Below are positions 1 through 64,000 of a stretch of DNA of 64,000 nucleotides, one piece after another (the stretch's first letter is position 1; the number at the start of each line of letters is the position of its first letter). Source of the stretch: Gemmatimonadota bacterium (GTDB taxonomy: Bacteria; Gemmatimonadota; Gemmatimonadetes; Gemmatimonadales; GWC2-71-9); assembly GCA_016874005.1 (NCBI GenBank), contig VGVQ01000002.1, forward strand, positions 176,458 through 240,457, given 5' to 3'. The position numbers and the translations under genes are program-made. The notes under the pieces were generated by a model. That model saw nothing but the letters and a program-made list of their open reading frames with translations. It was not told where the DNA came from and made no database searches.

Positions 1-2
1 AC

Positions 3-1799
3 AACCTCACCCTCGACGCGACCATCAACCCCGATTTCGGTCAAGTCGAGGCCGACCCGGCCGAAGTCAATCTGACCCAGTTCGAAACCGTCTTCGAGGA
101 AAAGCGGCCGTTCTTCACCGAGGGGAACGAGATCCTCACCGGCCGCGCCCAGAGCTTCCTCGGGCGGCCGACCTACTTCTATACTCGACGGATCGGGGCG
201 AGCCCTCGGGGCGGAGTTGCCGGCGATTTCGTCGACCAGCCGCGGAACACCACGATCCTTGGCGCCGCGAAGGTCACCGGGCGGTTGCCGTCACGCTTGT
301 CGGTCGGGGTGCTCGCCTCGATCACCGGGCGCGAATACGGACGCGGGTTCGACTCGACGGCGGGCGAGTTCTCCCGAGCCGCGGTCGAGCCGGCTTCGGG
401 CTTCGGAGTGGTTCGGCTCCAGCAGGAGGTCGGCCGATCGCAGTCGACCGTCGGGATGGTCCTGACCGGAGTGCATCGCGGATTCGGCGGGGTCGACGCC
501 CTGGAGCGGTTGCTGGTGCGCGACGCGGTCAGCGGCGGAGTGGACTGGCGGGCGAGGATCGAGAACGGTAAGTACGAGGTCACCGGATGGGCCGGCTTCA
601 GCCACCTCGGCGGCGACCCGGCGGCGATCGACCGGGTCCAGCGCTCGAGCGCTCGCTACTACCACCGGCCCGACGCCGATTATCTCGACTACGACCCGAA
701 CCGAACCTCGTTGTCCGGCTTCACCGCCTCGATCCGAGGCGACAAGAACGCCGGCCGCTACACGCTCTGGGGAATCCAGGCCAGCGTGAAGACCCCCGGT
801 TTCGAGATCAACGACATCGGGCAGATGAACCGAGCCGATGCGATCGAGTTCAACGCCGACCTCCAGCTGCGAGACACCGAGCCGGGAAAGTTGTTTCGGT
901 ATTTCCAGTTTGGCCATGCGGTCTTCGGGCACTACGACTTCGGGTTCGAGCGACAGTCGCTCCGGCTCTCCCACAGCACTCTGCTCAGCTTCCACAACTT
1001 CTGGAATCTCAGCTTCCGAGCGATGCATTCCACCCGAGCGATGAGCAACAGCCAGACCCGGGGCGGCCCGTACATGGGGACACCGAGCGGGTGGAACTAC
1101 AACGTCGGCCTGTCGGGCAACCCTTTCCGCGCGACCACCTGGTCGGTGGGCGCCGGGTGGGCGAACGACCGGCTCGGCGGCACCGGCTACGGTTTCAGCG
1201 TGTCCGTCTCGACCCGTCCGGGTCCCCAATGGGAAGCGTCCATCACTCCGCGGCTGACCAACACCACGAACCCGCGACAGTTCATCGGCGCCCTCGGGGA
1301 CGGTCCCACGGCGACCTTCGGCCGACGGTATCTGTTCGCCTTCGTCGACCAGCGCACCGTCTCGACCCAAGTGCGGCTCAATTACGCCTTTACCCCCAAC
1401 CTCACGGTCCAAGGATACGCCGAGCCTTTCGCGTCGAGCGGCCGGTTCTATCGCTTCGGTGAGTTGGCCCAGCCCCGCACCCACCGGCTCAAGGAATACG
1501 GCATCGCGGCCAGCACCGTCCTGACGCCTCGCGGCGGAGGCCGCTACGACGTCACCGACGGCGCGACGGCATTCAGTTTCGAGAGTCCCGACTTCAACGT
1601 GTTCTCGTTTCGGTCCAATCTGGTGGTGCGGTGGGAGTGGCTTCCGGGGAGCACCCTGTTCGCCATCTGGCAGCAAAACCGCGGAGCGGCCCTGCTGACC
1701 GGCACCCGGGTCGGGATTGGATCGCTCTGGGATGCCGTCGAGGCGCCGGGTGACAACTTCTTCGCCTTGAAGGCGAGCTACTGGCTCAAGGCCCGTTAG
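3..1799 (+). CDS. DUF5916 outer-membrane-associated protein, C-terminal part (5' end outside window)
   Basis: The frame is open from base 3 and ends at TAG 1797-1799, giving about 598 residues of a longer protein. The first visible residues contain the conserved DUF5916 stretch NPDFGQVEADPAEVNLTQFE followed by EEKRPFF and EGNEIL. This marks the boundary between the N-terminal carbohydrate-binding-like domain (missing here) and the DUF5916 region. The rest is rich in alternating aromatic and polar segments typical of beta-barrel strands and ends in a barrel-like tail (ALKASYWLKAR). The family is common in Bacteroidota and Gemmatimonadota and is presumed to lie in the outer membrane; its substrate is unknown. 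It converges on the next gene, 28 nt away. Confidence 0.85.
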   Translation, partial: NLTLDATINPDFGQVEADPAEVNLTQFETVFEEKRPFFTEGNEILTGRAQSFLGRPTYFYTRRIGASPRGGVAGDFVDQPRNTTILGAAKVTGRLPSRLSVGVLASITGREYGRGFDSTAGEFSRAAVEPASGFGVVRLQQEVGRSQSTVGMVLTGVHRGFGGVDALERLLVRDAVSGGVDWRARIENGKYEVTGWAGFSHLGGDPAAIDRVQRSSARYYHRPDADYLDYDPNRTSLSGFTASIRGDKNAGRYTLWGIQASVKTPGFEINDIGQMNRADAIEFNADLQLRDTEPGKLFRYFQFGHAVFGHYDFGFERQSLRLSHSTLLSFHNFWNLSFRAMHSTRAMSNSQTRGGPYMGTPSGWNYNVGLSGNPFRATTWSVGAGWANDRLGGTGYGFSVSVSTRPGPQWEASITPRLTNTTNPRQFIGALGDGPTATFGRRYLFAFVDQRTVSTQVRLNYAFTPNLTVQGYAEPFASSGRFYRFGELAQPRTHRLKEYGIAASTVLTPRGGGRYDVTDGATAFSFESPDFNVFSFRSNLVVRWEWLPGSTLFAIWQQNRGAALLTGTRVGIGSLWDAVEAPGDNFFALKASYWLKAR

Positions 1800-1803
1800 G
1801 CTG

Positions 1804-1818
1804 GCGGCCCTGGGCCGC
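1804..1818. terminator. Short GC hairpin between convergent genes
   Basis: A 6-bp perfect stem (GCGGCC / GGCCGC) with a 3-nt loop lies in the 28-nt gap between two convergent stop codons. There is no T-tract, so it is only a possible bidirectional terminator. Confidence 0.25.
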
Positions 1819-1827
1819 GACCGGTCA

Positions 1828-3780
1828 TCAGGGAACGAGCGCCGCCTTCTTCGGGTCGATCCGGACGATGAAGAGGCCCCCGTTCACGTCGTTCACGTAG
1901 GCGAGGTTGTTCTTGACCACCACGCCCCAGGTGAAGGTGAAGTTGGGAACGAATCCGTCCGGCGACGAGACCTGGAGGTGGGCGATCTCCCTCCCTTGGG
2001 CCCTGAGATCGCCCCGAAGCTCCCCGGAAATGTCGAAGGCCCGAAATCCCGCGTTGTAGGCACCCAGGTAGAGGGTGTCGCCCGCCACCCAGACGTTGTG
2101 GACCCCACCGTACTCGGGTTCGTACCACGCCACCGATTTTGGCTTGGCGATATCCGACACGTCGACCACCTGGAGCCGCCCGTAGGCCCGGCCGGTCTTG
2201 GACCGGAGTTCTTCCAATCCGAAGACCTCGTCGGCGATGAAGACGTAATTCTTGTGGCGCCAGGCGGTGTGGGTGCCTCGGATGTAGCCGGTGCCGCCGG
2301 TGATTTCGGCGTCCCGGTACAACGACGGCAAGTCGTATTTGAACTGCGACACCAGCTGCGGGCGGCTCGGCGTCCCGCCTTTGATCCCGTTGCCGACGTC
2401 GAGGATGATCAGACCATCGTTCCAATAGCTCCCGTAGAGCAGACCGTCCTGAACGTCGATGTCGTGGATGTAGCGACCCGCCTCGACCGGTGTGCTCGTG
2501 CTCCACGACCCAGCCCGCCGTGGTCGTGCCGGATCATTGATGTCGACGACGTCGATCGCGCCGGTGCCGTCGTTGGTGAGGAACACATGGGTACCATGCT
2601 TGGGATCGGTGTAGACGAAGGCCGAATGGACCCCCGCGGTCACCCCGTCCGTGAAGTCGGCCACCTTCTTGGGTCGGAGGGGGTCTTCGAGAGTCGCGAT
2701 CACGATTCCATTCTTCCGACTCGAGGCCCCCTCGCGGGTGAATACCAGCACCTTCCCGTCGGCCGTCGTCATCACGTCGTTGAGGACCCGGAGGTCGTCG
2801 ATCAGCGAATCGACGACAACCGGCTTACTCGGGTCCGAGATGTCGATGGTGTAGAGACGATCGCCACCGCCGGTGGTGCCGAGATACGCCACCTTGCCGT
2901 TGGGATGAACCCACACCTCGGATGTTTCGAACTTGGAACGAACCAAGCTCCCGACCACGGTTGCGTTCCGGCGGACCTCCCGGGGCGTTACGGTCACCAC
3001 CGCCACGGCGCTGGCATTGCCGAGATTGGCGGTGACCGTATACTCGCCGGGTTGGTATCCGACAAACCGACCGTCCGCGGTGAGCTCGCCGCGGCCCGGT
3101 GAGAAGGACCAGGTCGGGGTCAGGCCGTCCACGGGCCGGCCGTTCCGGGCGGCGGCAACCGCGGCAAAGCGGGTCACGTCACCCTGCCGCACCGTGATGG
3201 TGGCGGGGGAGATCGCGACGGCTTGAACCCCGGCCACCACCACCACCGGGAACGACTGCCTCGCCCGGCCGGCCTGACCGGTGATCGTGGCGCTACCCGG
3301 GCCTACCCCCACGACCACACCCCCAACGTCCACCCGGGCGACGGCCGGTGCGCTGCTCGTCCAAGCGACCGGGTCGCCGGCCGAATCCCCTCGGGCCGTC
3401 CGGACGAACGCTCGGAGCTTGAATCGCTGCCCGAGCGCGATTCTCGCCGGAACGTCGGCCACCTCGATCGAGGCGGGCGCTCCCGGAACGACCCGGATCT
3501 CCACTCGGGCAAACACCGGCCGGCCGCCCCCGGCTGGACTGGCCAACGCGACCACCGGCAGGATGCCGGGCGATGCGGTCCTGACCAAGCCGGTCGAGTC
3601 CACGTTACCCGCGTTGGCGTAGCCGGCGTTGGTGAACCGGATCTTGGCGCCCGGCACCACGTTGCCGGCAGCGTCGATCAGCTCGGCGCGCAGCCGGAGC
3701 GAGTCGTGGGCGGCAACAATGGGATTGGCGGGTGTGACTCGAACCACCTGGAGCAGTGTCAGGACGAGCACGGGATGCAC
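1828..3780 (-). CDS. Secreted Ig-like (BIG2) plus LVIVD-repeat beta-propeller protein
   Basis: About 650 residues. The GTG at 3780 is chosen because AAAGGAA lies 7 nt upstream; an upstream ATG at 3834 would add 18 very basic residues. The N-terminus is a short hydrophobic stretch (HPVLVLTLLQ), a weak export signal. Residues about 10-260 hold three Ig-like/bacterial Ig domains, visible as repeated 'WTSSAPAVARVD..GVVVGVGPGSATITG' type elements. Residues about 280-650 are an LVIVD-type propeller with repeated blades such as LYTIDISDPSKPVVV, IDVVDINDPARP and LQVVDVSDIAKP. Such proteins are generally secreted or surface-exposed; no enzymatic motif is visible. Function unknown. Confidence 0.8.
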   Translation of the reverse strand: MHPVLVLTLLQVVRVTPANPIVAAHDSLRLRAELIDAAGNVVPGAKIRFTNAGYANAGNVDSTGLVRTASPGILPVVALASPAGGGRPVFARVEIRVVPGAPASIEVADVPARIALGQRFKLRAFVRTARGDSAGDPVAWTSSAPAVARVDVGGVVVGVGPGSATITGQAGRARQSFPVVVVAGVQAVAISPATITVRQGDVTRFAAVAAARNGRPVDGLTPTWSFSPGRGELTADGRFVGYQPGEYTVTANLGNASAVAVVTVTPREVRRNATVVGSLVRSKFETSEVWVHPNGKVAYLGTTGGGDRLYTIDISDPSKPVVVDSLIDDLRVLNDVMTTADGKVLVFTREGASSRKNGIVIATLEDPLRPKKVADFTDGVTAGVHSAFVYTDPKHGTHVFLTNDGTGAIDVVDINDPARPRRAGSWSTSTPVEAGRYIHDIDVQDGLLYGSYWNDGLIILDVGNGIKGGTPSRPQLVSQFKYDLPSLYRDAEITGGTGYIRGTHTAWRHKNYVFIADEVFGLEELRSKTGRAYGRLQVVDVSDIAKPKSVAWYEPEYGGVHNVWVAGDTLYLGAYNAGFRAFDISGELRGDLRAQGREIAHLQVSSPDGFVPNFTFTWGVVVKNNLAYVNDVNGGLFIVRIDPKKAALVP

Positions 3781-3894
3781 GGGAGTTCCTTTCGGACGGC
3801 ACCTCAAAGATTGCCGGCGCCGCCGGTTTCGCAACCGCCGATCAGCCAGCCTGGTCGAAGGACTGCCCGGCGGCCGGCCTCTAGCAGCGGGCCT

Positions 3895-5238
3895 CTAGCC
3901 GCGGGGCGGGCGACGACGATGCCAATCTGCCCTGGGACCTCGGGGTGGGTGAGAGGGCCTGACGTTGGAGCAGGGATCCGGCCGCTTGGTGGCGGCCGCC
4001 GCGGCCTCCTTGCGAGCCGCTTTCGCGCGGGCCCGCTCTCGATCCTCGGCCTTCTTGGCCCGAATCGCCGCAATCCGCTCGCCCAAGGGAATCTCGAGCG
4101 GGGTGGCGTCGTGCCCGGCGGCATCGAAATCGGGTACCGTCACCCTCGGCAGGCGCCGGCCGATGGCGCGTTCGATTCGGGCCAAATCGGCGGCCTCGTC
4201 GGGCGCCACGAAGGTGAACGCCTCGCCAGTCGCCTCCGCCCGCCCGGTCCTCCCCACCCGGTGTATGTAGTCTTCGGGAACCTCGGGCACGTCGAAGTTG
4301 AGCACGTGACCGAGGGCCTCGACGTCGATACCGCGCGCCGCGATATCGGTGGCAACCAAGACCCGGTGGAGGCCGCTCTTGAAGCCGGCCAGGGCGGCGG
4401 TGCGCTGCGCTTGCGACCGGTTGCCGTGAATCCGCTCCGCCTTGATCCCCTGCTTCACCAGGTATTTGGCCAGGCGGTCCGCCCGGTGCTTGGTCCGGGT
4501 GAACACCAAGGCCTGGTTCATCTCGCCGCGATTGAGCAGGGTAAGCAGGAGGGCCGCCTTCTGGTCCCGGCCAATCGGGTAGACGGCCTGGGTGATCCCC
4601 ACCGCCGGGGCCGCCGCCCGCTGGACGTTGATCGACACCGGATCGCGGAGCAGTTCGCCGGCGAGCTTGGCGATTTCGGGAGGCATCGTCGCGCTGAACA
4701 ACAGAGTCTGGCGCTTGCCGGGCAGGTGTTTCAGGATCCTCCGGATGTCCGGCAGAAACCCCATGTCGAGCATTCGGTCCGCCTCATCCAGGACGAGATA
4801 CTCGAGGTGATCGAGCTTGGCATAGGGAAACCGGAAGTGGTCCAGCAACCGGCCGGGTGTGGCAACCAGGACATCGACGCCCGCCCGAAAGGCATGCTCT
4901 TGAGGTCCCATCCCGACCCCGCCGAAGACGGCGGCGGCGGTGATCGGGGTGTGGACCGCGAGCTCGTCGTGGCTCTGAACGATCTGGGCAGCCAGTTCGC
5001 GCGTGGGAGCCAGGACCAAGGCCCGAGTCGTTCGCCGGGAGCGGCCGATCAGTCGATGAATGATCGGGAGGAGGAACGCGGCCGTCTTGCCGCTCCCCGT
5101 CATGGCGCAGGCCAGCACGTCCCGGCCGGCCAGACCGGCGGGGATCGCGTCCTGTTGGATCGGGGTGGGCCGGGCGAAGCCAAGTTCCCGCAGCGCTCGG
5201 TGGAGATCCTGATGCAGCGACAAACCGGAGAATGGCAC
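3895..5238 (-). CDS. DEAD-box ATP-dependent RNA helicase (RhlE-like)
   Basis: 447 residues. All core motifs are visible: Q motif (GFARPTPIQQDAIP, residues 20-33), Walker A AMTGSGKT (45-52), PTRELAAQ (78-85), DEAD (151-154), SAT (182-184), the LVFTRTK strand (244-250), ATDIAARGIDV (297-307) and HRVGRTGRA (326-334). The C-terminal tail after residue 390 is basic and Ala/Lys/Arg-rich, usual for RhlE-type enzymes that remodel rRNA or mRNA. It is monocistronic; the nearest upstream gene, 230 nt away, is divergent. Assignment to the RhlE branch rather than CsdA/DbpA is by overall look only. Confidence 0.93.
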   Translation of the reverse strand: MPFSGLSLHQDLHRALRELGFARPTPIQQDAIPAGLAGRDVLACAMTGSGKTAAFLLPIIHRLIGRSRRTTRALVLAPTRELAAQIVQSHDELAVHTPITAAAVFGGVGMGPQEHAFRAGVDVLVATPGRLLDHFRFPYAKLDHLEYLVLDEADRMLDMGFLPDIRRILKHLPGKRQTLLFSATMPPEIAKLAGELLRDPVSINVQRAAAPAVGITQAVYPIGRDQKAALLLTLLNRGEMNQALVFTRTKHRADRLAKYLVKQGIKAERIHGNRSQAQRTAALAGFKSGLHRVLVATDIAARGIDVEALGHVLNFDVPEVPEDYIHRVGRTGRAEATGEAFTFVAPDEAADLARIERAIGRRLPRVTVPDFDAAGHDATPLEIPLGERIAAIRAKKAEDRERARAKAARKEAAAAATKRPDPCSNVRPSHPPRGPRADWHRRRPPRG

Positions 5239-5467
5239 GCCACGCCTTTGGGTGAGAATGGCCGCAATGTAGACGGAGCCCCAACCGGTGGCGAATCCGA
5301 TTGACTGCGCCGGCCGGCGCGGCTAGAGTGAGGCGGGCGCGTCAGGGCGCCTCCCGTCCGCGGGAAGGACCGAGTCCACCTGGGTTCGTTCGTGCTGCTC
5401 TGGGCTTCAGCGAACCTCCTTACTGCCCGTCCACGCGGACGCCGGGCGCCTAAAGGGAGGCTCGGGT

Positions 5468-6757
5468 ATGCCCGTTCGCCGATTGCCGGTTCGTCCCAGC
5501 CTCGACCAACTCCGCCATCAAGCCAAGGACCTGCTCCGAGCGATTCGGGCCGAAGATCCCGCCGCGCTCGCGGAACTCGGTGAATTCCACCCCAGACCAC
5601 CGAACCCAACCGCCGCCAGGCTGAGCGACGCGCAACTGGTGCTGGCGCGAAGCTACCAGGCGCCCGGCTGGGCTCGCCTCGCCTCCGCTTGCAAGATGGT
5701 CGATGCGATCTGGCACGATGAGCCCGAGGCGGTCCGCGCGTTGGCGGCCGCCGAGCCCCGGCTCCTGGTCGAGCCGGTGCTGATCCGCGAGAGCAACTGG
5801 GGTCCGCCCCTCACCTACGCCGCGAACCTCGGTCGCGATCGGATCATCCAGGTCCTCTATCAGCTCGGCGCCCGCGACCTTCCCTCGGCCATCGACCGGG
5901 CTACCCTGCAGGGCCAGGTCGGCACCGCCCGACTGCTCTACGACCTGATGGGCCGACCGACGCTGCCCGTCGAGGCGTTAGGCGGGCCCGGCTACACCCT
6001 CAATGTCGCCGGGACCGAGCTGCTGCTCGAGTACGGCGTGCCGGTGGTCGATCGGGGCGGGACGATGCTGGCGCCAGTGGCGGTCGTGCTGGAAACCGAC
6101 AGCCGCGATCCGGCGGCCAAGCACCGGATCTTGAGCCTCTATGGCGAGCGCGGGGTTCGCTACCCGAGGACCGCGCCGATGGCCGTCCACTTGGGGCGCA
6201 TCGACCTGCTGGAACGACACCTGGCAGACGACCCGGGGCTGCTCGCTCGACGGTTCCGCCACGACGACTACTACCCGCCCGAGCTAGGCTGCCACGACGA
6301 GATCCAAGCCACCCACGGCACGCCGCTCGACGGGACGACCCTGCTCCACCTGGCCATCGATTTCGACGAGATCGCCATCCTTCGATGGCTCCTGACCCAC
6401 GGAGGGGACCCCAACCTCCCCGCCACGGTCGACCGCCACGGCTTCGGCGGGCATACCGCGCTCTTCGCCACCGTCGTGTCGCAGCCCGCCTTCTGGATGA
6501 ATCGAGGCAGCCAGCCGGTCAGCGACGAAGCCACCCGGCTCCTCCTCGACCATGGGGCCGATCCCACCGTTCGTGCCTCGCTCCGAAAACAGCTCCATCC
6601 CGGCTACGGGGAGACTCGTGCCTACGAGTATCGCGACCTCACCGCATACCAGTGGGGCGCTCGGTTCCACCGGCGGGAATTCGTCAATCGAGCCGCGATG
6701 GCGCTGGTCGCGCCACCCGGCTACGCTTCGGAATCCCTACCCCCGATCGATTCATGA
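5468..6757 (+). CDS. Ankyrin-repeat protein
   Basis: 429 residues starting at ATG 5468, with AGGGAGGC about 6 nt upstream. The N-terminal 60 residues form a charged helical segment (PSLDQLRHQAKDLLRAIRA). Ankyrin-type repeats follow: PPLTYAANLGRDRIIQVLYQ near residue 118, a copy near 300 (TTLLHLAIDFDEIAILRWLL) and one near 365 (ATRLLLDHGADPTV). No signal peptide is visible, so it is probably cytoplasmic. Its stop overlaps the start of the next gene in an ATGA, implying translational coupling with the DUF6065 protein. It probably mediates protein-protein interaction; the partner is unknown. Confidence 0.85.
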   Translation: MPVRRLPVRPSLDQLRHQAKDLLRAIRAEDPAALAELGEFHPRPPNPTAARLSDAQLVLARSYQAPGWARLASACKMVDAIWHDEPEAVRALAAAEPRLLVEPVLIRESNWGPPLTYAANLGRDRIIQVLYQLGARDLPSAIDRATLQGQVGTARLLYDLMGRPTLPVEALGGPGYTLNVAGTELLLEYGVPVVDRGGTMLAPVAVVLETDSRDPAAKHRILSLYGERGVRYPRTAPMAVHLGRIDLLERHLADDPGLLARRFRHDDYYPPELGCHDEIQATHGTPLDGTTLLHLAIDFDEIAILRWLLTHGGDPNLPATVDRHGFGGHTALFATVVSQPAFWMNRGSQPVSDEATRLLLDHGADPTVRASLRKQLHPGYGETRAYEYRDLTAYQWGARFHRREFVNRAAMALVAPPGYASESLPPIDS

Positions 6758-7518
6758 AGACCGGCGGCAATTCCAAGCGACTGATCGCCTATCGGCTCGC
6801 GGCCAACCCACCCGCCATCCGTCCCGGCATCACCCGACGGGCCTGGATGGACGAATCGCCGAACCGTTTTGCCTATCGGTGCCTCCCGCTGACCATCGCG
6901 AACAGCTTTGGCTGGGAGTTGCTCTGCCCGACGACGTTCGAGGCGACCTGGAACGGCGGGATGAAGCAGCAGGACATCGAGATCGTCATCCACGAGGGCG
7001 ACCCGGACATCGTCACCAGCCACTTCGGGACCGGGGTGATCACCTTCCACACCGGCTATCTGTTTCGGACCGAGGCCGGGATCTCGCTCATGGCCATGGG
7101 CCCGCCCAACGCGCCGAAAGACGCGATCGCCGCGTTGGCCGGGGTGATCGAAACGTCGTGGGCGCCCTACTCCTTCACCATGAACTGGCGTTTCACCCGC
7201 CCCAACACCACGATCCGGTTCGAGAAAGGCGAGCCGTTCTGCTTCATCATGCCGGTATCGATCGGGCTCCTCGAAGGGACCCGACCGGAGCTTGCCGCGC
7301 TATCCTCGGACCCCAAGACCCAGGCCAAGTATGACGAGTGGGTCGCGTCGCGGAGCAGCTTCATCACCGACCTCAAGGTCGAGGGGAGCGACGCCAGGGC
7401 CGAGAAATGGCAGAAGATGTATTCGCGGGGGCTCCAGCCGGACGGCGCCGCCACGCCCTACGAGCATAGTTCGGCCGTGACCGTCCGGGAGTTCGTCGAG
7501 GCAAAGAAGGGCCGTTAG
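6754..7518 (+). CDS. DUF6065-family protein
   Basis: 254 residues. The ATG at 6754 overlaps the preceding TGA (ATGA). It has no signal peptide or membrane segments. The N-terminal sequence LIAYRLAANPPAIRPGITRRAW followed by RCLPLTIANSFGWELLCPTT, then TGYLFRTEAG and FTMNWRFTRPN, matches what I know of DUF6065, a family without a proven biochemical role. It is coupled to the ankyrin-repeat gene upstream. The longer open frame upstream is only the alternate frame of the ankyrin gene. Its stop overlaps the stop of the convergent SDR gene by 4 nt. Confidence 0.8.
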   Translation: MKTGGNSKRLIAYRLAANPPAIRPGITRRAWMDESPNRFAYRCLPLTIANSFGWELLCPTTFEATWNGGMKQQDIEIVIHEGDPDIVTSHFGTGVITFHTGYLFRTEAGISLMAMGPPNAPKDAIAALAGVIETSWAPYSFTMNWRFTRPNTTIRFEKGEPFCFIMPVSIGLLEGTRPELAALSSDPKTQAKYDEWVASRSSFITDLKVEGSDARAEKWQKMYSRGLQPDGAATPYEHSSAVTVREFVEAKKGR

Positions 7519-8408
7519 AACCGAGCGATCAGCTCGTCGCTCAGCTTCTTGAGCTTGGCTCGCGCCTCGGGATCGTAGGCCTGGGCATGCGCCTTGGCCG
7601 GGTTCATGCTGTCGAAGAACCCGCCATGACCCACGTTGGGATCGAGGATCAGCCGCAGTAGGGCCTTCGCCCCATCATCGATCGTCGACCGAACCGGAAG
7701 GCCGGCTTCCTTGACCATCTTGGTCGGCATCAAGGTCGCCGGATGGAGCGCATTGACCGTGATCCCCTTCCCGGCCAACTCGGCCGCCAGGTCGAACGTG
7801 AACATGACTTGGGCGAGCTTGCTCTGACCGTAGGCCCGCATCGGACTGAAGTTCTTGGTCATCTGGACGTCGGCAAAATCGATCGGGCTAGCCGACAGCG
7901 ATGAGACGTTGACGATCCGGGCGGGCGTGCTGGCGAGAAGTCTCGGGAGCAGCAGGCGGGTCAACAGCACCCCCGAGAGATAATTCACCTGCATCCGGTA
8001 CTCGACACCTTGCTCGGTCGGCGATCGATCGGGCGGGTTGAGCGCGACGCCCGCGTTGTTCACCAAGACGTTGAGTCGAGGATAGTCGCGGAGGACCGCC
8101 TCCGCGAACCGGCGCACCTCCGCATTCGAGGCAAAGTCGGCGGTGTAGAACCGGGCGCTACCCTTGCCCGTGCTGGCAATCTCCGTTACGACCTCGGCGG
8201 CTCGCGCCGAGTCGCGTCCGTGGACGATGACGTGGGCGCCTCCGGCCGCCAGCCGGATCGCCACTTCGCGACCGAGCCCGCTCGTGGCACCGGTGATCAG
8301 GATGACCTGCTGGTCGGGTCGGGGACGGTCCGGCTGGCCGGCCAGGTCAACTGCCGACAAGGCGAGGGCGGCCACCGCGGCGGTCGCCACTGAGATGGGG
8401 GGCGTCAT
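7515..8408 (-). CDS. SDR-family oxidoreductase with N-terminal hydrophobic segment
   Basis: 297 residues. The classical short-chain dehydrogenase features are complete: cofactor motif TGATSGLG (39-46), NNAG (117-120), catalytic Ser about 169-170, and YGQSK giving Tyr193/Lys197. It resembles retinol-dehydrogenase/protochlorophyllide-reductase-like SDRs. Unusually, residues 1-25 (MTPPISVATAAVAALALSAV...) form a hydrophobic stretch ending in Gly-Gln that looks like a signal peptide or anchor, which is odd for an NAD(P)-dependent enzyme. The substrate cannot be told from sequence. It is monocistronic and convergent with the DUF6065 gene. Confidence 0.85.
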   Translation of the reverse strand: MTPPISVATAAVAALALSAVDLAGQPDRPRPDQQVILITGATSGLGREVAIRLAAGGAHVIVHGRDSARAAEVVTEIASTGKGSARFYTADFASNAEVRRFAEAVLRDYPRLNVLVNNAGVALNPPDRSPTEQGVEYRMQVNYLSGVLLTRLLLPRLLASTPARIVNVSSLSASPIDFADVQMTKNFSPMRAYGQSKLAQVMFTFDLAAELAGKGITVNALHPATLMPTKMVKEAGLPVRSTIDDGAKALLRLILDPNVGHGGFFDSMNPAKAHAQAYDPEARAKLKKLSDELIARF

Positions 8409-8645
8409 GCTGGCAAGCTAGCCCGCAGTCGCGGCAGCGACAATCCGACCGGTCCCCGACGCGACGAAGTCCCTCCCTGGACTTGCGAATCGGCGATCCG
8501 CGGCCGATTCTCTCAGGCATTCGCCCCGTTCAGTCCCCCTTGCTCGGCTGCCCTTGGGAGCAGCCCTGCCCGGCCCCAACCCGGCCGGCGCCCGTCCCGA
8601 TGGAACCTCGCGAGCCCGGCGACTTCACCGGGCGAAGTGACAACG

Positions 8646-9902
8646 ATGACCGCGCCGCCGCCCCCGCCGCCTGACGCCAGGAGGGTCCGCCCCAGCCCGC
8701 TGCTGGTGCGGGCCATGGCCATTGTCGTGGCCATTGTGGCCATCGAGTTCGCGTCGGGGACCGGCCTCTTCCTTCTCGGCCGGTTTCGCGACATCCGCTA
8801 CCGCCCGACCCAGTTCGACTCCCTCTCCAGCCGGCACCGCGACATCCTCGAACGGATCATCGGGGACAGCACCCGCTACACCACCTTCAGCCCATCGCTC
8901 GGCTGGACGATCAAGCCGTACGGGGAGGAGCCACCGCTCTACCGAGCCAATCGTGATGGGCTCCGCGGCCGGCGAGACTACGACCGGGTTCCACCCGCCG
9001 GCGTCGTTCGGCTGGCCGCGTTCGGCGACTCCTTCACCCACGGCGACGGGGTGACCGATGAGGAGACCTGGGCTAGCGTGCTGGAACGGTCAACGGACGG
9101 GGTCGAGGTGCTCAATTTCGGCGTGGGCGGGTACGGCCTCGACCAGGCGCTGCTGCGGTGGCGGGCCGAGGGTAGACCATTTCGGCCCGATGTGGTCCTG
9201 ATCGGTCTGATGTCCGAGAACCCGATGCGTCACGTCAACGTCTACCGGCCTTTCTATCTCCCCAACACCGGGGTACCGCTCGCCAAGCCCCGATTCGTTC
9301 TCTCCGCTGACAGCCTGGTGCTCATCCCCAATCCGGCTCGAGGCATCGATGACTATCGGATCCTGCTCACCGACACCAAGACGACCCTCAAACGGTTCGG
9401 GCGGCGTGACTCCCACGTCCACTGGTATCATCGTGGCTCTCCACTCGACTGGTCGCCGACCGTTCGGTTGGTGAAGGCGGGGCTTGAATCCGTGCTGTCG
9501 CCGAGCCGCCTAGTTGCCTTGGACCGTGCCTATCGACCGAATGCTGAGCCCTTCCGACTGACGCTCGCGTTGATCGACCGTTTTGCGCGCGAGGTTCGAA
9601 CGGCGGGTGCCAACCCGGTAGTGCTGCTCTTCCCGTCTCGCGCCGACCTGACCCGCCTCGCCACCGGCAGACTCGTCTACCGAGACCTCGCCGATTCGCT
9701 CCGGGCCCACGGCCTGGCAGTCATCGACCTCGCCGACGGCTTCGAGCCCTGCCGCCGAGGCTGCGACGTGGATCGGTTGGCGCCGGGACACTACTCGGCG
9801 GAGGGGAACCGGTTGGTCGCCACCGTGATCGGGCGCCGGCTCCGTGAACTCAACCTACTGGGGCAGCCGCGAAACGATTCCGTTGCGGCGGCGCAAGAAT
9901 GA
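8646..9902 (+). CDS. Membrane-anchored SGNH/GDSL-type hydrolase
   Basis: About 418 residues from ATG 8646; an in-frame GTG at 8637 is an alternative, and neither has a strong ribosome site. After a proline-rich start comes one membrane segment (about residues 22-44: AMAIVVAIVAIEFASGTGLF). The SGNH fold is indicated by block I AAFGDSFTHGDG, by NFGVGGYGLDQ, and by the C-terminal catalytic His block GHYSAEGNRLVA. The arrangement resembles acetyl-esterase/AlgX-like SGNH proteins that act on envelope polysaccharides, but the substrate is unknown. A broken SGNH relative lies at 57489-57692. Confidence 0.8.
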   Translation: MTAPPPPPPDARRVRPSPLLVRAMAIVVAIVAIEFASGTGLFLLGRFRDIRYRPTQFDSLSSRHRDILERIIGDSTRYTTFSPSLGWTIKPYGEEPPLYRANRDGLRGRRDYDRVPPAGVVRLAAFGDSFTHGDGVTDEETWASVLERSTDGVEVLNFGVGGYGLDQALLRWRAEGRPFRPDVVLIGLMSENPMRHVNVYRPFYLPNTGVPLAKPRFVLSADSLVLIPNPARGIDDYRILLTDTKTTLKRFGRRDSHVHWYHRGSPLDWSPTVRLVKAGLESVLSPSRLVALDRAYRPNAEPFRLTLALIDRFAREVRTAGANPVVLLFPSRADLTRLATGRLVYRDLADSLRAHGLAVIDLADGFEPCRRGCDVDRLAPGHYSAEGNRLVATVIGRRLRELNLLGQPRNDSVAAAQE

Positions 9903-9963
9903 CGGGCCCGCCGGCGTCCCGCGGGCTGGCTTGGCTCTTGCCCCCGTCGACCTGACAGCCACC

Positions 9964-10506
9964 TCACCTCTGGCCAGGACCGAAGTGACTCAGGGCGGCC
10001 GGGGAGGCCCCCGAAGGGATGGCGGGTTCGACCGCCTGCTCGCCCTTCTGATAGGTCGTGTAGACGAATACCGGGATCCGAAGTCCGCCCAGATGCTGCT
10101 GCACCAGGGGCTCGACCTCCGCCCACGTCAGACCCCCCACCCCGGTTGCCAACCTCGGCAGCGCCAGGCTCGAGATCCCGCCCTGCTCCACCTCGTGATG
10201 CAGTCGGCGGAGGCAGTGATGAACGTTGGCTATTGTTGCTCGTCCGGGCCGAGCCCCGTGGGCTTGATCCCCTTCCTGGGTCAGCAGGTTCGCGATCCGC
10301 ACGCCGCCGACCGCCCCCCACATCCACAGTTCCCCCGGCCGGGGATGGACTTGGTGGGTGTAGTGACGGAAGTCCTTGACCATCGCCGGCCAACGCTCCC
10401 GCAGCGCCAGGGCCAAGCCGCTGTCGAAATGGTCGTTTGGGGCAATGCCGTGGGCGATGCATTGGGCCTTCGACAGCATGATGTCGCCGGTGACGGCGTG
10501 GATCAC
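9964..10506 (-). CDS. Macro-domain protein (putative ADP-ribose binding/hydrolysis)
   Basis: 180 residues from GTG 10506, with GGAG about 6 nt upstream. The protein begins directly with the macro fold: IHAVTGDIMLSKAQCIAHGI (the GDI nucleotide-binding strand), then PNDHFDSGLALALRERWP, and LALPRLATGVGGLTWAEVEP, the glycine-rich loop near residue 125. These elements place it with macro domains that bind or remove ADP-ribose, including the DarG/TARG-type antitoxins. No DarT-like toxin or other partner is adjacent. Two operator-like repeats lie just upstream (10515-10551). Role inferred; substrate unproven. Confidence 0.82.
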   Translation of the reverse strand: MIHAVTGDIMLSKAQCIAHGIAPNDHFDSGLALALRERWPAMVKDFRHYTHQVHPRPGELWMWGAVGGVRIANLLTQEGDQAHGARPGRATIANVHHCLRRLHHEVEQGGISSLALPRLATGVGGLTWAEVEPLVQQHLGGLRIPVFVYTTYQKGEQAVEPAIPSGASPAALSHFGPGQR

Positions 10507-10514
10507 GAGGGGCT

Positions 10515-10551
10515 CCGGTCGGTTACCTCCGGCAATGTGACCGACCGGTCA
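10515..10551. promoter_or_regulatory. Two TetR-operator-like repeats upstream of the macro-domain gene
   Basis: The sequence TGACCGACCGGTCA at 10538-10551 is a perfect 6-bp inverted repeat with a 2-nt centre. A second partial copy (ccggtcggtta, 10515-10525) matches 10 of 11 bases of the same element. They lie 9-45 nt upstream of the macro-domain start. The ACCGACCGGT core resembles TetR-family operators. No regulator gene is nearby, so the binding protein is unknown. Confidence 0.4.
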
Positions 10552-10641
10552 TGAAGGAGGCGTGAGACTGGCGGTAAGGCCGTTCGCGGAGCGCCCCGGC
10601 GCGGCCCGGTGGCCTCCGCCGGGCCGGCGCCAGGTTCAACC

Positions 10642-11634
10642 CTATCGAGCGGTCATCGACCCCCGAAGCCGGTGCCGGGAGGCCTCCACCTTCACGTAGT
10701 GAAGCACCGGCGGAGCCAGGATCATGCCCGGAATCCCCATCAACTTCTCGCCGATGATCAGGCCGAGCAGGGTGAGCCACATCGGATTCTTGATCCGGTC
10801 GCCGATGATCTTGCTGTTGAGGAAGTACTCGAGCTTGTGGATGATCACCAGGTAGGCCAGCGCCAGAAACGCCATCCGGGGCGAGATCGTGAACCCGACA
10901 CTGACGATCAGGGTGTTGCTCATCAGATTGCCGACGATCGGCAAGAGCCCGAGCAAGAAGGTCACCCCAGCCAACAAGGCCGCAAACGGGAACCCGTTCC
11001 AGAACAGGAAGACGGCGGTGATGCTGGCGTTGATCAGCGAAATGACGATCTGGGCCCCCATCACGGTCTTGAAGCTCTGGTAGAAGGTCCTGAACCGGGC
11101 GACCACCTCCAGAAAGGTCTGGGAGTAGAGATTGTCCTGGCCGGTGATCGGATCCGCGTCCGGCTCGACCTTGGTATTGAGGAACAAGCTCACCGACACG
11201 ACCGCGCCGATGACGAACGCGGCAACCGCGAGGAGGAGATCCCCGGCGTATTTCCCGGCGTTGCCGAGCTTGCCCCGCACGTAGGCCAGGAGATCAGCCT
11301 TCATGGTCTCGAAGGTGTAGTCCTGGGGCAGCTCGACCCAGCCCTTGCTGTCGATGAAGGCCAGCATCCGGGGGATCGATTCCTCGGCAATCCTCGGCAG
11401 CGCCGTCACCGCCGTCCGGGCGAACACGAAGGCACCGTAGCCGGCCGCCGCGAGCAACAGGAAGAAGAACACAACCGCGAGGACCTTGTTGCCTCGAAAG
11501 GTCAATTTCTCGAGGGCGAAGTAGCCGAACAGCCCGGTCAGAAGCAGAATGGTGAGGTGGAGCCAGCCGACCAGGATCAGGGCGACGGCCATGAAGAGGA
11601 ACGAGATTCGTGTCGGGGTCGCGACGGGCTTCAC
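10642..11634 (-). CDS. AI-2E family transporter (PerM-type membrane permease)
   Basis: About 330 residues from GTG 11634; no clear ribosome site, so the start is uncertain. Seven to eight hydrophobic segments are visible, with a paired helix at the N-terminus, a soluble region (PRIAEESIPRMLAFIDSKG...), then VMGAQIVISLINASITAVFL and LLGLLPIVGNLMSNTLIVSV, the signature region of the family. The tail IIGEKLMGIPGMILAPPVL is also typical. Characterised members include the quorum-signal exporter TqsA and other efflux or antiporter proteins, so transport of AI-2 is not implied. It is divergent from the PrpD-led operon, with about 85 nt between starts. Confidence 0.85.
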   Translation of the reverse strand: MKPVATPTRISFLFMAVALILVGWLHLTILLLTGLFGYFALEKLTFRGNKVLAVVFFFLLLAAAGYGAFVFARTAVTALPRIAEESIPRMLAFIDSKGWVELPQDYTFETMKADLLAYVRGKLGNAGKYAGDLLLAVAAFVIGAVVSVSLFLNTKVEPDADPITGQDNLYSQTFLEVVARFRTFYQSFKTVMGAQIVISLINASITAVFLFWNGFPFAALLAGVTFLLGLLPIVGNLMSNTLIVSVGFTISPRMAFLALAYLVIIHKLEYFLNSKIIGDRIKNPMWLTLLGLIIGEKLMGIPGMILAPPVLHYVKVEASRHRLRGSMTAR

Positions 11635-11718
11635 GCCGGAAGTGTACCGGAGCGGAGCGAGGATCGTCAACCGCGCTTGCTGCCGGTTCCGGTCACGGTA
11701 ACTTCCGACAGGAGCCCC

Positions 11719-13134
11719 GTGCCCAGCCATCCCGACGCCACTCGACCAACTGCCGCCCTGGCCACCTTCGCGGCCCAGACCCGCTTCGGCAATCTCGACG
11801 AAACCGTCCAGGCGGAGACCCGCCGCGCGGTGGTGGACTGGCTGGGGTCGGCCCTGGCGGGAGCGCTCGAGCCCCCCGCCCGAATGACCCAGCGGGTGGT
11901 AGCGCGGATGGGCCGATCCGAGGAAGCAAGCGTGTTCGGCGCTCCCCCGGCCGCGGCTGGGCTGGCCGCCATGGCCAACGGCGTTGCCTCCCACATCCTC
12001 GAACTCGACGACGTCCACAAGGGCTCGACCCTCCACGCCGGGGCCGCGGTCATTCCCGCGGCCCTGGCGGTGGCCGAGCGGGTCCGGGCCAGCGGAGCGG
12101 ACTTCCTCACCGCGGTGGCGGTCGGCTACGAGGTTGCGCTCCGGGTCGGCGAAGCCGTCAATCCGAGCCACTATCGCTACTGGCATCCGACCGGAACCGC
12201 GGCCACGTTCGGTGCCGCCGCGGCGGCCGGATCGCTCCTCGGCCTCGATTCGACCCGAATGACTTGGGCCCTGGGGACCGCCGGGACCCAGGCCGCCGGC
12301 CTCTGGGAGTTCAATGCCGACGGGTCCATGAGCAAGCACCTTCATCCGGGTAAAGCCGCGGCCAACGGGGTGCTCGCGGCTGACCTGGCCGCCGAGGGAT
12401 TCACCGGAGCGAGCCGAATTCTGGAGGGCGACCGCGGTTTCTTCAGAGCCACGGCCGCGGAGCATGACCCCGAGAGAGTCACCGCCGGCCTCGGGGATCG
12501 TTGGAAGATCCTCGAGAATTGCTACAAGCTTCATTCCTGCTGCGCCCACACCCATTCCGCGATCGACATGGCCCTCGACTTCCGGCGCGGTTCGCGATGG
12601 CCTGGCCTCGACGCCCTCGAGCAAGTCGAGGTCGCTACCTATGCTGCCGGGTACCAGATCGTCGACAATCCCGCCCCGACCACGCCGTATCAGGCCAAGT
12701 TCAGCTTGGCGTACTGCGTCGCGGCGGCGTTGGTCGACGGCGCGGTCGGCCTGGGGCAATTCGGCGCGGAGCGGTTCGGACCAGATGGCCCCACCAACCC
12801 CGCCATCCAGCAGGCGCTGAAGCGGATCCGGATCGCCGTCGACCCGGAGTTGTCGGCCCGCTATCCCGCGGAATGGGGCACCCGGCTCCGCTTTCGGTTC
12901 GGGCCCACCGCCATCGATTGCGGCGCCGCGTTTCCGCGTGGCAACCCGGAAAACCCCGTGGCAACCGCGGAGCTCGAGGCGAAGTTCCTCGGATTAGTGG
13001 AGCCCCGTTGGCCCGGGTTCGCGGAGACGGCGTTGAACGCGGTCTCCGACCTTGCGGCGATCCCGGACATGTCCACTGTCTTCAGGGATTTCCCGCCAGC
13101 CCCTGGAGCGGCTGTTACTCCCAAGGCACCATGA
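11719..13134 (+). CDS. MmgE/PrpD family protein (2-methylcitrate dehydratase / cis-aconitate decarboxylase superfamily)
   Basis: 471 residues from GTG 11719, with AGGAG 5 nt upstream. Family features: an N-terminal helical domain (DWLGSALAGALEPPARM), ANGVASHILELDDVHKGSTL with the conserved aspartates, HPTGTAATFGAAAAAG, SKHLHPGKAAANGVLAADLA, and KLHSCCAHTHSAIDMAL. The superfamily includes methylcitrate dehydratase and cis-aconitate decarboxylase, the itaconate-forming enzyme. This is the first gene of a six-gene operon and its TGA overlaps the next ATG. In the context of CitE, MaoC and CaiB genes, a role in metabolism of a branched C5/C6 acid (itaconate, citramalate, methylcitrate) is likely but not proven. 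Confidence 0.88.
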   Translation: MPSHPDATRPTAALATFAAQTRFGNLDETVQAETRRAVVDWLGSALAGALEPPARMTQRVVARMGRSEEASVFGAPPAAAGLAAMANGVASHILELDDVHKGSTLHAGAAVIPAALAVAERVRASGADFLTAVAVGYEVALRVGEAVNPSHYRYWHPTGTAATFGAAAAAGSLLGLDSTRMTWALGTAGTQAAGLWEFNADGSMSKHLHPGKAAANGVLAADLAAEGFTGASRILEGDRGFFRATAAEHDPERVTAGLGDRWKILENCYKLHSCCAHTHSAIDMALDFRRGSRWPGLDALEQVEVATYAAGYQIVDNPAPTTPYQAKFSLAYCVAAALVDGAVGLGQFGAERFGPDGPTNPAIQQALKRIRIAVDPELSARYPAEWGTRLRFRFGPTAIDCGAAFPRGNPENPVATAELEAKFLGLVEPRWPGFAETALNAVSDLAAIPDMSTVFRDFPPAPGAAVTPKAP

Positions 13135-14300
13135 TCGACATCAATCCCCGCGCTTCGGACTACACTGAGCTTCGCCAGGGGGTCCGGGAGGCATGCGCCC
13201 CGTTCGACAGCGCCTACTGGCAGGGCATCGAACGAGCTTCCGGGTACCCCGAGGAGTTCGTGGCGGCGCTCACCCGGGCTGGGTGGCTCTCGGCGTTGAT
13301 CCCCGAGGAGTACGGCGGGGGCGGGCTGACGGTCACCGAGGCCTCGGTGATCTTGGAGGAAATCAATCGGGCCGGCGCAAACTCTGGCGCCTGCCACGCC
13401 CAGATGTACGTGATGGGCACCGTGCTGCGGCATGGCTCCGCCGAGCAGAAGGCCCGCTATCTGCCGGAGATCGCGGCGGGCAAGCTGCGTCTCCAGTCGT
13501 TCGCGGTCACTGAGCCAACGGCCGGCACCGACACCAGCCGAATCGCGACCTTCGCCGAGCGCCAAGGCGATCGATACCTGGTCAATGGGCAGAAGGTCTG
13601 GATTTCCCGGGTACAGCATTCCGACCTGATGTTGCTGCTGGCCCGGACCACTCCGCTTGGCATGGTCGCGAAACGGACCGACGGTCTTTCCGTCTTCCTG
13701 GTCGACCTTCGGGAAAACGCCGGCAAGGGGCTTACCATCCGGCCGATCGCGAACATGGTCAACCACGAGACCAACGAGCTGTTTTTCGAGAATTTCGAGG
13801 TCCCCGCCACGAATCTGATCGGGGAGGAAGGCCGTGGCTTTCGGTACATTCTCGATGGAATGAACGCCGAGCGAGTCCTCATCGCCGCGGAGTGCATCGG
13901 CGACGGCTACTGGTTCATCGACAAAGCCCGGACATACGCGGCGGAGCGGGTGGTGTTCGGCCGTCCGATCGGCCAGAACCAGGGGATCCAGTTCCCGATC
14001 GCCCAGGCCTATGCCGCGGTGCGGGCCGCCGATCTGATGCGGTACGAGGCCGCCAGGCTGTTCGACCGAGGTGAGCCGTGTGGCGCCGAGGCGAACCTCG
14101 CCAAGCTGCTCGCGGCGGACGCCTCCTGGCAGGCGGCCAATGTCTGCCTCCAAACGCACGGGGGTTTCGGTTTCGCGGCGGAGTACGACGTCGAGCGGAA
14201 ATTCCGGGAGACCCGTCTCTACCAAGTCGCCCCGATCTCCACCAACCTGATCCTCTCGTACCTCGGCGAACACGTGCTGGGAATGCCCCGGTCCTTCTGA
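13131..14300 (+). CDS. Acyl-CoA dehydrogenase family protein (atypical active site)
   Basis: 389 residues; ATG 13131 overlaps the previous stop (ATGA). Typical acyl-CoA dehydrogenase motifs are present: GWLSALIPEEYGGGGLTVTE, FAVTEPTAGTDTSRI (FAD/substrate loop), VNGQKVWISR, AERVVFGRPIGQNQGIQFPI and QTHGGFGFAAEYDVERKFRE. The C-terminal segment, where most members carry the catalytic Glu in a YEGT motif, instead reads RLYQVAPISTNLI, so the usual base appears absent. This VAPIST variant is one I associate with acyl-CoA dehydrogenases found in itaconate-type gene clusters. It may therefore act on an unusual CoA thioester or not be a simple dehydrogenase. Confidence 0.9.
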   Translation: MIDINPRASDYTELRQGVREACAPFDSAYWQGIERASGYPEEFVAALTRAGWLSALIPEEYGGGGLTVTEASVILEEINRAGANSGACHAQMYVMGTVLRHGSAEQKARYLPEIAAGKLRLQSFAVTEPTAGTDTSRIATFAERQGDRYLVNGQKVWISRVQHSDLMLLLARTTPLGMVAKRTDGLSVFLVDLRENAGKGLTIRPIANMVNHETNELFFENFEVPATNLIGEEGRGFRYILDGMNAERVLIAAECIGDGYWFIDKARTYAAERVVFGRPIGQNQGIQFPIAQAYAAVRAADLMRYEAARLFDRGEPCGAEANLAKLLAADASWQAANVCLQTHGGFGFAAEYDVERKFRETRLYQVAPISTNLILSYLGEHVLGMPRSF

Positions 14301-14307
14301 GGATGCC

Positions 14308-15246
14308 ATGTCTGCCCCGACTCGATTAGTGCGCTCGATGCTCTACGTTCCGGCCTCCCGCCCCGAGATGATTGCCAAGGCGGCGCAGAGCGATGCCGAT
14401 GCCGTCTGCCTCGACCTCGAGGACGCCGTGGCCCCGGACCAGAAGGCGGCGAGCCGGGCCCACGCGGTGACCGCGCTGACCACCCTGGACTTTGGTTCCC
14501 GGACGGTCCTCCTCAGGATCAATGGCCTCGATACCCCTTGGGCGTACCGCGACATCGTCGAAGTGGTCGAGCCGGCCGGCCGGGCCATCGACTGCCTGAT
14601 GCTGCCCAAGACTCGGGGGCCTGACGACGTTCGCTTCGTTGCCACCTTCCTCGACCAGGTGGAGGCCCACGCCGCCCTGCCCCGCCGGATCGGAATCGAG
14701 GCCCAGATCGAAACCGCCAGTGGCTTCGTGGCCATCCGGGAAATCGCCACGGCGACGGATCGGCTCGAGTCGCTGATCTTCGGGTCCGGGGATTACGCCG
14801 CCTCGATGCGGATGCCGTTGGCGAGCATCGGAGAACCGGATGAGCACGATGCCCTCTATCCGGGGCACCGCTGGCACGCGGTGATGCACGGGATCGTGGC
14901 CGCGGCGCGGGCGGCCGGGCTCCTGGCCATCGATGGACCCTACGCCGATTTCACCGACGATTCCGGCCTCGAGCGGGCCTGTCGGGTCGCCAGGGGCCTC
15001 GGCTACGACGGCAAGCAGTGCATCCATCCCCGGCAGATCGCCATCGTGAACCGAGTCTTCTCCCCAACCGAGGCTGAAGTGGCCTGGGCCCGCCGAGTGC
15101 ACGCGGCGCTCGAGGACGCCACCGCCGCGGGCCGCGGCGCGGTCGCGATCGACGGCAAGATGATCGACGCGGCCAACTACCGGATGATCGAGGAGACGCT
15201 CCGCCGGGCCGAGGCCATTGCATCCCGATCCGGGAGGACGCGATGA
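14308..15246 (+). CDS. HpcH/HpaI aldolase / CitE-type CoA ester lyase (citramalyl-/malyl-CoA lyase-like)
   Basis: 312 residues from ATG 14308. Diagnostic elements: LYVPASRPEM, CLDLEDAV (metal-binding Glu/Asp), LLRINGLDT, GIEAQIETASGF, FGSGDYAAS and GYDGKQCIHPRQ near the C-terminus. Family members cleave or form malyl-, citramalyl- or beta-methylmalyl-CoA; (S)-citramalyl-CoA lyase (Ccl) yields acetyl-CoA and pyruvate. It lies 8 nt after the dehydrogenase gene and overlaps the MaoC gene. Given the MaoC and CaiB neighbours, citramalyl-CoA cleavage is the best guess; malyl-CoA remains possible. Confidence 0.88.
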   Translation: MSAPTRLVRSMLYVPASRPEMIAKAAQSDADAVCLDLEDAVAPDQKAASRAHAVTALTTLDFGSRTVLLRINGLDTPWAYRDIVEVVEPAGRAIDCLMLPKTRGPDDVRFVATFLDQVEAHAALPRRIGIEAQIETASGFVAIREIATATDRLESLIFGSGDYAASMRMPLASIGEPDEHDALYPGHRWHAVMHGIVAAARAAGLLAIDGPYADFTDDSGLERACRVARGLGYDGKQCIHPRQIAIVNRVFSPTEAEVAWARRVHAALEDATAAGRGAVAIDGKMIDAANYRMIEETLRRAEAIASRSGRTR

Positions 15247-15728
15247 GCGATGCCCGCTGCTTCGAGGACTTCGTGGTCGGCCAGGTGATTCGGCACTCGA
15301 TCGGCAGGACGGTGACCTCGACCGACAACGCCTGGTTCACGCTCCTCACCAACAACGCCAATCCGATCCACTTCGATCGTCACTACGCGAGCCAGACCGA
15401 GTTCGGCCAGCCGCTCGTCAATTCGACCTTCACGCTGGCCCTCATCGTCGGGCTCACGGTCAACGACATCTCCCGGAACGCCATCAACCTGGGCTGGGAC
15501 GAGATCCGGCTGCCCGCGCCGGTGTTCGAGGGCGACACCCTCTATGCCCAAACGACGGTCGTGAGCGCCCGCGCCTCGGGATCACGGCCGTCGATGGGCA
15601 TCGTCGAGATCGAGACCACGGGGTACAAGGCCGACGGCACCGTCGTGATCACCTTTCGTCGCACCATCCTGGTCTACAAGCGCGGGCAGGCGCCCACCCG
15701 GCCGATCCCCACCCCACGATCCGGATGA
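15243..15728 (+). CDS. MaoC-family hydratase (itaconyl-/mesaconyl-CoA hydratase-like)
   Basis: 161 residues, overlapping the upstream stop (ATGA). It is a single hot-dog domain: CFEDFVVGQVIRHSIGRTVT, then TNNANPIHFDRHYASQTEFG. The catalytic region has NNANPIH where classical enoyl-CoA hydratase 2 enzymes have a GDxNPLH motif, leaving the His but replacing the Asp. The NLGWDEIRLPAPVFEGDTLY segment is typical of the branch containing itaconyl-CoA and mesaconyl-CoA hydratases. It would hydrate an unsaturated C5-CoA to citramalyl-CoA, feeding the neighbouring lyase. Confidence 0.88.
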   Translation: MSDARCFEDFVVGQVIRHSIGRTVTSTDNAWFTLLTNNANPIHFDRHYASQTEFGQPLVNSTFTLALIVGLTVNDISRNAINLGWDEIRLPAPVFEGDTLYAQTTVVSARASGSRPSMGIVEIETTGYKADGTVVITFRRTILVYKRGQAPTRPIPTPRSG

Positions 15729-16885
15729 CGAGCGCCGGCGCCTCGGTCGTCATCGTCGGAGCCGGCATCGTCGGCGCGTCGATCGCCTACCACTTGGCGG
15801 TCCGCGGTCACCGCGACGTCACGATCCTGGAACGGGAGCCAAGTCCCGCGAGCGGCAGCACGGCCCGCTCGGCGGCCGGCGTGCGGCACCAATTCGCGAC
15901 CGAAGTCAACATCCGGCTTTCGCGCTACAGTATCGAACGCCTCGCCAGGTTCACCGACGAAGTCGGCGGCCACGCCGAGTTGCGGCAGCACGGCTACCTC
16001 CTCATGATCACCGAGCCAGGCGCGTGGGGGGCATTCCAGGACCAGGTCGCGCTCCAGCGCCGGCTCGGAGTCCCAACCGACTTGCTGGAGCCCGCCGAGA
16101 TCGAACGACTGGTACCAGGGACCAAGGTCGACGACGTGATCGGGGCAACCTACTGCCGGCTCGATGGCCATTGCGACCCCTATGGGGTGGCGATGGGGTA
16201 CCTCGATCGCGCCAAGGCGCTCGGTGTCACGGTGCGTTGCGAGGCCCCGGTAACCGGCATCGAGCTCAGCGGCTCCCGGGTCACCGCGGCGCGGGTTGGC
16301 GGCGAATCGATCCCTTGCGACGTCCTGGTCAACGCGGCCGGATGCTGGGCCGGCGCGGTTGGTGCCCTGGCCGGGCTCACGATTCCGGTCCGCCCCTACC
16401 GACGAACCATCTACATGACCGAGGACCGCTCGGGCCTCCCCGAGGGGATGCCGTTCAGCTTCGACGTGGCGAGTGGCTTCTACGTTCGGCCCGAGGGAAA
16501 TGGACTTCTCTTTGGCCTGACCAACCCGGACGAGCCGCCGAGCGAGCGGCTCGATGTCGACTGGGACTGGCTCGACTCGGTGCTCGAGGCCGGGCTCCGC
16601 CGGTTCCCGGTACTCGCCCAGGCCACCATCGCCGAGAAAAAGTGCTGGTCGGGCCTCTACGAAATCACCCCGGACCACCTGCCGGTGCTCGGGCGGCACC
16701 CGGCCCTGCCGAACTACCTCGACGCCAGCGGGTTCAGCGGCCACGGCGTGATGCACGCCCCGGCGACCGGGCTCCTGATCGCCGAGGAAATCCTCGACGG
16801 CCGGGCCCACAGTATCGAGATCGACGACCTCCGGGTCGGACGGTTCGAAGCCGGCACCAGCACCACCGAGACCAATATCTTCTAA
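15725..16885 (+). CDS. FAD-dependent oxidoreductase of the DAO/sarcosine-oxidase family
   Basis: 386 residues, ATGA overlap with the MaoC gene. The N-terminal Rossmann motif is VVIVGAGIVGASIAYHLA with the acidic end of strand 2 (TILEREP). STARSAAGVRHQF follows as the usual FAD-binding loop, and the C-terminal GLYEITPDHLPVLG and SGFSGHGVMHAPATG are characteristic of the family. Relatives oxidise N-methyl amino acids, glycine, D-amino acids or 2-hydroxy acids. Its place inside a CoA-thioester operon suggests a 2-hydroxy or amino acid precursor or by-product of the pathway, but substrate cannot be read from the sequence. I have no memory of this family in the characterised Pseudomonas or Yersinia itaconate loci. 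Confidence 0.87.
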   Translation: MTSAGASVVIVGAGIVGASIAYHLAVRGHRDVTILEREPSPASGSTARSAAGVRHQFATEVNIRLSRYSIERLARFTDEVGGHAELRQHGYLLMITEPGAWGAFQDQVALQRRLGVPTDLLEPAEIERLVPGTKVDDVIGATYCRLDGHCDPYGVAMGYLDRAKALGVTVRCEAPVTGIELSGSRVTAARVGGESIPCDVLVNAAGCWAGAVGALAGLTIPVRPYRRTIYMTEDRSGLPEGMPFSFDVASGFYVRPEGNGLLFGLTNPDEPPSERLDVDWDWLDSVLEAGLRRFPVLAQATIAEKKCWSGLYEITPDHLPVLGRHPALPNYLDASGFSGHGVMHAPATGLLIAEEILDGRAHSIEIDDLRVGRFEAGTSTTETNIF

Positions 16886-16889
16886 CCCA

Positions 16890-18044
16890 ATGACCGCACC
16901 GACCCCGCGCCTCCCGCTCCCCCTCGCCGACCTCACGGTCGTGGCTCTCGAGCAAGCCGTTACCGGCCCGTACTGTACCAGACAGCTGGCGGACTTCGGT
17001 GCCCGGGTCATCAAGATCGAACGGCCCGATGGCGGCGACATGGCCCGCCACTATGACGGGGCCCTCCACGGCGTCTCGGCGTACTTCGCCTGGCTCAATC
17101 GGGGGAAGGAAAGCGTGGTCCTCGACCTCAAGACCGAGCCGGGCCGCTCGGCATTGCACCAGTTGGTGGCTCGGGCCGACATCTTCGTCCATAACTTGGT
17201 TCCTGGCGCGGTCGAGCGGCTCGGATTGGGTTATGACCGCTGCCACGACATGGCACCCCGGCTGATCTGGGTGGCAATCTCGGGCTACGGCCCCGACGGT
17301 CCGTACCGCGACAAGAAGGCCTACGACATGCTGATCCAAGCCGAGGCCGGCGTGGTGAGCCTGACGGGCACGCCCGAGGCGCCGGCCAAAGTCGGGATCA
17401 GCATCGCCGACATCGCGGCGGGCCATTACGCCTTCTCCAGCACCTTGGTGGCGCTGCGCCATCGTGACCGCACCGGCCGTGGCGAACGGATCGACATCTC
17501 GATGCTGGAGTGCCTGACCGAGTGGGTCACTCCCCAGCTCTCGGTCCAGCTGGGGACCGGCGTTGCGCCCGCACGAGCCGGCCTCCGCCACAACATGATC
17601 GTTCCCTACGGTGCCTACCGCTGCGCCGACGGGTCGGTGATGTTCGCGACCCAAAGCGACCGGGAGTGGAAGCGATTCTGCGCCGCGGTGCTCAGGCTGC
17701 CGGCGATCGCCGAGGACCCCAGGTTCGCCACCAACCCCGACCGGCTCGCCAATCGCCTCGAATTGGAGCGGCTGATCGAGGCCATCCTGGGCACCCTGAC
17801 CGTTGCCGTCGTGGTCGAACGGCTGGACGAGGGCGGGATCGCCAATGCGGTGGTGAACGACATGGCCGCGCTGGCCGCCCATCCTCAGCTCGCCGCTCGG
17901 AACAGGTGGACCGAGGTGGAGACGCCGCAGGGATCGGTCCCGGCCCTCCGCCCGCCGCACAACCTCAGCTCGATCGCGCCCGCCATGGCGCCGGTGCCTG
18001 GTTTGGGTGCCGATTCGGCGCGGGTGCTGGCGGAGTTGGATTAG
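16890..18044 (+). CDS. CaiB/BaiF family (class III) CoA-transferase
   Basis: 384 residues, beginning 4 nt after the preceding stop. Typical features are LTVVALEQAVTGPYCTRQLADFGARVIKIE at the N-terminus (the residues before KIE bind CoA), WLNRGKESVVLDLK, SGYGPDGPY, KAYDMLIQAEAG containing the catalytic Asp, and GERIDISMLECL. Class III enzymes move CoA between carboxylic acids with retention of the acyl moiety. In this operon it would activate the free acid (itaconate, mesaconate or citramalate) from a donor such as succinyl-CoA or acetyl-CoA. It is the last gene of the operon. Confidence 0.9.
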   Translation: MTAPTPRLPLPLADLTVVALEQAVTGPYCTRQLADFGARVIKIERPDGGDMARHYDGALHGVSAYFAWLNRGKESVVLDLKTEPGRSALHQLVARADIFVHNLVPGAVERLGLGYDRCHDMAPRLIWVAISGYGPDGPYRDKKAYDMLIQAEAGVVSLTGTPEAPAKVGISIADIAAGHYAFSSTLVALRHRDRTGRGERIDISMLECLTEWVTPQLSVQLGTGVAPARAGLRHNMIVPYGAYRCADGSVMFATQSDREWKRFCAAVLRLPAIAEDPRFATNPDRLANRLELERLIEAILGTLTVAVVVERLDEGGIANAVVNDMAALAAHPQLAARNRWTEVETPQGSVPALRPPHNLSSIAPAMAPVPGLGADSARVLAELD

Positions 18045-18194
18045 GCCGACAAGCAGCGCCGCGGCGGGCCACCGCTTCGGGAAGACTCCGGGTGACGGCC
18101 GCGCGGGCGGGCACCGATGCGCTGCCGCGTTGACGCGAGCAGCCTCGTTCCGTAGCTTCGCGCTTTCGGTTCTTCATTCATCAGGAGTTCCGGC

Positions 18195-19613
18195 ATGATC
18201 GCTCGAACGCGGCGCGCGCTGGCCATCAGCGCATCGATCGTCGTTGGCGTCCAACTCGTCGAGGCACAAACCGTCGCGGTCACCGGCGGTACGGTAATCG
18301 ACGCGACCGGCCGTCCGCCCATTGCCGATGGCGTCGTCGTGCTCAAGGACGGCCGGATCACCGCGGTCGGACCCGCGGCCAGCACCACGGTGCCTCAAGG
18401 CGCGACCCGAATCGACGCCAGAGGCAAGTACGTCATCCCCGGGCTGATGGACTCCAACCTCCACCTGTTCCTCAACCTCGACACCGAAACACTGGTCAAG
18501 TACGAGGATCGCTACCACGAGATCGTCGTGGAGGCAGCCCAGATCGCCCTCAAGACCGGGCAGACCACGGTCTTCGATACCTGGGGACCCCGCGGTGCCC
18601 TGTCCAAGGCCCGCGCCATGATCAACGCGGGCCAAGTTCAAGGCAGCCGGATCTACTATGCCGGCAACATCATTGGCTTCGGGGGGCCGTTCAGTGCCGA
18701 CTTCCGGGCTGGCGCCGCCCCTCACTTGAGCAAGGCGTTCGTCAAGCGGATCAACGACCAGTGGGAGGAAGGAAGCGGCCGAGAGTTGATGTGGATGCCG
18801 CCCGATTCCCTGCGGGTCGCGATGCGCAAGTACGCCGCCCTCGACCACGACTTCCTCAAATTCGGGGCGAGCGGGCATGTCGAGATGTTCTTCATCTCGT
18901 TTTCGCCGCGGGCGATGCGGATCATCGTGGAAGAAGGCCACCGCCTGGGCAAGACGGTGCAGGCCCACGTCACCTCGCCCGAGAGCATCGACATGGCCGT
19001 CGACGCCGGCGTCGACATCTTGACCCATGGCGACATCTCGGGGCCGATCTACCCGATCCCGATGGAGACCTTGCAGAAGATGGCGGCCAAAGGAACCGCG
19101 GTTTCGTCGCTGGCCACCACCAAGCGGGCCCGGGATGCCCAGATCAAGCACGCCCCGAACGGCGTACTCACGCCGTACATGGTCGTCGCCGCCAAGAACA
19201 TCGAAAACATGGTCAAGGCCGGCGTTCGCCTGATGGTCTCGACGGACGCCGGCATCGAGCACCCGGTGATGCTGGCGGAATCCCCGACCCTCGCCGTGGA
19301 TACGGTGGACGCCCGGGTCAAGCTCGGCGAGGGCCACTTCAACGCGCTGGTCGGGTTCGAAGAGGCAGGGATGGCGCCGATGGAAATCCTCAAGTCGGCC
19401 ACCAGCAACGTCGCCAAGTCCTACAAGCTCGATCGCGACCTCGGAACCCTCGAGGTCGGCAAGCGAGCCGATCTGGTGATCCTCGACGCCGACCCGCTGG
19501 CGAGCGCCCGGAACTACCGATCGATTCGCTCGGTGATCAAGGACGGCAAGGTAGTCGACCTGGCGGCATTGCCGGCGGCGCCCATCATCAGCTCCATCAA
19601 GGTCGCCAAGTAG
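18195..19613 (+). CDS. Secreted amidohydrolase-family protein with altered HxH motif
   Basis: 472 residues. A signal peptide (ALAISASIVVGVQLVEAQ) precedes the amidohydrolase fold: AVTGGTVIDATG, then DARGKYVIPGLMDSNLHLF. The metal-binding HxH that normally follows GLMD is NLH here, so the first histidine is replaced by Asn. Later ligands look intact: DFLKFGASG (the carboxylated-Lys region), QAHVTS, THGDI and STDAGIEHP, and the C-terminal GTLEVGKRADLVILDADP is canonical. It is probably a periplasmic or secreted hydrolase of the imidazolonepropionase/dipeptidase-like branch, with a metal site different from its relatives. The 150-nt gap from the CoA operon suggests its own promoter. Confidence 0.88.
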   Translation: MIARTRRALAISASIVVGVQLVEAQTVAVTGGTVIDATGRPPIADGVVVLKDGRITAVGPAASTTVPQGATRIDARGKYVIPGLMDSNLHLFLNLDTETLVKYEDRYHEIVVEAAQIALKTGQTTVFDTWGPRGALSKARAMINAGQVQGSRIYYAGNIIGFGGPFSADFRAGAAPHLSKAFVKRINDQWEEGSGRELMWMPPDSLRVAMRKYAALDHDFLKFGASGHVEMFFISFSPRAMRIIVEEGHRLGKTVQAHVTSPESIDMAVDAGVDILTHGDISGPIYPIPMETLQKMAAKGTAVSSLATTKRARDAQIKHAPNGVLTPYMVVAAKNIENMVKAGVRLMVSTDAGIEHPVMLAESPTLAVDTVDARVKLGEGHFNALVGFEEAGMAPMEILKSATSNVAKSYKLDRDLGTLEVGKRADLVILDADPLASARNYRSIRSVIKDGKVVDLAALPAAPIISSIKVAK

Positions 19614-19634
19614 CGCGGCTGGGGTTGGCCGCCG

Positions 19635-19649
19635 CCGGCATCCTGCCGG
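19635..19649. terminator. Hairpin between convergent genes
   Basis: CCGGCA-TCC-TGCCGG is a perfect 6-bp stem in the 37-nt gap between the convergent amidohydrolase and DUF937 genes. No T-run follows, so termination is only suggested by position. Confidence 0.3.
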
Positions 19650-19650
19650 A

Positions 19651-20229
19651 CTACTGGCGGCGGCCGACCATCCGGATGATGTCGTCGAGCGGGTTGCCGT
19701 CCCCATCCGCATCCAGCATCGACATCAACCCGCCGAGCGCACCGCCCCCGCCCCCGCCGCCAGCTGGGCGGCCGCCCAAGAGGCTGCCCAACAGGCCGCC
19801 CAGCCCGCCGCCGGCCTGGGCCGGACCAGCTCCCTGCTGCTTCGCCATCATGCCGGTGACCACCATGGCGAGCATAGGCAGCATCCGCTTGAGCACGGAG
19901 GCGTCGAGCCCCGATTGGGCCGAGGCGTGTTGCGCCACCGCGCGACTGACGTCCTTGGAGCCGAAGATGGCTCCCAGCACGTCGTTGCCTCTGGCAACGT
20001 TGGTTGGCTCGGGGGCGAGGACCTCGTCGAGCAGCGACCCGCCGCCGAGCCGTCCCAGCAGGCTACCCAGCCCATCGGCCGCCCCTGGTTGCGCCTGCTT
20101 CTTGAAACCGCCCAGGATCGCGGGCAGCAACGCCGCCGCGCCAGAGCTGGCTTGACTCTCGGTCACGCCGAGTTCCTTGGCGATCGATTGGATCCCACCC
20201 AACTGCGCGATTACGTCCGTCAGCTGCAT
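19651..20229 (-). CDS. DUF937 (YidB-like) protein
   Basis: 192 residues from the ATG at 20229, chosen because the domain begins at MQLTDVIAQLGGIQSIAKEL; an upstream start at 20280 would add 17 unconserved residues. The DUF937 region spans roughly residues 1-150, with helical repeats (ASSGAAALLPAILGGFKKQA, VLKRMLPMLAMVVTGMM). A Gly-rich linker (residues about 150-170) and an acidic DADGDGNPLDDIIRMV end follow; the latter resembles an EF-hand-like Ca-binding loop. Function of the family is unknown. Confidence 0.82.
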   Translation of the reverse strand: MQLTDVIAQLGGIQSIAKELGVTESQASSGAAALLPAILGGFKKQAQPGAADGLGSLLGRLGGGSLLDEVLAPEPTNVARGNDVLGAIFGSKDVSRAVAQHASAQSGLDASVLKRMLPMLAMVVTGMMAKQQGAGPAQAGGGLGGLLGSLLGGRPAGGGGGGGALGGLMSMLDADGDGNPLDDIIRMVGRRQ

Positions 20230-20281
20230 CTTGACCGTTCCCAGGAGAGAGTGAATTGGCGACCTCGGTCCATCATACATC

Positions 20282-21787
20282 TCATTTGCGACCGCCGGGA
20301 GCGGTGACCGATTTCGCGCCGGATCCGACCGCGACCCGGAACTGCATCACCCCGTCGTCGACCGGGGCCGAGAAGAGCCGCTGCTCCTTCCGGTAGTCCT
20401 GGGGGTTGAGCCACGGATCCCAGTCTCCCTGGCGCGGCAACCGATCGATGATCCGCTGGAGGTATCCGGAAGAGAAGTTCTCGATGAAAGGTCGCGGCGC
20501 CATCGTCCGATCGCCGTCCCGAAGCTCTGGCACGCAGATCGTCGCGCCGGTCCGCTCCATCCGGTTGAGCAGCCGGCAGACGTACTCCGAGATCAGGTCG
20601 GCCCGGAGCGTCCAGGAGGCGTTGATGTAACCGAAGATCGACACCAGGTTCGGGACACCGGAATAGGCCGCGCCCCGATAGGTCCAGGTCTTCGCGAAGT
20701 CCACCGGTCGGCCGTCGACTTCGAATCGGATCTCGCCGCCCACGACGAGTTCGAGGCCGGTGGCCGTCACGATCAGGTCGGCGTCGAGGCGTTGTCCCGA
20801 TTCCAGCTCGATCCCGCCTTCGTCCCAGGTTCGGATCGTGTCGGTAACGACGGAGGCCCGGCCCGAACGAATCGCCTCGAACAGGTCACCGTTGGGCACG
20901 ATGCACAACCGCTGATCCCACGGCGCGTATCGGGGCGTGAAGTGCCGTTCGACGTCGTAATCGGCTCCCAGCGCGTCGCGAACCTGGCCGATGAACCACT
21001 TCGTCATCCGCTCGGGCGATTTCCGGCTCCGCCGGTAGAGCAGCAGCTGGAGACCGATGTTCTTCCAGCGGATCAGGCGGTAGGCCACCGGCCCCGGCAG
21101 TAGCGCTCGGGCGAGGTCGGCCACTCGGTCGCGATCTGGTATCGCCCACAGGTAGCTGGGCGACCGCTGCAGCATCGTGACATGGGCGGCCGTCTTCGCC
21201 AGGGCCGGCACCAGCGTGACCGCGGTGGCCCCGGATCCGATGACCACAATCCGCTTGCCGGTGTGATCGAGGTCCACGGGCCATTCCTGCGGATGGACGA
21301 CCTGCCCCAGGAAACGCTCTTGGCCCGGGAAGCTCGGGAGGTGCCCACCCCGATAGCTGTAGTAGCCAACCGCCATGAGGAGATACCCGCAGGTGACCGT
21401 CTCGGTGTCGCCGGTATCGCGGCGCTCGACGGTCACGGTCCACCGGGCATCGGCGCTCGACCAGGAAGCGGACCGTACCTGGCGGTTGAACCGGATCTTC
21501 CGGTCGATGCCGTACTCGGCGGCGGTCTCGCGGAGGTAGCGCAAGATCGAGGGACCGTCGGCGATCGCCTTGGCATCGGTCCAGGGCCGGAACCGATAGC
21601 CGAGTGTGAACATGTCACTGTCGGAACGAATCCCCGGGTAGCGGAACAGATCCCAGGTTCCCCCGAGAGTGGGCCTGCCCTCGAGGATCGCGAAGGTCCG
21701 GTTGGGACATTGCATGGTCAGGTGAACGGCCGCCCCGATTCCGGAAAGGCCCGCGCCCACGATCAGGACATCGACGTGCTCGGACAT
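20282..21787 (-). CDS. Flavin monooxygenase, Baeyer-Villiger type
   Basis: 501 residues from ATG 21787. Two Rossmann motifs are visible: the FAD site VDVLIVGAGLSGIGAA (GxGxxG at 11-16) and the NADPH site VVIGSGATAV (184-189). Between them is FLGQVVHPQEWP (159-170), which fits the Baeyer-Villiger fingerprint FxGxxxHxxxW. LGGTWDLFRYPGIRSDSD (41-58) is also typical of this group. It would insert oxygen into ketones or hydroxylate lipophilic substrates; the natural substrate is unknown. It is divergent from the amidase, with an 80-nt spacer that must hold both promoters. Confidence 0.9.
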   Translation of the reverse strand: MSEHVDVLIVGAGLSGIGAAVHLTMQCPNRTFAILEGRPTLGGTWDLFRYPGIRSDSDMFTLGYRFRPWTDAKAIADGPSILRYLRETAAEYGIDRKIRFNRQVRSASWSSADARWTVTVERRDTGDTETVTCGYLLMAVGYYSYRGGHLPSFPGQERFLGQVVHPQEWPVDLDHTGKRIVVIGSGATAVTLVPALAKTAAHVTMLQRSPSYLWAIPDRDRVADLARALLPGPVAYRLIRWKNIGLQLLLYRRSRKSPERMTKWFIGQVRDALGADYDVERHFTPRYAPWDQRLCIVPNGDLFEAIRSGRASVVTDTIRTWDEGGIELESGQRLDADLIVTATGLELVVGGEIRFEVDGRPVDFAKTWTYRGAAYSGVPNLVSIFGYINASWTLRADLISEYVCRLLNRMERTGATICVPELRDGDRTMAPRPFIENFSSGYLQRIIDRLPRQGDWDPWLNPQDYRKEQRLFSAPVDDGVMQFRVAVGSGAKSVTAPGGRK

Positions 21788-21867
21788 GCCGCGCTTTCTG
21801 CGGGTGATTTCCCCCGGTTCGGCTCGACAACGTAGCGGCGGCGCCGCCCGATCGCTACCATTGCGCA

Positions 21868-23307
21868 ATGAACCCGTCGGAATACGCTGCCTTGGACGGC
21901 ATCGCCCTCGCCGAGTTGGTCGCGGCCGGCCACGTCACCGCCGCCGAGTTGGCCGACGTCGCTCGGGCGGCAATCGACCAGGTCAACCCGCAGCTCAACG
22001 CCGTCATCGGTCCGCTCGATGCCGTCGCCGACGACGCGATCCGTCATCCCAGGCGCGGCCCGTTCAGCGGGGTGCCCTTCCTGATCAAGGACATCGGGAT
22101 GCACTACGCCGATGTCCCCCACGAGATGGGCAGCCGATTCGCCAAGGGCTTCCGGTTTCCGCACGATACCGAGCTGGCGCTCCGGTTCAAGCAGTCCGGT
22201 CTGGTCACCCTGGGCCGGACCAACACCCCGGAATTCGGCTGCAACGCCTCGACCGAGCCGGTGGCCAACGGCCCCTCCCGCAATCCCTGGAACCTGGCGC
22301 ACAGTACCGGCGGCTCCTCGGGCGGGAGCGCGGCGGCCGTCGCGGCCGGCGTGGTACCCTTTGCCCACGCCAATGACGGTGGCGGCTCGATTCGGATCCC
22401 CGCCGCCTGCTGCGGTTTGGTCGGCCTCAAGCCGTCGCGTGGTCGGATGCCGGCGGGACCGGACTCCGACGACCTGATCTTCGGCATGGGCGTCGAGCTC
22501 GTCGTCAGCCGCACGGTGCGTGATACCGCGGCGGTGCTCGACGCCACCCACGGACCGGACGTCGGGGCGAGGTTGTTTCTCCCTTCGCCGGCTGCCCCGT
22601 ACCGGAGGTTGATCGACCGTCCGCCGAGCCGCCTCCGGGTGGCTTTCACCCGCACCAGTCCCGACGGGGCGGTCCCGATGGATCCGGAGTGTCGGCGCGG
22701 GGTCGAGCGAACCGCCGCGCTCCTCGAGGAATTGGGTCACCTGGTCGAGGAGGCGTCGCCCGTCTTCGACCATCAGGCCGCCTGCCTCAACTTCCTCGAC
22801 CTCGCCGCGGCGTTTTTTGGGGGCGGCATCAGTCTGATCGAACAGCTCACCGGGCGGACACCGAGCCGGGAGAACCTCGAAGCAACGACTTTCGGGGTCT
22901 ACCAGTACGGCCGCGATCTGACGGCCTTTCAACTCGGCGGGGCATTCGCGCGGATCAACCAGTTGGCCCGCCAAATGGGGGCGTTCTTCTCGCGCTATGA
23001 TCTCTGGCTCACCCCGACCATGGCTGTCCCGCCCGTCAAGCTCGGCGTCATGAACGCGGCCGAGGAGCTTGGTGCTCCCGAGTGGATCGTCAAGATCCTC
23101 TCCCTGGCCCCATTCACGGCACCCTTCAACGCCACCGGGCAGCCCGCGATCAGCCTGCCCCTTCACCACGGCGAGGACGGCCTGCCGATCGGGATCCAGT
23201 TCGTGGCGCGGCTAGGCGACGAAGCGAGCCTGTTGCAGTTGGCGAAACAACTCGAGGACGCCGCTCCTTGGATCGGCAGGCGTCCTCCGGTCTTCGTCGG
23301 GAAGTGA
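21868..23307 (+). CDS. Amidase (amidase-signature family)
   Basis: 479 residues. The Lys-cisSer-Ser triad is complete: Lys74 in VPFLIKDIG, Ser150 in STGGSSGGSAAA, and nucleophile Ser174 in GGGSIRIPA. Overall length and the C-terminal PAISLPLHHGEDGLPIGIQF agree with bacterial amidases acting on aliphatic or aryl amides. No signal peptide is visible, so it is cytoplasmic. It is divergently transcribed from the Baeyer-Villiger monooxygenase, and the two may act on a shared xenobiotic or lipid substrate, but that is only inferred from position. Confidence 0.9.
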   Translation: MNPSEYAALDGIALAELVAAGHVTAAELADVARAAIDQVNPQLNAVIGPLDAVADDAIRHPRRGPFSGVPFLIKDIGMHYADVPHEMGSRFAKGFRFPHDTELALRFKQSGLVTLGRTNTPEFGCNASTEPVANGPSRNPWNLAHSTGGSSGGSAAAVAAGVVPFAHANDGGGSIRIPAACCGLVGLKPSRGRMPAGPDSDDLIFGMGVELVVSRTVRDTAAVLDATHGPDVGARLFLPSPAAPYRRLIDRPPSRLRVAFTRTSPDGAVPMDPECRRGVERTAALLEELGHLVEEASPVFDHQAACLNFLDLAAAFFGGGISLIEQLTGRTPSRENLEATTFGVYQYGRDLTAFQLGGAFARINQLARQMGAFFSRYDLWLTPTMAVPPVKLGVMNAAEELGAPEWIVKILSLAPFTAPFNATGQPAISLPLHHGEDGLPIGIQFVARLGDEASLLQLAKQLEDAAPWIGRRPPVFVGK

Positions 23308-23475
23308 GGTCTCAAGCGCCGGACGGTGGAAAACTGTTGCACAGGAAGCAACCGGCGGCCGGCCGTCGATCCTGACCGGGAGATTCGCCCCTTGCGCTCC
23401 TCGCCGCGATGCTGCACTTATTAGTGGAATCCCGCATCTTGCTCTCATTTTCTGGTAACTCCTTCGGAGGGATCC

Positions 23476-26400
23476 ATGCGGCTTGGTTTCGTACCGGTAT
23501 TCGCTCGATTGGCGCTGGCTTTTCCAGCCGCCGCGCTGGCCTCGTCGCTGAGCGCCGGCTCGGTGGTGGCGCAATCCGGCGCGGTGGCCGGAACTGTGGT
23601 CGACTCGCGGACCGGTCGGCCCTTGGCGGACGCGGCTGTCGCCGTCGAGGGTGGAACGGCCCGGGTTCGGACCAACGCGCGCGGCGAGTTTCGGTTCGAA
23701 AGCCTGTCCGGCACGGTCCAGTTGCAGGTGTCCCGGATCGGGTACCGTCCCCGCACCGCGACCGCCGCGGCTGGCACCACCACGGTCCGGGTGGAGCTGG
23801 ACGAGTTGGCCGTCAAGCTCGACGAACTGGTGGTCACCGGCACCGCCGCCGAGCAGACCAAGCGGAGCATGGGCAACGTGGTGGGCCAAGTGTCGGTCGC
23901 CGACATCGTCCAGATTGCCCCACCCACCAAGATCCAGGACATGCTCTCGGTCAACGTCCCCGGCGTCCGGGTCATCCGGTCGGGCGGCGCCGTTGGCGGC
24001 GGCGGTCCCACCAGAATTCGAGGCTCCGGCAGCCTGAGCCTTTCGAACGAACCGCTGATCTACATCGACGGCGTTCGAATCAACAACGACGCGGCCGCCA
24101 ACACCGAAGCCTTTTTCAACTGGTCGTATCCGTCGCGGATCAACGATCTGAACCCCGAGGAGATCGAGTCGATCGAGATCCTCAAGGGCCCGTCGGCGGC
24201 CACGATCTACGGCACCGAGGCCTCGAACGGGGTAATCCAGGTCATCACCAAGCGGGGTCGTGCCGGCCGGCCGACCTGGGAACTCCACGCCGACGCCGGC
24301 GCCAACTGGCTCCAGAACCCCGAGGGCCGCTTCGAACCCAACTACTACGTCGGGCGTGACGGCAAGGTCAAAGAGTTCCGGGTTCTCGATTTCCAGAAGG
24401 AGATCTGCCTCGACCCGGCCCGCAACTGCCCGACCCACGTCTTCTCGACCGGCACCCCGTTCGCCGCGGGCCTGACCTTGAGCGGCGGGACCGAAGCGCT
24501 CCGGTACTTCTTCTCGATCGACGCGAATCGCGACGAGGGGTACCTCCACTACAACTGGCAGAACAAGTACAACGCCCGCGCCAACCTGAGCTATTCGAGC
24601 CGCGACGACAAATTCAAGGTCGATCTGAGCTTCGGCGGAGTCCGCTCGAAGACCCGGAGCGCGGAGGCGTTTCAGGCTGTCACCACCTCGATCATCTGGT
24701 CGTGCAACTTCCCCGGGTGTGAGCCGGACCCGTCCGATCCCGACAACACCGGATGGAACGGCCCCGGGCATGGCTTCCAGTTCTATCGCCCGGAAGACTA
24801 CGACGCCGCATTCGGGTTCGACTTCATCGACCGGACCATGTTCAGCATGAAGTTCAGCCATCGGCCCCTGCCCTGGCTCAGGCACCAGTTGACGGTCGGC
24901 CCCGATTTCACCACGAACCGGTCATCGAACCTGATCGAGCGGGACGGCTCCGGCTACAATCCCTTCTTCGACTGGAGCCTCGGGTACAAGACGGGGCGAA
25001 CCATGCGCTCGACGTTCCTGACTTTGGATTACGGCGCGGCGGCGGACTGGTCGATCTCGAAGAGCCTCACCAGCACCACGTCCGTCGGGGCCCAGTACTA
25101 TTACAAGCAGTATGACATCCTCCGCGGCGAAGGCCGGCGGTTCTCGATTCCTGGCGGCTCCGACATCACCGGGGCGTCGCAGCGAGTCGCCGAAGAGTCG
25201 TTCTTCGAGAACAAGAACATCGGGATCTACGCCCAGCAGCAGTTCGCGCTCAAGAACCGCTTGTTCCTCACCGGCGCGGTGCGCGGCGACGACAACAGCG
25301 CCTTCGGCAGCAACTTCGACGCGGTGATCTATCCCAAGGTCAGCGCGTCATGGGTGCTGTCCGACGAGCCGTTCATGCCGAAGACCGGCTTCATCTCGCA
25401 GCTCAAGCTTCGCGGCGCGTGGGGCCGAGCCGGGTTGGCGCCGGACGTGTTCTCCGCCATCCGGACCTACCAGCCCAAGGTCGGGCCGGCCGGCCAAGGC
25501 GGTGTCTCGCCGCAGAACCTCGGCAACCCGAACCTCAAGCCGGAAGTCGGCGAGGAGATCGAGCTTGGAATCGACGCCGGCCTGTTCAACCAGCGGCTCG
25601 GGGTCGAGTTCACGTTCTACAACAAGGACGTGAAGGACGCGATCGTCTCGGTTCCCAACAAGCCGTCCCGAGGATTCCCCGGGGTGAGCTTCGTCAACCT
25701 CGGCAAGACCCGGAATCGGGGCATCGAGCTCGCGCTCGACGGCACCGTGATCAACCAGGCCAACCTTGGCCTCGACCTTCGCGGCACCATCGCGACGAAC
25801 TCGAACACCATTCTCGACATGGGAGACCTCAACCCGCTGGTGGGCGGCATCATCGGCAACCAGTGGGACGTCGAGGGATTCCCGGCCGGCTCCATCTTCT
25901 CGAAGAAGGTCGTCGGGTCGAGCATTCAACGGATCCCGGTGGGTGCCATCCAGCTGCCGATCGGGTTCGATCCGATGTGCGAAGGGGGCACCGATCTGGG
26001 TTACGGCAACGGGACCCAGGTCCCCTGTGAATCGGCCCCGCGGATTTTCCAAGGTCGGGTTACTCCCGCGTGGAACGGCAGCCTCAGCGCCACCTTGACC
26101 ATCAACAAGCGCCTCCGCGTCCTGGGTCTGGTGGATTACCTGGGCGGCCACTACATCACCTGCGGCGACTGCTGGGCCATGCACGCCTTCTTCCTGAGCT
26201 CGAGGGAAATTCTCGAGGGCACCGATCCGATCCTGTCGGGCTACCTCGGCACCTTCCTCCTCCAGGGCGACCCGAACTCCGTTGCCAATACCGGCTTGTT
26301 CAAGGCCGGCTTTGCCAAGTTGCGCACCGTGTCGGTTTCCTATGACCTCCCGAACCGGCTCACGAGGTGGGTGGGGGCAGCAAGAGGATCGATAACAATA

Positions 26401-26577
26401 TCAGGCGAGAACCTGGTGACACTCTGGCGGGCCCAGAAGGAGGCCTTCGGCGTCTCCTGGATCGACTCGGAGATTTCGTCGAACGCACCCTGGGCGGGAG
26501 TCCGCGATCAGGGCTTCATCCAGGAATCGTTCCCCCAGGCCGCCCGAGTCCGCGCCACGATGCGGTTCTCGTTCTAA
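23476..26577 (+). CDS. SusC/RagA-type TonB-linked outer-membrane protein
   Basis: 1033 residues; ATG 23476 is preceded by GGAGGG at 5 nt, after an AT-richer 60-nt leader. It has a signal peptide (LALAFPAAALASSLSAG...VVAQ), then a carboxypeptidase-regulatory-like domain (GTVVDSRTGRPLADAAVAVE, residues about 38-110). A plug domain follows with IQDMLSVNVPGVRVIRSGG, TRIRGSGSLSLSNEPLIYID and IESIEILKGPSAATIYGTEA. The TonB-dependent barrel ends at ATMRFSF with the terminal Phe usual for outer-membrane barrels. With the SusD-like lipoprotein downstream it forms an importer for a polymer-derived or peptide nutrient; no glycoside hydrolase is adjacent to hint at the ligand. Confidence 0.93.
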   Translation: MRLGFVPVFARLALAFPAAALASSLSAGSVVAQSGAVAGTVVDSRTGRPLADAAVAVEGGTARVRTNARGEFRFESLSGTVQLQVSRIGYRPRTATAAAGTTTVRVELDELAVKLDELVVTGTAAEQTKRSMGNVVGQVSVADIVQIAPPTKIQDMLSVNVPGVRVIRSGGAVGGGGPTRIRGSGSLSLSNEPLIYIDGVRINNDAAANTEAFFNWSYPSRINDLNPEEIESIEILKGPSAATIYGTEASNGVIQVITKRGRAGRPTWELHADAGANWLQNPEGRFEPNYYVGRDGKVKEFRVLDFQKEICLDPARNCPTHVFSTGTPFAAGLTLSGGTEALRYFFSIDANRDEGYLHYNWQNKYNARANLSYSSRDDKFKVDLSFGGVRSKTRSAEAFQAVTTSIIWSCNFPGCEPDPSDPDNTGWNGPGHGFQFYRPEDYDAAFGFDFIDRTMFSMKFSHRPLPWLRHQLTVGPDFTTNRSSNLIERDGSGYNPFFDWSLGYKTGRTMRSTFLTLDYGAAADWSISKSLTSTTSVGAQYYYKQYDILRGEGRRFSIPGGSDITGASQRVAEESFFENKNIGIYAQQQFALKNRLFLTGAVRGDDNSAFGSNFDAVIYPKVSASWVLSDEPFMPKTGFISQLKLRGAWGRAGLAPDVFSAIRTYQPKVGPAGQGGVSPQNLGNPNLKPEVGEEIELGIDAGLFNQRLGVEFTFYNKDVKDAIVSVPNKPSRGFPGVSFVNLGKTRNRGIELALDGTVINQANLGLDLRGTIATNSNTILDMGDLNPLVGGIIGNQWDVEGFPAGSIFSKKVVGSSIQRIPVGAIQLPIGFDPMCEGGTDLGYGNGTQVPCESAPRIFQGRVTPAWNGSLSATLTINKRLRVLGLVDYLGGHYITCGDCWAMHAFFLSSREILEGTDPILSGYLGTFLLQGDPNSVANTGLFKAGFAKLRTVSVSYDLPNRLTRWVGAARGSITISGENLVTLWRAQKEAFGVSWIDSEISSNAPWAGVRDQGFIQESFPQAARVRATMRFSF

Positions 26578-26605
26578 CCGGCGACCGCCAAGGAGATCAT
26601 CGACC

Positions 26606-27862
26606 ATGCTGACCTTGCGTTTCGTCCGCCCCCTCTCGGTCCTGGCCGCCTCGGTCTTGGGCGCCACCGCGTGCAGCAACGTCCTCGACGTGGACTTCCC
26701 CGGGCGTGTTCCGGCCGAGCAGATCGACGACCCGAGCCTGGCTCCAGTGCTCGTCAAAGGCGTCATCGGCGACCTCGAGTGCGCCTACAACAACTACGTC
26801 GCGGCCACGGCGGCCCATGGTGACGAGTTCGAGACCGCCAACTCCAACGGCACCGGGGCCGCTTGGGGCGAGCGCGGTATCACCTCGGATTTCGAGGACT
26901 ACATCAGCGGCCCCTGCGAAGGGACCTTCACCGGGTTCGGCATTCAGACGGTGATGCATACCGCCCGGTTCCAGGCCGAAGACATCTATAATCGGCTCCA
27001 GGCCTGGACCGATCAGCAGGTCCCGAATCGGCGCAAGTTCCTGGCAACGGTTCGGACCTACGGGGCCTACCCATACATCTTCTTCGGCGAGACCTATTGC
27101 GAGATCGCCTTCGACGGCGGTTCCGCGGTCTCCCGGGCCGCCTCGCTGACCATCGCCGAGCAGCGGCTCACCGAGGCCATCACGTTGGCCCAGGCCGCCG
27201 GCGACAACGACATCCTGAACTTGGCTCGGGTTGGGATGGCCCGGGTCAGGATGAACCAGCAGAAGTGGCCCGAGGCCGCTCAGGTGGCTGCCCTGGTATC
27301 GAGCGGCTACGTCAAGTTGGCCGACCGTGGCACCGAGAACGACCGACGTTACAACAAGTTCTATGGCAACTTCACGGCGGGTGGCCTCTACGTCGTGGCC
27401 GACGAGCTGCGGACCATCAACGACCCGCGGCTCCGGGTCCGCGATGGCGGCCGTGGTGCCTTCAACCCCACGATTCGGCTCTGGGTCACCGATAAGTACG
27501 GCAGCCTGGGCGATCCCATCATCCTGGCCAGCTACCGTGAGGCGCAGTTGATCCTGGCCGAAGCGCAGGCCCGTCAAGGGCAGATCGGTCAGGCGCTCGG
27601 CATCCTCAACGCTCGCCGCGGTCAGCTCGGCCTCAGCCCGGTCACCGCCACGACCCAAGCCGCAGCCATCGCGGCGGTCATCGAGGAACGCCGTCGCGAG
27701 CTGGCCTTCGAGGGCGGCCACCGCCTGAACGACATTCTTCGGAACAACATTCCCTGGAAGGGTGCCAACGGGTCGACCAGACGGTTCAACGACTACACCG
27801 GGCGCCCCTATGGCGCGGCTACCTGCTTCCCGCTGCCGACCAAGGAGGTTTCGGGGGTCTAA
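26606..27862 (+). CDS. RagB/SusD-type nutrient-uptake lipoprotein
   Basis: 418 residues, 28 nt after the SusC gene in the same operon. The signal peptide ends in a lipobox (VLGATAC, Cys at about 23), then SNVLDVDFPGRVPAEQIDDP, the usual SusD start. Helical TPR-like elements follow: AEQRLTEAITLAQAAGDNDI, ARVGMARVRMNQQKWPEAAQ and EAQLILAEAQARQGQIGQAL. The C-terminal region VIEERRRELAFEGGHRLNDI is the family signature. It would sit on the outer face of the outer membrane as a lid over the SusC pore. A strong terminator follows. Confidence 0.9.
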   Translation: MLTLRFVRPLSVLAASVLGATACSNVLDVDFPGRVPAEQIDDPSLAPVLVKGVIGDLECAYNNYVAATAAHGDEFETANSNGTGAAWGERGITSDFEDYISGPCEGTFTGFGIQTVMHTARFQAEDIYNRLQAWTDQQVPNRRKFLATVRTYGAYPYIFFGETYCEIAFDGGSAVSRAASLTIAEQRLTEAITLAQAAGDNDILNLARVGMARVRMNQQKWPEAAQVAALVSSGYVKLADRGTENDRRYNKFYGNFTAGGLYVVADELRTINDPRLRVRDGGRGAFNPTIRLWVTDKYGSLGDPIILASYREAQLILAEAQARQGQIGQALGILNARRGQLGLSPVTATTQAAAIAAVIEERRRELAFEGGHRLNDILRNNIPWKGANGSTRRFNDYTGRPYGAATCFPLPTKEVSGV

Positions 27863-27893
27863 CGGCGGCGATATTTCTGGCCACGATCAGTCC

Positions 27894-27925
27894 GAGAGGG
27901 GCGCGGCGACCACCGCGCCCCTCTC
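27894..27925. terminator. Strong bidirectional hairpin terminator
   Basis: A perfect 13-bp stem (GAGAGGGGCGCGG paired with its complement at 27913-27925) encloses a 6-nt loop and is followed by GTTCTT. It lies between the stop of the SusD gene and the stop of the convergent formamidase gene, so it can serve both. Confidence 0.8.
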
Positions 27926-27929
27926 GTTC

Positions 27930-28889
27930 TTACCGGGCTCGAGTGGATGGCCCGAGGTAGCGCTTCTTGACCTTGGCCACGACGGTGTACGCGGGGTCGA
28001 CGACATTGGCGACCGTGTTCTCGCCGACCTGGCCGAGCAGGGTGTAGGCGTCCATCTTCTCGAAGCCATAGTCCGCGACCAGCCACTCGATCAGTTCCAC
28101 GTGGGCCAATCGGAAGGCGTCGATCAAGGGGCGAGCGCTGCCCGCCACCATGATGTAGTCGCGGTCCTCGAGGCGAGGCCAGTTGATCGGCTTCCCCTTG
28201 ACGACATCGATCTTGAAGATCACGTCCATGCTGGTTTCGAGTCCGGTGCCGTTGACTTCGCCTTCGCCCTGCCGGGCGTGTCCATCCCCGAAGTAGAAGT
28301 ATGCCCCGTCGTGGAATATCGGCAGGTAGACGGTGGTGCCCTCGCGGACCTCGGGGGCGTCCATGTTGCCCCCGAAGTCTCCGGGCCAGATCCCACCGAA
28401 CGCCTCCTCCCCGCGCGGTGCCACGGCCATCCGCCCGAGCATCGGTTGGAGATCGATCTCGAGACGCCGCCGGCTGTTGGGCATTTCGGTCGTGGCCACC
28501 ATCCGCACCGTGTCGAGACGCCAGAGATATCGTCGAGCCGCGATCGGCTCGTTCAGCAGCCGGACCGTCTTGTCCATGGTCAGGCCGCCGAAGTCCGGGT
28601 AGAGTTGCGAGGCAGCGAGCCCGGTATTGGGCCGAACCTTGATGATCTCGACCTTGAGCATGTCTTGGGTCGTGGCTCCCTCGACGTAGATCGGGCCAAC
28701 CTCGCCCGGAAAAGCCCCGCCCTGTTCGGTGTAGTAGGCACCGTGATTGGTCTTGCTGATCAGCACGGTCCCGGGTCGAACCCGCAGCACCGGCGGCCTC
28801 ACCGCGAAGGTGGGCTGAAGCACGGTCGGATTGAAGCGGACGGTATCCTGGACGGCAAGGACGGCGAACGCCCCGGCGAGTAACCACAT
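27930..28889 (-). CDS. Acetamidase/formamidase family protein, exported
   Basis: 319 residues with an N-terminal hydrophobic signal (WLLAGAFAVLAVQ). FmdA/AmdA family elements are visible: PGTVLISKTNH, GPIYVEGATTQD, GIWPGDFGGNMDAPEVREG, the DGHARQGEGEVNGTGLE block with the conserved aspartate and glutamates, and the C-terminal LIDAFRLAHVELIEWL. These enzymes hydrolyse small amides in most bacteria. The export signal suggests periplasmic action here, less common than the cytoplasmic form. It appears to be a single-gene unit; upstream DNA is shared with a divergent small gene. Confidence 0.85.
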   Translation of the reverse strand: MWLLAGAFAVLAVQDTVRFNPTVLQPTFAVRPPVLRVRPGTVLISKTNHGAYYTEQGGAFPGEVGPIYVEGATTQDMLKVEIIKVRPNTGLAASQLYPDFGGLTMDKTVRLLNEPIAARRYLWRLDTVRMVATTEMPNSRRRLEIDLQPMLGRMAVAPRGEEAFGGIWPGDFGGNMDAPEVREGTTVYLPIFHDGAYFYFGDGHARQGEGEVNGTGLETSMDVIFKIDVVKGKPINWPRLEDRDYIMVAGSARPLIDAFRLAHVELIEWLVADYGFEKMDAYTLLGQVGENTVANVVDPAYTVVAKVKKRYLGPSTRAR

Positions 28890-29092
28890 CTCATGCCTCG
28901 GTAGCTAAGGTATTGCGGAAGATACTTCGAAGAGCGCCGTACAGGGGCAGATCGCCCCAACAGATTCCAGGTCCGAACCACTCGACGCGCCCGGCCTCCC
29001 GTCGCGGTGGTTGCGTAGGGGACCGCGGTCGGGGCATCTTCCCCCGGGGCCACCGCCCGCGCTTTGGATCGCCTAGCCAACTGGAGCACCTG

Positions 29093-29452
29093 ATGAGCGA
29101 GATACCGTCGCAGGACCGTCTTGCCGACCTGAGCGCCGCCTTGGGAAACCCTGATCAGCCGGTGCTGCCGGTTCCCAAGCTGGAAGACCTGAAGGCGTGG
29201 CTCGACGAGACCCGACTCCACCTCTGGGGCCAACTCCAGGCCGCCCACGCGGACGAGCCCGAGTTCGAGGAGCGATTCCGGATTCGCCGCCTCATCGAAT
29301 CGTGCCAGCGGCTGAGCGCCGACGTTCGAGTCGGTCGCCTCGACCCACATCGGCCCGAGCTGATCGACCTCCGCGCCGCGATCGCCGAGTTGGGCGCCGT
29401 CATCGCCGCGGGACAGGCACTGCCGCCAAGGGGTGCCGGGCCGGTCGGCTAG
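29093..29452 (+). CDS. Hypothetical protein, 119 residues
   Basis: ATG 29093 has GGAG 8 nt upstream. The product is soluble, acidic to neutral and strongly helical (PKLEDLKAWLDETRLHLWGQ; FEERFRIRRLIESCQRLSAD). No known domain is recognised. Its last 53 bases overlap the 3' end of the heme A synthase gene on the opposite strand, so the two genes share coding DNA. It could be a small regulatory or scaffold protein; nothing further can be said. Confidence 0.55.
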   Translation: MSEIPSQDRLADLSAALGNPDQPVLPVPKLEDLKAWLDETRLHLWGQLQAAHADEPEFEERFRIRRLIESCQRLSADVRVGRLDPHRPELIDLRAAIAELGAVIAAGQALPPRGAGPVG

Positions 29453-30455
29453 GGTCGCGCCGCGACGCCAACACCACCGCGAGAGCGAACACCGCGACCG
29501 CGACGCCCTGGTGGGCAACCCCCAGGACGACCGGCACGGACCAGAGCAGCGTCGCGACCCCCAACGCGAACTGGAGGACGATCGTCGCCACGACGCCCAG
29601 GCCCAGCCGTCGATCGATCGCCGCGTCGCCACGCATGGCAGCATACCCGAGCCACAGCCCGCTGAACGCCGTGACGGTCGCCAGCCACCGGTGATGGAAC
29701 TGAGCGGCGACCGGATCATCGAGCAGATTGGCCCACCACGGTGACAGCCGGCCGTACCCGGGCGGAACCCACTGGCCGCCCATTCTCGGGAACTCGTTGA
29801 AGATCCTACCGGCGTCGAGACCCGCGACCACCGCGCCCGCGAGCGCGGTGAGAAAGACGGCGCCCACCCACGCCCAGGCCGCCACTCGACCAGGACCCCG
29901 GGCCCCAACGGTGTCCGCTGGTATCAGGAGCCGCGTCGCGGTGGCGACCGTGATCGCCACGATCACGAGCGCGAGGCCGAGATGGGCCGCCAACCGGTGT
30001 TGACTGACATCGGTCCGGACGGTGAGGCCGCTTTGCACCATGAACCAGCCGAGAACCCCCTGGGCGATCAGGAGCACCGCGAGCAGCACTGTCCGCCGCT
30101 TGAGCCTGCCGTCGAACCAGCCGCGCCGCCAGAAGAGGGCCATGGGAACGAGCAGCGCCAAGCCAACGAGCCGGGCCCAGAGCCGGTGGAAGTACTCCCA
30201 GAGGTAGATCTGCTTGAACCGGCCGAGGTCCATGCCGGGGTGCTCGATCAGGTACTCGGGGATCTGACGGTACTTGGCGAAGGCCTCCTCCCAGGCTGCG
30301 GCCCCGATCGGCGGGATGACGCCACTGATGGGCTTCCACTCGGTGATCGAGAGCCCCGAGTCGGTGAGCCTGGTGATCCCGCCGATCATCACGGTCAGCA
30401 GCAGCATCACCGCCCACGCGGTGAGCCACCAGCCAATCGCCCGAGCTGGCTTCAT
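29400..30455 (-). CDS. ctaA: Heme A synthase, CtaA/COX15 family
   Basis: 351 residues, eight predicted membrane helices. Conserved heme-ligand regions are present: GGITRLTDSGLSITEWKPI after helix 1, LWEYFHRLWARLVG, DVSQHRLAAHLGLAL, QFHHRWLATVTAFSG and LGVAHQGVAVAV. It oxidises the C8 methyl of heme O to give heme A for aa3-type cytochrome oxidase in the inner membrane. It is the last gene of an operon with the cytochrome b fusion; its ATG overlaps the stop of the preceding 198-residue gene. No ctaB or oxidase subunit is in the window. Confidence 0.92.
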   Translation of the reverse strand: MKPARAIGWWLTAWAVMLLLTVMIGGITRLTDSGLSITEWKPISGVIPPIGAAAWEEAFAKYRQIPEYLIEHPGMDLGRFKQIYLWEYFHRLWARLVGLALLVPMALFWRRGWFDGRLKRRTVLLAVLLIAQGVLGWFMVQSGLTVRTDVSQHRLAAHLGLALVIVAITVATATRLLIPADTVGARGPGRVAAWAWVGAVFLTALAGAVVAGLDAGRIFNEFPRMGGQWVPPGYGRLSPWWANLLDDPVAAQFHHRWLATVTAFSGLWLGYAAMRGDAAIDRRLGLGVVATIVLQFALGVATLLWSVPVVLGVAHQGVAVAVFALAVVLASRRDPSRPARHPLAAVPVPRR

Positions 30456-31048
30456 GGCAATCTCTTCGGATCGGACCGGAGAGTGAATCGCTGCCCGTCC
30501 GGATCGTAGCCGATCAAGACGACCTCGCGGGCACCGAGCGACACGACGGTATCCAACCGGACCTCCGCCGGCAGCGCCTCGCGACGGACCCGCTCGCGGG
30601 TAGCCTCCATCCGGCGCTCGCGATCGGTGGTCAGGGTTCCGAGGCTGTCGGCCACCGGGTCCAGGGAGTCCAGCCGTCGCACCTCGACGACGAGACGGCG
30701 AAGTCCTGGCGCGACGGGAAGGTCACGAAGCAGGTGAATCATGCCCTCGTGCCGCGCCCCGCCGCCCCGCAGAGTATCGCCGAGTCGCTCGACGCCGTCG
30801 ATGCGCCCGAACAAGCCGTATCGCGCGGCCCGGCCCTCGCATTGCACCCGCTGGCGCATGTGGGCCGGCACCCCGGCCAATTCCTCGTCGGAGAGCTGCC
30901 GGCAGTGCTCGATCCGCTGCGGCCGCGCGCTCCAGGCGATCCGGATCCGCCCGTCGGTCCCCTGATGGCTCCGCCAAGGGGCCACCGAGCCGACGACCAG
31001 AGCCAGGGCCGTTACGACGGCGACCGCCATGGCGAGCGCTCGAGTCAT
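30452..31048 (-). CDS. Membrane-anchored protein of unknown function in the cytochrome b / heme A operon
   Basis: 198 residues with one N-terminal membrane helix (ALAMAVAVVTALALVVGSVA) and a presumably periplasmic body. Notable are a conserved-looking block EHCRQLSDEELAGVPAHMRQ followed by VQCEGRAARYGL, so two cysteines about 27 residues apart bracket the HMR element. I believe similar proteins occur beside ferredoxin/cytochrome b fusions in other bacteria but know no function. It overlaps both neighbours by 4 nt, so it is translated as part of the respiratory operon. It could be an assembly or periplasmic electron-transfer partner (inference). Confidence 0.75.
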   Translation of the reverse strand: MTRALAMAVAVVTALALVVGSVAPWRSHQGTDGRIRIAWSARPQRIEHCRQLSDEELAGVPAHMRQRVQCEGRAARYGLFGRIDGVERLGDTLRGGGARHEGMIHLLRDLPVAPGLRRLVVEVRRLDSLDPVADSLGTLTTDRERRMEATRERVRREALPAEVRLDTVVSLGAREVVLIGYDPDGQRFTLRSDPKRLP

Positions 31049-32601
31049 CGCGCCACCTGGGCAGTGCGCTCCACGGCCAAGCCAGCAACGGCCGCCGCGA
31101 CCGCCCCCGCGTCAGTCGCGTCGACCACGACCACGCGGCTCGGCTCGACACCGGCCGGCAGCCGGGCCTCCCGCCTCCCGGCCACCCGCTCGGTCGCCCA
31201 TTTTGGCCCCTCGCGATGCCAGCAGTCGCGGCTCGGGCACCCGGCCAGGACCACACCGCTGGCTCCGGCGTCCATCGCGGCGCCAATCATGTTGGGGTGA
31301 ACCGACCCCACGCAGGCAACGGTCGTCACCAGGACGTCGGAGCTTGATGCCTGGGACCCGGCGGCGTGGGCGCAGCGCAGCATCACGACGCGACCAGCGA
31401 CGGCCGGTCGATCGTAGTCGTGCTTGGCCCACTCGAGTTGGTCCCGCCCGTTTCGTCCTGGCGGGCCGACCGCCGACACCTCGCATGAGCCGGCGCAAAT
31501 GCCGCAGCTCACGCAACGGTCCTGGGCCACCTTGGCGACGAGCTTGGCGCGACCGTCGGTCCGGGCCACCATCGCGATCGCCTCGTAGGGACAGTCATGG
31601 GCACACTGCTCACAGCCGGTGCAGAGTCGGCTGTCGACGCGTGACGGCTCGGCGGAACCCTTGGGCTCCCCGGTGAGCCACGGTACCGCCAGGAGGGCGC
31701 CGACCAGCGTAGTGACGCCAAGCCACGCCCCCCACGGGGGCAGCGCGGCATGGAGTGGCAACCAGAAGGCATAGAACCAATCCACCGGGACCGATTCGGC
31801 GAGCCGAAAAGGATTGGCTTCGGGGGCGATACGGAGGGGGCGCGCGAAGGCCAGGACCACCAAGCCGACCACCACCGCGACCCACAGGCGGCGAGGCGGC
31901 AACAAGGTCGGCCGGGCCACTCGTGACACGTGAAGCCAGAGTCCGAGACCTAGGCCAAGCGGCAGCGCGACGTGGAGAAAGAGATTGACGAAAAAGAAAG
32001 CGCTCGGGATCGCCTGATCCCCCAGAAAGGTGAGTTGGAGCGGCTTGGCCAGGATCGGCAGGGCATCGATGATTCTGGCGCCCTCGACGGCCAGAAGCTC
32101 GCCAAACTGGTCCCAGACCAGAACGAAACCGGTCCACCCGCAGACGAAAAGCAATCCCAACAGACCGACCCCGGTCAGCCAGGCCAGGAGCCGGGGTCCG
32201 TGAGTTCGTCGCTCCAAGAACATCCGGCCCAGGTGGACCACCACCGCCAGGATCGAGGCATCGGAGGCGTAGCGATGGACTCCTCGAACCCAGTTCCCGG
32301 CCAGGCGGTCGTCGGTCAGCGCGGCGACCGAGGCCCAAGGCGCCCCGATCCGGTATAAGAAGAGGAGCCACAGCCCGGTGACCAGCAAGACGATCAAGAG
32401 GACCACCGCGATGGTCCCGCTCTGGTACAGGGGGTTGTACCGGCTCCCGTAGAGCCGATTGCACGACGAAGCTCGATCTCGGGCGGCCTCGTCGATCCTT
32501 GGCCTGGCACCGAATGGCCAGGCCGAGGGCCAGATCTCGTCGGTATCCGGGATGCTGACCCACGGGGCCCGCCCGAACGCCCGGCAAGCCAGGGTGGGCA
32601 C
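31045..32601 (-). CDS. Cytochrome b / di-[4Fe-4S] ferredoxin / MvhD-domain fusion protein
   Basis: About 518 residues from GTG 32601; the start is uncertain, and the same frame stays open to 32712 but that part overlaps the preceding small gene. Residues about 45-235 are a cytochrome b/b6-type domain with two pairs of heme-ligating histidines spaced by 14 (His109/His123 and His210/His224). More membrane helices run to about 310. Residues 327-373 carry two ferredoxin motifs, CTGCEQCAHDC and CVSCGICAGSC. Residues about 404-515 resemble the MvhD/FlpD [2Fe-2S] subunit, with Cys410, Cys430, Cys455 and Cys460. The layout suggests electron transfer between the quinone pool and a cytoplasmic iron-sulfur partner; direction is unknown. 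Confidence 0.85.
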   Translation of the reverse strand: MPTLACRAFGRAPWVSIPDTDEIWPSAWPFGARPRIDEAARDRASSCNRLYGSRYNPLYQSGTIAVVLLIVLLVTGLWLLFLYRIGAPWASVAALTDDRLAGNWVRGVHRYASDASILAVVVHLGRMFLERRTHGPRLLAWLTGVGLLGLLFVCGWTGFVLVWDQFGELLAVEGARIIDALPILAKPLQLTFLGDQAIPSAFFFVNLFLHVALPLGLGLGLWLHVSRVARPTLLPPRRLWVAVVVGLVVLAFARPLRIAPEANPFRLAESVPVDWFYAFWLPLHAALPPWGAWLGVTTLVGALLAVPWLTGEPKGSAEPSRVDSRLCTGCEQCAHDCPYEAIAMVARTDGRAKLVAKVAQDRCVSCGICAGSCEVSAVGPPGRNGRDQLEWAKHDYDRPAVAGRVVMLRCAHAAGSQASSSDVLVTTVACVGSVHPNMIGAAMDAGASGVVLAGCPSRDCWHREGPKWATERVAGRREARLPAGVEPSRVVVVDATDAGAVAAAVAGLAVERTAQVAR

Positions 32602-32621
32602 CCGTGCGAGCGAACGTCTGT

Positions 32622-32777
32622 TCAGGGCCTCGTGAGCACGAAGTAGATGACGTACAGCCACGAGAAAACCCCGTGGAGACAGGCCCAGAGTACCGATTGG
32701 TTGGTCGACCACGAGATCGTGATCGCCAACGCCGTCCCAAACGAGATCCCCGCCTTCGCGACCGACCTCCGATCCAT
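32622..32777 (-). CDS. Small membrane protein, 51 residues, first gene of the cytochrome b operon
   Basis: ATG 32777 is preceded by AAAGGAAAGGAA about 7 nt upstream, a strong ribosome site. The product has a basic N-terminus and two hydrophobic stretches (ISFGTALAITISW and SVLWACLHGVFSWLYVIYFV). The pattern of polar residues N and H inside the hydrophobic part (STNQSVLWACLHG) resembles a family of tiny conserved membrane proteins I have seen annotated only as hypothetical. It ends 20 nt before the proposed start of the cytochrome b fusion and is probably cotranscribed with it. Confidence 0.7.
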   Translation of the reverse strand: MDRRSVAKAGISFGTALAITISWSTNQSVLWACLHGVFSWLYVIYFVLTRP

Positions 32778-32828
32778 GGCGTCGTTCCTTTCCTTTGGCA
32801 GCCGCTCTCGCGTCGCCGCTCCTTCCGC

Positions 32829-34202
32829 CTATTCCACCCGTCGCGCGAGCGACACCACCGCGGTGGCATCGACCCGAACCGCCGTGACCCGACCACCCTC
32901 GCCCCGCCGGAACACATAGCGGGTGCCACCCGCGCCAAAGGTGTCGTTGCCAAGATGAAGGAGCGGCCGCGTTGCTGCCTGCCCGCCGCCTTTGACCTTG
33001 AGCACGCCCTCCTCGACGGTGAACGTGATGTCGGTGGGGACCCCGCGCCCCACTCCGCGAAACCGGCCGGTGTAGGCCGCGAGATCACCGGTGACCGGTA
33101 CCCCGACCATCTCCTTGCCGGGCCCGAGCACCGCCTTGGCGATCGCGGTCGCGATGCCACCAGGGTTGGCGGGGCCAGCGGTGTTCGTCAGCACCACCAC
33201 ATAGAGGTCATCATCTGGATAGTAGCGCGAATCGGTGGTGAAGCCACTGATGCCGCCGCCGTGGGAGATCAGCCGACGGCCATCTTCCTCTCCGGCCACG
33301 AGGCCCTTCGCGTAACGAAGCGGGTAACCATCGTTGAGAGCACCCGGTGTGATCATCTCGCGATACGATGCCCGGCTCACCACCCGGTCGCTGGTGTGGA
33401 GGGCCCGAAGCCAAGCGATCAGGTCGCCAGCGGTCGAGCAGAGCGATCCGGCCGCGTACGGCCAGGAGTGATTCTGTCGCGCCGCCTTGAGCAACTTCCC
33501 GCCGAAGTTGTACCCGTGCACCTTGCGTTTGACCAGGTCGGTTTCGCTGCAGTACGACGAACTCGGCATCGCCGCCTTGTCGAACAAGTTCGCCTTGACA
33601 TACTCGGCGTAGCCCTGGCCGGAGACCTTCTCGATGATCATCCCGAGGAGGAAGTACGCCGAGTTGTTGTAGACGACCGCTTCGCCGGGGGTGAAGTCGA
33701 AGCCCTTGTTGGCGAACAGTGCCATGATCGAGTCCTTCGACGTCGTCAGCCCCATCAGCGGCCGTGCCTCGGCGATCTCGGTGTAGCTACGGATGCCCGA
33801 GGTGTGATCGAGGAGGCGGCGGATCGAGATGTGCTGGCCGCGAGCGGGGTACGTCGGCAGATAGGTGAGCAAGTCGTCGTCGAGTTTGACCTTGCCTTGC
33901 TCCACCAGCTGCATGATCGCGGCGGCCGTGAATTGCTTGGTGATCGAGCCGATCTCGTAGATCGCGTTCGCCGGGGTTGGGGTGTCGAGTTCGAGGTCGG
34001 CCGCGCCGTAGCCTTTGAGGGCGATGGTGTCACGGCCCTTGACCACCGCGATCGAGACGCCCGCCACCTGGCCGGCCTTGATCGGCGCGGAGACGATCGA
34101 GTCGATCTGGGCGACGAGTTTGGCGCGATCGGGGCGCTGCGCGGTGAGGGACGCGGGCGCGCTGAGCCCGGTGACGATCACGATGGAGACGAGAAGGCGC
34201 AT
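32829..34202 (-). CDS. Serine hydrolase, beta-lactamase (class C/PBP4*) family
   Basis: 457 residues with a signal peptide (LLVSIVIVTGLSAPASLTAQ). The active-site SxxK is Ser86-Ile-Thr-Lys89, the YxN motif is Tyr178-Asn-Asn180, and HGGG near residue 315 replaces the KTG triad as usual in this family. The C-terminal 110 residues form a lipocalin-like DUF3471-type domain (YTGRFRGVGRGVPTDITFTV). The substrate may be a peptide, ester or beta-lactam; it is periplasmic. A candidate -10 element TATATT lies on the coding strand at 34262-34267, 60 nt before the start. It is probably monocistronic. Confidence 0.88.
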   Translation of the reverse strand: MRLLVSIVIVTGLSAPASLTAQRPDRAKLVAQIDSIVSAPIKAGQVAGVSIAVVKGRDTIALKGYGAADLELDTPTPANAIYEIGSITKQFTAAAIMQLVEQGKVKLDDDLLTYLPTYPARGQHISIRRLLDHTSGIRSYTEIAEARPLMGLTTSKDSIMALFANKGFDFTPGEAVVYNNSAYFLLGMIIEKVSGQGYAEYVKANLFDKAAMPSSSYCSETDLVKRKVHGYNFGGKLLKAARQNHSWPYAAGSLCSTAGDLIAWLRALHTSDRVVSRASYREMITPGALNDGYPLRYAKGLVAGEEDGRRLISHGGGISGFTTDSRYYPDDDLYVVVLTNTAGPANPGGIATAIAKAVLGPGKEMVGVPVTGDLAAYTGRFRGVGRGVPTDITFTVEEGVLKVKGGGQAATRPLLHLGNDTFGAGGTRYVFRRGEGGRVTAVRVDATAVVSLARRVE

Positions 34203-34323
34203 GGGTCGAGATTCCTTCGAGGGGTCCGGGGAACCGCGGGGGGCGGCGGTGATGGATCAATAATATACCGGACCACGGGCCCCGGGTTTGTCTAGCCGAA
34301 GCGCGGCTCCGGGTGCCGCGGCA

Positions 34324-35571
34324 TCATCGCTTGGTGGTATTCGGTGCCGCCCCGGCCTCCATCAACCCGATCAAGCGGCGCACCGCCTCACCCACGAACG
34401 AGGGCGCTTCCGCATCGGCGTCCACCTCGACGACTTCCACCCCCGGCGGAAGTCCCGCCCGGAGGGCCTCGAAGAACGCCGCATCGCTCTCCGGATCGTG
34501 GAGCGGGCCACCCGGTACCGAATATCGTCCGACGCCCCGTAGCGGCAACATGAACACCGCCTTCCCGCCGGCGGATCGCAGCCGCGAACAGATCGCTTCG
34601 GCGACTCGGACGATCTCTTCGCGGTTGAGGCGGGGGACGAAGATCACCGGGCTATGGAAGACGTACCGATGGCCGCGGTACTTCTCCGGGACCTCATTGG
34701 CCTCGACGAAGAGGCCCAAATGCTCCGCCCCGCCGGGGCAGATCACCTGGGGCAACCCCAGTTTCCCCGCCACCGTGAGCCGTTCCGGACCGCTCGCCCG
34801 TAACCCGCCGAACACCTCATCGGCGATCTCGCCCAACGCGTAATCGAACACCGCGCCGATCACGCCCTCTTTCATCAGCTGCTCCATCGCCCGGCCGCCG
34901 GAGCCGACCGCGTGGAACACGACCACGTCGTACCCGGCGTCGCGAAACAACTGGAGGGCCAGGGTGGCGCCGTCGGTGAGGACCCCCAGGTTCGTCATCG
35001 CGACCAGCGGCTTGTCGCCCCGCCTGGCCTCCATGGTTCCCTCGACCCGGGACATCCCGTGCGCCGCGGCGGCCGCGTTGGCGAGAATCCGCGCGGTGAA
35101 CGGGTTGACCCCGACCAGGTCGCTCACCGAGAAGACCATGGTGATGTCCTTGACCCCGACGAACCGCGAGGTATCTCCCGAGGCGACGGTCGAGACCATC
35201 ACCTTGGGGAAACCGTACGGCAACGCTTGCATCACCTGGGTACAAGACGAGGTGCCCTGGGTCCCGCCCACGCCGAGCACCGCGTGGGCACGACCTGACT
35301 CGATCAACTCGAGCAGGATCCGGGTGGCGCCGGCGACCATGATCGGGGCCGCCGCCTCGCGGGTCGGCGCTCGAAGCAGTGCGCCCAAATCGCTCCCGCC
35401 GGCGCGGGCGACCTGCTCGCGGCTGACGTGGGCGGCCAGGCCGGGCGTGCCCACCACGCCGAGATCGATGATCGTCACCGCCCCGCCGAGACCAGCCACC
35501 TGACGGCGGAGGAACTCGACCTCCTCGGCCTTGGTGTCGAGCGTGGCGAGGAGCACCACCGTGCGGGTCAC
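34324..35571 (-). CDS. Tm-1-like ATP-binding protein (UPF0261)
   Basis: 415 residues. The start VVLLATLDTKAEEVEFLRRQ and the block VLGVGGTQGTSSCTQVMQAL, then STVASGDTSRFVGVKDITMV, are signatures of UPF0261 / Tm-1 N-terminal domain proteins. It ends with GLPPGVEVVEVDADAEAPSF. The plant Tm-1 protein, which blocks tobamovirus replicase, is a fusion of this domain to the TIM barrel encoded by the gene just upstream; the bacterial role is unknown. The ATG overlaps the stop of the TIM-barrel gene, so the two are translationally coupled and probably form one complex. Confidence 0.88.
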   Translation of the reverse strand: MTRTVVLLATLDTKAEEVEFLRRQVAGLGGAVTIIDLGVVGTPGLAAHVSREQVARAGGSDLGALLRAPTREAAAPIMVAGATRILLELIESGRAHAVLGVGGTQGTSSCTQVMQALPYGFPKVMVSTVASGDTSRFVGVKDITMVFSVSDLVGVNPFTARILANAAAAAHGMSRVEGTMEARRGDKPLVAMTNLGVLTDGATLALQLFRDAGYDVVVFHAVGSGGRAMEQLMKEGVIGAVFDYALGEIADEVFGGLRASGPERLTVAGKLGLPQVICPGGAEHLGLFVEANEVPEKYRGHRYVFHSPVIFVPRLNREEIVRVAEAICSRLRSAGGKAVFMLPLRGVGRYSVPGGPLHDPESDAAFFEALRAGLPPGVEVVEVDADAEAPSFVGEAVRRLIGLMEAGAAPNTTKR

Positions 35572-36440
35572 GGTCGGGCCGGCCGGTTGGTGAACTCGAG
35601 GCCAGCGAACTCCCGGGCGGCGGCGAGGACCGCCCGCTCGATCGGCAGCCGTTCGGTCGAGGAGCCGGTCCAGAACCCGTGCCCGCTGGTGTGATCGAGC
35701 AAATACTGCGCGTCCGCCGGTGCCTCCATGGCTGCCCCATGGCCAACCAGGATCGCCTCGGGGTGAACCGCCCGCACCACCGCATAGGCCGCTTCGGTGC
35801 GGCGCGCGGTCTCGGCGATCGTCTCGCCGGAGTCGAAACCGACCAGGCCGCCCTTGGTGGTCCCGGCGTGGAAACAGAAGATGTCCGGTGCCGCCCGCTC
35901 GGCCATCCGGCGGCTGTCCTCGAGGTCGTAGGCCACCGCGATCGTCACCATCCCCAGCTCTTTCGCCAGCGCCAGCATCTCGATCTCGTGGTCATAGGTG
36001 ATGCCGCTCTTCACCAGGACCCGGTAGAGGGTGCTGTCCTTGTCGAGGTAACCGATCGACGGCCCCACGTTGGAAACCGACGACACCCCCATCGACTTGA
36101 GCCGCTCCAGCACGGAGCGCATGTCCTTGAGCGGATCATTGGCGTTGAGGCAGGCGCAGACGAAGGCGTCGCCCTTCAAGGCGGGGAGAATGTCCTGCTC
36201 CGTGTAGCGCAGGGTCTGCTCGTTCGAGTCGAGGATCGGCCACATCATCGCCATGGTGCCCATCCCGTTGGCGCGCAGTCGCGCGCCCGAGAAGGTGTTG
36301 ATGCAGTCGACACCGGCATCTTCGAGCAGTTTGGCCACCAGACCGCTGCCGGCGCTGGCGATGAAAATCGGGCGGCGCTTCGCCACCTTGGACCGGAGCT
36401 TTCGGAGAATCGCGTCGCGGGTGGTCCGAGGAACGATCAT
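35568..36440 (-). CDS. PEP-hydrolase-family TIM-barrel protein (Tm-1 C-terminal-like)
   Basis: 290 residues from ATG 36440. Recognisable elements: RPIFIASAGSGLVAKLLEDA, INTFSGARLRANGMGTMAM, FVCACLNANDPLKDM, the conserved SNVGPSIGYLD, and CFHAGTTKGGLVGFDSGETI. This is the PEP_hydrolase (PF09370) TIM barrel, a paralogue-rich group with a poorly known reaction. It sits 11 nt after the PVC dehydrogenase gene and overlaps the Tm-1-like gene. In many bacteria the two Tm-1 halves are adjacent as here. It is probably cytoplasmic, in contrast with the exported upstream products. Confidence 0.88.
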   Translation of the reverse strand: MIVPRTTRDAILRKLRSKVAKRRPIFIASAGSGLVAKLLEDAGVDCINTFSGARLRANGMGTMAMMWPILDSNEQTLRYTEQDILPALKGDAFVCACLNANDPLKDMRSVLERLKSMGVSSVSNVGPSIGYLDKDSTLYRVLVKSGITYDHEIEMLALAKELGMVTIAVAYDLEDSRRMAERAAPDIFCFHAGTTKGGLVGFDSGETIAETARRTEAAYAVVRAVHPEAILVGHGAAMEAPADAQYLLDHTSGHGFWTGSSTERLPIERAVLAAAREFAGLEFTNRPARP

Positions 36441-36451
36441 GGCGAGGAGTC

Positions 36452-39298
36452 CTATCGGACCACGTGCAGCACCGCGCGCATGGTATGTCGATGCCCGGGA
36501 AAGGTGCACAGCATGTCATAATCGCCAGGTGTCGCCGGCGCCCGGAATTCGATCGCTTCCGAGGCCTGGTGCTTGAGCAGCTCGGTCGCCGCCAGGACCT
36601 TGTCGCTGGTGGGTCGGAACTGTCGGGCAAAGCCGTCCGCGCCGAGCCGATCCGCCGCCGCCCCGATCTCGTCGTGGGAACCCGGTGTTCCGATGATCAG
36701 GTTGTGGGGGGTGTAATCGTCGTTCACGAACCGGATGGTCACGGTTGTCCCCGCGGTCACCCGGTATACCGGGAGGTCGTAGCGCATCCCTTCGACGACC
36801 GCGCGGACCACGATGGCACCGTCGTCCGCGACGTCCCGACTCGCCGATCTCGGGGCCGCGGGCGCCCCGGTCGCCGGTGGCCCGCCGCCGCGCGCCGCCC
36901 ACATCCGCTCCACCCGCCTGGCGGCCAGCCGTGCCGCCGGCACCGGCGAGGCGAGGACCAGGCCGAGCAGTTCCCGATTCACGACGTTGTGCTGCTGGAA
37001 AACCCAGAGCGCCTCGAGCAGGTGATGGGCGTCGGCTGGCGTGGTGGGGTCGAGCCGTCCTATCCACTCCCGGGTCGCGGCGATCACCTCCGCGCTGTTG
37101 CGCTCCGACAGCTCGACCCGGGCCCGATGCCGGATGCCGTCGACCGGATGCTCCAGCGCCGCGAGGAGCGCCGGAATGGGCTGGCCGTCGATGGCCACAG
37201 GTTGCGAGAGCGGCCGCCCTGGCACCGTGATCCGATAGATCCGCCCGTGGCTGTGGTCGCGCGCCGGGTCGCGGATGTTGTGCTGCATGTGGCCGATGAC
37301 CGCGTTGGACCAATCGGCCAGGTACAAGGCGCCATCGTCACCGATCTCGAAGTCGGTGGGCCGGAAGTTCGGGTCGGAGGACACCAGGAGGTCCTCGGTC
37401 TCGGTTCCCTGAACGTCGCCGGTGACCGGATCGGCCCTGAGGGTGTACTGCTTGACGCCGAGGAAAGCGATCACGTTCAGGATCAGGAAGTTGCCTTGAT
37501 TCTTGGCGGGAAAGTGCCCGCTCGAGAGAATCCCGCTCGACGGGACCGGCCGCACGGTATGCCGCAGCATCTGCCGCATCGAGAAGGTCCCGTCGGGATG
37601 ATCCTTGACCTGGTAGGCCGTCCCGCCGGTCGCGTCCGTGGCGTAGTGGTTGCCCCAGTAGTCGAAGCTGGTCCCGTGCGGGTTGGGACTGTTCACCGCG
37701 TGGAAGCTGAACTCGTGGGTTCGGGGGTTGAAGCGGTACATGCCGGACCGATTCGACTCCTGATTGGCCCGCCAAGGCGTCTCGAAGTTGGAGACGCTGA
37801 AAATGCCCTCCTGGTAGTAGACGAAGCCGTCCGGCCCATAGACGAAGTTGTTGGCGGCGTGGTGGGTGTCCGCCGAGCCGATCGTGCCGCCGATCCGATA
37901 GCGAACGTCGGCCACGTTGTCCCCGGTGGTGTCCTTGAGGAACAGCAGATCGGGCTGGGAGGCCACGATCACCCCACCGTTCCAGAACTCGAAGCCGGTC
38001 GGGTTTTGCACGTAGGCGAAGGTGATCGCGGTATCGGCCACGCCGTCGCGGTTGTCGTCCGGGAGAATCAGGAGCCGATCGTTCATCGGTCCCAACGGTT
38101 CCCATTTGGGGTAGGTTCCCCAGGTCGCCGCCCAGAGGCGGCCCCTGGTATCGACCCCGAGCTGCACCGGATTGACCAGTTCCGGAAACCGCTCTTCGGA
38201 GGCGAACAGGTTGGCTTTCATCCCCCGCGCCAGTCGCATCCGCTCGATCGCGGCCTCGCCGCCCAGGTAGTCGAGGCTCCCGGTCTTGGAGACGCCATCC
38301 TGGAGCTGCGGCTCGGTGAGATTGGTCTCGACCGCCACCGGCGGGGGGACTTTGGAGTCGTCCGCCGTGAGCCGCTCGCCTCGCGCGGCGGCCCAGATCA
38401 CCGGATCGCGATTGGCGGTCAGGTGGTCGAGCTGGACCAGCTCGTTCTGGAGGACCTCGTAGTTGGTCTGCCCGTTGACGAAGGCGAGGGTGGCTCGCGA
38501 CCCCCAGACGTCGTTGCCGTCGGTGGCGCGATATCGGTTGTACCAGTACCGGTTCTTCTCGCGTACCGCGGCCCGGACCGCCTCCACCCGGGCCTGGTCC
38601 CCGGCCGGCGCCCTGCCTAACAATCGCCCCACGATCGTCTCGGCGACTTGGCGGTTGCCTTCGCTGTTGAGGTGGACGCCGTTGATCGTCAGCGGCTCTG
38701 TCGACTCCGCGTAGAGCCGCCGGGTCGGTTCGAACAGATCGAGGTACCCGACCCCTTCGGCCCGCGCCACCGAATCCATGACTCGGGCGTACTTCGCCAA
38801 GCGGCCATTGTTGGCGGAGCCATCCGGGAGGTTGGGATCGCCGAGGTCTTCGTGGGCGATCGGCGAGAACAGCACCAGGCGGGGCGCGCCCCGACCGGAG
38901 TAGTTCTGGGCCCGGGTGTGAGCGATCCAATCCGCCAGCGCGGCGGCGAAGCCGGCCGGATCGTCGTCGTAGGACTCGTTGTAGCCGAACATCGCGAAGA
39001 TCACGTCGGCCTTCGACAGCCCGAGGTAATCGTCCGGCGTCGGCCACCCCTTGGTGCGAGGGCGATGGTCGATCCGGTCTCCGGTGACCCCTTGGTCGCG
39101 GATGACGAGCCGGTGGGTCGGACGAGCGAGTTGGAGGTAGGTCTCCAGCCACCCGTCGTCCTGCATTCGATCGGCCAAGGCGTTGCCGATGATGACGATG
39201 TGATCGCCAGGATCGAGCTCTAACTCGGGGGCCGCGCACGCCACGGTCGTCGCGGCGATCAGCGGAGCAATTCGTCCGAGCGGCCGCCGGATGGTCAT
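36452..39298 (-). CDS. SGNH hydrolase / PVC-type dehydrogenase / cupredoxin three-domain lipoprotein
   Basis: 948 residues from ATG 39298, with AAGGG 9 nt upstream. A signal peptide with lipobox-like TTVAC is followed by an SGNH-like domain (IVIIGNALADRMQDDGWLE, FGYNESYDDD, NGVHLNSEGNRQVA; residues about 30-235). Next is a PVC-type (sorbosone/glucose dehydrogenase-like) propeller, about residues 330-730 (LARGMKANLFASEERFPELV, FEIGDDGALYLADWSNAVIG). It ends in a blue-copper domain (about 840-948) with ligand pattern His in YTPHNLI, then Cys, His and Met in MLCTFPGHRHTM. Relatives often have a CxxCH heme domain at this place; none is seen here. It is coupled to ThuA upstream (ATGA). Confidence 0.88.
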   Translation of the reverse strand: MTIRRPLGRIAPLIAATTVACAAPELELDPGDHIVIIGNALADRMQDDGWLETYLQLARPTHRLVIRDQGVTGDRIDHRPRTKGWPTPDDYLGLSKADVIFAMFGYNESYDDDPAGFAAALADWIAHTRAQNYSGRGAPRLVLFSPIAHEDLGDPNLPDGSANNGRLAKYARVMDSVARAEGVGYLDLFEPTRRLYAESTEPLTINGVHLNSEGNRQVAETIVGRLLGRAPAGDQARVEAVRAAVREKNRYWYNRYRATDGNDVWGSRATLAFVNGQTNYEVLQNELVQLDHLTANRDPVIWAAARGERLTADDSKVPPPVAVETNLTEPQLQDGVSKTGSLDYLGGEAAIERMRLARGMKANLFASEERFPELVNPVQLGVDTRGRLWAATWGTYPKWEPLGPMNDRLLILPDDNRDGVADTAITFAYVQNPTGFEFWNGGVIVASQPDLLFLKDTTGDNVADVRYRIGGTIGSADTHHAANNFVYGPDGFVYYQEGIFSVSNFETPWRANQESNRSGMYRFNPRTHEFSFHAVNSPNPHGTSFDYWGNHYATDATGGTAYQVKDHPDGTFSMRQMLRHTVRPVPSSGILSSGHFPAKNQGNFLILNVIAFLGVKQYTLRADPVTGDVQGTETEDLLVSSDPNFRPTDFEIGDDGALYLADWSNAVIGHMQHNIRDPARDHSHGRIYRITVPGRPLSQPVAIDGQPIPALLAALEHPVDGIRHRARVELSERNSAEVIAATREWIGRLDPTTPADAHHLLEALWVFQQHNVVNRELLGLVLASPVPAARLAARRVERMWAARGGGPPATGAPAAPRSASRDVADDGAIVVRAVVEGMRYDLPVYRVTAGTTVTIRFVNDDYTPHNLIIGTPGSHDEIGAAADRLGADGFARQFRPTSDKVLAATELLKHQASEAIEFRAPATPGDYDMLCTFPGHRHTMRAVLHVVR

Positions 39299-40383
39299 GG
39301 TGTTGGCCCTTTGCCCGCCGCCGACGAGTCCCGGGTCGGCCGATCGGGGGACATGATGGGGGTGTCCCACCCCGCGAGGTCCGAGGGGCGGACCCCCCGA
39401 CGATACCCATCGAAGCTGAAGGTCACCGGGTGATACGGCCCGACGAACGACACGTCGAGGTCCGGCGTGATGACGCTGTCCATCCCGAGGGCCCACAGGG
39501 TGGCGTTGACCAGCATCCTGCGGAATCCAGGGTCGAGGAGATCTTCCGACGCGCCGTGAGTGGACGTGAACACCCGACCCCGCTGCCCCGCGACGCCCTG
39601 GTAGGTTCGGGTCCACACCACCGGCAGCTCGGGCTTGGTCGTGTCGGCCGGGGCGTTCGGCGTCATGCCGTTGAGGATCTGTCCCAACGCCAGCACCTCC
39701 GACCCCTCCACCGGATGGGCCTCGTAGCCACCCGATTGGGCGTGGATCTCCCGGACCCCGCGGAAGATCGGATGGGCCAACTGCTCCGGCCGCGGGACGA
39801 TCCGCGAGCTTTGTTCGTGGTTGGTGCCCCAGTGCGCGATCCAGGTCTCGCCCAGCACCTGCTCGCCGAAGCCAAACGGATAATCGGCGCCCTGGTAGTC
39901 CCACGAATACTTGGCGAAGGGCCCGCTGGCGATTCGAAAGGCGTGGGTGGCGGTTCGCAGCCCGATCACCGGCCCGCCCCGATCGAGGTAATCCACGATA
40001 TGCTGCATCTGGTCGGCGGGAAAATCCTGGAAGCGGATCGCCAGAATCAAGAGGTCCGCCGTTCGAAGCGCCTCGAGTCCCCCGATGTTGGAGCTGCCGG
40101 GCTCGATGAACCCAGCGCTGTCGAGGGTGAAGAACACGCTGGCCTGGAATCCGAGCCGGCGTGCCAGGATCCGGCCAAGCGCGGGAAGGAGCTCCTCGGA
40201 GCGGTACTCGTGGTCACCGGCGATCAGGACCAGCTGCTTGCCGGCACCCGGCCCCTCGGTGCCGCGATAGACCACTTGCGAGGGATGGCCGGGAACCTCC
40301 GGCGGCGCGGCCCGGGAACAGCCCGCCGCGGCGGCCACGCCGAGCAGCAAGGTGAATCGGATCGACATCGGGGCGGCTTTCAC
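39295..40383 (-). CDS. ThuA-domain lipoprotein
   Basis: 362 residues; an alternative ATG 15 bases downstream gives the cleaner signal MSIRFTLLLGVAAAAGC with a lipobox at AAAGC. The ThuA (trehalose-utilisation) fold is visible: KQLVLIAGDHEYRSEELLPA, ADLLILAIRFQDFPADQMQH, YLDRGGPVIGLRTATHAF and the C-terminal GQRGRVFTSTHGASEDLLDP. ThuA proteins often accompany PVC-type dehydrogenases in sugar catabolism loci, as here. First gene of a four-gene minus-strand operon. The exact reaction is unknown; related ThuA/B systems interconvert keto-sugars. Confidence 0.87.
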   Translation of the reverse strand: MKAAPMSIRFTLLLGVAAAAGCSRAAPPEVPGHPSQVVYRGTEGPGAGKQLVLIAGDHEYRSEELLPALGRILARRLGFQASVFFTLDSAGFIEPGSSNIGGLEALRTADLLILAIRFQDFPADQMQHIVDYLDRGGPVIGLRTATHAFRIASGPFAKYSWDYQGADYPFGFGEQVLGETWIAHWGTNHEQSSRIVPRPEQLAHPIFRGVREIHAQSGGYEAHPVEGSEVLALGQILNGMTPNAPADTTKPELPVVWTRTYQGVAGQRGRVFTSTHGASEDLLDPGFRRMLVNATLWALGMDSVITPDLDVSFVGPYHPVTFSFDGYRRGVRPSDLAGWDTPIMSPDRPTRDSSAAGKGPTP

Positions 40384-40387
40384 GGCG

Positions 40388-41165
40388 TTACCTCGGAATC
40401 GCGGCTCGAACGCCGGCCGGATTGACCTGGCGATGACGCTCGAGAACCGCGTCGATCGAGGCGGTCGCGGCCGGCGTGCCCGACATGCAGAGGATCTTGA
40501 CGTCCGGGAACTCGTGGCTCACCTGGCGCGCCAGTTCGTCGCCTCGGATGCCGGGCATCACCACATCCGTGAGTAACAGGTCGAAGTCCGACCCCGAGCT
40601 TCGGAGCGCGGCCAACGCCCCCTTGGCGTCGGCCGCCTCGGTCACCTGAAACCCCGCCGCGGAGAGCTGCCGACTCAGCACCCGCCTCAAGCACTCGACG
40701 GCCTGGTTGTGGCGAAGGACCAGGTACCAGGCGAGGACCGCGGTGGCCGTCACCGCGATCAGCTTCTCGACACCGAGTCGGACCCGAGCGGCGCGGTCCG
40801 CCGGTCGCTCGAAGAAGTGCCACCAGCCGAAGATGATGAGGGGGTAGTAAGCGTTGTAGACGATCCAGGCGGTCCCGTCCACCAGCGACGAGGGCCACGC
40901 CCGGTGCAGCAGCCACAGCAGGCCGCCGATCCCGGAGACGAGCCAGGCCACGCCAATGAGGCGCCAGCCGCGGGCCAGCCGAACGTCGTTGCCTGGACTG
41001 CCCGCGGCCAGGAGAGCGGCGGCGGCGGTCCCGAAATCGAAGGGCAAGAACAGGAAGTCGTTGGCCGCGTTCCGGGGCGAGTTGGCCAGGAGAAGGGCCA
41101 CGGCCAGCGTAGCCCGCGAAGTAGAACCACCCGGCAATGATGACCCCAGGAGCCGGCACCGACAT
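40388..41165 (-). pseudogene. Frameshifted membrane protein joined to a degenerate response-regulator receiver domain
   Basis: Reading from ATG 41165 gives MSVPAPGVIIAGWFYFAGYA, a membrane start, then the homologous continuation (LAVALLLANSPRNAANDFLF) is in another frame. A one-base shift near 41105-41115 therefore breaks the gene. The second frame encodes about five membrane segments and then a receiver-domain remnant (LRSSGSDFDLLLTDVVMPGI with the phospho-acceptor Asp, ILCMSG). The receiver lacks its N-terminal acidic pair and the conserved C-terminal Lys, and no histidine-kinase core lies between the parts. It is likely the product of internal deletion of a hybrid sensor. A sequencing error at the shift cannot be excluded. 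Confidence 0.55.
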
Positions 41166-41295
41166 TCACCAACCTCGTTTGGACTGCCCGAAACTACTCC
41201 GCTCCCGAGCCGTTGGCGACCCCCCATGATCGGCTGATCAAGCGGCCTGGGCAGCTGGTGGAGGGCTGGTCCCCTGCGGGCTGCCAACCCGCGGT

Positions 41296-42408
41296 TCAGA
41301 AGATCCCGAACCTCCGGTGCCGCATCGCCTCCCGGACCCGATTGGCCGCGAGTTCGACTGCCGCCTCGCGCGGCAACACCCCTCGGCCCCGACTCCGAGC
41401 GAGCACCGCCTCGACGTTGCCTCGGATCTTCTCCCCGATCGCCTCGAACGCGGCGGTCCGGGTGGCGCCGGCGTACTCCATCGCGGCGCAGATCACCCCG
41501 CCCGCGTTGGCGATGAAGTCGGGAATGACGGTGACGCCGCGCTCGGCGAGTCGGCGCTCCGCGTCGTCGGTACAGGGAATGTTGGCCCCCTGGAGCACTA
41601 ACCTGGTCTGGAGGCGATCGACGTTGTCGCCGGTGATCACGTCCGGCCTGGCGGCGGGAATCCAGATGTCACAGGCCACGTCGATCACGGCGTCCACCGG
41701 ACCGGGCCGGGCGTCGGGAACGTCGGCCAGGCTCTTCCCGGCCCGCTTGGTGGCGACGAGCTGAGCGAGGTCGAGCCCCGCCTGGTCGGTCAGGGTGGCC
41801 TTGGAGTCGCTCGCGCCAACGAGCACCGCGCCACGCTCGGCGAGGAACCGGGCGGCGTGGATCCCGACGGCCCCGAATCCCTGCACCACGGTTCGGGCCC
41901 CCTCGAGCTCGAGGCCGATCGCCGCACCCGCCACTTCGGCGGCGTGGCGGAGCCCGAATCCGGTGGCCCCGAGTTCGTCGAGCGGAATCCCGCCGAGCGC
42001 GGCCGGCAGCGCGACCGCCCGGCCGATCTCGTCGGAGATCCAGCCCATGCAGGTCTCGTCGGTGCCCATGTCGGGCCCGAAGATGTAGTCGGTCTCGTGG
42101 CGGAGGGCGTGGGCAAAGGCGCGAAGGAGGGCCTCTTTGCGCTCCGGCGGCATTCGGGGGTCGCCCCGGAGCACGGACTTGCCCCCGCCGTGGGCGAGAT
42201 CGGCGGCCGCGTTCTTGAAGGTCATGGCCCGAGCGAGCCGGGCGCATTCCTCGACGGTGACATCGGGCGCCACCCGGAGCCCGCCGATGGATGGGCCCCG
42301 GGCCACGTTGTCGATCACCAGTACCCCATCGAGACCGAGAGCCTGATGGACGACCCGGATGATCTTCGCCGGACCGAGATGGTCGCCTGGCGTTGCGCCC
42401 TGGCTCAC
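41296..42408 (-). CDS. Glu/Leu/Phe/Val dehydrogenase
   Basis: 370 residues from GTG 42408, with GGAGGG 4 nt upstream. Features: MTFKNAAADLAHGGGKSVL with the substrate-binding and catalytic lysines, YIFGPDMGTDETCMGW, and the NAD(P) Rossmann motif VVQGFGAVGIHAARFLAERG. The C-terminal block RGVTVIPDFIANAGGVICAA is also typical. It performs reversible oxidative deamination of an L-amino acid; size (370) fits leucine/valine-type rather than hexameric glutamate dehydrogenases (about 420), but specificity is uncertain. Monocistronic. Confidence 0.9.
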   Translation of the reverse strand: MSQGATPGDHLGPAKIIRVVHQALGLDGVLVIDNVARGPSIGGLRVAPDVTVEECARLARAMTFKNAAADLAHGGGKSVLRGDPRMPPERKEALLRAFAHALRHETDYIFGPDMGTDETCMGWISDEIGRAVALPAALGGIPLDELGATGFGLRHAAEVAGAAIGLELEGARTVVQGFGAVGIHAARFLAERGAVLVGASDSKATLTDQAGLDLAQLVATKRAGKSLADVPDARPGPVDAVIDVACDIWIPAARPDVITGDNVDRLQTRLVLQGANIPCTDDAERRLAERGVTVIPDFIANAGGVICAAMEYAGATRTAAFEAIGEKIRGNVEAVLARSRGRGVLPREAAVELAANRVREAMRHRRFGIF

Positions 42409-42588
42409 GGAACCCTCCCTGATCGGATGCCTCAACCTGGCGGGTCCCCGATGAGCGGACGGTGAAGCGGCCTCGAAGGGAGATCCGGGGGGGGAACGAC
42501 CGAAAGGTGAGGCGATTCTCAGGGACAGCCCAGCACCGACTCATCGTCGAACGACTACCTTACTGGTGTCCCCAGCGAAGCGGCTCCC

Positions 42589-42960
42589 GTGAGGCTCCGA
42601 TACGCCATCCTATTCGTGGGCGATCTCGCTCGTTCGCGGCGATTCTACCACGAGTTGCTCGGCATCCCGATCCGAACCGAGGACGCCAGTTCGATCGAGC
42701 TCGAGACCGGCGAGGCGACGTTGGCGCTCCATCAGTCGCACGTCGGGCAAGCGGCGCATCACCCGCCGATGGTGGCCGGCTCGGCCCGGTTCGGGCTGAC
42801 GGTCGATGATCTCTCCGCTACTCACCGGCGGCTGACCGCGGCCGGGGTTCGGCGCGTCGGCGGCCCCGAGGCCCGGTACGACTACACCATGTGCCTCTAC
42901 GAGGACCCCGACGGGTACTACTTCACCCTGGCCGAGCCCGTCCGAAGCAGCGCTGCCTGA
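42589..42960 (+). CDS. VOC (glyoxalase/bleomycin-resistance fold) protein
   Basis: 123 residues from GTG 42589. Typical beta-alpha-beta repeats: LRYAILFVGDLARSRRFYHE at the N-terminus, LALHQSHVG, and the final strand MCLYEDPDGYYFTLAEP with a probable metal-ligand Glu. The superfamily includes lyases, dioxygenases and resistance proteins, so no substrate is assigned. It is monocistronic, 180 nt downstream of the divergent dehydrogenase start. Confidence 0.8.
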   Translation: MRLRYAILFVGDLARSRRFYHELLGIPIRTEDASSIELETGEATLALHQSHVGQAAHHPPMVAGSARFGLTVDDLSATHRRLTAAGVRRVGGPEARYDYTMCLYEDPDGYYFTLAEPVRSSAA

Positions 42961-43050
42961 CTCCGGCGGGTCGGGGCAGCGGCAGATTGGTTATCCACCC
43001 GGCCGAGGGTAGCTTAGACTGCGACCCGGCTTCCACCAGGAATCAGATCG

Positions 43051-43292
43051 ATGCCGGTGACCGCGAAACTGTCTCGGAGATTCTATGCCGCCATCGGAGA
43101 CGATGTTGCTGCCGTGAACTCGTCGACTGGTTCAACGCCGTGGACTTGACCTACCGGACGGAGCTCCGGGAACTCGAGGCTCGGGCGGCGGCCAAGCAGG
43201 ATTTGGCCGACACCCGCGCGGACCTCATCAAGTGGATGTTCCTGTTCTGGCTCGGCAGCGTCGCGGCGAGCGGGGCGGGCCGCTTCTTCTAA
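43051..43292 (+). pseudogene. Broken small gene of a coiled-coil/membrane family
   Basis: ATG 43051, preceded by AGGA, gives MPVTAKLSRRFYAAIGDDVA and then hits TGA at 43147-43149. The sense continuation (ELVDWFNAVDLTYRTELREL, then DTRADLIKWMFLFWLGSVAA) is in the +1 frame and runs to 43292. The parts read as one protein of helical N-terminus, coiled coil and C-terminal membrane anchor (DUF1640-like layout), interrupted by a frameshift and apparently shortened in the coiled coil. Confidence 0.55.
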
Positions 43293-43391
43293 CCCCGGAT
43301 TGGGGTCCGCCTTGACCCGGGCGAGCACCACGACAGCCCGCTGCCCTCGCCTTCTCATCGGGGCTCACCCGGACCCATCTTGGCCATCGCC

Positions 43392-45215
43392 ATGGAGAAA
43401 CTTCGCACCGTCATCTTCGCCGACCACGACGCCCTGGCCCGCGCCGTCGCGCGGCGAATGGCGGAGATCATCCGCGCCCGGGCGGCCGAGGGACACCCCG
43501 CCGTGCTGGGCCTCGCCACCGGGTCGACTCCGGTCGGGGTCTACCGCGAGTTGATCCGGCTCCACCGCGAGGAGGGTCTGAGCTTCGCCGGGGTCAGGAC
43601 CTTCAACCTCGACGAGTATTACCCGATCGCGCCCGAGGAGATCCACTCCTATCACCGGTTCATGCGGGAGCACCTCTTCGACCAGGTCGACATCCCGGCC
43701 TCCCAGTGTCACCTGCCCCGAGGAGACCTGCCCAGGAGCGAGGTCGCCGCGCACTGCGCCGAGTACGAGGCGGCGATCCGGGCGGCCGGGGGAATCGACT
43801 TCCAGCTGCTCGGCATCGGGAAGACCGGTCACATCGGGTTCAACGAACCCGACTCGAGCGCCGCGAGCCGGACCCGGCTGGTCACCCTCAACGGCATTAC
43901 CCGCCGCGACGCCGCCGCCGACTTTTTCGGCGAGGCGAACGTGCCTCGGGAGGCGATCACCATGGGGGTCGCCACCATTCTCGAGGCCCGCGAGATCGCC
44001 ATTCTCGCCACCGGGGAGCACAAGGCCGCCATCATCCGGCGGGCGGTGGAGGGCGAGATCGACACCGAGGTGGCGGCCACCTTCCTCCAGCGCCATCCCG
44101 CCACCACCTGCTATCTCGACGAGGCGGCGGCCGCGAACCTCACCCGGATCGCCACACCCTGGTTGGTCGACGAGGTGGCCTGGACCGACGATCTCGCGGT
44201 CAGGGCCGTGGTCCACCTCTCGGAATCCTCCGGGCGGGCGATCCTCAAGCTCACCCAGCGCGACTACGCCGACCACCGCCTCTCCAGCCTGGTCGCCGGG
44301 TACGGCTCGCCGGGAGCCGTCAACGGCATGGTGTTCAATCGACTCGGCGCCAAGATCCGGGGCCGCTCCAAGCTGCCGCGGGGCGAGCGAGTGATCTGCT
44401 TCTCGCCTCACCCCGATGACGACGTGATCTCGATGGGCGGGATGCTTCGCAAGCTGGTGCTCAATCAGAATCAGATCACGGTCGGCTACCTCACCAGCGG
44501 CAACATCGCCGTCTTCGACCACGACGTCAGGCGGTACCTCGATTTCCTCGGCCGGCTCGCCGCCGAACGGGCGCTCGCCACCGACGCGGTCGAGGCGCTG
44601 ACCGAGCGGGTCGAGGGCTTCTTCCGCCGGAAACGGCCGGGCGAAGTCGATCTCCCCGAGATCCGCGACCTCAAGCGGATGATCCGAGAAAGCGAGGCGG
44701 TCAGCGGTATCGAGACCTTGGGTCTGCCCCGAAGCGCGGCCCGGTTTCTCGATCTGCCGTTCTATCAGACCGGCAAGGTTCGCAAGGATCCGGTCGGGCC
44801 GGCCGACGTGGCGACCGTGCGGCGGTTGCTCGACGAAATCCGCCCCAGCCTGGTGTTCGTGGCCGGCGACCTCTCCGACCCCCACGGCACCCATCGGATG
44901 TGCAAGGAAGCGATCGATCGGGCGCTCGAGGGCTTCGCCCCCCGGCCGGAAGTGTGGCTCTACCGGGGCGCCTGGCAGGAGTGGTCGGTCACCGAGGCGA
45001 CCTGGCTGGTTCCCTTGTCGCAGGAGGAGCTGGCGCTCAAGATCCAGGCGATCTTCAAGCACCAGTCCCAGAAGGACTCGGCGCCGTTCCCGGGGCTCGA
45101 CGAGCGGGAGTTCTGGGTGCGGGTCGAGGCGAGGAACAAAGAGACGGCGGCGATGCTCGATCGGTTGGGGCTGGCCGAGTACTTCGCGATGGAGGCGTAT
45201 CTGGTGGCGGGATGA
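43392..45215 (+). CDS. nagB: Glucosamine-6-phosphate deaminase fused to PIG-L/LmbE-type deacetylase domain
   Basis: 607 residues from ATG 43392 (an in-frame TTG at 43380 is less likely). The NagB half (1-260) contains LATGSTPVG, FNLDEYYPI with the catalytic Asp74/Glu75 region, and LLGIGKTGHIGFNEPDS (139-155). After a linker (AGYGSPGAVNGMVFNRLGAK) the PIG-L half starts at about 330 with CFSPHPDDDVISMGG (zinc ligands in HPDDD, 341-345) and later DLSDPHGTHRM. NagB turns glucosamine-6-P into fructose-6-P plus ammonia. The fused deacetylase could supply de-N-acetylated amino sugar. Similar fusions occur in Bacteroidota. Monocistronic. Confidence 0.9.
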   Translation: MEKLRTVIFADHDALARAVARRMAEIIRARAAEGHPAVLGLATGSTPVGVYRELIRLHREEGLSFAGVRTFNLDEYYPIAPEEIHSYHRFMREHLFDQVDIPASQCHLPRGDLPRSEVAAHCAEYEAAIRAAGGIDFQLLGIGKTGHIGFNEPDSSAASRTRLVTLNGITRRDAAADFFGEANVPREAITMGVATILEAREIAILATGEHKAAIIRRAVEGEIDTEVAATFLQRHPATTCYLDEAAAANLTRIATPWLVDEVAWTDDLAVRAVVHLSESSGRAILKLTQRDYADHRLSSLVAGYGSPGAVNGMVFNRLGAKIRGRSKLPRGERVICFSPHPDDDVISMGGMLRKLVLNQNQITVGYLTSGNIAVFDHDVRRYLDFLGRLAAERALATDAVEALTERVEGFFRRKRPGEVDLPEIRDLKRMIRESEAVSGIETLGLPRSAARFLDLPFYQTGKVRKDPVGPADVATVRRLLDEIRPSLVFVAGDLSDPHGTHRMCKEAIDRALEGFAPRPEVWLYRGAWQEWSVTEATWLVPLSQEELALKIQAIFKHQSQKDSAPFPGLDEREFWVRVEARNKETAAMLDRLGLAEYFAMEAYLVAG

Positions 45216-45273
45216 AGGGGCGTGCTGCCGCCGACAGATCGACCGTCAAGGAGAGGACATTCACCCGCGGAGT

Positions 45274-45309
45274 CCCGGGTGGCCGACCGGATTGGCCCGG
45301 CCACCCGGG
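45274..45309. terminator. Strong inverted repeat between convergent genes
   Basis: CCCGGGTGGCC at 45274-45284 pairs perfectly (11 bp) with GGCCACCCGGG at 45299-45309 across a 14-nt loop. It sits between the stop of the NagB fusion and the end of the NTF2-like reading frame, consistent with a bidirectional terminator, though no T-run follows. Confidence 0.5.
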
Positions 45310-45315
45310 TTGGGA

Positions 45316-46128
45316 CTACTTGGCCGGCGCGGCCGCGGGCGCTGGCCCGCCATTGTTCACCGCCCAATGAATCTTCCAGCTGCCGTCGGACTGCCGCTGG
45401 GCAAGGAGCATGTAGACCCCGATCCTGCGGACCGGGCCGTTCGGCCCCTTGGCATTGACCTCGTACCAGCCGCCATCGAGCGCCCAGCCGCCGGGCAGTT
45501 CGGTGGTCGAGACGTCGTGAATGGTCAGCTGGGGTGACCCCTGGGCCATCTGCTCGGCAAGGTACCCTTCGATCGCGGCGCGACCCTGTTTGGCGGGCGC
45601 GTCCGCGAAGGCCGAGTAGGCGCTATCGGTGTAGAGGTTGGCGACGGCCGAGGCGTGGCCGAGGTTGTAGTGCTCGGTGTAGGAGGCGGTCAGGTCCTTC
45701 AGGGTGCCGGCGTCTGGAGGTGGCGCCGTCATCGTCGTGTCCCGCGGGGTCCCCGCCGGTGGCGGAGCGTCGTAGTTGCTGACCACGGCGCCGATCTTCC
45801 AGACTCCATTGTCGCGTCGAAACGCGGTCAGGTAGTTGCCCGACAGGTTGACCGCCGCGCCCCCCGGTGGAGTCATCGCGAGGGTGTACGATCCGTGAGC
45901 GAGGGCCTGGTCGCCGAAGATCTTGGTCGCGGCGGACGTCAGGGTGAGCGTGGGCTTCGCGGCGAGGGTCTCCTCGAGTCCCTTGAGGATGGCGGCTTTG
46001 CCCTGATCGACCGATCCGTCGGCACCGAAGAACCCGGCCGAATCGCCGTGGAGGTCGGCGACCGCCGAGGCATGGTGAAGATTGAAGTGGGTGACATAGT
46101 CCGCATGGATCTTGTCGATCGCGGCCTG
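45316..46128 (-). pseudogene. Tandem NTF2-like (SnoaL/DUF4440) protein, 5' end missing
   Basis: The open frame encodes two similar NTF2-like domains. The first starts abruptly at QAAIDKIHADYVTHFNLHHA and includes FGADGSVDQGKAAILKGLEE; the second has LKDLTASYTEHYNLGHASAV and WYEVNAKGPNGPVRRIGVYM. The matching elements (HFNLHHASAVADL, HYNLGHASAVANL) show internal duplication. No signal peptide or start codon precedes the first domain: homology ends at about 46126, where a truncated amidase begins on the other strand. The gene lost its 5' end in a rearrangement. Function of the family ranges from steroid isomerases to secreted ketosteroid-like binders. Confidence 0.7.
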
Positions 46129-47052
46129 GGGCCGGGCGCCGCGACCGCCGCCGCGCTGGTGGGCTTCTCGCTCGGCAGCGAGACCGGCGGGAGCATCATC
46201 TCCCCGGCGATGCGCTGCGGCGTGGCCGGGCTCCGGCCCACCTTCGGGCGGGTGCCGCGGACCGGGGGGATGACGCTGTGCTGGTCGCTCGACAAGCTCG
46301 GGCCGATGACCCGCTCAGTAGAAGACGCGATGCTGGTGCTGAAGGCCATCACCGGGCCCGACGCCGGCGACCCGGGCAGTGTGCCGTCCGTGCTCGACTA
46401 CGACGCGGGGCAGCCGGTGAGCGGGCTCAGGGTGGGTTATGTCCCGGCCTGGATGCAGGCGAGCCCGGCCACCGATGTGGACCGGGCCGCTCTCGATGCG
46501 CTCGGCACGCTCGGGCTCGTCCGCAAAGAGGTGGCGATTCCCGATTGGCCGTATGGGGCGCTCAACGTGGTGCTGTTCGCGGAAGCCGCGGCGGCGTTCG
46601 AGGAGCTGACCCTGAGCGGGCAGGACGATCAGCTCAAGGCGCAGGTGCCCGACGCGTGGCCCAACCTGTTTCGGATGGTGCGGTTCCTGTCGGCGGTGGA
46701 TTTCGTCCAGGCGGATCGGTTCCGGCGGATGGTGGCCACCGAGATGGCGCGGGTGTTCTCCGAGGTGGACCTGCTGCTGGTACCGTCGCTCCGGGACGAG
46801 GCGCTGACGATCTTCAACTTCACCGGGCATCCGTCGATCACGCTCCGGGCGGGGTTCGTGGAGGTCGCTCAGGCGCGGAGCGACTGGGCGCCGGATCCGG
46901 CCAATCCGTTGCCCCGGTTTTCACCTCCGCGGCGGGTGCCGCATGGGGTGACGTTGATCGGGCGGCTGTTCGATGAGGGGACGATCGGGCTGGTGGGGGT
47001 GGCGTTGGAGCGGGCCCTGGGGGTGAGCGGAGAGCGGCCGAGCGGGTTTTAG
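46129..47052 (+). pseudogene. Amidase-signature protein, N-terminal part missing
   Basis: The readable homology begins at GPGAATAAALVGFSLGSETG, in the middle of the amidase signature, and continues to GGSIISPAMRCGVAGLRPT with the nucleophile Ser, then PLARFSP-type C-terminal regions to the stop at 47052. The catalytic Lys and cis-Ser, normally about 75 and 5-25 residues earlier, are absent. The open frame upstream is only antisense to the NTF2-like gene. Not expected to be active. The gene was cut at its 5' side at the same point as the opposite-strand NTF2-like gene. Confidence 0.75.
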
Positions 47053-47128
47053 TCGTTTCGACATGGAACGATCATCGCTATTTGGACGCCGCTACCGGCC
47101 AATTAGGCTTGATATAGGCGCTTTCACC

Positions 47129-47141
47129 GACCATATTGGTC
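47129..47141. promoter_or_regulatory. Short inverted repeat at the start of the AAA ATPase gene
   Basis: GACC-ATATT-GGTC lies 4 nt before ATG 47146, in a locally AT-rich leader. It occupies the place of the ribosome site, and no Shine-Dalgarno sequence is seen, so it may be an operator or a translation-control hairpin. Weak evidence. Confidence 0.25.
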
Positions 47142-47145
47142 ATTC

Positions 47146-48324
47146 ATGGCGCCTTTGATTCCCCCCTTTCCGGCCCAACGCCGGTTGCTGCCGCCGCCCC
47201 AGCGGAGCACGTTCCTCTTCGGTCCCCGGGGTACCGGTAAATCGACCTACGCGCGGCAAGTGTTTCCCGACGCCGTGTTCGTCGACCTCCGAGCGGGAGC
47301 CACCACTCGGACCCTGCTCGCCGAGCCGGAACGATTGCATGACCTGGTCGACGGCGCCGCCCCGGGCCGATGGGTGGTGATCGATGAGATTCAACGGGTT
47401 CCCTCCCTCCTCGACGTCGTCCACCAGCGCCTCGACCGGGAGCCCGGGCGCCATTTCCTGATGACCGGGTCGAGCGCGCGTTCGCTCCATCGCGCCGGCG
47501 TCAACCTCCTCGGGGGTCGAGCCGGCCGCCGGATCATGCCTCCGTTTCTGGCGGCCGAGCTGGGCGACGCGTTCGACCTGTCCACCGCGCTTCGCCTGGG
47601 CACCTTGCCGGTGGTCTACACCGCCAATGATCCCGCGAGCGCCCTGGCCGACTACGCCACCGTCGCCGTGCTCGACGAGGTCCGCGCCGAGGCCGCGGTC
47701 AGGCAGATCGCCGGATTTGCCCGGGCGTTGGAGCAGCTGGCGCTGTCGCAAGGAACGGTGTTCAGTCCCACCGCGATCGCCCAGTTGGCCGAGGTCAAGA
47801 AGAGCACGGTGGTCGATTGGATCGAGATCCTCGAAGCGATGTTCCTGATCGTCCGGCTGCCGGTGTTCTCGGCGCGGCCGTCGCGGCGGGCATTGGCGGC
47901 CCAACCCAAGTTGTATTTCGCCGATACCGGCCTGGCGATGGCCTTCCGACCTAACGATGCGGCCCGGGCCATGCCCGATGCGGTCGGGGCGGCTCGAGAG
48001 GGATTGGTCTACCAACACCTCGCGGCCTGGTGCAGCACCACCCGCGATGCCACGCTCTCCACCTGGCGAACCACCAGCGGGGTCGAGGTCGATTTCGTGG
48101 TGGACAGCCCGGAGGGACTGCTGGCGGTCGAAGTCAAAGCCGGATCGACGCTCCGGCCAGCCGATCGTCGAGGCCTGCTCGCCTTTCAGGCGGAGTTCCC
48201 TGATGCGACGCTGGTGGCGTTGACGGATGGCCCGCTCCGATCGCGCCGAGGCCCCATCCTGGAGGAGCCGTTGGGCGGGTTCCTGAAACGGGTGGTGCCG
48301 GGGCAACCGCTGGTCGGAGCGTGA
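47146..48324 (+). CDS. AAA-type ATPase with DUF4143 C-terminal domain
   Basis: 392 residues. Walker A GPRGTGKST (26-34) and Walker B VVIDEIQ (77-83) belong to the AAA_14 group. FLMTGSSARSLHRAGVNLLG is the sensor-1 region. The C-terminal DUF4143 part ends with GVEVDFVVDSPEGLLAVEVK, a PD-(D/E)xK-like nuclease fold core (EVDFVV...VEVK). This large family is widespread, often in variable genome regions, and has no settled function. No Shine-Dalgarno site is visible. It sits between two decayed gene clusters and is probably monocistronic. Confidence 0.87.
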   Translation: MAPLIPPFPAQRRLLPPPQRSTFLFGPRGTGKSTYARQVFPDAVFVDLRAGATTRTLLAEPERLHDLVDGAAPGRWVVIDEIQRVPSLLDVVHQRLDREPGRHFLMTGSSARSLHRAGVNLLGGRAGRRIMPPFLAAELGDAFDLSTALRLGTLPVVYTANDPASALADYATVAVLDEVRAEAAVRQIAGFARALEQLALSQGTVFSPTAIAQLAEVKKSTVVDWIEILEAMFLIVRLPVFSARPSRRALAAQPKLYFADTGLAMAFRPNDAARAMPDAVGAAREGLVYQHLAAWCSTTRDATLSTWRTTSGVEVDFVVDSPEGLLAVEVKAGSTLRPADRRGLLAFQAEFPDATLVALTDGPLRSRRGPILEEPLGGFLKRVVPGQPLVGA

Positions 48325-48442
48325 TCGCCGCGCAACTGGCGATCGGCGATACCCGCGGGCGGCCGCCGCCGCGCGATCGGTCCACCCCTCCACCACGCGT
48401 GATTTCGTCGACATCCTCTAGGCCCATACCACGATCCTTCCG

Positions 48443-48533
48443 TTAGGCGCCACGAGGGACTCGCTCATCGGCCAGGCTCAAGACGCAGCCAGAAACTTCG
48501 GTCTCGGCGGTGGTCACTTTGCGGTCGGCAAGA
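48443..48533 (-). pseudogene. Fragment of a paralogue of the redoxin/cytochrome/copper-monooxygenase gene
   Basis: Minus-strand translation gives LADRKVTTAETEVSGCVLSL followed by ADERVPRGA and a stop. This matches residues about 192-219 of the intact gene at 48703-50493 (LAGRKVTTAETEASGCVLSL, ADQRVP). Nucleotide similarity is also strong. Only this 90-nt piece remains, so it is a remnant of a second copy. Confidence 0.7.
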
Positions 48534-48642
48534 GGACCTTATCGGGTTGGAGTTCCGGGGCCGCCGGGTCGTGGACCTTCCACCAGAGGAGCTTCGGGCA
48601 CTGGCAGCCGGCGACGAAGTGGGATTTGGTCAGCCGAGTCAT
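48534..48642 (-). pseudogene. N-terminal remnant of a DUF2779-type protein
   Basis: From ATG 48642 the frame reads MTRLTKSHFVAGCQCPKLLW and then KVHDPAAPELQPDKV before joining the neighbouring fragment. The LTKSxxxxGxQCPKxLW start is typical of DUF2779 / Cas4-like nuclease-fold proteins of about 500-600 residues. About 35 codons remain; the frame runs on out of phase to a stop at 48514. An upstream in-frame ATG at 48669 is possible. Confidence 0.6.
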
Positions 48643-48702
48643 GAGCACCGGGTTAGGCAAGGCGGCCATGTCGTGTGTAGCCAGGGAACAAAGGGCCTTC
48701 CG

Positions 48703-50493
48703 TTATCGGGGACCTGCAAGCGGGGTTGGTCGTGCCTTCTCGGGAATCCAGTCGAAGAATCCGATCTGCATCTCCTCGAAGCTCTGATCGCCCCACTTCA
48801 CGGGGATGGTCGGGTCGGGGTTCGCGGGATTGCCTTTGCTATTGTCGTACCAGGCTCGCCCGCGAAGCTTGTCGCCCGGATGAATCACCAGCGGCTCCGC
48901 GAACTCGTACCACAGCTGCCATTTGAAATCGTAGCGGGGAACATCGAGAATGACCGCTTCGCTCCCATCGGCGCGGATCAACTCGTACCGGTAGGCTTTC
49001 CCGCGGAGGTGCATGTGGGGCATCATCGAGATGATCTGCCCCCCTCGCTTGAACACTCGCTCGGCCACCACCTCGTGATTGGGAGCGTGAGGCGGAATCT
49101 CGAAGTCGGTGTTCAGGACTTGGCTGGTTTCGACGATCCGTTCGGGGGGCGCGTCCGCGAAGACGAACCCGACCTTGCTCCGGTCGGTGGTGGCCTTGCC
49201 ATTGGGGGTGTAGTGGAGCTGGAACTTGAGCCAGGCCCCTTTGGGTAGCCGCTTGGCCGATCCCGGCGGGAAGACCGCCGGCGGGAGGCCCGGGGCGTAG
49301 CCGGCCATGAACGGTCCGGGCGTGGTGTCGGTCGGGGCCTCCAAGAAGGCGATGATGTGGTGAGTCACCTCCCAGGCGGTGGGCCGTGCTTCCGCCTTGG
49401 TGATCCACTTGTCTTCATCGAAGGCTGTCTTGACATAGACGTAGCGGTAATCGACCACTCCTTGCGCGGGGACGTCTTCCGCGGCGGGGATTTCCACGAT
49501 CGCGTCGGGCTGCTCGTCGAGCTGCCAGCCGTCGGCGTAGGTTCGCGCGGCGGTCGCGGTTTGAGGATCGCCTTCGGGGGCCCCCGCCTCGATCCAGGCG
49601 AGCAAATCGCGCCGATCGCGGTCGGAGAGGGTTCGATCGTTGGCCCACTTACCGTGCGCGGGATTGGCGAACCAGGGCGGCATTCGACCCTGTTCGATCA
49701 CCAACTTGATCATGGCTCGGAAGCCATAGGCCTGCTTGTAGCTGTCGAGCGCGAAGGGGGCGACCCCGCCCTGGCGGTGGCAGCCGGCGCAGTTTTCCTG
49801 AATGATCCGGCTGGCTCGAGTGTGGTAGGTGAGCGCTCGCTCGGGGACTCGCTGATCGGCCAGACTCAGGACGCATCCCGACGCTTCGGTCTCGGCGGTG
49901 GTCACCTTACGACCGGCAAGCACTTGCTCGAGGGCATCGACCAGGTAGCGCCGGCCAACGACGGGCTTATCGAAGCCAAGACCGAACTGATCGTCGACCG
50001 CTCCACGGTAGCGGAGGGTCCGGGAGGCGTCGATGACGAACACCTCGGAGGACACTCGGGCATGCACCAAACGACCGATCCGAGCTTTGGGATCGGCGAC
50101 ATAGGGTCCGGTAAACCCGAACGTGGCGATGTCCTCGCGGATCTTCTCCTCGGTGTCCTGGGAGCTCACGTCGAGGAAGGTGAACCGAACCCCCTTGGCG
50201 TCGTATTCCCGTTCCAGCTCAGCCAACCGGTGCCCGTACTTCCGGGAGACCGGGCATTCGGTGGTTCGGAGGACGAGGACGATGGCGCGTTTGCCCTCGA
50301 GCAGACCGGAGAGGGTCCCGCTTTCGCCCTGGACGGCGGCGAAGTCGAAATCGGCGACCAGCTCCCCGGCCCGGAATCCAAAAGCCCCGGGGGCGTCCGC
50401 CGCGATCATCTCGGGGCCTCGGGCAAAGGCAACGACGGCGATCAGCACCCCGATGAGCAGGAACGGTGCACCAACCATGGTACGTCGCGACAT
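48703..50493 (-). CDS. Redoxin / cytochrome c / copper type II monooxygenase-like fusion, membrane-anchored
   Basis: 596 residues from ATG 50493 with GGAGGC upstream. Residues 10-24 are a membrane anchor or signal. Residues about 38-190 are an AhpC/TSA-like redoxin with a single Cys (TTECPVSRKY, Cys80). A cytochrome-type motif CAGCH is at 235-239. The C-terminal region (about 330-590) resembles ascorbate-dependent copper type II monooxygenases, with HHIIAFL, LKFQLHYTPNG and MMPHMHLRGKA supplying His/Met ligands. The redox cascade could feed electrons to the copper centre in the periplasm. The substrate is unknown. A fragment of a second copy lies directly downstream. Confidence 0.85.
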   Translation of the reverse strand: MSRRTMVGAPFLLIGVLIAVVAFARGPEMIAADAPGAFGFRAGELVADFDFAAVQGESGTLSGLLEGKRAIVLVLRTTECPVSRKYGHRLAELEREYDAKGVRFTFLDVSSQDTEEKIREDIATFGFTGPYVADPKARIGRLVHARVSSEVFVIDASRTLRYRGAVDDQFGLGFDKPVVGRRYLVDALEQVLAGRKVTTAETEASGCVLSLADQRVPERALTYHTRASRIIQENCAGCHRQGGVAPFALDSYKQAYGFRAMIKLVIEQGRMPPWFANPAHGKWANDRTLSDRDRRDLLAWIEAGAPEGDPQTATAARTYADGWQLDEQPDAIVEIPAAEDVPAQGVVDYRYVYVKTAFDEDKWITKAEARPTAWEVTHHIIAFLEAPTDTTPGPFMAGYAPGLPPAVFPPGSAKRLPKGAWLKFQLHYTPNGKATTDRSKVGFVFADAPPERIVETSQVLNTDFEIPPHAPNHEVVAERVFKRGGQIISMMPHMHLRGKAYRYELIRADGSEAVILDVPRYDFKWQLWYEFAEPLVIHPGDKLRGRAWYDNSKGNPANPDPTIPVKWGDQSFEEMQIGFFDWIPEKARPTPLAGPR

Positions 50494-50780
50494 GACAGCC
50501 TCCGGCGAGGGTAAGACCCACGGGCGGCTGGGGGCCTCCCACCAAAGGTCGTCCCCGACCGGGGGCGGGGCAAGGCCACCCTTGGGTAGTGTAAGGTAAG
50601 GGGGACAAAGAGAAAGGGGCCGGATCGGGGCTCGGGGACTCGCCGCGCCCCTCTTCCGGGATGTCTGGACCTCCTGAGCCCCGCCCGCTATCGCGCGCAC
50701 TTGGTCATCCTCCCCGCCGGACTCGGCTGGACATTCATGAACCCGGGCCGCATGTTTGCCCTCTCTCGCGCGAACACCAC

Positions 50781-51023
50781 AACCCCTCGATGTTCGCGGT
50801 GGATACCCTCAAGCTGGGCATCGATACCGACACTCGGCGGGCCACCTTCCGGACCTACCTCTACTGCAATTGCGAGCTGAAGCGGCTGGTGCGGTGGAGC
50901 AAGGAGAAGGTCGGCCGCGCCCCGCCAGTCACCCGGGTTCACTCGATGACCCTGCCGACCGCGGCCGATCAGGCCTTCATCGACGGGCTGGTCAAGGCGC
51001 AGGGATTCGTGCCGGTTCCCTAG
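50781..51023 (+). repeat. Duplicated 3' end of the GloVer-repeat gene (gene fragment)
   Basis: About 243 nt from 50781 repeat 57250-57492, with roughly 11 base differences and an identical last ~110 nt. It encodes MFAVDTLKLGIDTDTRRATF and on to AFIDGLVKAQGFVPVP plus stop, the C-terminal 78 residues of the protein at 55435-57492. No start, signal or upstream part exists here, so it is a fragment. The preceding 290 nt (50494-50780) hold no gene that I can support, only the divergent promoter region of the redoxin fusion. Confidence 0.85.
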
Positions 51024-51151
51024 GACATGCCCCGGCGCGCTACCTTCCACCGAGCAACCCGTCCTGTCAACGCCAAGGCGCCGCCGGCCGTAGCTCAATC
51101 GACCCATCGCACAACGCGCCCGGGTCTCCAACGCCTCAACCGAAGCCACCC

Positions 51152-54100
51152 ATGACGCCACCAAGCCGTCGGATCGGTGTACCCATGCTGCTGAGTCTCC
51201 TCGTCGCTCAAGGCCTCAGTGCTCAACTCACCAAGCAACTGGACTCGGCGACCATCGCGTCGTTCCGGTGGCGGTCGGTCGGGCCGGCGAACATGTCCGG
51301 CCGGGTCACCGACGTGGAAGGGCTGCCAAGCCCGTCGCGGACCTTCTACGTCGCGACAGCCGCCGGCGGGATCTTCAAGACCGTCAACGGCGGGGTCACC
51401 TTCCGGGCTCTGTTCCAAAACGAGCGGTGTGCGTCGATGGGAGACCTCGCGATCGCCCCGAGCGACAGCAACGTGATTTACGCCGGCACCGGCGAGGAAG
51501 ACGGCCGTAATTCGATCTCGCCAGGCTGCGGCCTCTACAAGTCGACCGATGGCGGGATGACCTGGAAGTACTCCGGGCTCGAGGAGACCCGGCAGATCGG
51601 CCGGATGCTGGTCCACCCCACCAATCCCGACATCGTGTGGGTGGCGGCGGTCGGCAACCTCTGGGGGGCCAACAAGGAACGTGGCCTCTACAAGACCACC
51701 GACGGCGGCGCCACCTGGCGGCTGGTCAAGTTCATCAGCGACAAAGCTGGCTTCATCGACATGGTCATGGACCCGTCCAACCCCAACGTGCTCTTCGCCT
51801 CGAGCTATGAGCGGGTCCGCGGGCCGTATTTCATGCGCAGCGGCGGCCCTGGCAGCGGCCTGTGGAAGACCACCGACGGCGGCGAGTCGTGGACCGAGGT
51901 CAAGGGCGGCGGTTTCCCGGAAACCACCAAGGGCCGAATCGGCCTGGCCATCGCGGCGAGCGACCCCAAGGTGATGTACGCCTTGGTGGAAGCGGACACC
52001 GCGCCCAACCCCAAACCGGTGGCGGGAAAGCCGGCTCAGGTTCGGCCGTCGGGCCTCTATCGCTCGGGCGACGGCGGGGTGACCTGGACCAAGACGGCCA
52101 GCACCAACGTCCGTCCATTCTATTACAGCCAGGTTCGGGTCGACATCAAGAACCCGGACCGGGTCTACTGGTCCTCGACGCCGGTGAACTTCTCCACCGA
52201 CGGCGGCAAGACGGTCCGACAGGCCTCGCAGGGTGTTCATGTCGACCACCACGCGATGTGGCTCGACCCCGCGGACGAGCATCACTTCATCGTGGGCAAC
52301 GACGGCGGCATTGCCCAGACCTGGGACAAGGGTGGCAACTACAACTTCATCAATACCTTCGCGATTGGTCAGTTCTACGCGGTGAGCTTCGACATGGCGG
52401 TGCCGTACAACGTGTGCGGAGGCCTCCAAGACAATGGCTCGTGGTGCGGGCCAAGCCGTCGGAAGAGCGGGCCGATCACCAACGCGATGTGGCACACCTT
52501 CAACGGCGGCGACGGATTCTGGACCGCCCAGGATCCCACAGATTCACGGGTAGTCTATGCCGAATCACAGGGCGGGAACATCGCTCGCTATCAATGGGAC
52601 ACCGGGGAGCGATTCCCGTTTCAGAAGCCGAATTGGCGAGCGCGCGCCGCGGCCTGGGACGACTCGGCCTTGGTCGCCCGGGGCGACACCACCCGGCCGG
52701 AGACCAACGCCATCAAGAAGCGCCTCGCCGAGGTGGCCGCGGCCCGCGCCGCCGATTCCGCCGGCATCGATACCCGATGGAACTGGAACACGCCGTTCTT
52801 CCTGTCGCCCCACAACCCGACCGTGATCTACATGGGCGCCAACAAAGTGATGAAGAGCGTCAACCGGGGCGCCACGATGTTCGCCATCTCGCCAGATCTC
52901 TCCACCAGAGACAGCGCCAAGATCCGAGTCAGTCTGACCGCGACGGGTGGGATCACCCCAGATCTCACCGGAGCGGAGACCTACTCCACGATCGTGGCAT
53001 TGGCCGAGTCTCCGATCCGGGCGGGTCTGCTGTATGCCGGCACCGATGACGGCAACGTCTGGCTCTCGCGCAACGACGGCGCCAGTTGGGACAACCTCAC
53101 CGGACGGTTCGCCGGGGTACCGCCGCAGACGTACGTGAGTCGAGTGGAGCCGTCCTCGACCGACTCCGCCACGTTCTACGTGACCTTCGACAACCATCGG
53201 AACAACGACTTCAAGCCGTACCTCTACGTCACCCACGACCTCGGGAAGACGTTCACCTCGATCTCGGCCAACCTGCCAAGTGACGGGCCGGACTTCGTGC
53301 ACGTGATCCGGGAAAGCTCGGTCAACAAGAACCTCCTGTTCGTCGGCACCGACGTCGGTGTCTACCTCTCGACCGATCGGGGCCAAAGCTGGCAGAAGTT
53401 CATGAGCCAGCTGCCGACCAGCCCGGTGCACGACCTCAAGATTCATCCCCGCGAGCGAGAGCTGATCGCGGGCACCCACGGGCGTTCGATCTGGATCGTC
53501 GATATCGGGCCGTTGGAACAGATGTCCGACGACGCTCTGGCCGCCACCAGCTTTTTCTTCCAGCCCAAGACCGCCCAGCAGTGGGGCGAGCCGCCGATCA
53601 ACGGCGAGTCGCCGGGACACCAGGTCTTTCAAGCCCCAAGTCCTAGTTATGGCGCCGAGTTCGTGTATCGACTGACGAGTGGCGGGCCGCGCGACCGGGT
53701 CCAGATCGCGGTGCTCAACGCTCAGGGCGACACGGTGCGGACCTTGACCGGGCCCGGCGGCGCCGGCATTCAGCGGGCGGTGTGGGACTATCGGGGCAAG
53801 CAACCCGCGGCCCAGCCGCTCGGCCCATCGGCTCGGCGCGACAGCGTGATCCTGGCTCGGCGCCGGGATTTCGTCTTCGATTCGCTGACCACGGCCGGCA
53901 CTATACCGAAGCCGATGGCCGATCGGATCCGAGGCGCGATGGCGTCGGGGAACTTCCAGGAACTGGCCCAGATGATGGGTTTCGGCGGCGGTGGTGGCGG
54001 CGGCGGTGCTCCGGCCGGCACCTTCGTGATGCGGCCCGGTGAGTCAAGCGCCCGTGCCACTGGGGTCCAGGCCCAAGGCGAGGGGGCGCAGGGCGAAGGC

Positions 54101-54355
54101 GGCGGGGCGGCTCCGGACATGGGGCTCATGAGCCAGATGGTAGACCTGCTCCGGCCGCCGGAGTTCGCGAACCGGCGGGGCGGCGGAGGCGGTGGGTTCG
54201 GATTCCTGTTCGGCGGCCGAGGTGGTGGCGGGCAGGCGCCGATCGTGGGCCCGGGCGACTACCTGGTGGTGCTCACGGTCGGCGGGCAGACCCACAAACG
54301 CCCGCTCCGGGTGGAACGGGCGGGTGGAACCGGCGCCTCTGGTGGGTTCTTCTAA
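51152..54355 (+). CDS. Large secreted BNR/VPS10-type repeat protein ('glycosyl hydrolase'-like beta-propeller)
   Basis: 1067 residues from ATG 51152; signal peptide IGVPMLLSLLVAQGLSAQ. Repeated Asp-box motifs show a multi-blade propeller: KTVNGGVTF, YKSTDGGMTW, YKTTDGGATW, WKTTDGGESW, YRSGDGGVTW, YLSTDRGQSW. The start region FRWRSVGPANMSGRVTDVEG is a hallmark of a family abundant in Gemmatimonadota and Bacteroidota, annotated as sortilin-like or glycosyl hydrolase without proof. Residues about 800-1067 form an Ig-like C-terminal part with two glycine-rich inserts (poly-Gly near 945 and 1015). It is presumably exported. Function unknown. Confidence 0.87.
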   Translation: MTPPSRRIGVPMLLSLLVAQGLSAQLTKQLDSATIASFRWRSVGPANMSGRVTDVEGLPSPSRTFYVATAAGGIFKTVNGGVTFRALFQNERCASMGDLAIAPSDSNVIYAGTGEEDGRNSISPGCGLYKSTDGGMTWKYSGLEETRQIGRMLVHPTNPDIVWVAAVGNLWGANKERGLYKTTDGGATWRLVKFISDKAGFIDMVMDPSNPNVLFASSYERVRGPYFMRSGGPGSGLWKTTDGGESWTEVKGGGFPETTKGRIGLAIAASDPKVMYALVEADTAPNPKPVAGKPAQVRPSGLYRSGDGGVTWTKTASTNVRPFYYSQVRVDIKNPDRVYWSSTPVNFSTDGGKTVRQASQGVHVDHHAMWLDPADEHHFIVGNDGGIAQTWDKGGNYNFINTFAIGQFYAVSFDMAVPYNVCGGLQDNGSWCGPSRRKSGPITNAMWHTFNGGDGFWTAQDPTDSRVVYAESQGGNIARYQWDTGERFPFQKPNWRARAAAWDDSALVARGDTTRPETNAIKKRLAEVAAARAADSAGIDTRWNWNTPFFLSPHNPTVIYMGANKVMKSVNRGATMFAISPDLSTRDSAKIRVSLTATGGITPDLTGAETYSTIVALAESPIRAGLLYAGTDDGNVWLSRNDGASWDNLTGRFAGVPPQTYVSRVEPSSTDSATFYVTFDNHRNNDFKPYLYVTHDLGKTFTSISANLPSDGPDFVHVIRESSVNKNLLFVGTDVGVYLSTDRGQSWQKFMSQLPTSPVHDLKIHPRERELIAGTHGRSIWIVDIGPLEQMSDDALAATSFFFQPKTAQQWGEPPINGESPGHQVFQAPSPSYGAEFVYRLTSGGPRDRVQIAVLNAQGDTVRTLTGPGGAGIQRAVWDYRGKQPAAQPLGPSARRDSVILARRRDFVFDSLTTAGTIPKPMADRIRGAMASGNFQELAQMMGFGGGGGGGGAPAGTFVMRPGESSARATGVQAQGEGAQGEGGGAAPDMGLMSQMVDLLRPPEFANRRGGGGGGFGFLFGGRGGGGQAPIVGPGDYLVVLTVGGQTHKRPLRVERAGGTGASGGFF

Positions 54356-54476
54356 CGCGACCGGGTTCGAATCCTCAGGCCGGCGGTGAGTTGGTAGATC
54401 TCGCCGGCCGAACCCAGGGGGTCGACGGCCCGGGCTCTCGCGTCGAACCGAGGGCCGACGGCGTCTCCGTGTATCT

Positions 54477-54510
54477 AGTCGGGACGGCGGGATTTGAACC
54501 CGCGACCCCC
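54477..54510 (-). repeat. tRNA 3'-end remnant, copy 1 (attachment-site-like direct repeat)
   Basis: On the minus strand it reads as a T-arm GCGGG-TTCAAAT-CCCGC followed by the acceptor strand CGTCCCG and discriminator A. The sequence fits the 3' end of a tRNA-Pro (inference). There is no matching 5' half, so it is not a gene. The 34 nt are identical to 57773-57806. Confidence 0.75.
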
Positions 54511-54528
54511 CCTCGCCGAGCATACGTT

Positions 54529-55107
54529 ATGGCCATGCCCCTCGCGGTGCCGAGGTACTCGATCGCCGATCTCGACCGGTGGCCGCCCGACGGCAACCGG
54601 TACGAGTTGCTCTCGGGCGTCCTGCTCGTGACGCCGGGGCCGGGGCCGATCCACCAATACGTCCTAGGCCGTCTGGTTGCGGCGGTAAACCGCTACCTGG
54701 GACTGGATGGCCCCGCGTTCGTGGTAAGCCCGGGTCTCATTCAACGATCGGACCACACCCAACTCGAACCCGACCTCCTGGTGGTTCCGGGGCGGTTCCG
54801 GCGGGCGGCGTCGTGGCAAGTGATGAACGACTGGTGGTTGGCGGTCGAGGTGTCCGGACGGGGCTCGCGGATCTACGACCGGGACTTCAAGGCCGGCGCC
54901 TACCTCGATCTCGGCGTACGCGAGGCATGGCGGGTCGATCTCAGGGAGCGAACCGTCGACCGGTTCATTCCTGGCTCGCCGCTGGGCTCGGCGTTCGGGG
55001 AAGCCATCACCTGGCACCCGCCCGAGATGGGGCATGGGTTTCGACTCGAATGCCGCGAGTTGTTCGACGATCCCGGCGACTTGGCGGCGGGCCGCTTCGA
55101 ACCGTAG
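54529..55107 (+). CDS. Uma2-family (DUF820) putative endonuclease
   Basis: 192 residues. The start ATG 54529 lies 18 nt after the tRNA remnant. Uma2 hallmarks: YSIADLDRWPPDGNRYELLS at the N-terminus with the GxxYEL motif, LEPDLLVVPGRF containing the catalytic Asp of the PD-(D/E)xK fold, WLAVEVSGRGSRIYDRDFKA giving the ExxS...DxxxK part, and YLDLGVREAWRVDL. The family is very numerous in cyanobacteria and several other phyla, with unproven nuclease activity, and often spreads in variable regions. It stands alone inside the repeat-flanked segment. Confidence 0.85.
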   Translation: MAMPLAVPRYSIADLDRWPPDGNRYELLSGVLLVTPGPGPIHQYVLGRLVAAVNRYLGLDGPAFVVSPGLIQRSDHTQLEPDLLVVPGRFRRAASWQVMNDWWLAVEVSGRGSRIYDRDFKAGAYLDLGVREAWRVDLRERTVDRFIPGSPLGSAFGEAITWHPPEMGHGFRLECRELFDDPGDLAAGRFEP

Positions 55108-55159
55108 CTCGCGGGGATCTGAGAGGGCTCTCGGCCGAGGCGATCGGCAACCGCGCCCT

Positions 55160-55300
55160 TCAGCGATCCAGGGACTTCCCCCGCTCCTCCCAGTCCCGCT
55201 CGAGCTTGTCCAGCAGCGCCACGAATCGCGGGTCGCGCCGGATCGGGTCGAGTTGGGCGTCCTTCAGGAACAGCGGATAGCAGGGGAACCCTTCGTCGGC
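55160..55300 (-). pseudogene. C-terminal remnant of a TPR / serine-threonine kinase or winged-helix regulator protein
   Basis: The minus strand encodes EGFPCYPLFLKDAQLDPIRR followed by DPRFVALLDKLERDWEERGK and a stop. The GFPCYPLFxxDPxLDxLRxDPRF tail is characteristic of the end of TPR regions in bacterial Ser/Thr kinases and related regulators. Only about 46 residues are left; the upstream open frame is unconserved. The 327-nt gap 55108-55434 holds only this piece. Confidence 0.55.
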
Positions 55301-55434
55301 CTCGACCGCGCCATGGCGGCCTCGGCGTCGGCCCGGCGCCTGGTCCCTCCGCCCCTCACGGGATAGTTTGCGATGGGCGGAGCAATCTCCGAATCCTTGC
55401 CGGGTGAGTCGGCCCTCATCAGGATACCCCAACC

Positions 55435-57492
55435 ATGCGGCTCCTACCGTCCGTCAAGTCCGCCTTGCCCCTGCTGCTCCTGTTAGGCACCGGGACGGGC
55501 CAGACTCCACCCGGTCAAACCACCCCGGCCGGGCGAGTGTGCGTGGCCCACGATTTCGGCGCACCCAAGACCACCGTTCCCACCATCTCGGAAGACGCGA
55601 TCTGGAACCTGGACCCCGGCCTCCTCGCCGAGGGACCGGACGGCTCGATCTACTCGACCTCGCCCACCGGGGGAAAGCATCTGCGGGGCTCGATCTGGCG
55701 ATACGATCCCGCCACCAGGCAGTACCAAGTTGTCTACGACTTTCCCGTCGGGGACACGACCGGCTCCGGTCCCCGAAGCGGCCTGGTGGCCGCGAAGGAT
55801 GCCGGCGGCAGGCCAACCGGAACCTTCTACGGCACGGCCTACGGGGGTGGGAGGTGGGGTGTCGGGACCGTGTTCAGGTACCAGGCCGGGGCCGCAAAAC
55901 CCCAGGTTCTCTACCATTTCCGCAATGGCATCATGACCGGGCTCGTTCCCCGAGACTGCCCTACCCCGACCACCTGCCGCTACAGTGGACGACAGCGAGC
56001 CGACGGGGCCGCCGGGTATCCAATCTCGGCACCGGTGGTGACCAGCGACGGTACCGTCTACGGGGTAACTGGCTATTCGAATAACCAGGGGTTCGGCGTC
56101 TTCTACCAGCTGGGCGGAGGCGAGGAGGGGCTCACGGCCGTCTGTCTATTCGACTACCGCATGCTTGGGGATCGTGACCTGAAGGGGTTCGTCTGCCATC
56201 CGAGGGTGTTTGGTGCCCGGACCATCTCACTCGGCAACGACGGGCGCACGCTCTACGGCACCACCACCGGAGGCTACGGCTCCATCTGGAGTTCCACCGG
56301 CAGTGGAATCCAGGTGCTGCATGAGTTCAAGCTCACCGACGGCACCAAGCCCCTCAACATCATCCAAGCCAGCAACGGCAACCTCTTCGGAACGACCTTG
56401 GCCGGTGGGGAGATCGGCGCGGGCACGGTGTTCCGATTCTCGACCGTCAACAACAGCCTCCAGACGCTGACGGCATTCAAGGCCGACTACAAGCTGGGAA
56501 GCTGGCTTCCGGGACTCAATCCGGTGGCCGGGCTGGTCGAACGGCTCGACACCCTGAACAACGAACCGTCACAGACAGTGTATTCCCTCTACGGTGCGGC
56601 CAAGTTCGGCGGTCGCGGCGGCCGCGGAACCATCTACCGGATGGGGTTGAGCGGAGGCGATGTCCAGGTGGTCCACCACTTCCCCAACGGCTGGAAGGAG
56701 TCGGGTCGCTCGCCGATCGGGACGTTGATGCTGCACAGCGGCGGCGCCATCTACGGAACCACCTACCAGGGTGGGGAATACGACGGTGGGGTCCTTTGGC
56801 GGCTCACCGGACTCGGACTTCCGGACATTCCCAACTGGACCGTGATGCCGAAGTTCACGGTGGGTGCCATTGCGACGGACGCCGCCGGGAAGCCGGTGCG
56901 CGACAACCTGCTGACCGTCCGGACCGGAGTCTGCGCCTACCAGGTCATCGACCCCAAAACCAATCAGCCGGTCTGCGCCGGTGGAACGTGGGAGGGGGTG
57001 AAGTTCGAGGCCGTCAACTGCCACAATCCGCACTTTGTCCAGTTCATCTCCCGCGAAGAAATCATGACCGGCACCACTCCGCTGCAGTGGCGGTCCGGCA
57101 CCACCCCGCTCGGGTACCAGCTCACGACCAATCCTTCGAGCCCCGTGTGGGATATCGACGTCGGGCGCTCGACGGCCGCCGACGCGTTCTGGGAGAACGC
57201 GCCCGCCAATCCGGTGATCCGGGGACCAGCGATGCTGACGAACCTCGACAACCCCACGATGTTCGCGGCGGATACGCTCAAGCTGGGCATCGATACTGAT
57301 ACTCGGCGGGCCACCTTCCGCACCTACCTCTATTGCGATTGCGAGCTGAAGCGGCTGGTGCAGTGGAGCAAGGAGAAGGTCGGGCGCGCCCTGCCAGTCA
57401 CCCGGGTTCACTCGATGACCCTGCCGACCGCGGCCGATCAGGCCTTCATCGACGGGCTGGTCAAGGCGCAGGGATTCGTGCCGGTTACCTAG
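55435..57492 (+). CDS. Secreted GloVer-repeat protein (choice-of-anchor tandem repeat type)
   Basis: 685 residues, signal peptide LPSVKSALPLLLLLGTGTG. Repeats of the form 'G.lYGTTygGG..g.GtvfR' are clear: GTFYGTAYGGGRWGVGTVFR, TLYGTTTGGYGSIW, NLFGTTLAGGEIGAGTVFRF, SLYGAAKFGGRGGRGTIYRM and IYGTTYQGGEYDGGVLWRL. These are GloVer repeats (TIGR03803), which fold as a propeller-like structure. The C-terminal 200 residues form a different domain containing CHNPHFVQF and the block NPTMFAADTLKLGIDTDTRR. The last 240 bp of the gene are also found at 50781-51023. Surface or secreted; function unknown. Confidence 0.8.
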   Translation: MRLLPSVKSALPLLLLLGTGTGQTPPGQTTPAGRVCVAHDFGAPKTTVPTISEDAIWNLDPGLLAEGPDGSIYSTSPTGGKHLRGSIWRYDPATRQYQVVYDFPVGDTTGSGPRSGLVAAKDAGGRPTGTFYGTAYGGGRWGVGTVFRYQAGAAKPQVLYHFRNGIMTGLVPRDCPTPTTCRYSGRQRADGAAGYPISAPVVTSDGTVYGVTGYSNNQGFGVFYQLGGGEEGLTAVCLFDYRMLGDRDLKGFVCHPRVFGARTISLGNDGRTLYGTTTGGYGSIWSSTGSGIQVLHEFKLTDGTKPLNIIQASNGNLFGTTLAGGEIGAGTVFRFSTVNNSLQTLTAFKADYKLGSWLPGLNPVAGLVERLDTLNNEPSQTVYSLYGAAKFGGRGGRGTIYRMGLSGGDVQVVHHFPNGWKESGRSPIGTLMLHSGGAIYGTTYQGGEYDGGVLWRLTGLGLPDIPNWTVMPKFTVGAIATDAAGKPVRDNLLTVRTGVCAYQVIDPKTNQPVCAGGTWEGVKFEAVNCHNPHFVQFISREEIMTGTTPLQWRSGTTPLGYQLTTNPSSPVWDIDVGRSTAADAFWENAPANPVIRGPAMLTNLDNPTMFAADTLKLGIDTDTRRATFRTYLYCDCELKRLVQWSKEKVGRALPVTRVHSMTLPTAADQAFIDGLVKAQGFVPVT
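57250..57492 (+). repeat. Second copy of the 243-nt duplicated segment (inside the intact gene)
   Basis: This is the parent copy of the fragment at 50781-51023. It covers residues about 606-685 of the GloVer-repeat protein, including its stop codon. Confidence 0.85.
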
Positions 57493-57692
57493 GATGTGCC
57501 TTTGGGGGCTGCGTCCAACCCCCATTCGGTCAGCGAGGCGAGCAGGTATCGGGCGACCAGATCGTTGCCGAGCGCCGAGAAATGGCCCCACTGCACCGTT
57601 AGGTCCTTCACCGTATGGCGCGACTCGACCGGCTCGAAGGCGCTGAGTGCGTCGAGGTATCGGTAGCCGCTGGATCGAAAGTACTCGAGCAA
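57489..57692 (-). pseudogene. C-terminal remnant of an SGNH-type hydrolase
   Basis: The 67-codon frame ends with YRYLDALSAFEPVESRHTVK, then VQWGHFSALGNDLVARYLLA. The GHFSALGN element corresponds to the catalytic-His block of SGNH hydrolases, comparable with GHYSAEGN in the intact gene at 8646-9902. No block I or upstream part exists. Its stop overlaps the stop of the GloVer gene by 4 nt. Confidence 0.55.
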
Positions 57693-58058
57693 TTGGAGAC
57701 GCTACACGGGAAGACGCCGCGGGCCCCGCCCGGATCTACCGGTACCCGTCTGGGACCGGGCTGCGTTATTTGAGTCGGGACGGCGGGATTTGAACCCGCG
57801 ACCCCCTGAACCCCATTCGCGGCTGATAGATCGGCATTTCCGGCGACTTGCAGGAAAATCAACGGGTTCCGAGCGTCGGTGCCGGACCCCGAAGCCGAGA
57901 TTGCCGGGTTCTGACGGGAGAAACTCGTATCCAAACTCGTATCGGATCCTAGTAGGTCCGCGGCGGCGACAAGCGCGCCTCCCCGGCCACACGGCAAGTC
58001 ACATCGTTTCAAGACACTTCACAGCGAGTCAAACACCCGCTCGCGCCTAGGGAACCGA
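57693..58058. other. Gene-free stretch containing the tRNA remnant
   Basis: Apart from the tRNA 3'-end repeat at 57773-57806, I see no gene. At about 57922-57944 the element aaactcgtatc occurs twice in tandem, separated by one base. Base composition is less GC-rich than in neighbouring genes, as expected for non-coding or recently acquired DNA. Confidence 0.5.
57773..57806 (-). repeat. tRNA 3'-end remnant, copy 2 (attachment-site-like direct repeat)
   Basis: Identical over 34 nt and in the same orientation as 54477-54510. On the minus strand it is preceded by TTCAGGGG, which extends similarity into the variable loop and anticodon stem of a tRNA-Pro-like sequence. The 5' half is missing. Together the copies bracket 3.3 kb. 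Confidence 0.75.
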
Positions 58059-58244
58059 TCAGGTTGAGATGACGTCCAGGTGCCTCCCAACATGGGCCAC
58101 CACGAATGGACCGGGAGGGGTACCGCCCGAACTGAAATAGATCCTTAGGCAATACCGCGGGTCGCGGGTGGCACCCCCGACCCGGAGGTGCTCCTCACAC
58201 TTGTAGGAGACACCGGCCTCGACGAATTCGTACTGCTGCCTGAG
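58059..58244 (-). pseudogene. C-terminal piece of a small hypothetical protein
   Basis: The minus strand encodes QQYEFVEAGVSYKCEEHLRV, then TRDPRYCLRIYFSSG and VVAHVGRHLDVIST before a stop. The pattern EHL...RDPxxxLRIYFxxxxxxxVVxHVGRHL resembles a family of short hypothetical proteins of actinobacteria and proteobacteria. The part upstream of about 58244 is not convincing, so the gene seems truncated. Low confidence. Confidence 0.35.
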
Positions 58245-58363
58245 CCTGCTGGGCGTGGAGGGCGCCAGACCAGATTTGTGAGCCGCCGCTTGCGTTGTAT
58301 GTTTCCGTGCAGATACGGCACGCCGCGATTCGAACACAGAACCAGCGACCAAGCGGGGTCTCT

Positions 58364-60289
58364 GTGCCTCCTTTTCGTTCCAGCCCAGCCTTCCGCTTGC
58401 TGAGCGGCCTCTCGCCGCTCCTCGTCGCTGCAGCTTGCGGTGGTGGCACGACCGGCCCGAGTCCGCCGCCGCCGCCCGCTGTCGCGTCCGTCTCGGTCTT
58501 GCCCGCATCTGGGACGCTGGTGCCAAACGAAACCCTGGCCCTTACCGCAACCCTCAGGGATTCCCAAGGGAACCCACTGACTGGACGGGCGGTCGCTTGG
58601 AGCACGTCGGCGCCTGGTGTCGCGACGGTGAGTTCGAGCGGCCTGGTTTCTGCCGTCGCGGTTGGTAGCACCACTATCACCGCAACCAGTGAGGGGCAGG
58701 TCGGCCAGGCATCGATAACGGTGCGCGATGGCGGCTTCATCGGTCCCGCTGGGGGTACGGTGACGGCCGCGGACGGGAAGGTGACGGTGCAGGTCCCAGC
58801 GTCGGCGTTGACAACTCCCACGGCCATCACCGTCGCACCGGTCGTGAGCCCGCAACCCGATCCCAAGCTGATCCCTGGCACCGCCTACGATTTCGGCCCC
58901 GCCGGGGTGTCCTTCGCCCAGCCGGTGACGCTCAGGATACGGTACGATGCGACAGCCCTCTCGGGGGCCAATCCCGCGCAGTTGCGGGTCCACAAGTTGG
59001 TGGGTACGACTTGGACCCTCCTTGGCGGAAGTTCGGTAGACGTCGCCACTCGTACGGTCACCGGTCAAACGAGCGGCTTCAGTATCTATGCAGTTCTTGA
59101 AGTAGTCAGCACGCCCGGCCCCCAGAACCTCGAGGTTCACCAAATCAATGTCGGGTGGGGGAGCGCTGTCTTGGTGCGCGGGCCGGACGGCTCAACGGTC
59201 TTGCTTGAGGCTGGGAACACGGGGAAAGGGACCGCCCACGTCGTGCCGTATCTCCAGGGCATCGGTATCCAGCCAAGCCAGGGGTTGGACTACACGATCG
59301 CTGGTCACCAACACTGCGACCACGTCGGAGGTTTGGACGAGGTGATTCAGGCGGGGTACAACGTAAAGCGGAAGAACTTCTTCAATGGCTCGGTCAACTC
59401 GAACTCGTGCACCGACCAGTGGCAGGCCGCGTCTGCCACGACGACCGCCGGCATTCACGCGGTGCCGGCCCCCGGAACGGTGATCGCGCTGGGTAATGGT
59501 GCGTCGCTCACCTTCCTTGCGGTCAACGGCAGTCTCATTGGCGGCGGGCATGTCGCGGTATCCGACGAGAACGATCGCTCGATCGCGATCCTCGTCAAAT
59601 ACGGAGGGTTCGATTTCCTCTGGGCGAGTGACCTCGGCGGCGGGGACGCCGACAACGCGTGCACAGGCCGTTCGACCTCACAGGCCGATATCGAGACAGC
59701 TCTGATCACCGCCATCTCACCAGGCGGCAGCGCTCCCCTGATTTCGAGCGGCGGGATCGATGTCCTCTACGTCAACCACCACGGCAGCGAGAGCAGCACG
59801 AACCATACTTACATGAACCTTGCCCGGCCGGCGGTGGCGATTATCGGCGTGGGAGAGGGGCAGTCCAGCAATTTCCAGTTGCCGCGTCGGAGCGTCGTTG
59901 AGAAGGTGCTGTTGGCCCAGGGGGCCTGTGTCACCGTGCCCCCCGCGCTGGCGCTCCAGACGGAGGAAGGGGCCCCGACGGGGGCAGAAACGAGCTTCGC
60001 GGCCTACAGTGTGGGGGACATTCGGATCGTGACCGACGGCCAAGCCAGCTTTACCGTGGGAGGTACTGGCCGGGTGTCGCAGGGGCCGGTCGAGTTGGTT
60101 GGGGCCGGCCTCCCTCGCCAGTTCGGGCTAGACGATGCTCTCGCCCCCACCGTGGCGGCCCTTGCACAGGCTACCGGTTGGCGTACGCAGCCATTCAACC
60201 GCCTCCGCGTGTTGTCCAGGGATGAGCGGCGCCCAAAGAGGCTTCCCGATGGGGCTATTGGCACACCGCTGCGAGCCACGCTACCATGA
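58364..60289 (+). CDS. Ig-like / ZU5-like / metallo-beta-lactamase-fold lipoprotein (ComEC-type MBL domain)
   Basis: 641 residues from GTG 58364. A lipobox (LLVAAAC, Cys25) is followed by a Pro-rich linker, a BIG2 Ig-like domain (about 42-121), and a ZU5-like domain (about 124-245: GGTVTAADGKVTVQVPASAL). A metallo-beta-lactamase fold of the ComEC/Rec2 type starts near 257 (LEVHQINVGWGSAVLVRGPD). It has the HxHxDH metal motif HQHCDH at 315-320, LWASDLGGGD, and VNHHGSESSTNHTY. It is probably a surface-attached hydrolase, possibly a nuclease or phosphoesterase. The free-standing exported form without the ComEC membrane channel is notable. Confidence 0.82.
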   Translation: MPPFRSSPAFRLLSGLSPLLVAAACGGGTTGPSPPPPPAVASVSVLPASGTLVPNETLALTATLRDSQGNPLTGRAVAWSTSAPGVATVSSSGLVSAVAVGSTTITATSEGQVGQASITVRDGGFIGPAGGTVTAADGKVTVQVPASALTTPTAITVAPVVSPQPDPKLIPGTAYDFGPAGVSFAQPVTLRIRYDATALSGANPAQLRVHKLVGTTWTLLGGSSVDVATRTVTGQTSGFSIYAVLEVVSTPGPQNLEVHQINVGWGSAVLVRGPDGSTVLLEAGNTGKGTAHVVPYLQGIGIQPSQGLDYTIAGHQHCDHVGGLDEVIQAGYNVKRKNFFNGSVNSNSCTDQWQAASATTTAGIHAVPAPGTVIALGNGASLTFLAVNGSLIGGGHVAVSDENDRSIAILVKYGGFDFLWASDLGGGDADNACTGRSTSQADIETALITAISPGGSAPLISSGGIDVLYVNHHGSESSTNHTYMNLARPAVAIIGVGEGQSSNFQLPRRSVVEKVLLAQGACVTVPPALALQTEEGAPTGAETSFAAYSVGDIRIVTDGQASFTVGGTGRVSQGPVELVGAGLPRQFGLDDALAPTVAALAQATGWRTQPFNRLRVLSRDERRPKRLPDGAIGTPLRATLP

Positions 60290-60578
60290 CCGAGTCACGC
60301 GGCGCATCTGGGTTGCCCCGGCTGACCGTCAGCCGACCATAGTATTGCCCGGCTCGGTCGACGATGACGGGAGGGTCGGCCGCATAAGGGTTGCAGGCAC
60401 TGGTATTCGAATATTTTGACCCGAACTCGCCGTGTTTGTTGAAGATGCTGGTTGCACTGTAGGCTGAGCCGAAGCTGCCGTACTCGTTCCGGACCGAGGA
60501 AGCGCTGTATTGATTGCAGTTGAGGCATCCTAGAAACGTCTTGTGCCCTTGGCCGCCGAAAATGAGCAACTCGGCACT
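60255..60578 (-). pseudogene. Small hypothetical protein with N-x-YG-repeat signature, 5' end missing
   Basis: The minus strand reads LLIFGGQGHKTFLGCLNCNQ, then NEYGSFGSAYSATSIFNKHG, EFGSKYSNTSACNPYAADPP and VIVDRAGQYYGRLTVSRGNP. The F-L-G-C-L-N-C start and repeated (N/K)-YG-x-(F/Y)GS-xYS units define a recognisable family of about 120-150-residue proteins of unknown function. The usual N-terminal start is not seen; homology stops near 60578, where an amidohydrolase fragment begins on the other strand. Its 3' end overlaps the preceding gene by 35 bp. Confidence 0.6.
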
Positions 60579-60635
60579 TGCGGCTGGCGCCCCGGATGCG
60601 GCGGCGGCCCCGACTCGAATCTCCATCCGATCTTC

Positions 60636-61034
60636 CGGGACTCGATGGTGATGGTGGCGAGCGACGCGGTGGGATACGTCAACCACCGCGGCAATCCACG
60701 GCTAGCGGGGACCTTCGCGCGGGTCCTCGGGCGTTATTCGCGGGATCAGGGCCTCTTCTCGCTGATGGAAGCGCTCCGGCGGATGACGATCATGCCGGCC
60801 GAGCGACTCCAGTGGTTCGTCCCGCAGATGGCCGGGAAGGGGAGGATCAAGGTGGGGGCCGATGCCGACCTGACGGTGTTCGACCCGGCGACGGTCATCG
60901 ACCGGGCCACGGTGGAGGAGCCGGCTCAATACTCGGCGGGAATCGTTCACGTCCTGGTGGGGGGCACCAGCGTGGTGCGTGACGCCAAGCTGGTCGAGGG
61001 GGTCTTCCCGGGCCAGGCGATCAGACGGCGGTGA
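60636..61034 (+). pseudogene. C-terminal fragment of a D-aminoacylase-type amidohydrolase
   Basis: About 132 residues: DSMVMVASDAVGYVNHRGNP containing the metal-ligand Asp region, AGTFARVLGRYSRDQGLFSL, ALRRMTIMPAERLQ, and the terminal IKVGADADLTVFDPATVIDR. These correspond to the last quarter of secreted D-aminoacylase-like amidohydrolases. The first three quarters, including the HxH motif, are missing, and the in-frame DNA upstream is antisense to the YG-repeat gene. Not functional. Confidence 0.7.
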
Positions 61035-61042
61035 GGACGAAC

Positions 61043-61065
61043 GGCCCGGCACCCACGGCCGGGCC
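61043..61065. terminator. Hairpin between convergent amidohydrolase sequences
   Basis: GGCCCGG and CCGGGCC form a perfect 7-bp stem with a 9-nt loop in the 45-nt gap between the plus-strand fragment and the convergent intact amidohydrolase. No T-tract is present. Confidence 0.4.
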
Positions 61066-61079
61066 ATTCGCGAAGGGCA

Positions 61080-62501
61080 TCACTTCTCGAGCCCGACGCC
61101 CAGGTCGAGGGTCTTCTGGGCCGCCTTGGCCGCGGCGATGCTGTCGAGCCGAGGGACGAATTCGGCGGCGAGACGCCAGACCCCGCGAGCCATGACGCCG
61201 TCGGGATGGTAGAGCGCCTCCAGGTCGTCGAGCGGATTGCCGCCGAGCAGCACGAGGTCGGCCACGGCGCCCTCGCGCACCTCGCCCAGCTCGCCTCGTT
61301 TGCCGAGATACTCCGCCGCCGAGAGCGTCGCCGCCCGGAGGGCGCCGGCGTTGCCCAGCCCGGCCTTGGCGAGGGCGACGATCTCGTCCTTGAGCGCCCA
61401 CCCGTTGAGCATCGCGTTGTCGGTGCCCGCGATGATCTTGGCGCCCGCCTCGAAGAGGCTCGCCAGGAGCCGGGTTCGGAGCGGATAGAGGCTGTCTTCG
61501 CCGGCCAGCACGTCGGGCGTCAGGCCGAATCCCTTGTGAACGTCGCGGAGCAAGGCCCGTTCGGGTGCCGACATATAACGCAGCCCCTCCGGTCGACCGG
61601 TCACCGGGTTGCTGGTGAAGTTCCGCATGATGTCGTGGGTCGGATCGAACCAGAAGTCGCTTCGGGCGGCCAACGCGCCGAGCGCGGCGACCTTGGCCGA
61701 GTCGATCAGCGACGACCCGGCGACCTGGCCCGCCCCGATCGCGACCACCAGCTGGCGGGCTCGCTGGTCGAGCGCCGACAGGTCCGGGGTGGCAAGGGCG
61801 GTGTCGCGCCAGACCGCCTTCATGGCGCCGATGAAGTGCTCACCGGTGCGCATTCCGGCCTCGATGGCCCTCGTCAACGGAACGTCCTGCGGCACATGCC
61901 CCGAGATCTCGATGCCGTACTTGGCCCCGGCGGCGATCAAAGCTTCGAAGACCTCGGGCGTGAGTTGCGAATAGACCTTGACGAAATCGTAGCCCGCTTC
62001 CTTCTGGTGCCGGACCAGGGTGTCGATCACCGCCGGGTCGGTCACTTCCACCCCGAAGGTCCAGATCCGAGGCCGGCCATCGATGAGCGGGCCGGCGGTG
62101 ACGATCCGCGGGCCGAGCAGCTTCCCCTCGGCGACTTCTCGGCGCCAGCGCAGGCTGACCGAGTCGCCGGCCATGTGGCGCACGGTGGTGACCCCGGTGG
62201 CCAGGTAGAGGTAGAGCTGATCGGGGCTGCTGATGTGGGTGTGCATGTCCATCAGACCGGGGATCAGATAACGCCCGCTGCCATCGACCGACCTGGTGGT
62301 TTCGGCGATGGCCAGCTTCGTCCCGATCGCGACGATCCGATCGCCTTTGACCAGCACCGTTTGACCGGGCAGGATCGTCGCCGCGGCCACGTCGACGACG
62401 TTCACGTTCAGGAACGCGAGGTCGGCGGGGATGGGCGGCCGGGCTGATTGGCAACCGGTGCAGAGGGCGGCCACGCCGGCCACGAGGATCGCGATTCGCA
62501 T
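61080..62501 (-). CDS. Amidohydrolase-family lipoprotein
   Basis: 473 residues from ATG 62501; a TTG 12 bases upstream is in frame. The signal ends in a lipobox ALCTGC. The amidohydrolase metal sites are intact: RYLIPGLMDMHTHIS gives HxH, VKVYSQ is the carboxylated-Lys strand, ISGHVPQDV, GEHFIG and IAGTDNAMLNG provide the remaining ligands, and the C-terminal GAVADLVLLGGNPLDD is standard. Likely a periplasmic or outer-membrane-bound imidazolonepropionase/prolidase-like hydrolase. Unlike the protein at 18195-19613, the first His is retained. Substrate unknown. Confidence 0.88.
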   Translation of the reverse strand: MRIAILVAGVAALCTGCQSARPPIPADLAFLNVNVVDVAAATILPGQTVLVKGDRIVAIGTKLAIAETTRSVDGSGRYLIPGLMDMHTHISSPDQLYLYLATGVTTVRHMAGDSVSLRWRREVAEGKLLGPRIVTAGPLIDGRPRIWTFGVEVTDPAVIDTLVRHQKEAGYDFVKVYSQLTPEVFEALIAAGAKYGIEISGHVPQDVPLTRAIEAGMRTGEHFIGAMKAVWRDTALATPDLSALDQRARQLVVAIGAGQVAGSSLIDSAKVAALGALAARSDFWFDPTHDIMRNFTSNPVTGRPEGLRYMSAPERALLRDVHKGFGLTPDVLAGEDSLYPLRTRLLASLFEAGAKIIAGTDNAMLNGWALKDEIVALAKAGLGNAGALRAATLSAAEYLGKRGELGEVREGAVADLVLLGGNPLDDLEALYHPDGVMARGVWRLAAEFVPRLDSIAAAKAAQKTLDLGVGLEK

Positions 62502-62586
62502 GGACGTGTCCAAGAGCTGGAGTTAGGTGCGAGAGAGAAGATATCTGACGGCTCTGGGGCGCGCCAGGAAGCCGGCGGCCGCCGAG

Positions 62587-63267
62587 TCACCGGCGCGACC
62601 ACCTGACCCCGCGTCGGACACCGCTGTGGATCAGCAGGCCCTCTTCCTCCAGGTGCCCGAGAATCCGGTTGACCCGGGTCCTGGCCACGTCCGGAAAGAG
62701 CCGGGCCAGCTCGACCACCGGGAATGGCCCGATGGCCGCCAGTCGAAGCGCCTCCCGCCGGATCTCGTCGTCGCGGCCGACGGGGCGGCTCGTCGGATCG
62801 TAGCTCGGCGGCGCGGCTTCGCTGACCAGGGTGAGTTGCGGAGTGGCGGCGGCCGCGTCGGCCCGGTCGGCGGCCTCGAAGTACGCGGCGGCCCAGCCGT
62901 TGGCGAGCTTCCGATTGCCGGCGAACACGATCGGGAGGCGGGGGTGGAGAGCGGCCAGCTCGGCGAGGACGCGGCCGACGTGGCTCGCGGGCCAGCGGCC
63001 GGCCAGGCGGACCGGATCGACGAAGTCGCCGTATTGGGCCTCGACGACCAGGGCGGCTCGTGGGACCGAGGCCAGGTCGGCGAGAGTGTGGTGGAGCGCC
63101 TGAATCGCGCCGATGTCGCTCAGCAGGTTGTCATAGGACTTGCGCTCGATCACCGCGGAGAGATGCCCGTCGCGCAACAGGGCGTAGTCGCCCACGGCGA
63201 GCTTCCGTCGAAGGGTGGGCGAGTTGGGGAACGTCCATGGGTAACGTTCGCCGGAGTCGATCAGCAC
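62587..63267 (-). CDS. ERCC4-type nuclease-domain protein with C-terminal winged helix
   Basis: 226 residues from GTG 63267; no other start is seen. The ERCC4/XPF nuclease core is at the N-terminus: LIDSGERYPWTF (DSGER), then VGDYAL and VIERKSYDNLLSDIG containing the ERK motif (41-43). The Asp usually four residues after ERK is Asn47, with Asp46 next to it. ALVVEAQYGDF supplies the next acidic strand. Residues about 165-226 form a winged-helix (VVELARLFPDVARTRVNRIL GHLEEEGL). A bacterial stand-alone structure-specific nuclease is suggested. The 5' side may be truncated at a junction with a Nudix fragment. Confidence 0.75.
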   Translation of the reverse strand: MLIDSGERYPWTFPNSPTLRRKLAVGDYALLRDGHLSAVIERKSYDNLLSDIGAIQALHHTLADLASVPRAALVVEAQYGDFVDPVRLAGRWPASHVGRVLAELAALHPRLPIVFAGNRKLANGWAAAYFEAADRADAAAATPQLTLVSEAAPPSYDPTSRPVGRDDEIRREALRLAAIGPFPVVELARLFPDVARTRVNRILGHLEEEGLLIHSGVRRGVRWSRR

Positions 63268-63274
63268 CGTGCCG

Positions 63275-63349
63275 GCGGTCCCCCCGGCGAATCACCGCGG
63301 CGATCACCCGGATCGTGCTGGCGGCAGGGGACCCGTGGGTCGTGGTCAT
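63275..63349 (-). pseudogene. N-terminal remnant of a Nudix-type gene
   Basis: ATG 63349 starts MTTTHGSPAASTIRVIAAVI followed by RRGDR, the typical first strand of Nudix hydrolases (IRVxAAVIxRxDR). After about 25 codons the similarity stops and the DNA runs into the ERCC4 gene in a different frame. No Nudix box is present. The identification is tentative because the piece is short. Confidence 0.35.
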
Positions 63350-63883
63350 GGGGTCGGCTAGTTCCCACCGTGGCGTGGCAAATCGGCGAATCGGTGCTCC
63401 GGTCGGATTCTACTCCACATTCCGGGGGACGGCGAGCCCTATCTGCCGGAGCAGACGCCCAGGGCAGCGGCCCCCGGGCCGGCGCCCCAAGTGCTCAATT
63501 GGCTTGCAAGCCAGTGCCTCGGCGTCCCGCGGGGATTCGGCCGCGGCGGCTGCCGTCTACAGTCTCAACCTCCGCAGCCTCCTCGGCCTCCTGCTCCTCT
63601 GGTATCCATTGGGCGCGCTCATCATCCGCGCCAGGGGCTGCCGAACAGTTGCGAGCTGGCGTCGTTCCTGAGGGTGCCGGCGGCCGCCGCTTGCCCCTTC
63701 TCCCGCTGCGACCGTCACCCGGCGGCGATATTACTCCAAAGGGCTCCCCGCCAAAGAGCTTCACGTTTTGGACGACCCTTTAGTCGTTTATGCGCAATAG
63801 CTTAGGGAGTGTAGCTCGCGGCCTCAAATTGTACAGAAATGGCGGAGATAATTGCACACTCGGGTCGCCTTCGTGGGTCGGCC
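63350..63883. other. Gene-free stretch before the transposase fragment
   Basis: About 530 nt without a supportable gene. A short open region near 63565-63630 encodes a hydrophobic run (LLGLLLLWYPLGALIIRA) but has no start or known match. The DNA from about 63770 to 63870 is distinctly less GC-rich, consistent with an insertion-sequence border. Confidence 0.45.
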
Positions 63884-64000
63884 CGGCCCCCCGCGGCCAA
63901 CCTGAACCTCCAACAGCGGGTCTTCAACCGCTTCCGCGCCACCTACAACGAACTCCGACCGCACGAAGCGCTGGACGACGAGACGCCGGCCTCCCGCTGG
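63884..64000 (+). mobile_element. IS481-type transposase, C-terminal fragment running off the window
   Basis: The last 39 codons read RPPAANLNLQQRVFNRFRAT followed by YNELRPHEALDDETPASRW. The (R)FxxYNxxRPHEAL motif is the end of the DDE integrase core of IS481/IS3-type transposases, including the catalytic-Glu helix region. Upstream in this frame there is no transposase sequence, so the element is truncated on its 5' side; the 3' end lies beyond base 64000. Confidence 0.75.

Follow-up and report, generated by a model that had tools for sequence, protein, structure and literature searches.

The stretch of DNA analysed here, referred to as the window (64,000 nucleotides), encodes on its minus strand a protein in which a cytochrome b, a ferredoxin and an MvhD (FlpD) domain are joined in one polypeptide. 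The question raised by this locus is which enzyme such a fusion serves and in which direction electrons would pass through it. An earlier note, made from the letters of the window, had regarded the gene as part of a four-gene respiratory operon and had proposed an undescribed branch of the aerobic chain. The comparison with related loci and genomes points to a different partner, a heme-copper enzyme with a glutamine at the position of the active-site tyrosine (Gln-type), which is likely an eNOR-like nitric oxide reductase.

Domains and ligands of the fusion protein

The four minus-strand open reading frames reported in the earlier note are all present. Together with the domains of the fusion they are located as follows:

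31045..32601, minus strand: cytochrome b - ferredoxin - MvhD fusion of 518 amino acids, with a likely but not certain GTG start at 32601
31651..32466, minus strand: cytochrome b domain of the fusion, helices A-F of the bc1 fold, with H146/H247 bL-like and H160/H261 bH-like
31465..31644, minus strand: ferredoxin domain of the fusion, eight cysteines, two [4Fe-4S] clusters predicted
31102..31395, minus strand: MvhD (FlpD) domain of the fusion, four invariant cysteines, a [2Fe-2S] cluster predicted
30452..31048, minus strand: two-Cys protein with a predicted N-terminal helix anchor and beta-sandwich and with R36, C49, H63, M64 and C70 conserved
29400..30455, minus strand: heme A synthase (CtaA/COX15; PF02628 with 323 bits, cut-off 29.9), an optional part of the cassette
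32622..32777, minus strand: small membrane protein of 51 amino acids, hydrophobic by eye and probably a bystander

The residue numbers of the fusion refer to the 555-amino-acid version, which corresponds to the open reading frame as listed (31045-32712). A start at 32712 results in an overlap of 91 bases with the gene of the 51-amino-acid protein. The database entry for the window's own fusion (P0005) has 518 amino acids and the GTG start at 32601, which was taken as the start in the analysis. The true start is uncertain, because the residues ahead of the cytochrome domain align poorly with those of the relatives.

All three parts exceed their Pfam cut-offs, namely Cytochrome_B with 57.2 bits (cut-off 27.2), Fer4_7 with 32.4 bits (cut-off 27) and FlpD/MvhD (PF02662) with 51.6 bits (cut-off 22.3), which confirms the architecture of two heme-pair histidine sets, eight ferredoxin cysteines and a four-cysteine MvhD domain described in the earlier note. 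The heme histidines H146/H160 and H247/H261 are 14 residues apart on helices B and D, respectively, and provide the two pairs for two b hemes, the hemes being predicted from sequence. The ferredoxin cysteines are C364/367/370/374 and C400/403/406/410, and those of the MvhD domain are C447/467/492/497. These 16 ligands (four histidines, eight plus four cysteines) are invariant in an alignment of 28 rows representing 27 different proteins, so that the loss of ligands among homologues, considered in the earlier note, was not observed in this alignment. The same note had allowed for a misassembly or a rare one-off, which is ruled out because at least 2545 proteins related to it were detected with E values up to 0.001 (best 7999 candidates scored) and the fusion is encoded in many genomes.

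In the predicted structure, the fusion adopts a bc1-type cytochrome b fold with helices A-F, which extends beyond the four-helix core. The ferredoxin part has relatives in the corresponding parts of HdrA2/HdrA and FwdF, and the MvhD part matches the MvhD chains 5odc_D, 7bkb_F and 9sw2_D. From the domain order and the charged loops we read the Fe-S domains as facing the cytoplasm. Together with the cytochrome b fold, this reading agrees with the earlier proposal of a membrane complex that joins the quinone or cytochrome side to cytoplasmic Fe-S. Of 85 fusions with a complete C-terminus, 81 have a cysteine among their final 25 residues, and 54 fit a stricter cysteine motif. The four C-termini without this cysteine belong to the window protein, L043, L070 and L075, the last of which has a cysteine slightly further back; P0006-P0008 and P0010 likewise end without it.

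Compared with known systems, the parts of the fusion are of known kinds. With the cytochrome b of bc1 and b6f complexes, the model shares the fold of helices A-F and the two histidine pairs, whereas its Fe-S domains are fused after helix F. The fusion differs from b6 in having a glutamine where b6 has an aligned cysteine, which holds a heme c. The order of ferredoxin followed by MvhD is that of the C-terminal part of HdrA2, and residues 351-537 of the fusion match positions 566-756 of 777 with 63.7 bits, but this score is far below the family cut-off of 1100. In comparison with HdrA, a cytochrome b takes the place of the flavin half, and no FAD (thioredoxin-reductase-like) domain was present among the 16 Pfam matches of the fusion at E up to 0.1. 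Within NCBIfam, the cytochrome b part matches best to ExtP, a b-type cytochrome of a selenite/tellurite reduction operon, with 96.3 bits; however, this is below the cut-off of 290, and the model of 205 positions spans the cytochrome part only. In the literature searched, the set of domains appears only in domain-table lines of the available portion of PMC8756737. The appendix table lists RME88945.1 with C1 cytochrome c, cytochrome b6, DMSOR-beta and FlpD domains, so that three domain names are shared with the fusion in one protein, but this protein is listed for its additional C1 cytochrome domain, and the accessible text gives neither a function nor a link to eNOR (PMC8756737).

Neighbouring genes in the window and in related loci

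In the window, the fusion gene and the two-Cys gene overlap by 4 bases, as do the two-Cys gene and the heme A synthase gene, and these three genes are likely co-transcribed. A scan of positions 28800-34600 detected no sigma-70-like promoter, with a chance expectation of 0.5. The terminator-like sites in the same scan number nine, compared with 2.3 expected, and all lie on the minus strand; one of them lies within the gene of the 51-amino-acid protein (32683-32670) and several lie within the fusion gene, all of them being consensus matches only.

For the comparison of gene neighbourhoods, the best 80 of 221 fusion-encoding loci from one-per-species genomes were used, which mostly belong to one phylum. 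In these loci, contrary to the assumption of the earlier note, the four genes do not form a unit. The two-Cys gene is located directly downstream of the fusion in all 66 loci with at least 2.5 kb of downstream sequence when searched with a profile, while phmmer missed it in 6 of the 80 loci, four of them cut by a contig end. Heme A synthase is found within 2.5 kb downstream in 11 of the 66 loci, in one of these 11 on the other strand. With a looser distance rule it is found in 14 of the 80 loci, and the list also names L122, which is the same contig as L004. The window's genome additionally carries a second heme A synthase copy elsewhere (two in all). By these counts and by the second copy, heme A synthase is ruled out as an obligate partner. 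The motif of the 51-amino-acid protein was detected in none of the 80 loci and the protein has 129 homologues of its own; it is probably a bystander, and the four-gene operon is ruled out as a unit.

In the alignment of the two-Cys proteins, R36, C49 and M64 are conserved in 75 of 75 sequences and H63 and C70 in 73 of 75. The AF2 model (mean pLDDT 89.9) consists of an N-terminal helix and a beta sandwich, for which Foldseek matched no solved structure at E up to 0.001. As its gene invariably follows that of the fusion, the two-Cys protein is suggested to be a periplasmic subunit, and its conserved residues may form a disulfide or a metal site.

On the upstream side, all 65 loci whose contig extends 3 kb or more beyond the fusion carry a gene for a heme-copper subunit I, as do 67 of the 80 loci overall; in the other 13, the contig ends after no more than 2.6 kb. 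In 66 loci this gene lies on the strand opposite to the fusion, L080 being the one case in which both share a strand. Among the 60 loci whose upstream sequence spans 4.5 kb or more, subunit I, CuA subunit II and Sco are each found within 6.5 kb of the fusion in 59, and an Rrf2 regulator in 41. In locus L036, subunit I is about 9 kb away from the fusion. The same arrangement, where there is room, is found in loci labelled as other phyla, namely L047 (Acidobacteriota), L074 (Myxococcota) and L080 (unclassified); L025 (Vicinamibacteria) has no room on its contig to judge the neighbours. A search starting from L080, which has the longest branch among the loci, also yields Xenobia, Eremiobacterota and Schekmanbacteria. 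Locus L038, labelled Acidobacteriota, groups with Gemmatimonadota sequence, and its label may be wrong.

Among the annotated neighbour clusters, meaning those in at least 10 of the 80 loci, no donor or soluble partner gene family recurs, so the soluble partner suggested in the earlier note was not recognised there, nor were the Rieske and cytochrome c1/f families that accompany cytochrome b in bc1 and b6f complexes. Besides the clusters of the eNOR subunits, Sco, Rrf2 and the two-Cys gene, two clusters are found in at least 10 loci; they lie on the fusion strand near -3.0 and -4.3 kb and were judged to be antisense reading frames. Cluster 0 contains the fusions mixed with 49 upstream frames that were judged likewise.

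The linked subunit I aligns to ba3 and related oxidases and has a glutamine opposite the tyrosine of T. thermophilus ba3, in all 67 subunits detected in the 80 loci. Six histidines are invariant and fit the known metal ligands. The CuA ligands H, C, E, C, H and M of subunit II are invariant in 11 aligned sequences. According to the portions available of PMC8756737, glutamine at this site defines eNOR, eNORs are often annotated as oxidases, and a cupredoxin second subunit is predicted for them. In the excerpts at hand, PMC11388526 cites eNOR as biochemically characterised and PMC13274419 calls eNorB quinol-dependent. The linked enzyme shares with eNOR the glutamine at the tyrosine site and the CuA subunit II and is likely an eNOR-like nitric oxide reductase, assigned by the glutamine marker alone, with NO as its putative substrate. 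The fusion, by contrast, is a neighbour of eNOR and not itself an eNOR. In G001, a congener of the window's organism, the order of genes is NirK (2167-3060), Sco, subunit I, CuA, fusion and two-Cys gene. In G180, G228 and G248, too, NirK shares a contig with eNOR or the fusion at a distance of up to 5 kb, and a NirK-like frame was found in the fetched stretch of 5 of the 80 loci, namely L082 (by length and sequence the contig of G001), L067, L047, L033 and, more weakly, L018.

Occurrence across the phylum and in the window's own genome

In a set of 298 genomes of the phylum, the fusion was searched with a threshold of E up to 1e-100 and the Gln-type subunit I with a profile at E up to 1e-120, and the best four or five candidates were scored per genome. 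The fusion was found in 67 genomes and the Gln-type subunit I in 66, with both in 63 and neither in 228 (Fisher 1e-55, kinship ignored). There are seven mismatches in all, five of them cut by contig ends. In G240, the contig begins inside an eNOR gene that is accompanied by CuA and Rrf2; G006 and G188 have an eNOR gene that runs into the contig end, and in G190 and G157 the fusion itself does so. G214 has a distant Gln-type enzyme (522 bits) and lacks the fusion. Four of the 67 fusion genomes are without the reductase, three cut by contig ends and the fourth being the window's own genome. In 41 close genomes, all eight whose sole enzyme of this kind at E up to 1e-50 is a Tyr-type, ba3-like one are without the full fusion, and eight of the nine with the full fusion also have the Gln-type enzyme. 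The constant partner is thus the Gln-type, eNOR-like enzyme, and the aerobic chain favoured in the earlier note does not appear to be the general home of the fusion. NirK over the cut-off is present in 42 of the 298 genomes, in 19 of 67 with the fusion compared with 23 of 231 others (p 5e-4), and is absent in 48 of the 67 fusion genomes. Since some of the 80 loci are the same contigs as phylum genomes (e.g. L082 and G001), locus counts and genome counts overlap and are not independent.

The window's own assembly comprises 3.88 Mb in 49 contigs and is 97% complete, and the fusion sits mid-contig. Its phylum, Gemmatimonadota, follows from the names under which the homologues are listed. The COX1 matches in this assembly are a Tyr-type caa3 subunit I and a cbb3 subunit I only, with no Gln-type subunit I. 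Neither was NirK found over the cut-off in this genome, in which the fusion is the only match to PF02662 (MvhD). In a quick maximum likelihood tree of 101 rows, the window protein clusters with P0006-P0008 with a support of 98% (SH-aLRT), and a ten-row group (99%) holds both the window protein and the eNOR-linked protein of the congener G001. In our reading, the cassette was once linked to eNOR and later separated from it. The window's cassette is probably an offshoot without eNOR that survives as a link between quinone and Fe-S, or else the reductase is missing from the assembly.

Possible role and direction of electron flow

Because the fusion genes adjoin the gene of the Gln-type enzyme in the relatives, the fusion is predicted to be the electron supplier of that enzyme. 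In our judgement, the chances are about even that it is the electron-input module of a Gln-type, eNOR-like, likely nitric oxide reductase. A cytoplasmic donor would reduce the [2Fe-2S] cluster of the MvhD domain, from which electrons would pass over the two [4Fe-4S] clusters to heme bH and then to heme bL in the membrane. On the periplasmic side, bL would reduce a quinone or a periplasmic carrier, perhaps with the participation of the two-Cys protein, and the electrons would reach the CuA of eNOR subunit II and finally NO. Here we infer the direction of flow, the donor and the place of the two-Cys protein as a subunit. In favour of this role we count the linkage, the co-occurrence, the specificity with respect to Tyr-type enzymes, the nearby NirK, the fold and the MvhD precedents. 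Against it stand the window's genome without eNOR and NirK, G214 without the fusion, the 48 of 67 fusion genomes without NirK, the absence of a recurring donor family among the annotated clusters, the fact that linkage does not equal contact, and the window protein's lack of the usual C-terminal cysteine. If the linked enzyme is quinol-dependent, as stated for eNorB in the available part of PMC13274419, a feeder of CuA would also be less needed.

As regards the direction, the precedents available in part differ. In HdrABC-MvhAGD, electrons enter via MvhD into the C-terminal ferredoxin of HdrA (PMC9012536, accessible passages), which favours the direction from donor to membrane. In Sporomusa ovata, MvhD is described as a membrane linker and the flow is modelled from quinone or cytochrome b to MvhD (PMC9430772, accessible passages), which favours the direction from membrane to MvhD. 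A reversed flow, in which the cytochrome b part would oxidise quinol and pass electrons over the hemes and Fe-S clusters to MvhD and a cytoplasmic partner, with eNOR as the oxidising end, is a minor but real possibility that the Sporomusa model and the predicted bc1-type fold with helices A-F would suit, but a soluble acceptor gene was not recognised among the neighbour clusters present in 10 or more of the 80 loci, and the window's genome has no second MvhD match. A more elaborate arrangement, which we consider very unlikely, is a quinol-bifurcating NO reductase complex that would split quinol at a bc1-like p-side site; one electron would go to the CuA of eNOR and NO, and the other would be driven uphill via bL, bH, the two [4Fe-4S] clusters and MvhD onto a soluble acceptor of low potential. 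If true, this would amount to a Q-cycle machine with an inner arm that terminates in Fe-S clusters and not in the quinone pool, and nitric oxide reduction would pay for low-potential reductant in aerobes.

The branch of the aerobic chain put forward in the earlier note, serving an aa3-type oxidase with heme A synthase as the true partner, is unlikely in our view. The overlap of 4 bases between the heme A synthase and two-Cys genes in the window, the presence of a caa3 oxidase without eNOR in its genome and the 11 of 66 loci with heme A synthase are consistent with such a branch, but the fusion tracks Gln-type and not Tyr-type ba3-like enzymes, 55 of the 66 loci lack heme A synthase in the 2.5 kb downstream, and the genome has a second copy of it. 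In the window's genome, which lacks the Gln-type enzyme, an aerobic role may hold. It is highly improbable that the fusion and the two-Cys protein act in eNOR assembly or redox sensing (heme or copper insertion, NO stress) and not in supply: the Sco copper chaperone in 59 and Rrf2 in 41 of 60 loci and the conserved cysteines, histidine and methionine of the two-Cys protein would accord with this, yet an electron wire fits better with the twelve cluster cysteines and four heme histidines, invariant in 28 rows.

If the fusion is the electron-input module of the Gln-type enzyme, it has a bearing on the question of how eNOR is supplied with electrons. Murali et al. 2024 (PNAS), the central paper on eNOR, reportedly has the enzyme of R. 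marinus as its subject. Its biochemical characterisation of eNOR is the one cited in PMC11388526. The paper by Murali et al. is outside the coverage of the literature searched, in which a link between the fusion and eNOR was not found. Within the partly available sources, little was found on the electron supply of eNOR, and 63 of the 66 genomes that have the Gln-type enzyme also have the fusion, which makes it a direct candidate for the input that is missing. It would further exemplify a covalent membrane link of MvhD, a membrane partner of this kind not being identified for Sporomusa in the accessible part of PMC9430772. The window's genome, in which the module is retained without the reductase, represents a natural test. 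In metagenomes, the fusion is a marker that separates the Gln-type enzyme from ba3 oxidases.

Small membrane protein and its upstream neighbour

The 51-aa membrane protein encoded upstream of the cytochrome b-ferredoxin-MvhD fusion has 129 homologues with up to 90% identity, carries no Pfam name and is a member of its own conserved small-protein family, which is apparently independent of the fusion. Among its listed homologues, 4 rows give an organism, 3 of them Gemmatimonadota. The transcript may start with the serine hydrolase gene, which lies just upstream and is separated from the small-protein gene by a gap of 51 bases.

32622-32777, minus strand: 51-aa membrane protein
32829-34202, same strand: beta-lactamase-family serine hydrolase (PF00144)

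Variation among the fusion proteins and a distant Gln-type enzyme

A Cys-bearing C-terminal tail, usual in the fusion family, is missing from the window protein (C-terminal end at 31045-31100) and its nearest kin (P0006-P0008), and may be a mark of eNOR dependence. The homologue P0241 is a 745-aa version, which exceeds the others by an extra part. In one phylum genome (G214), the fusion is absent from a locus where a CuA gene accompanies a distant Gln-type subunit I, possibly a second eNOR lineage within the phylum.

L120 (G214:C123), 7815-9332: distant Gln-type heme-copper subunit I (motif WTIGHGTQQIN, 522 bits)

Other genes in the window

The TonB-dependent receptor and SusD-family genes are an outer-membrane uptake pair, and the adjacent UPF0261 and PEP-hydrolase-like genes overlap by 4 bases.

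23476-27862: TonB-dependent receptor, then SusD-family gene
34324-36509: UPF0261 protein and PEP-hydrolase-like protein (Pfam)
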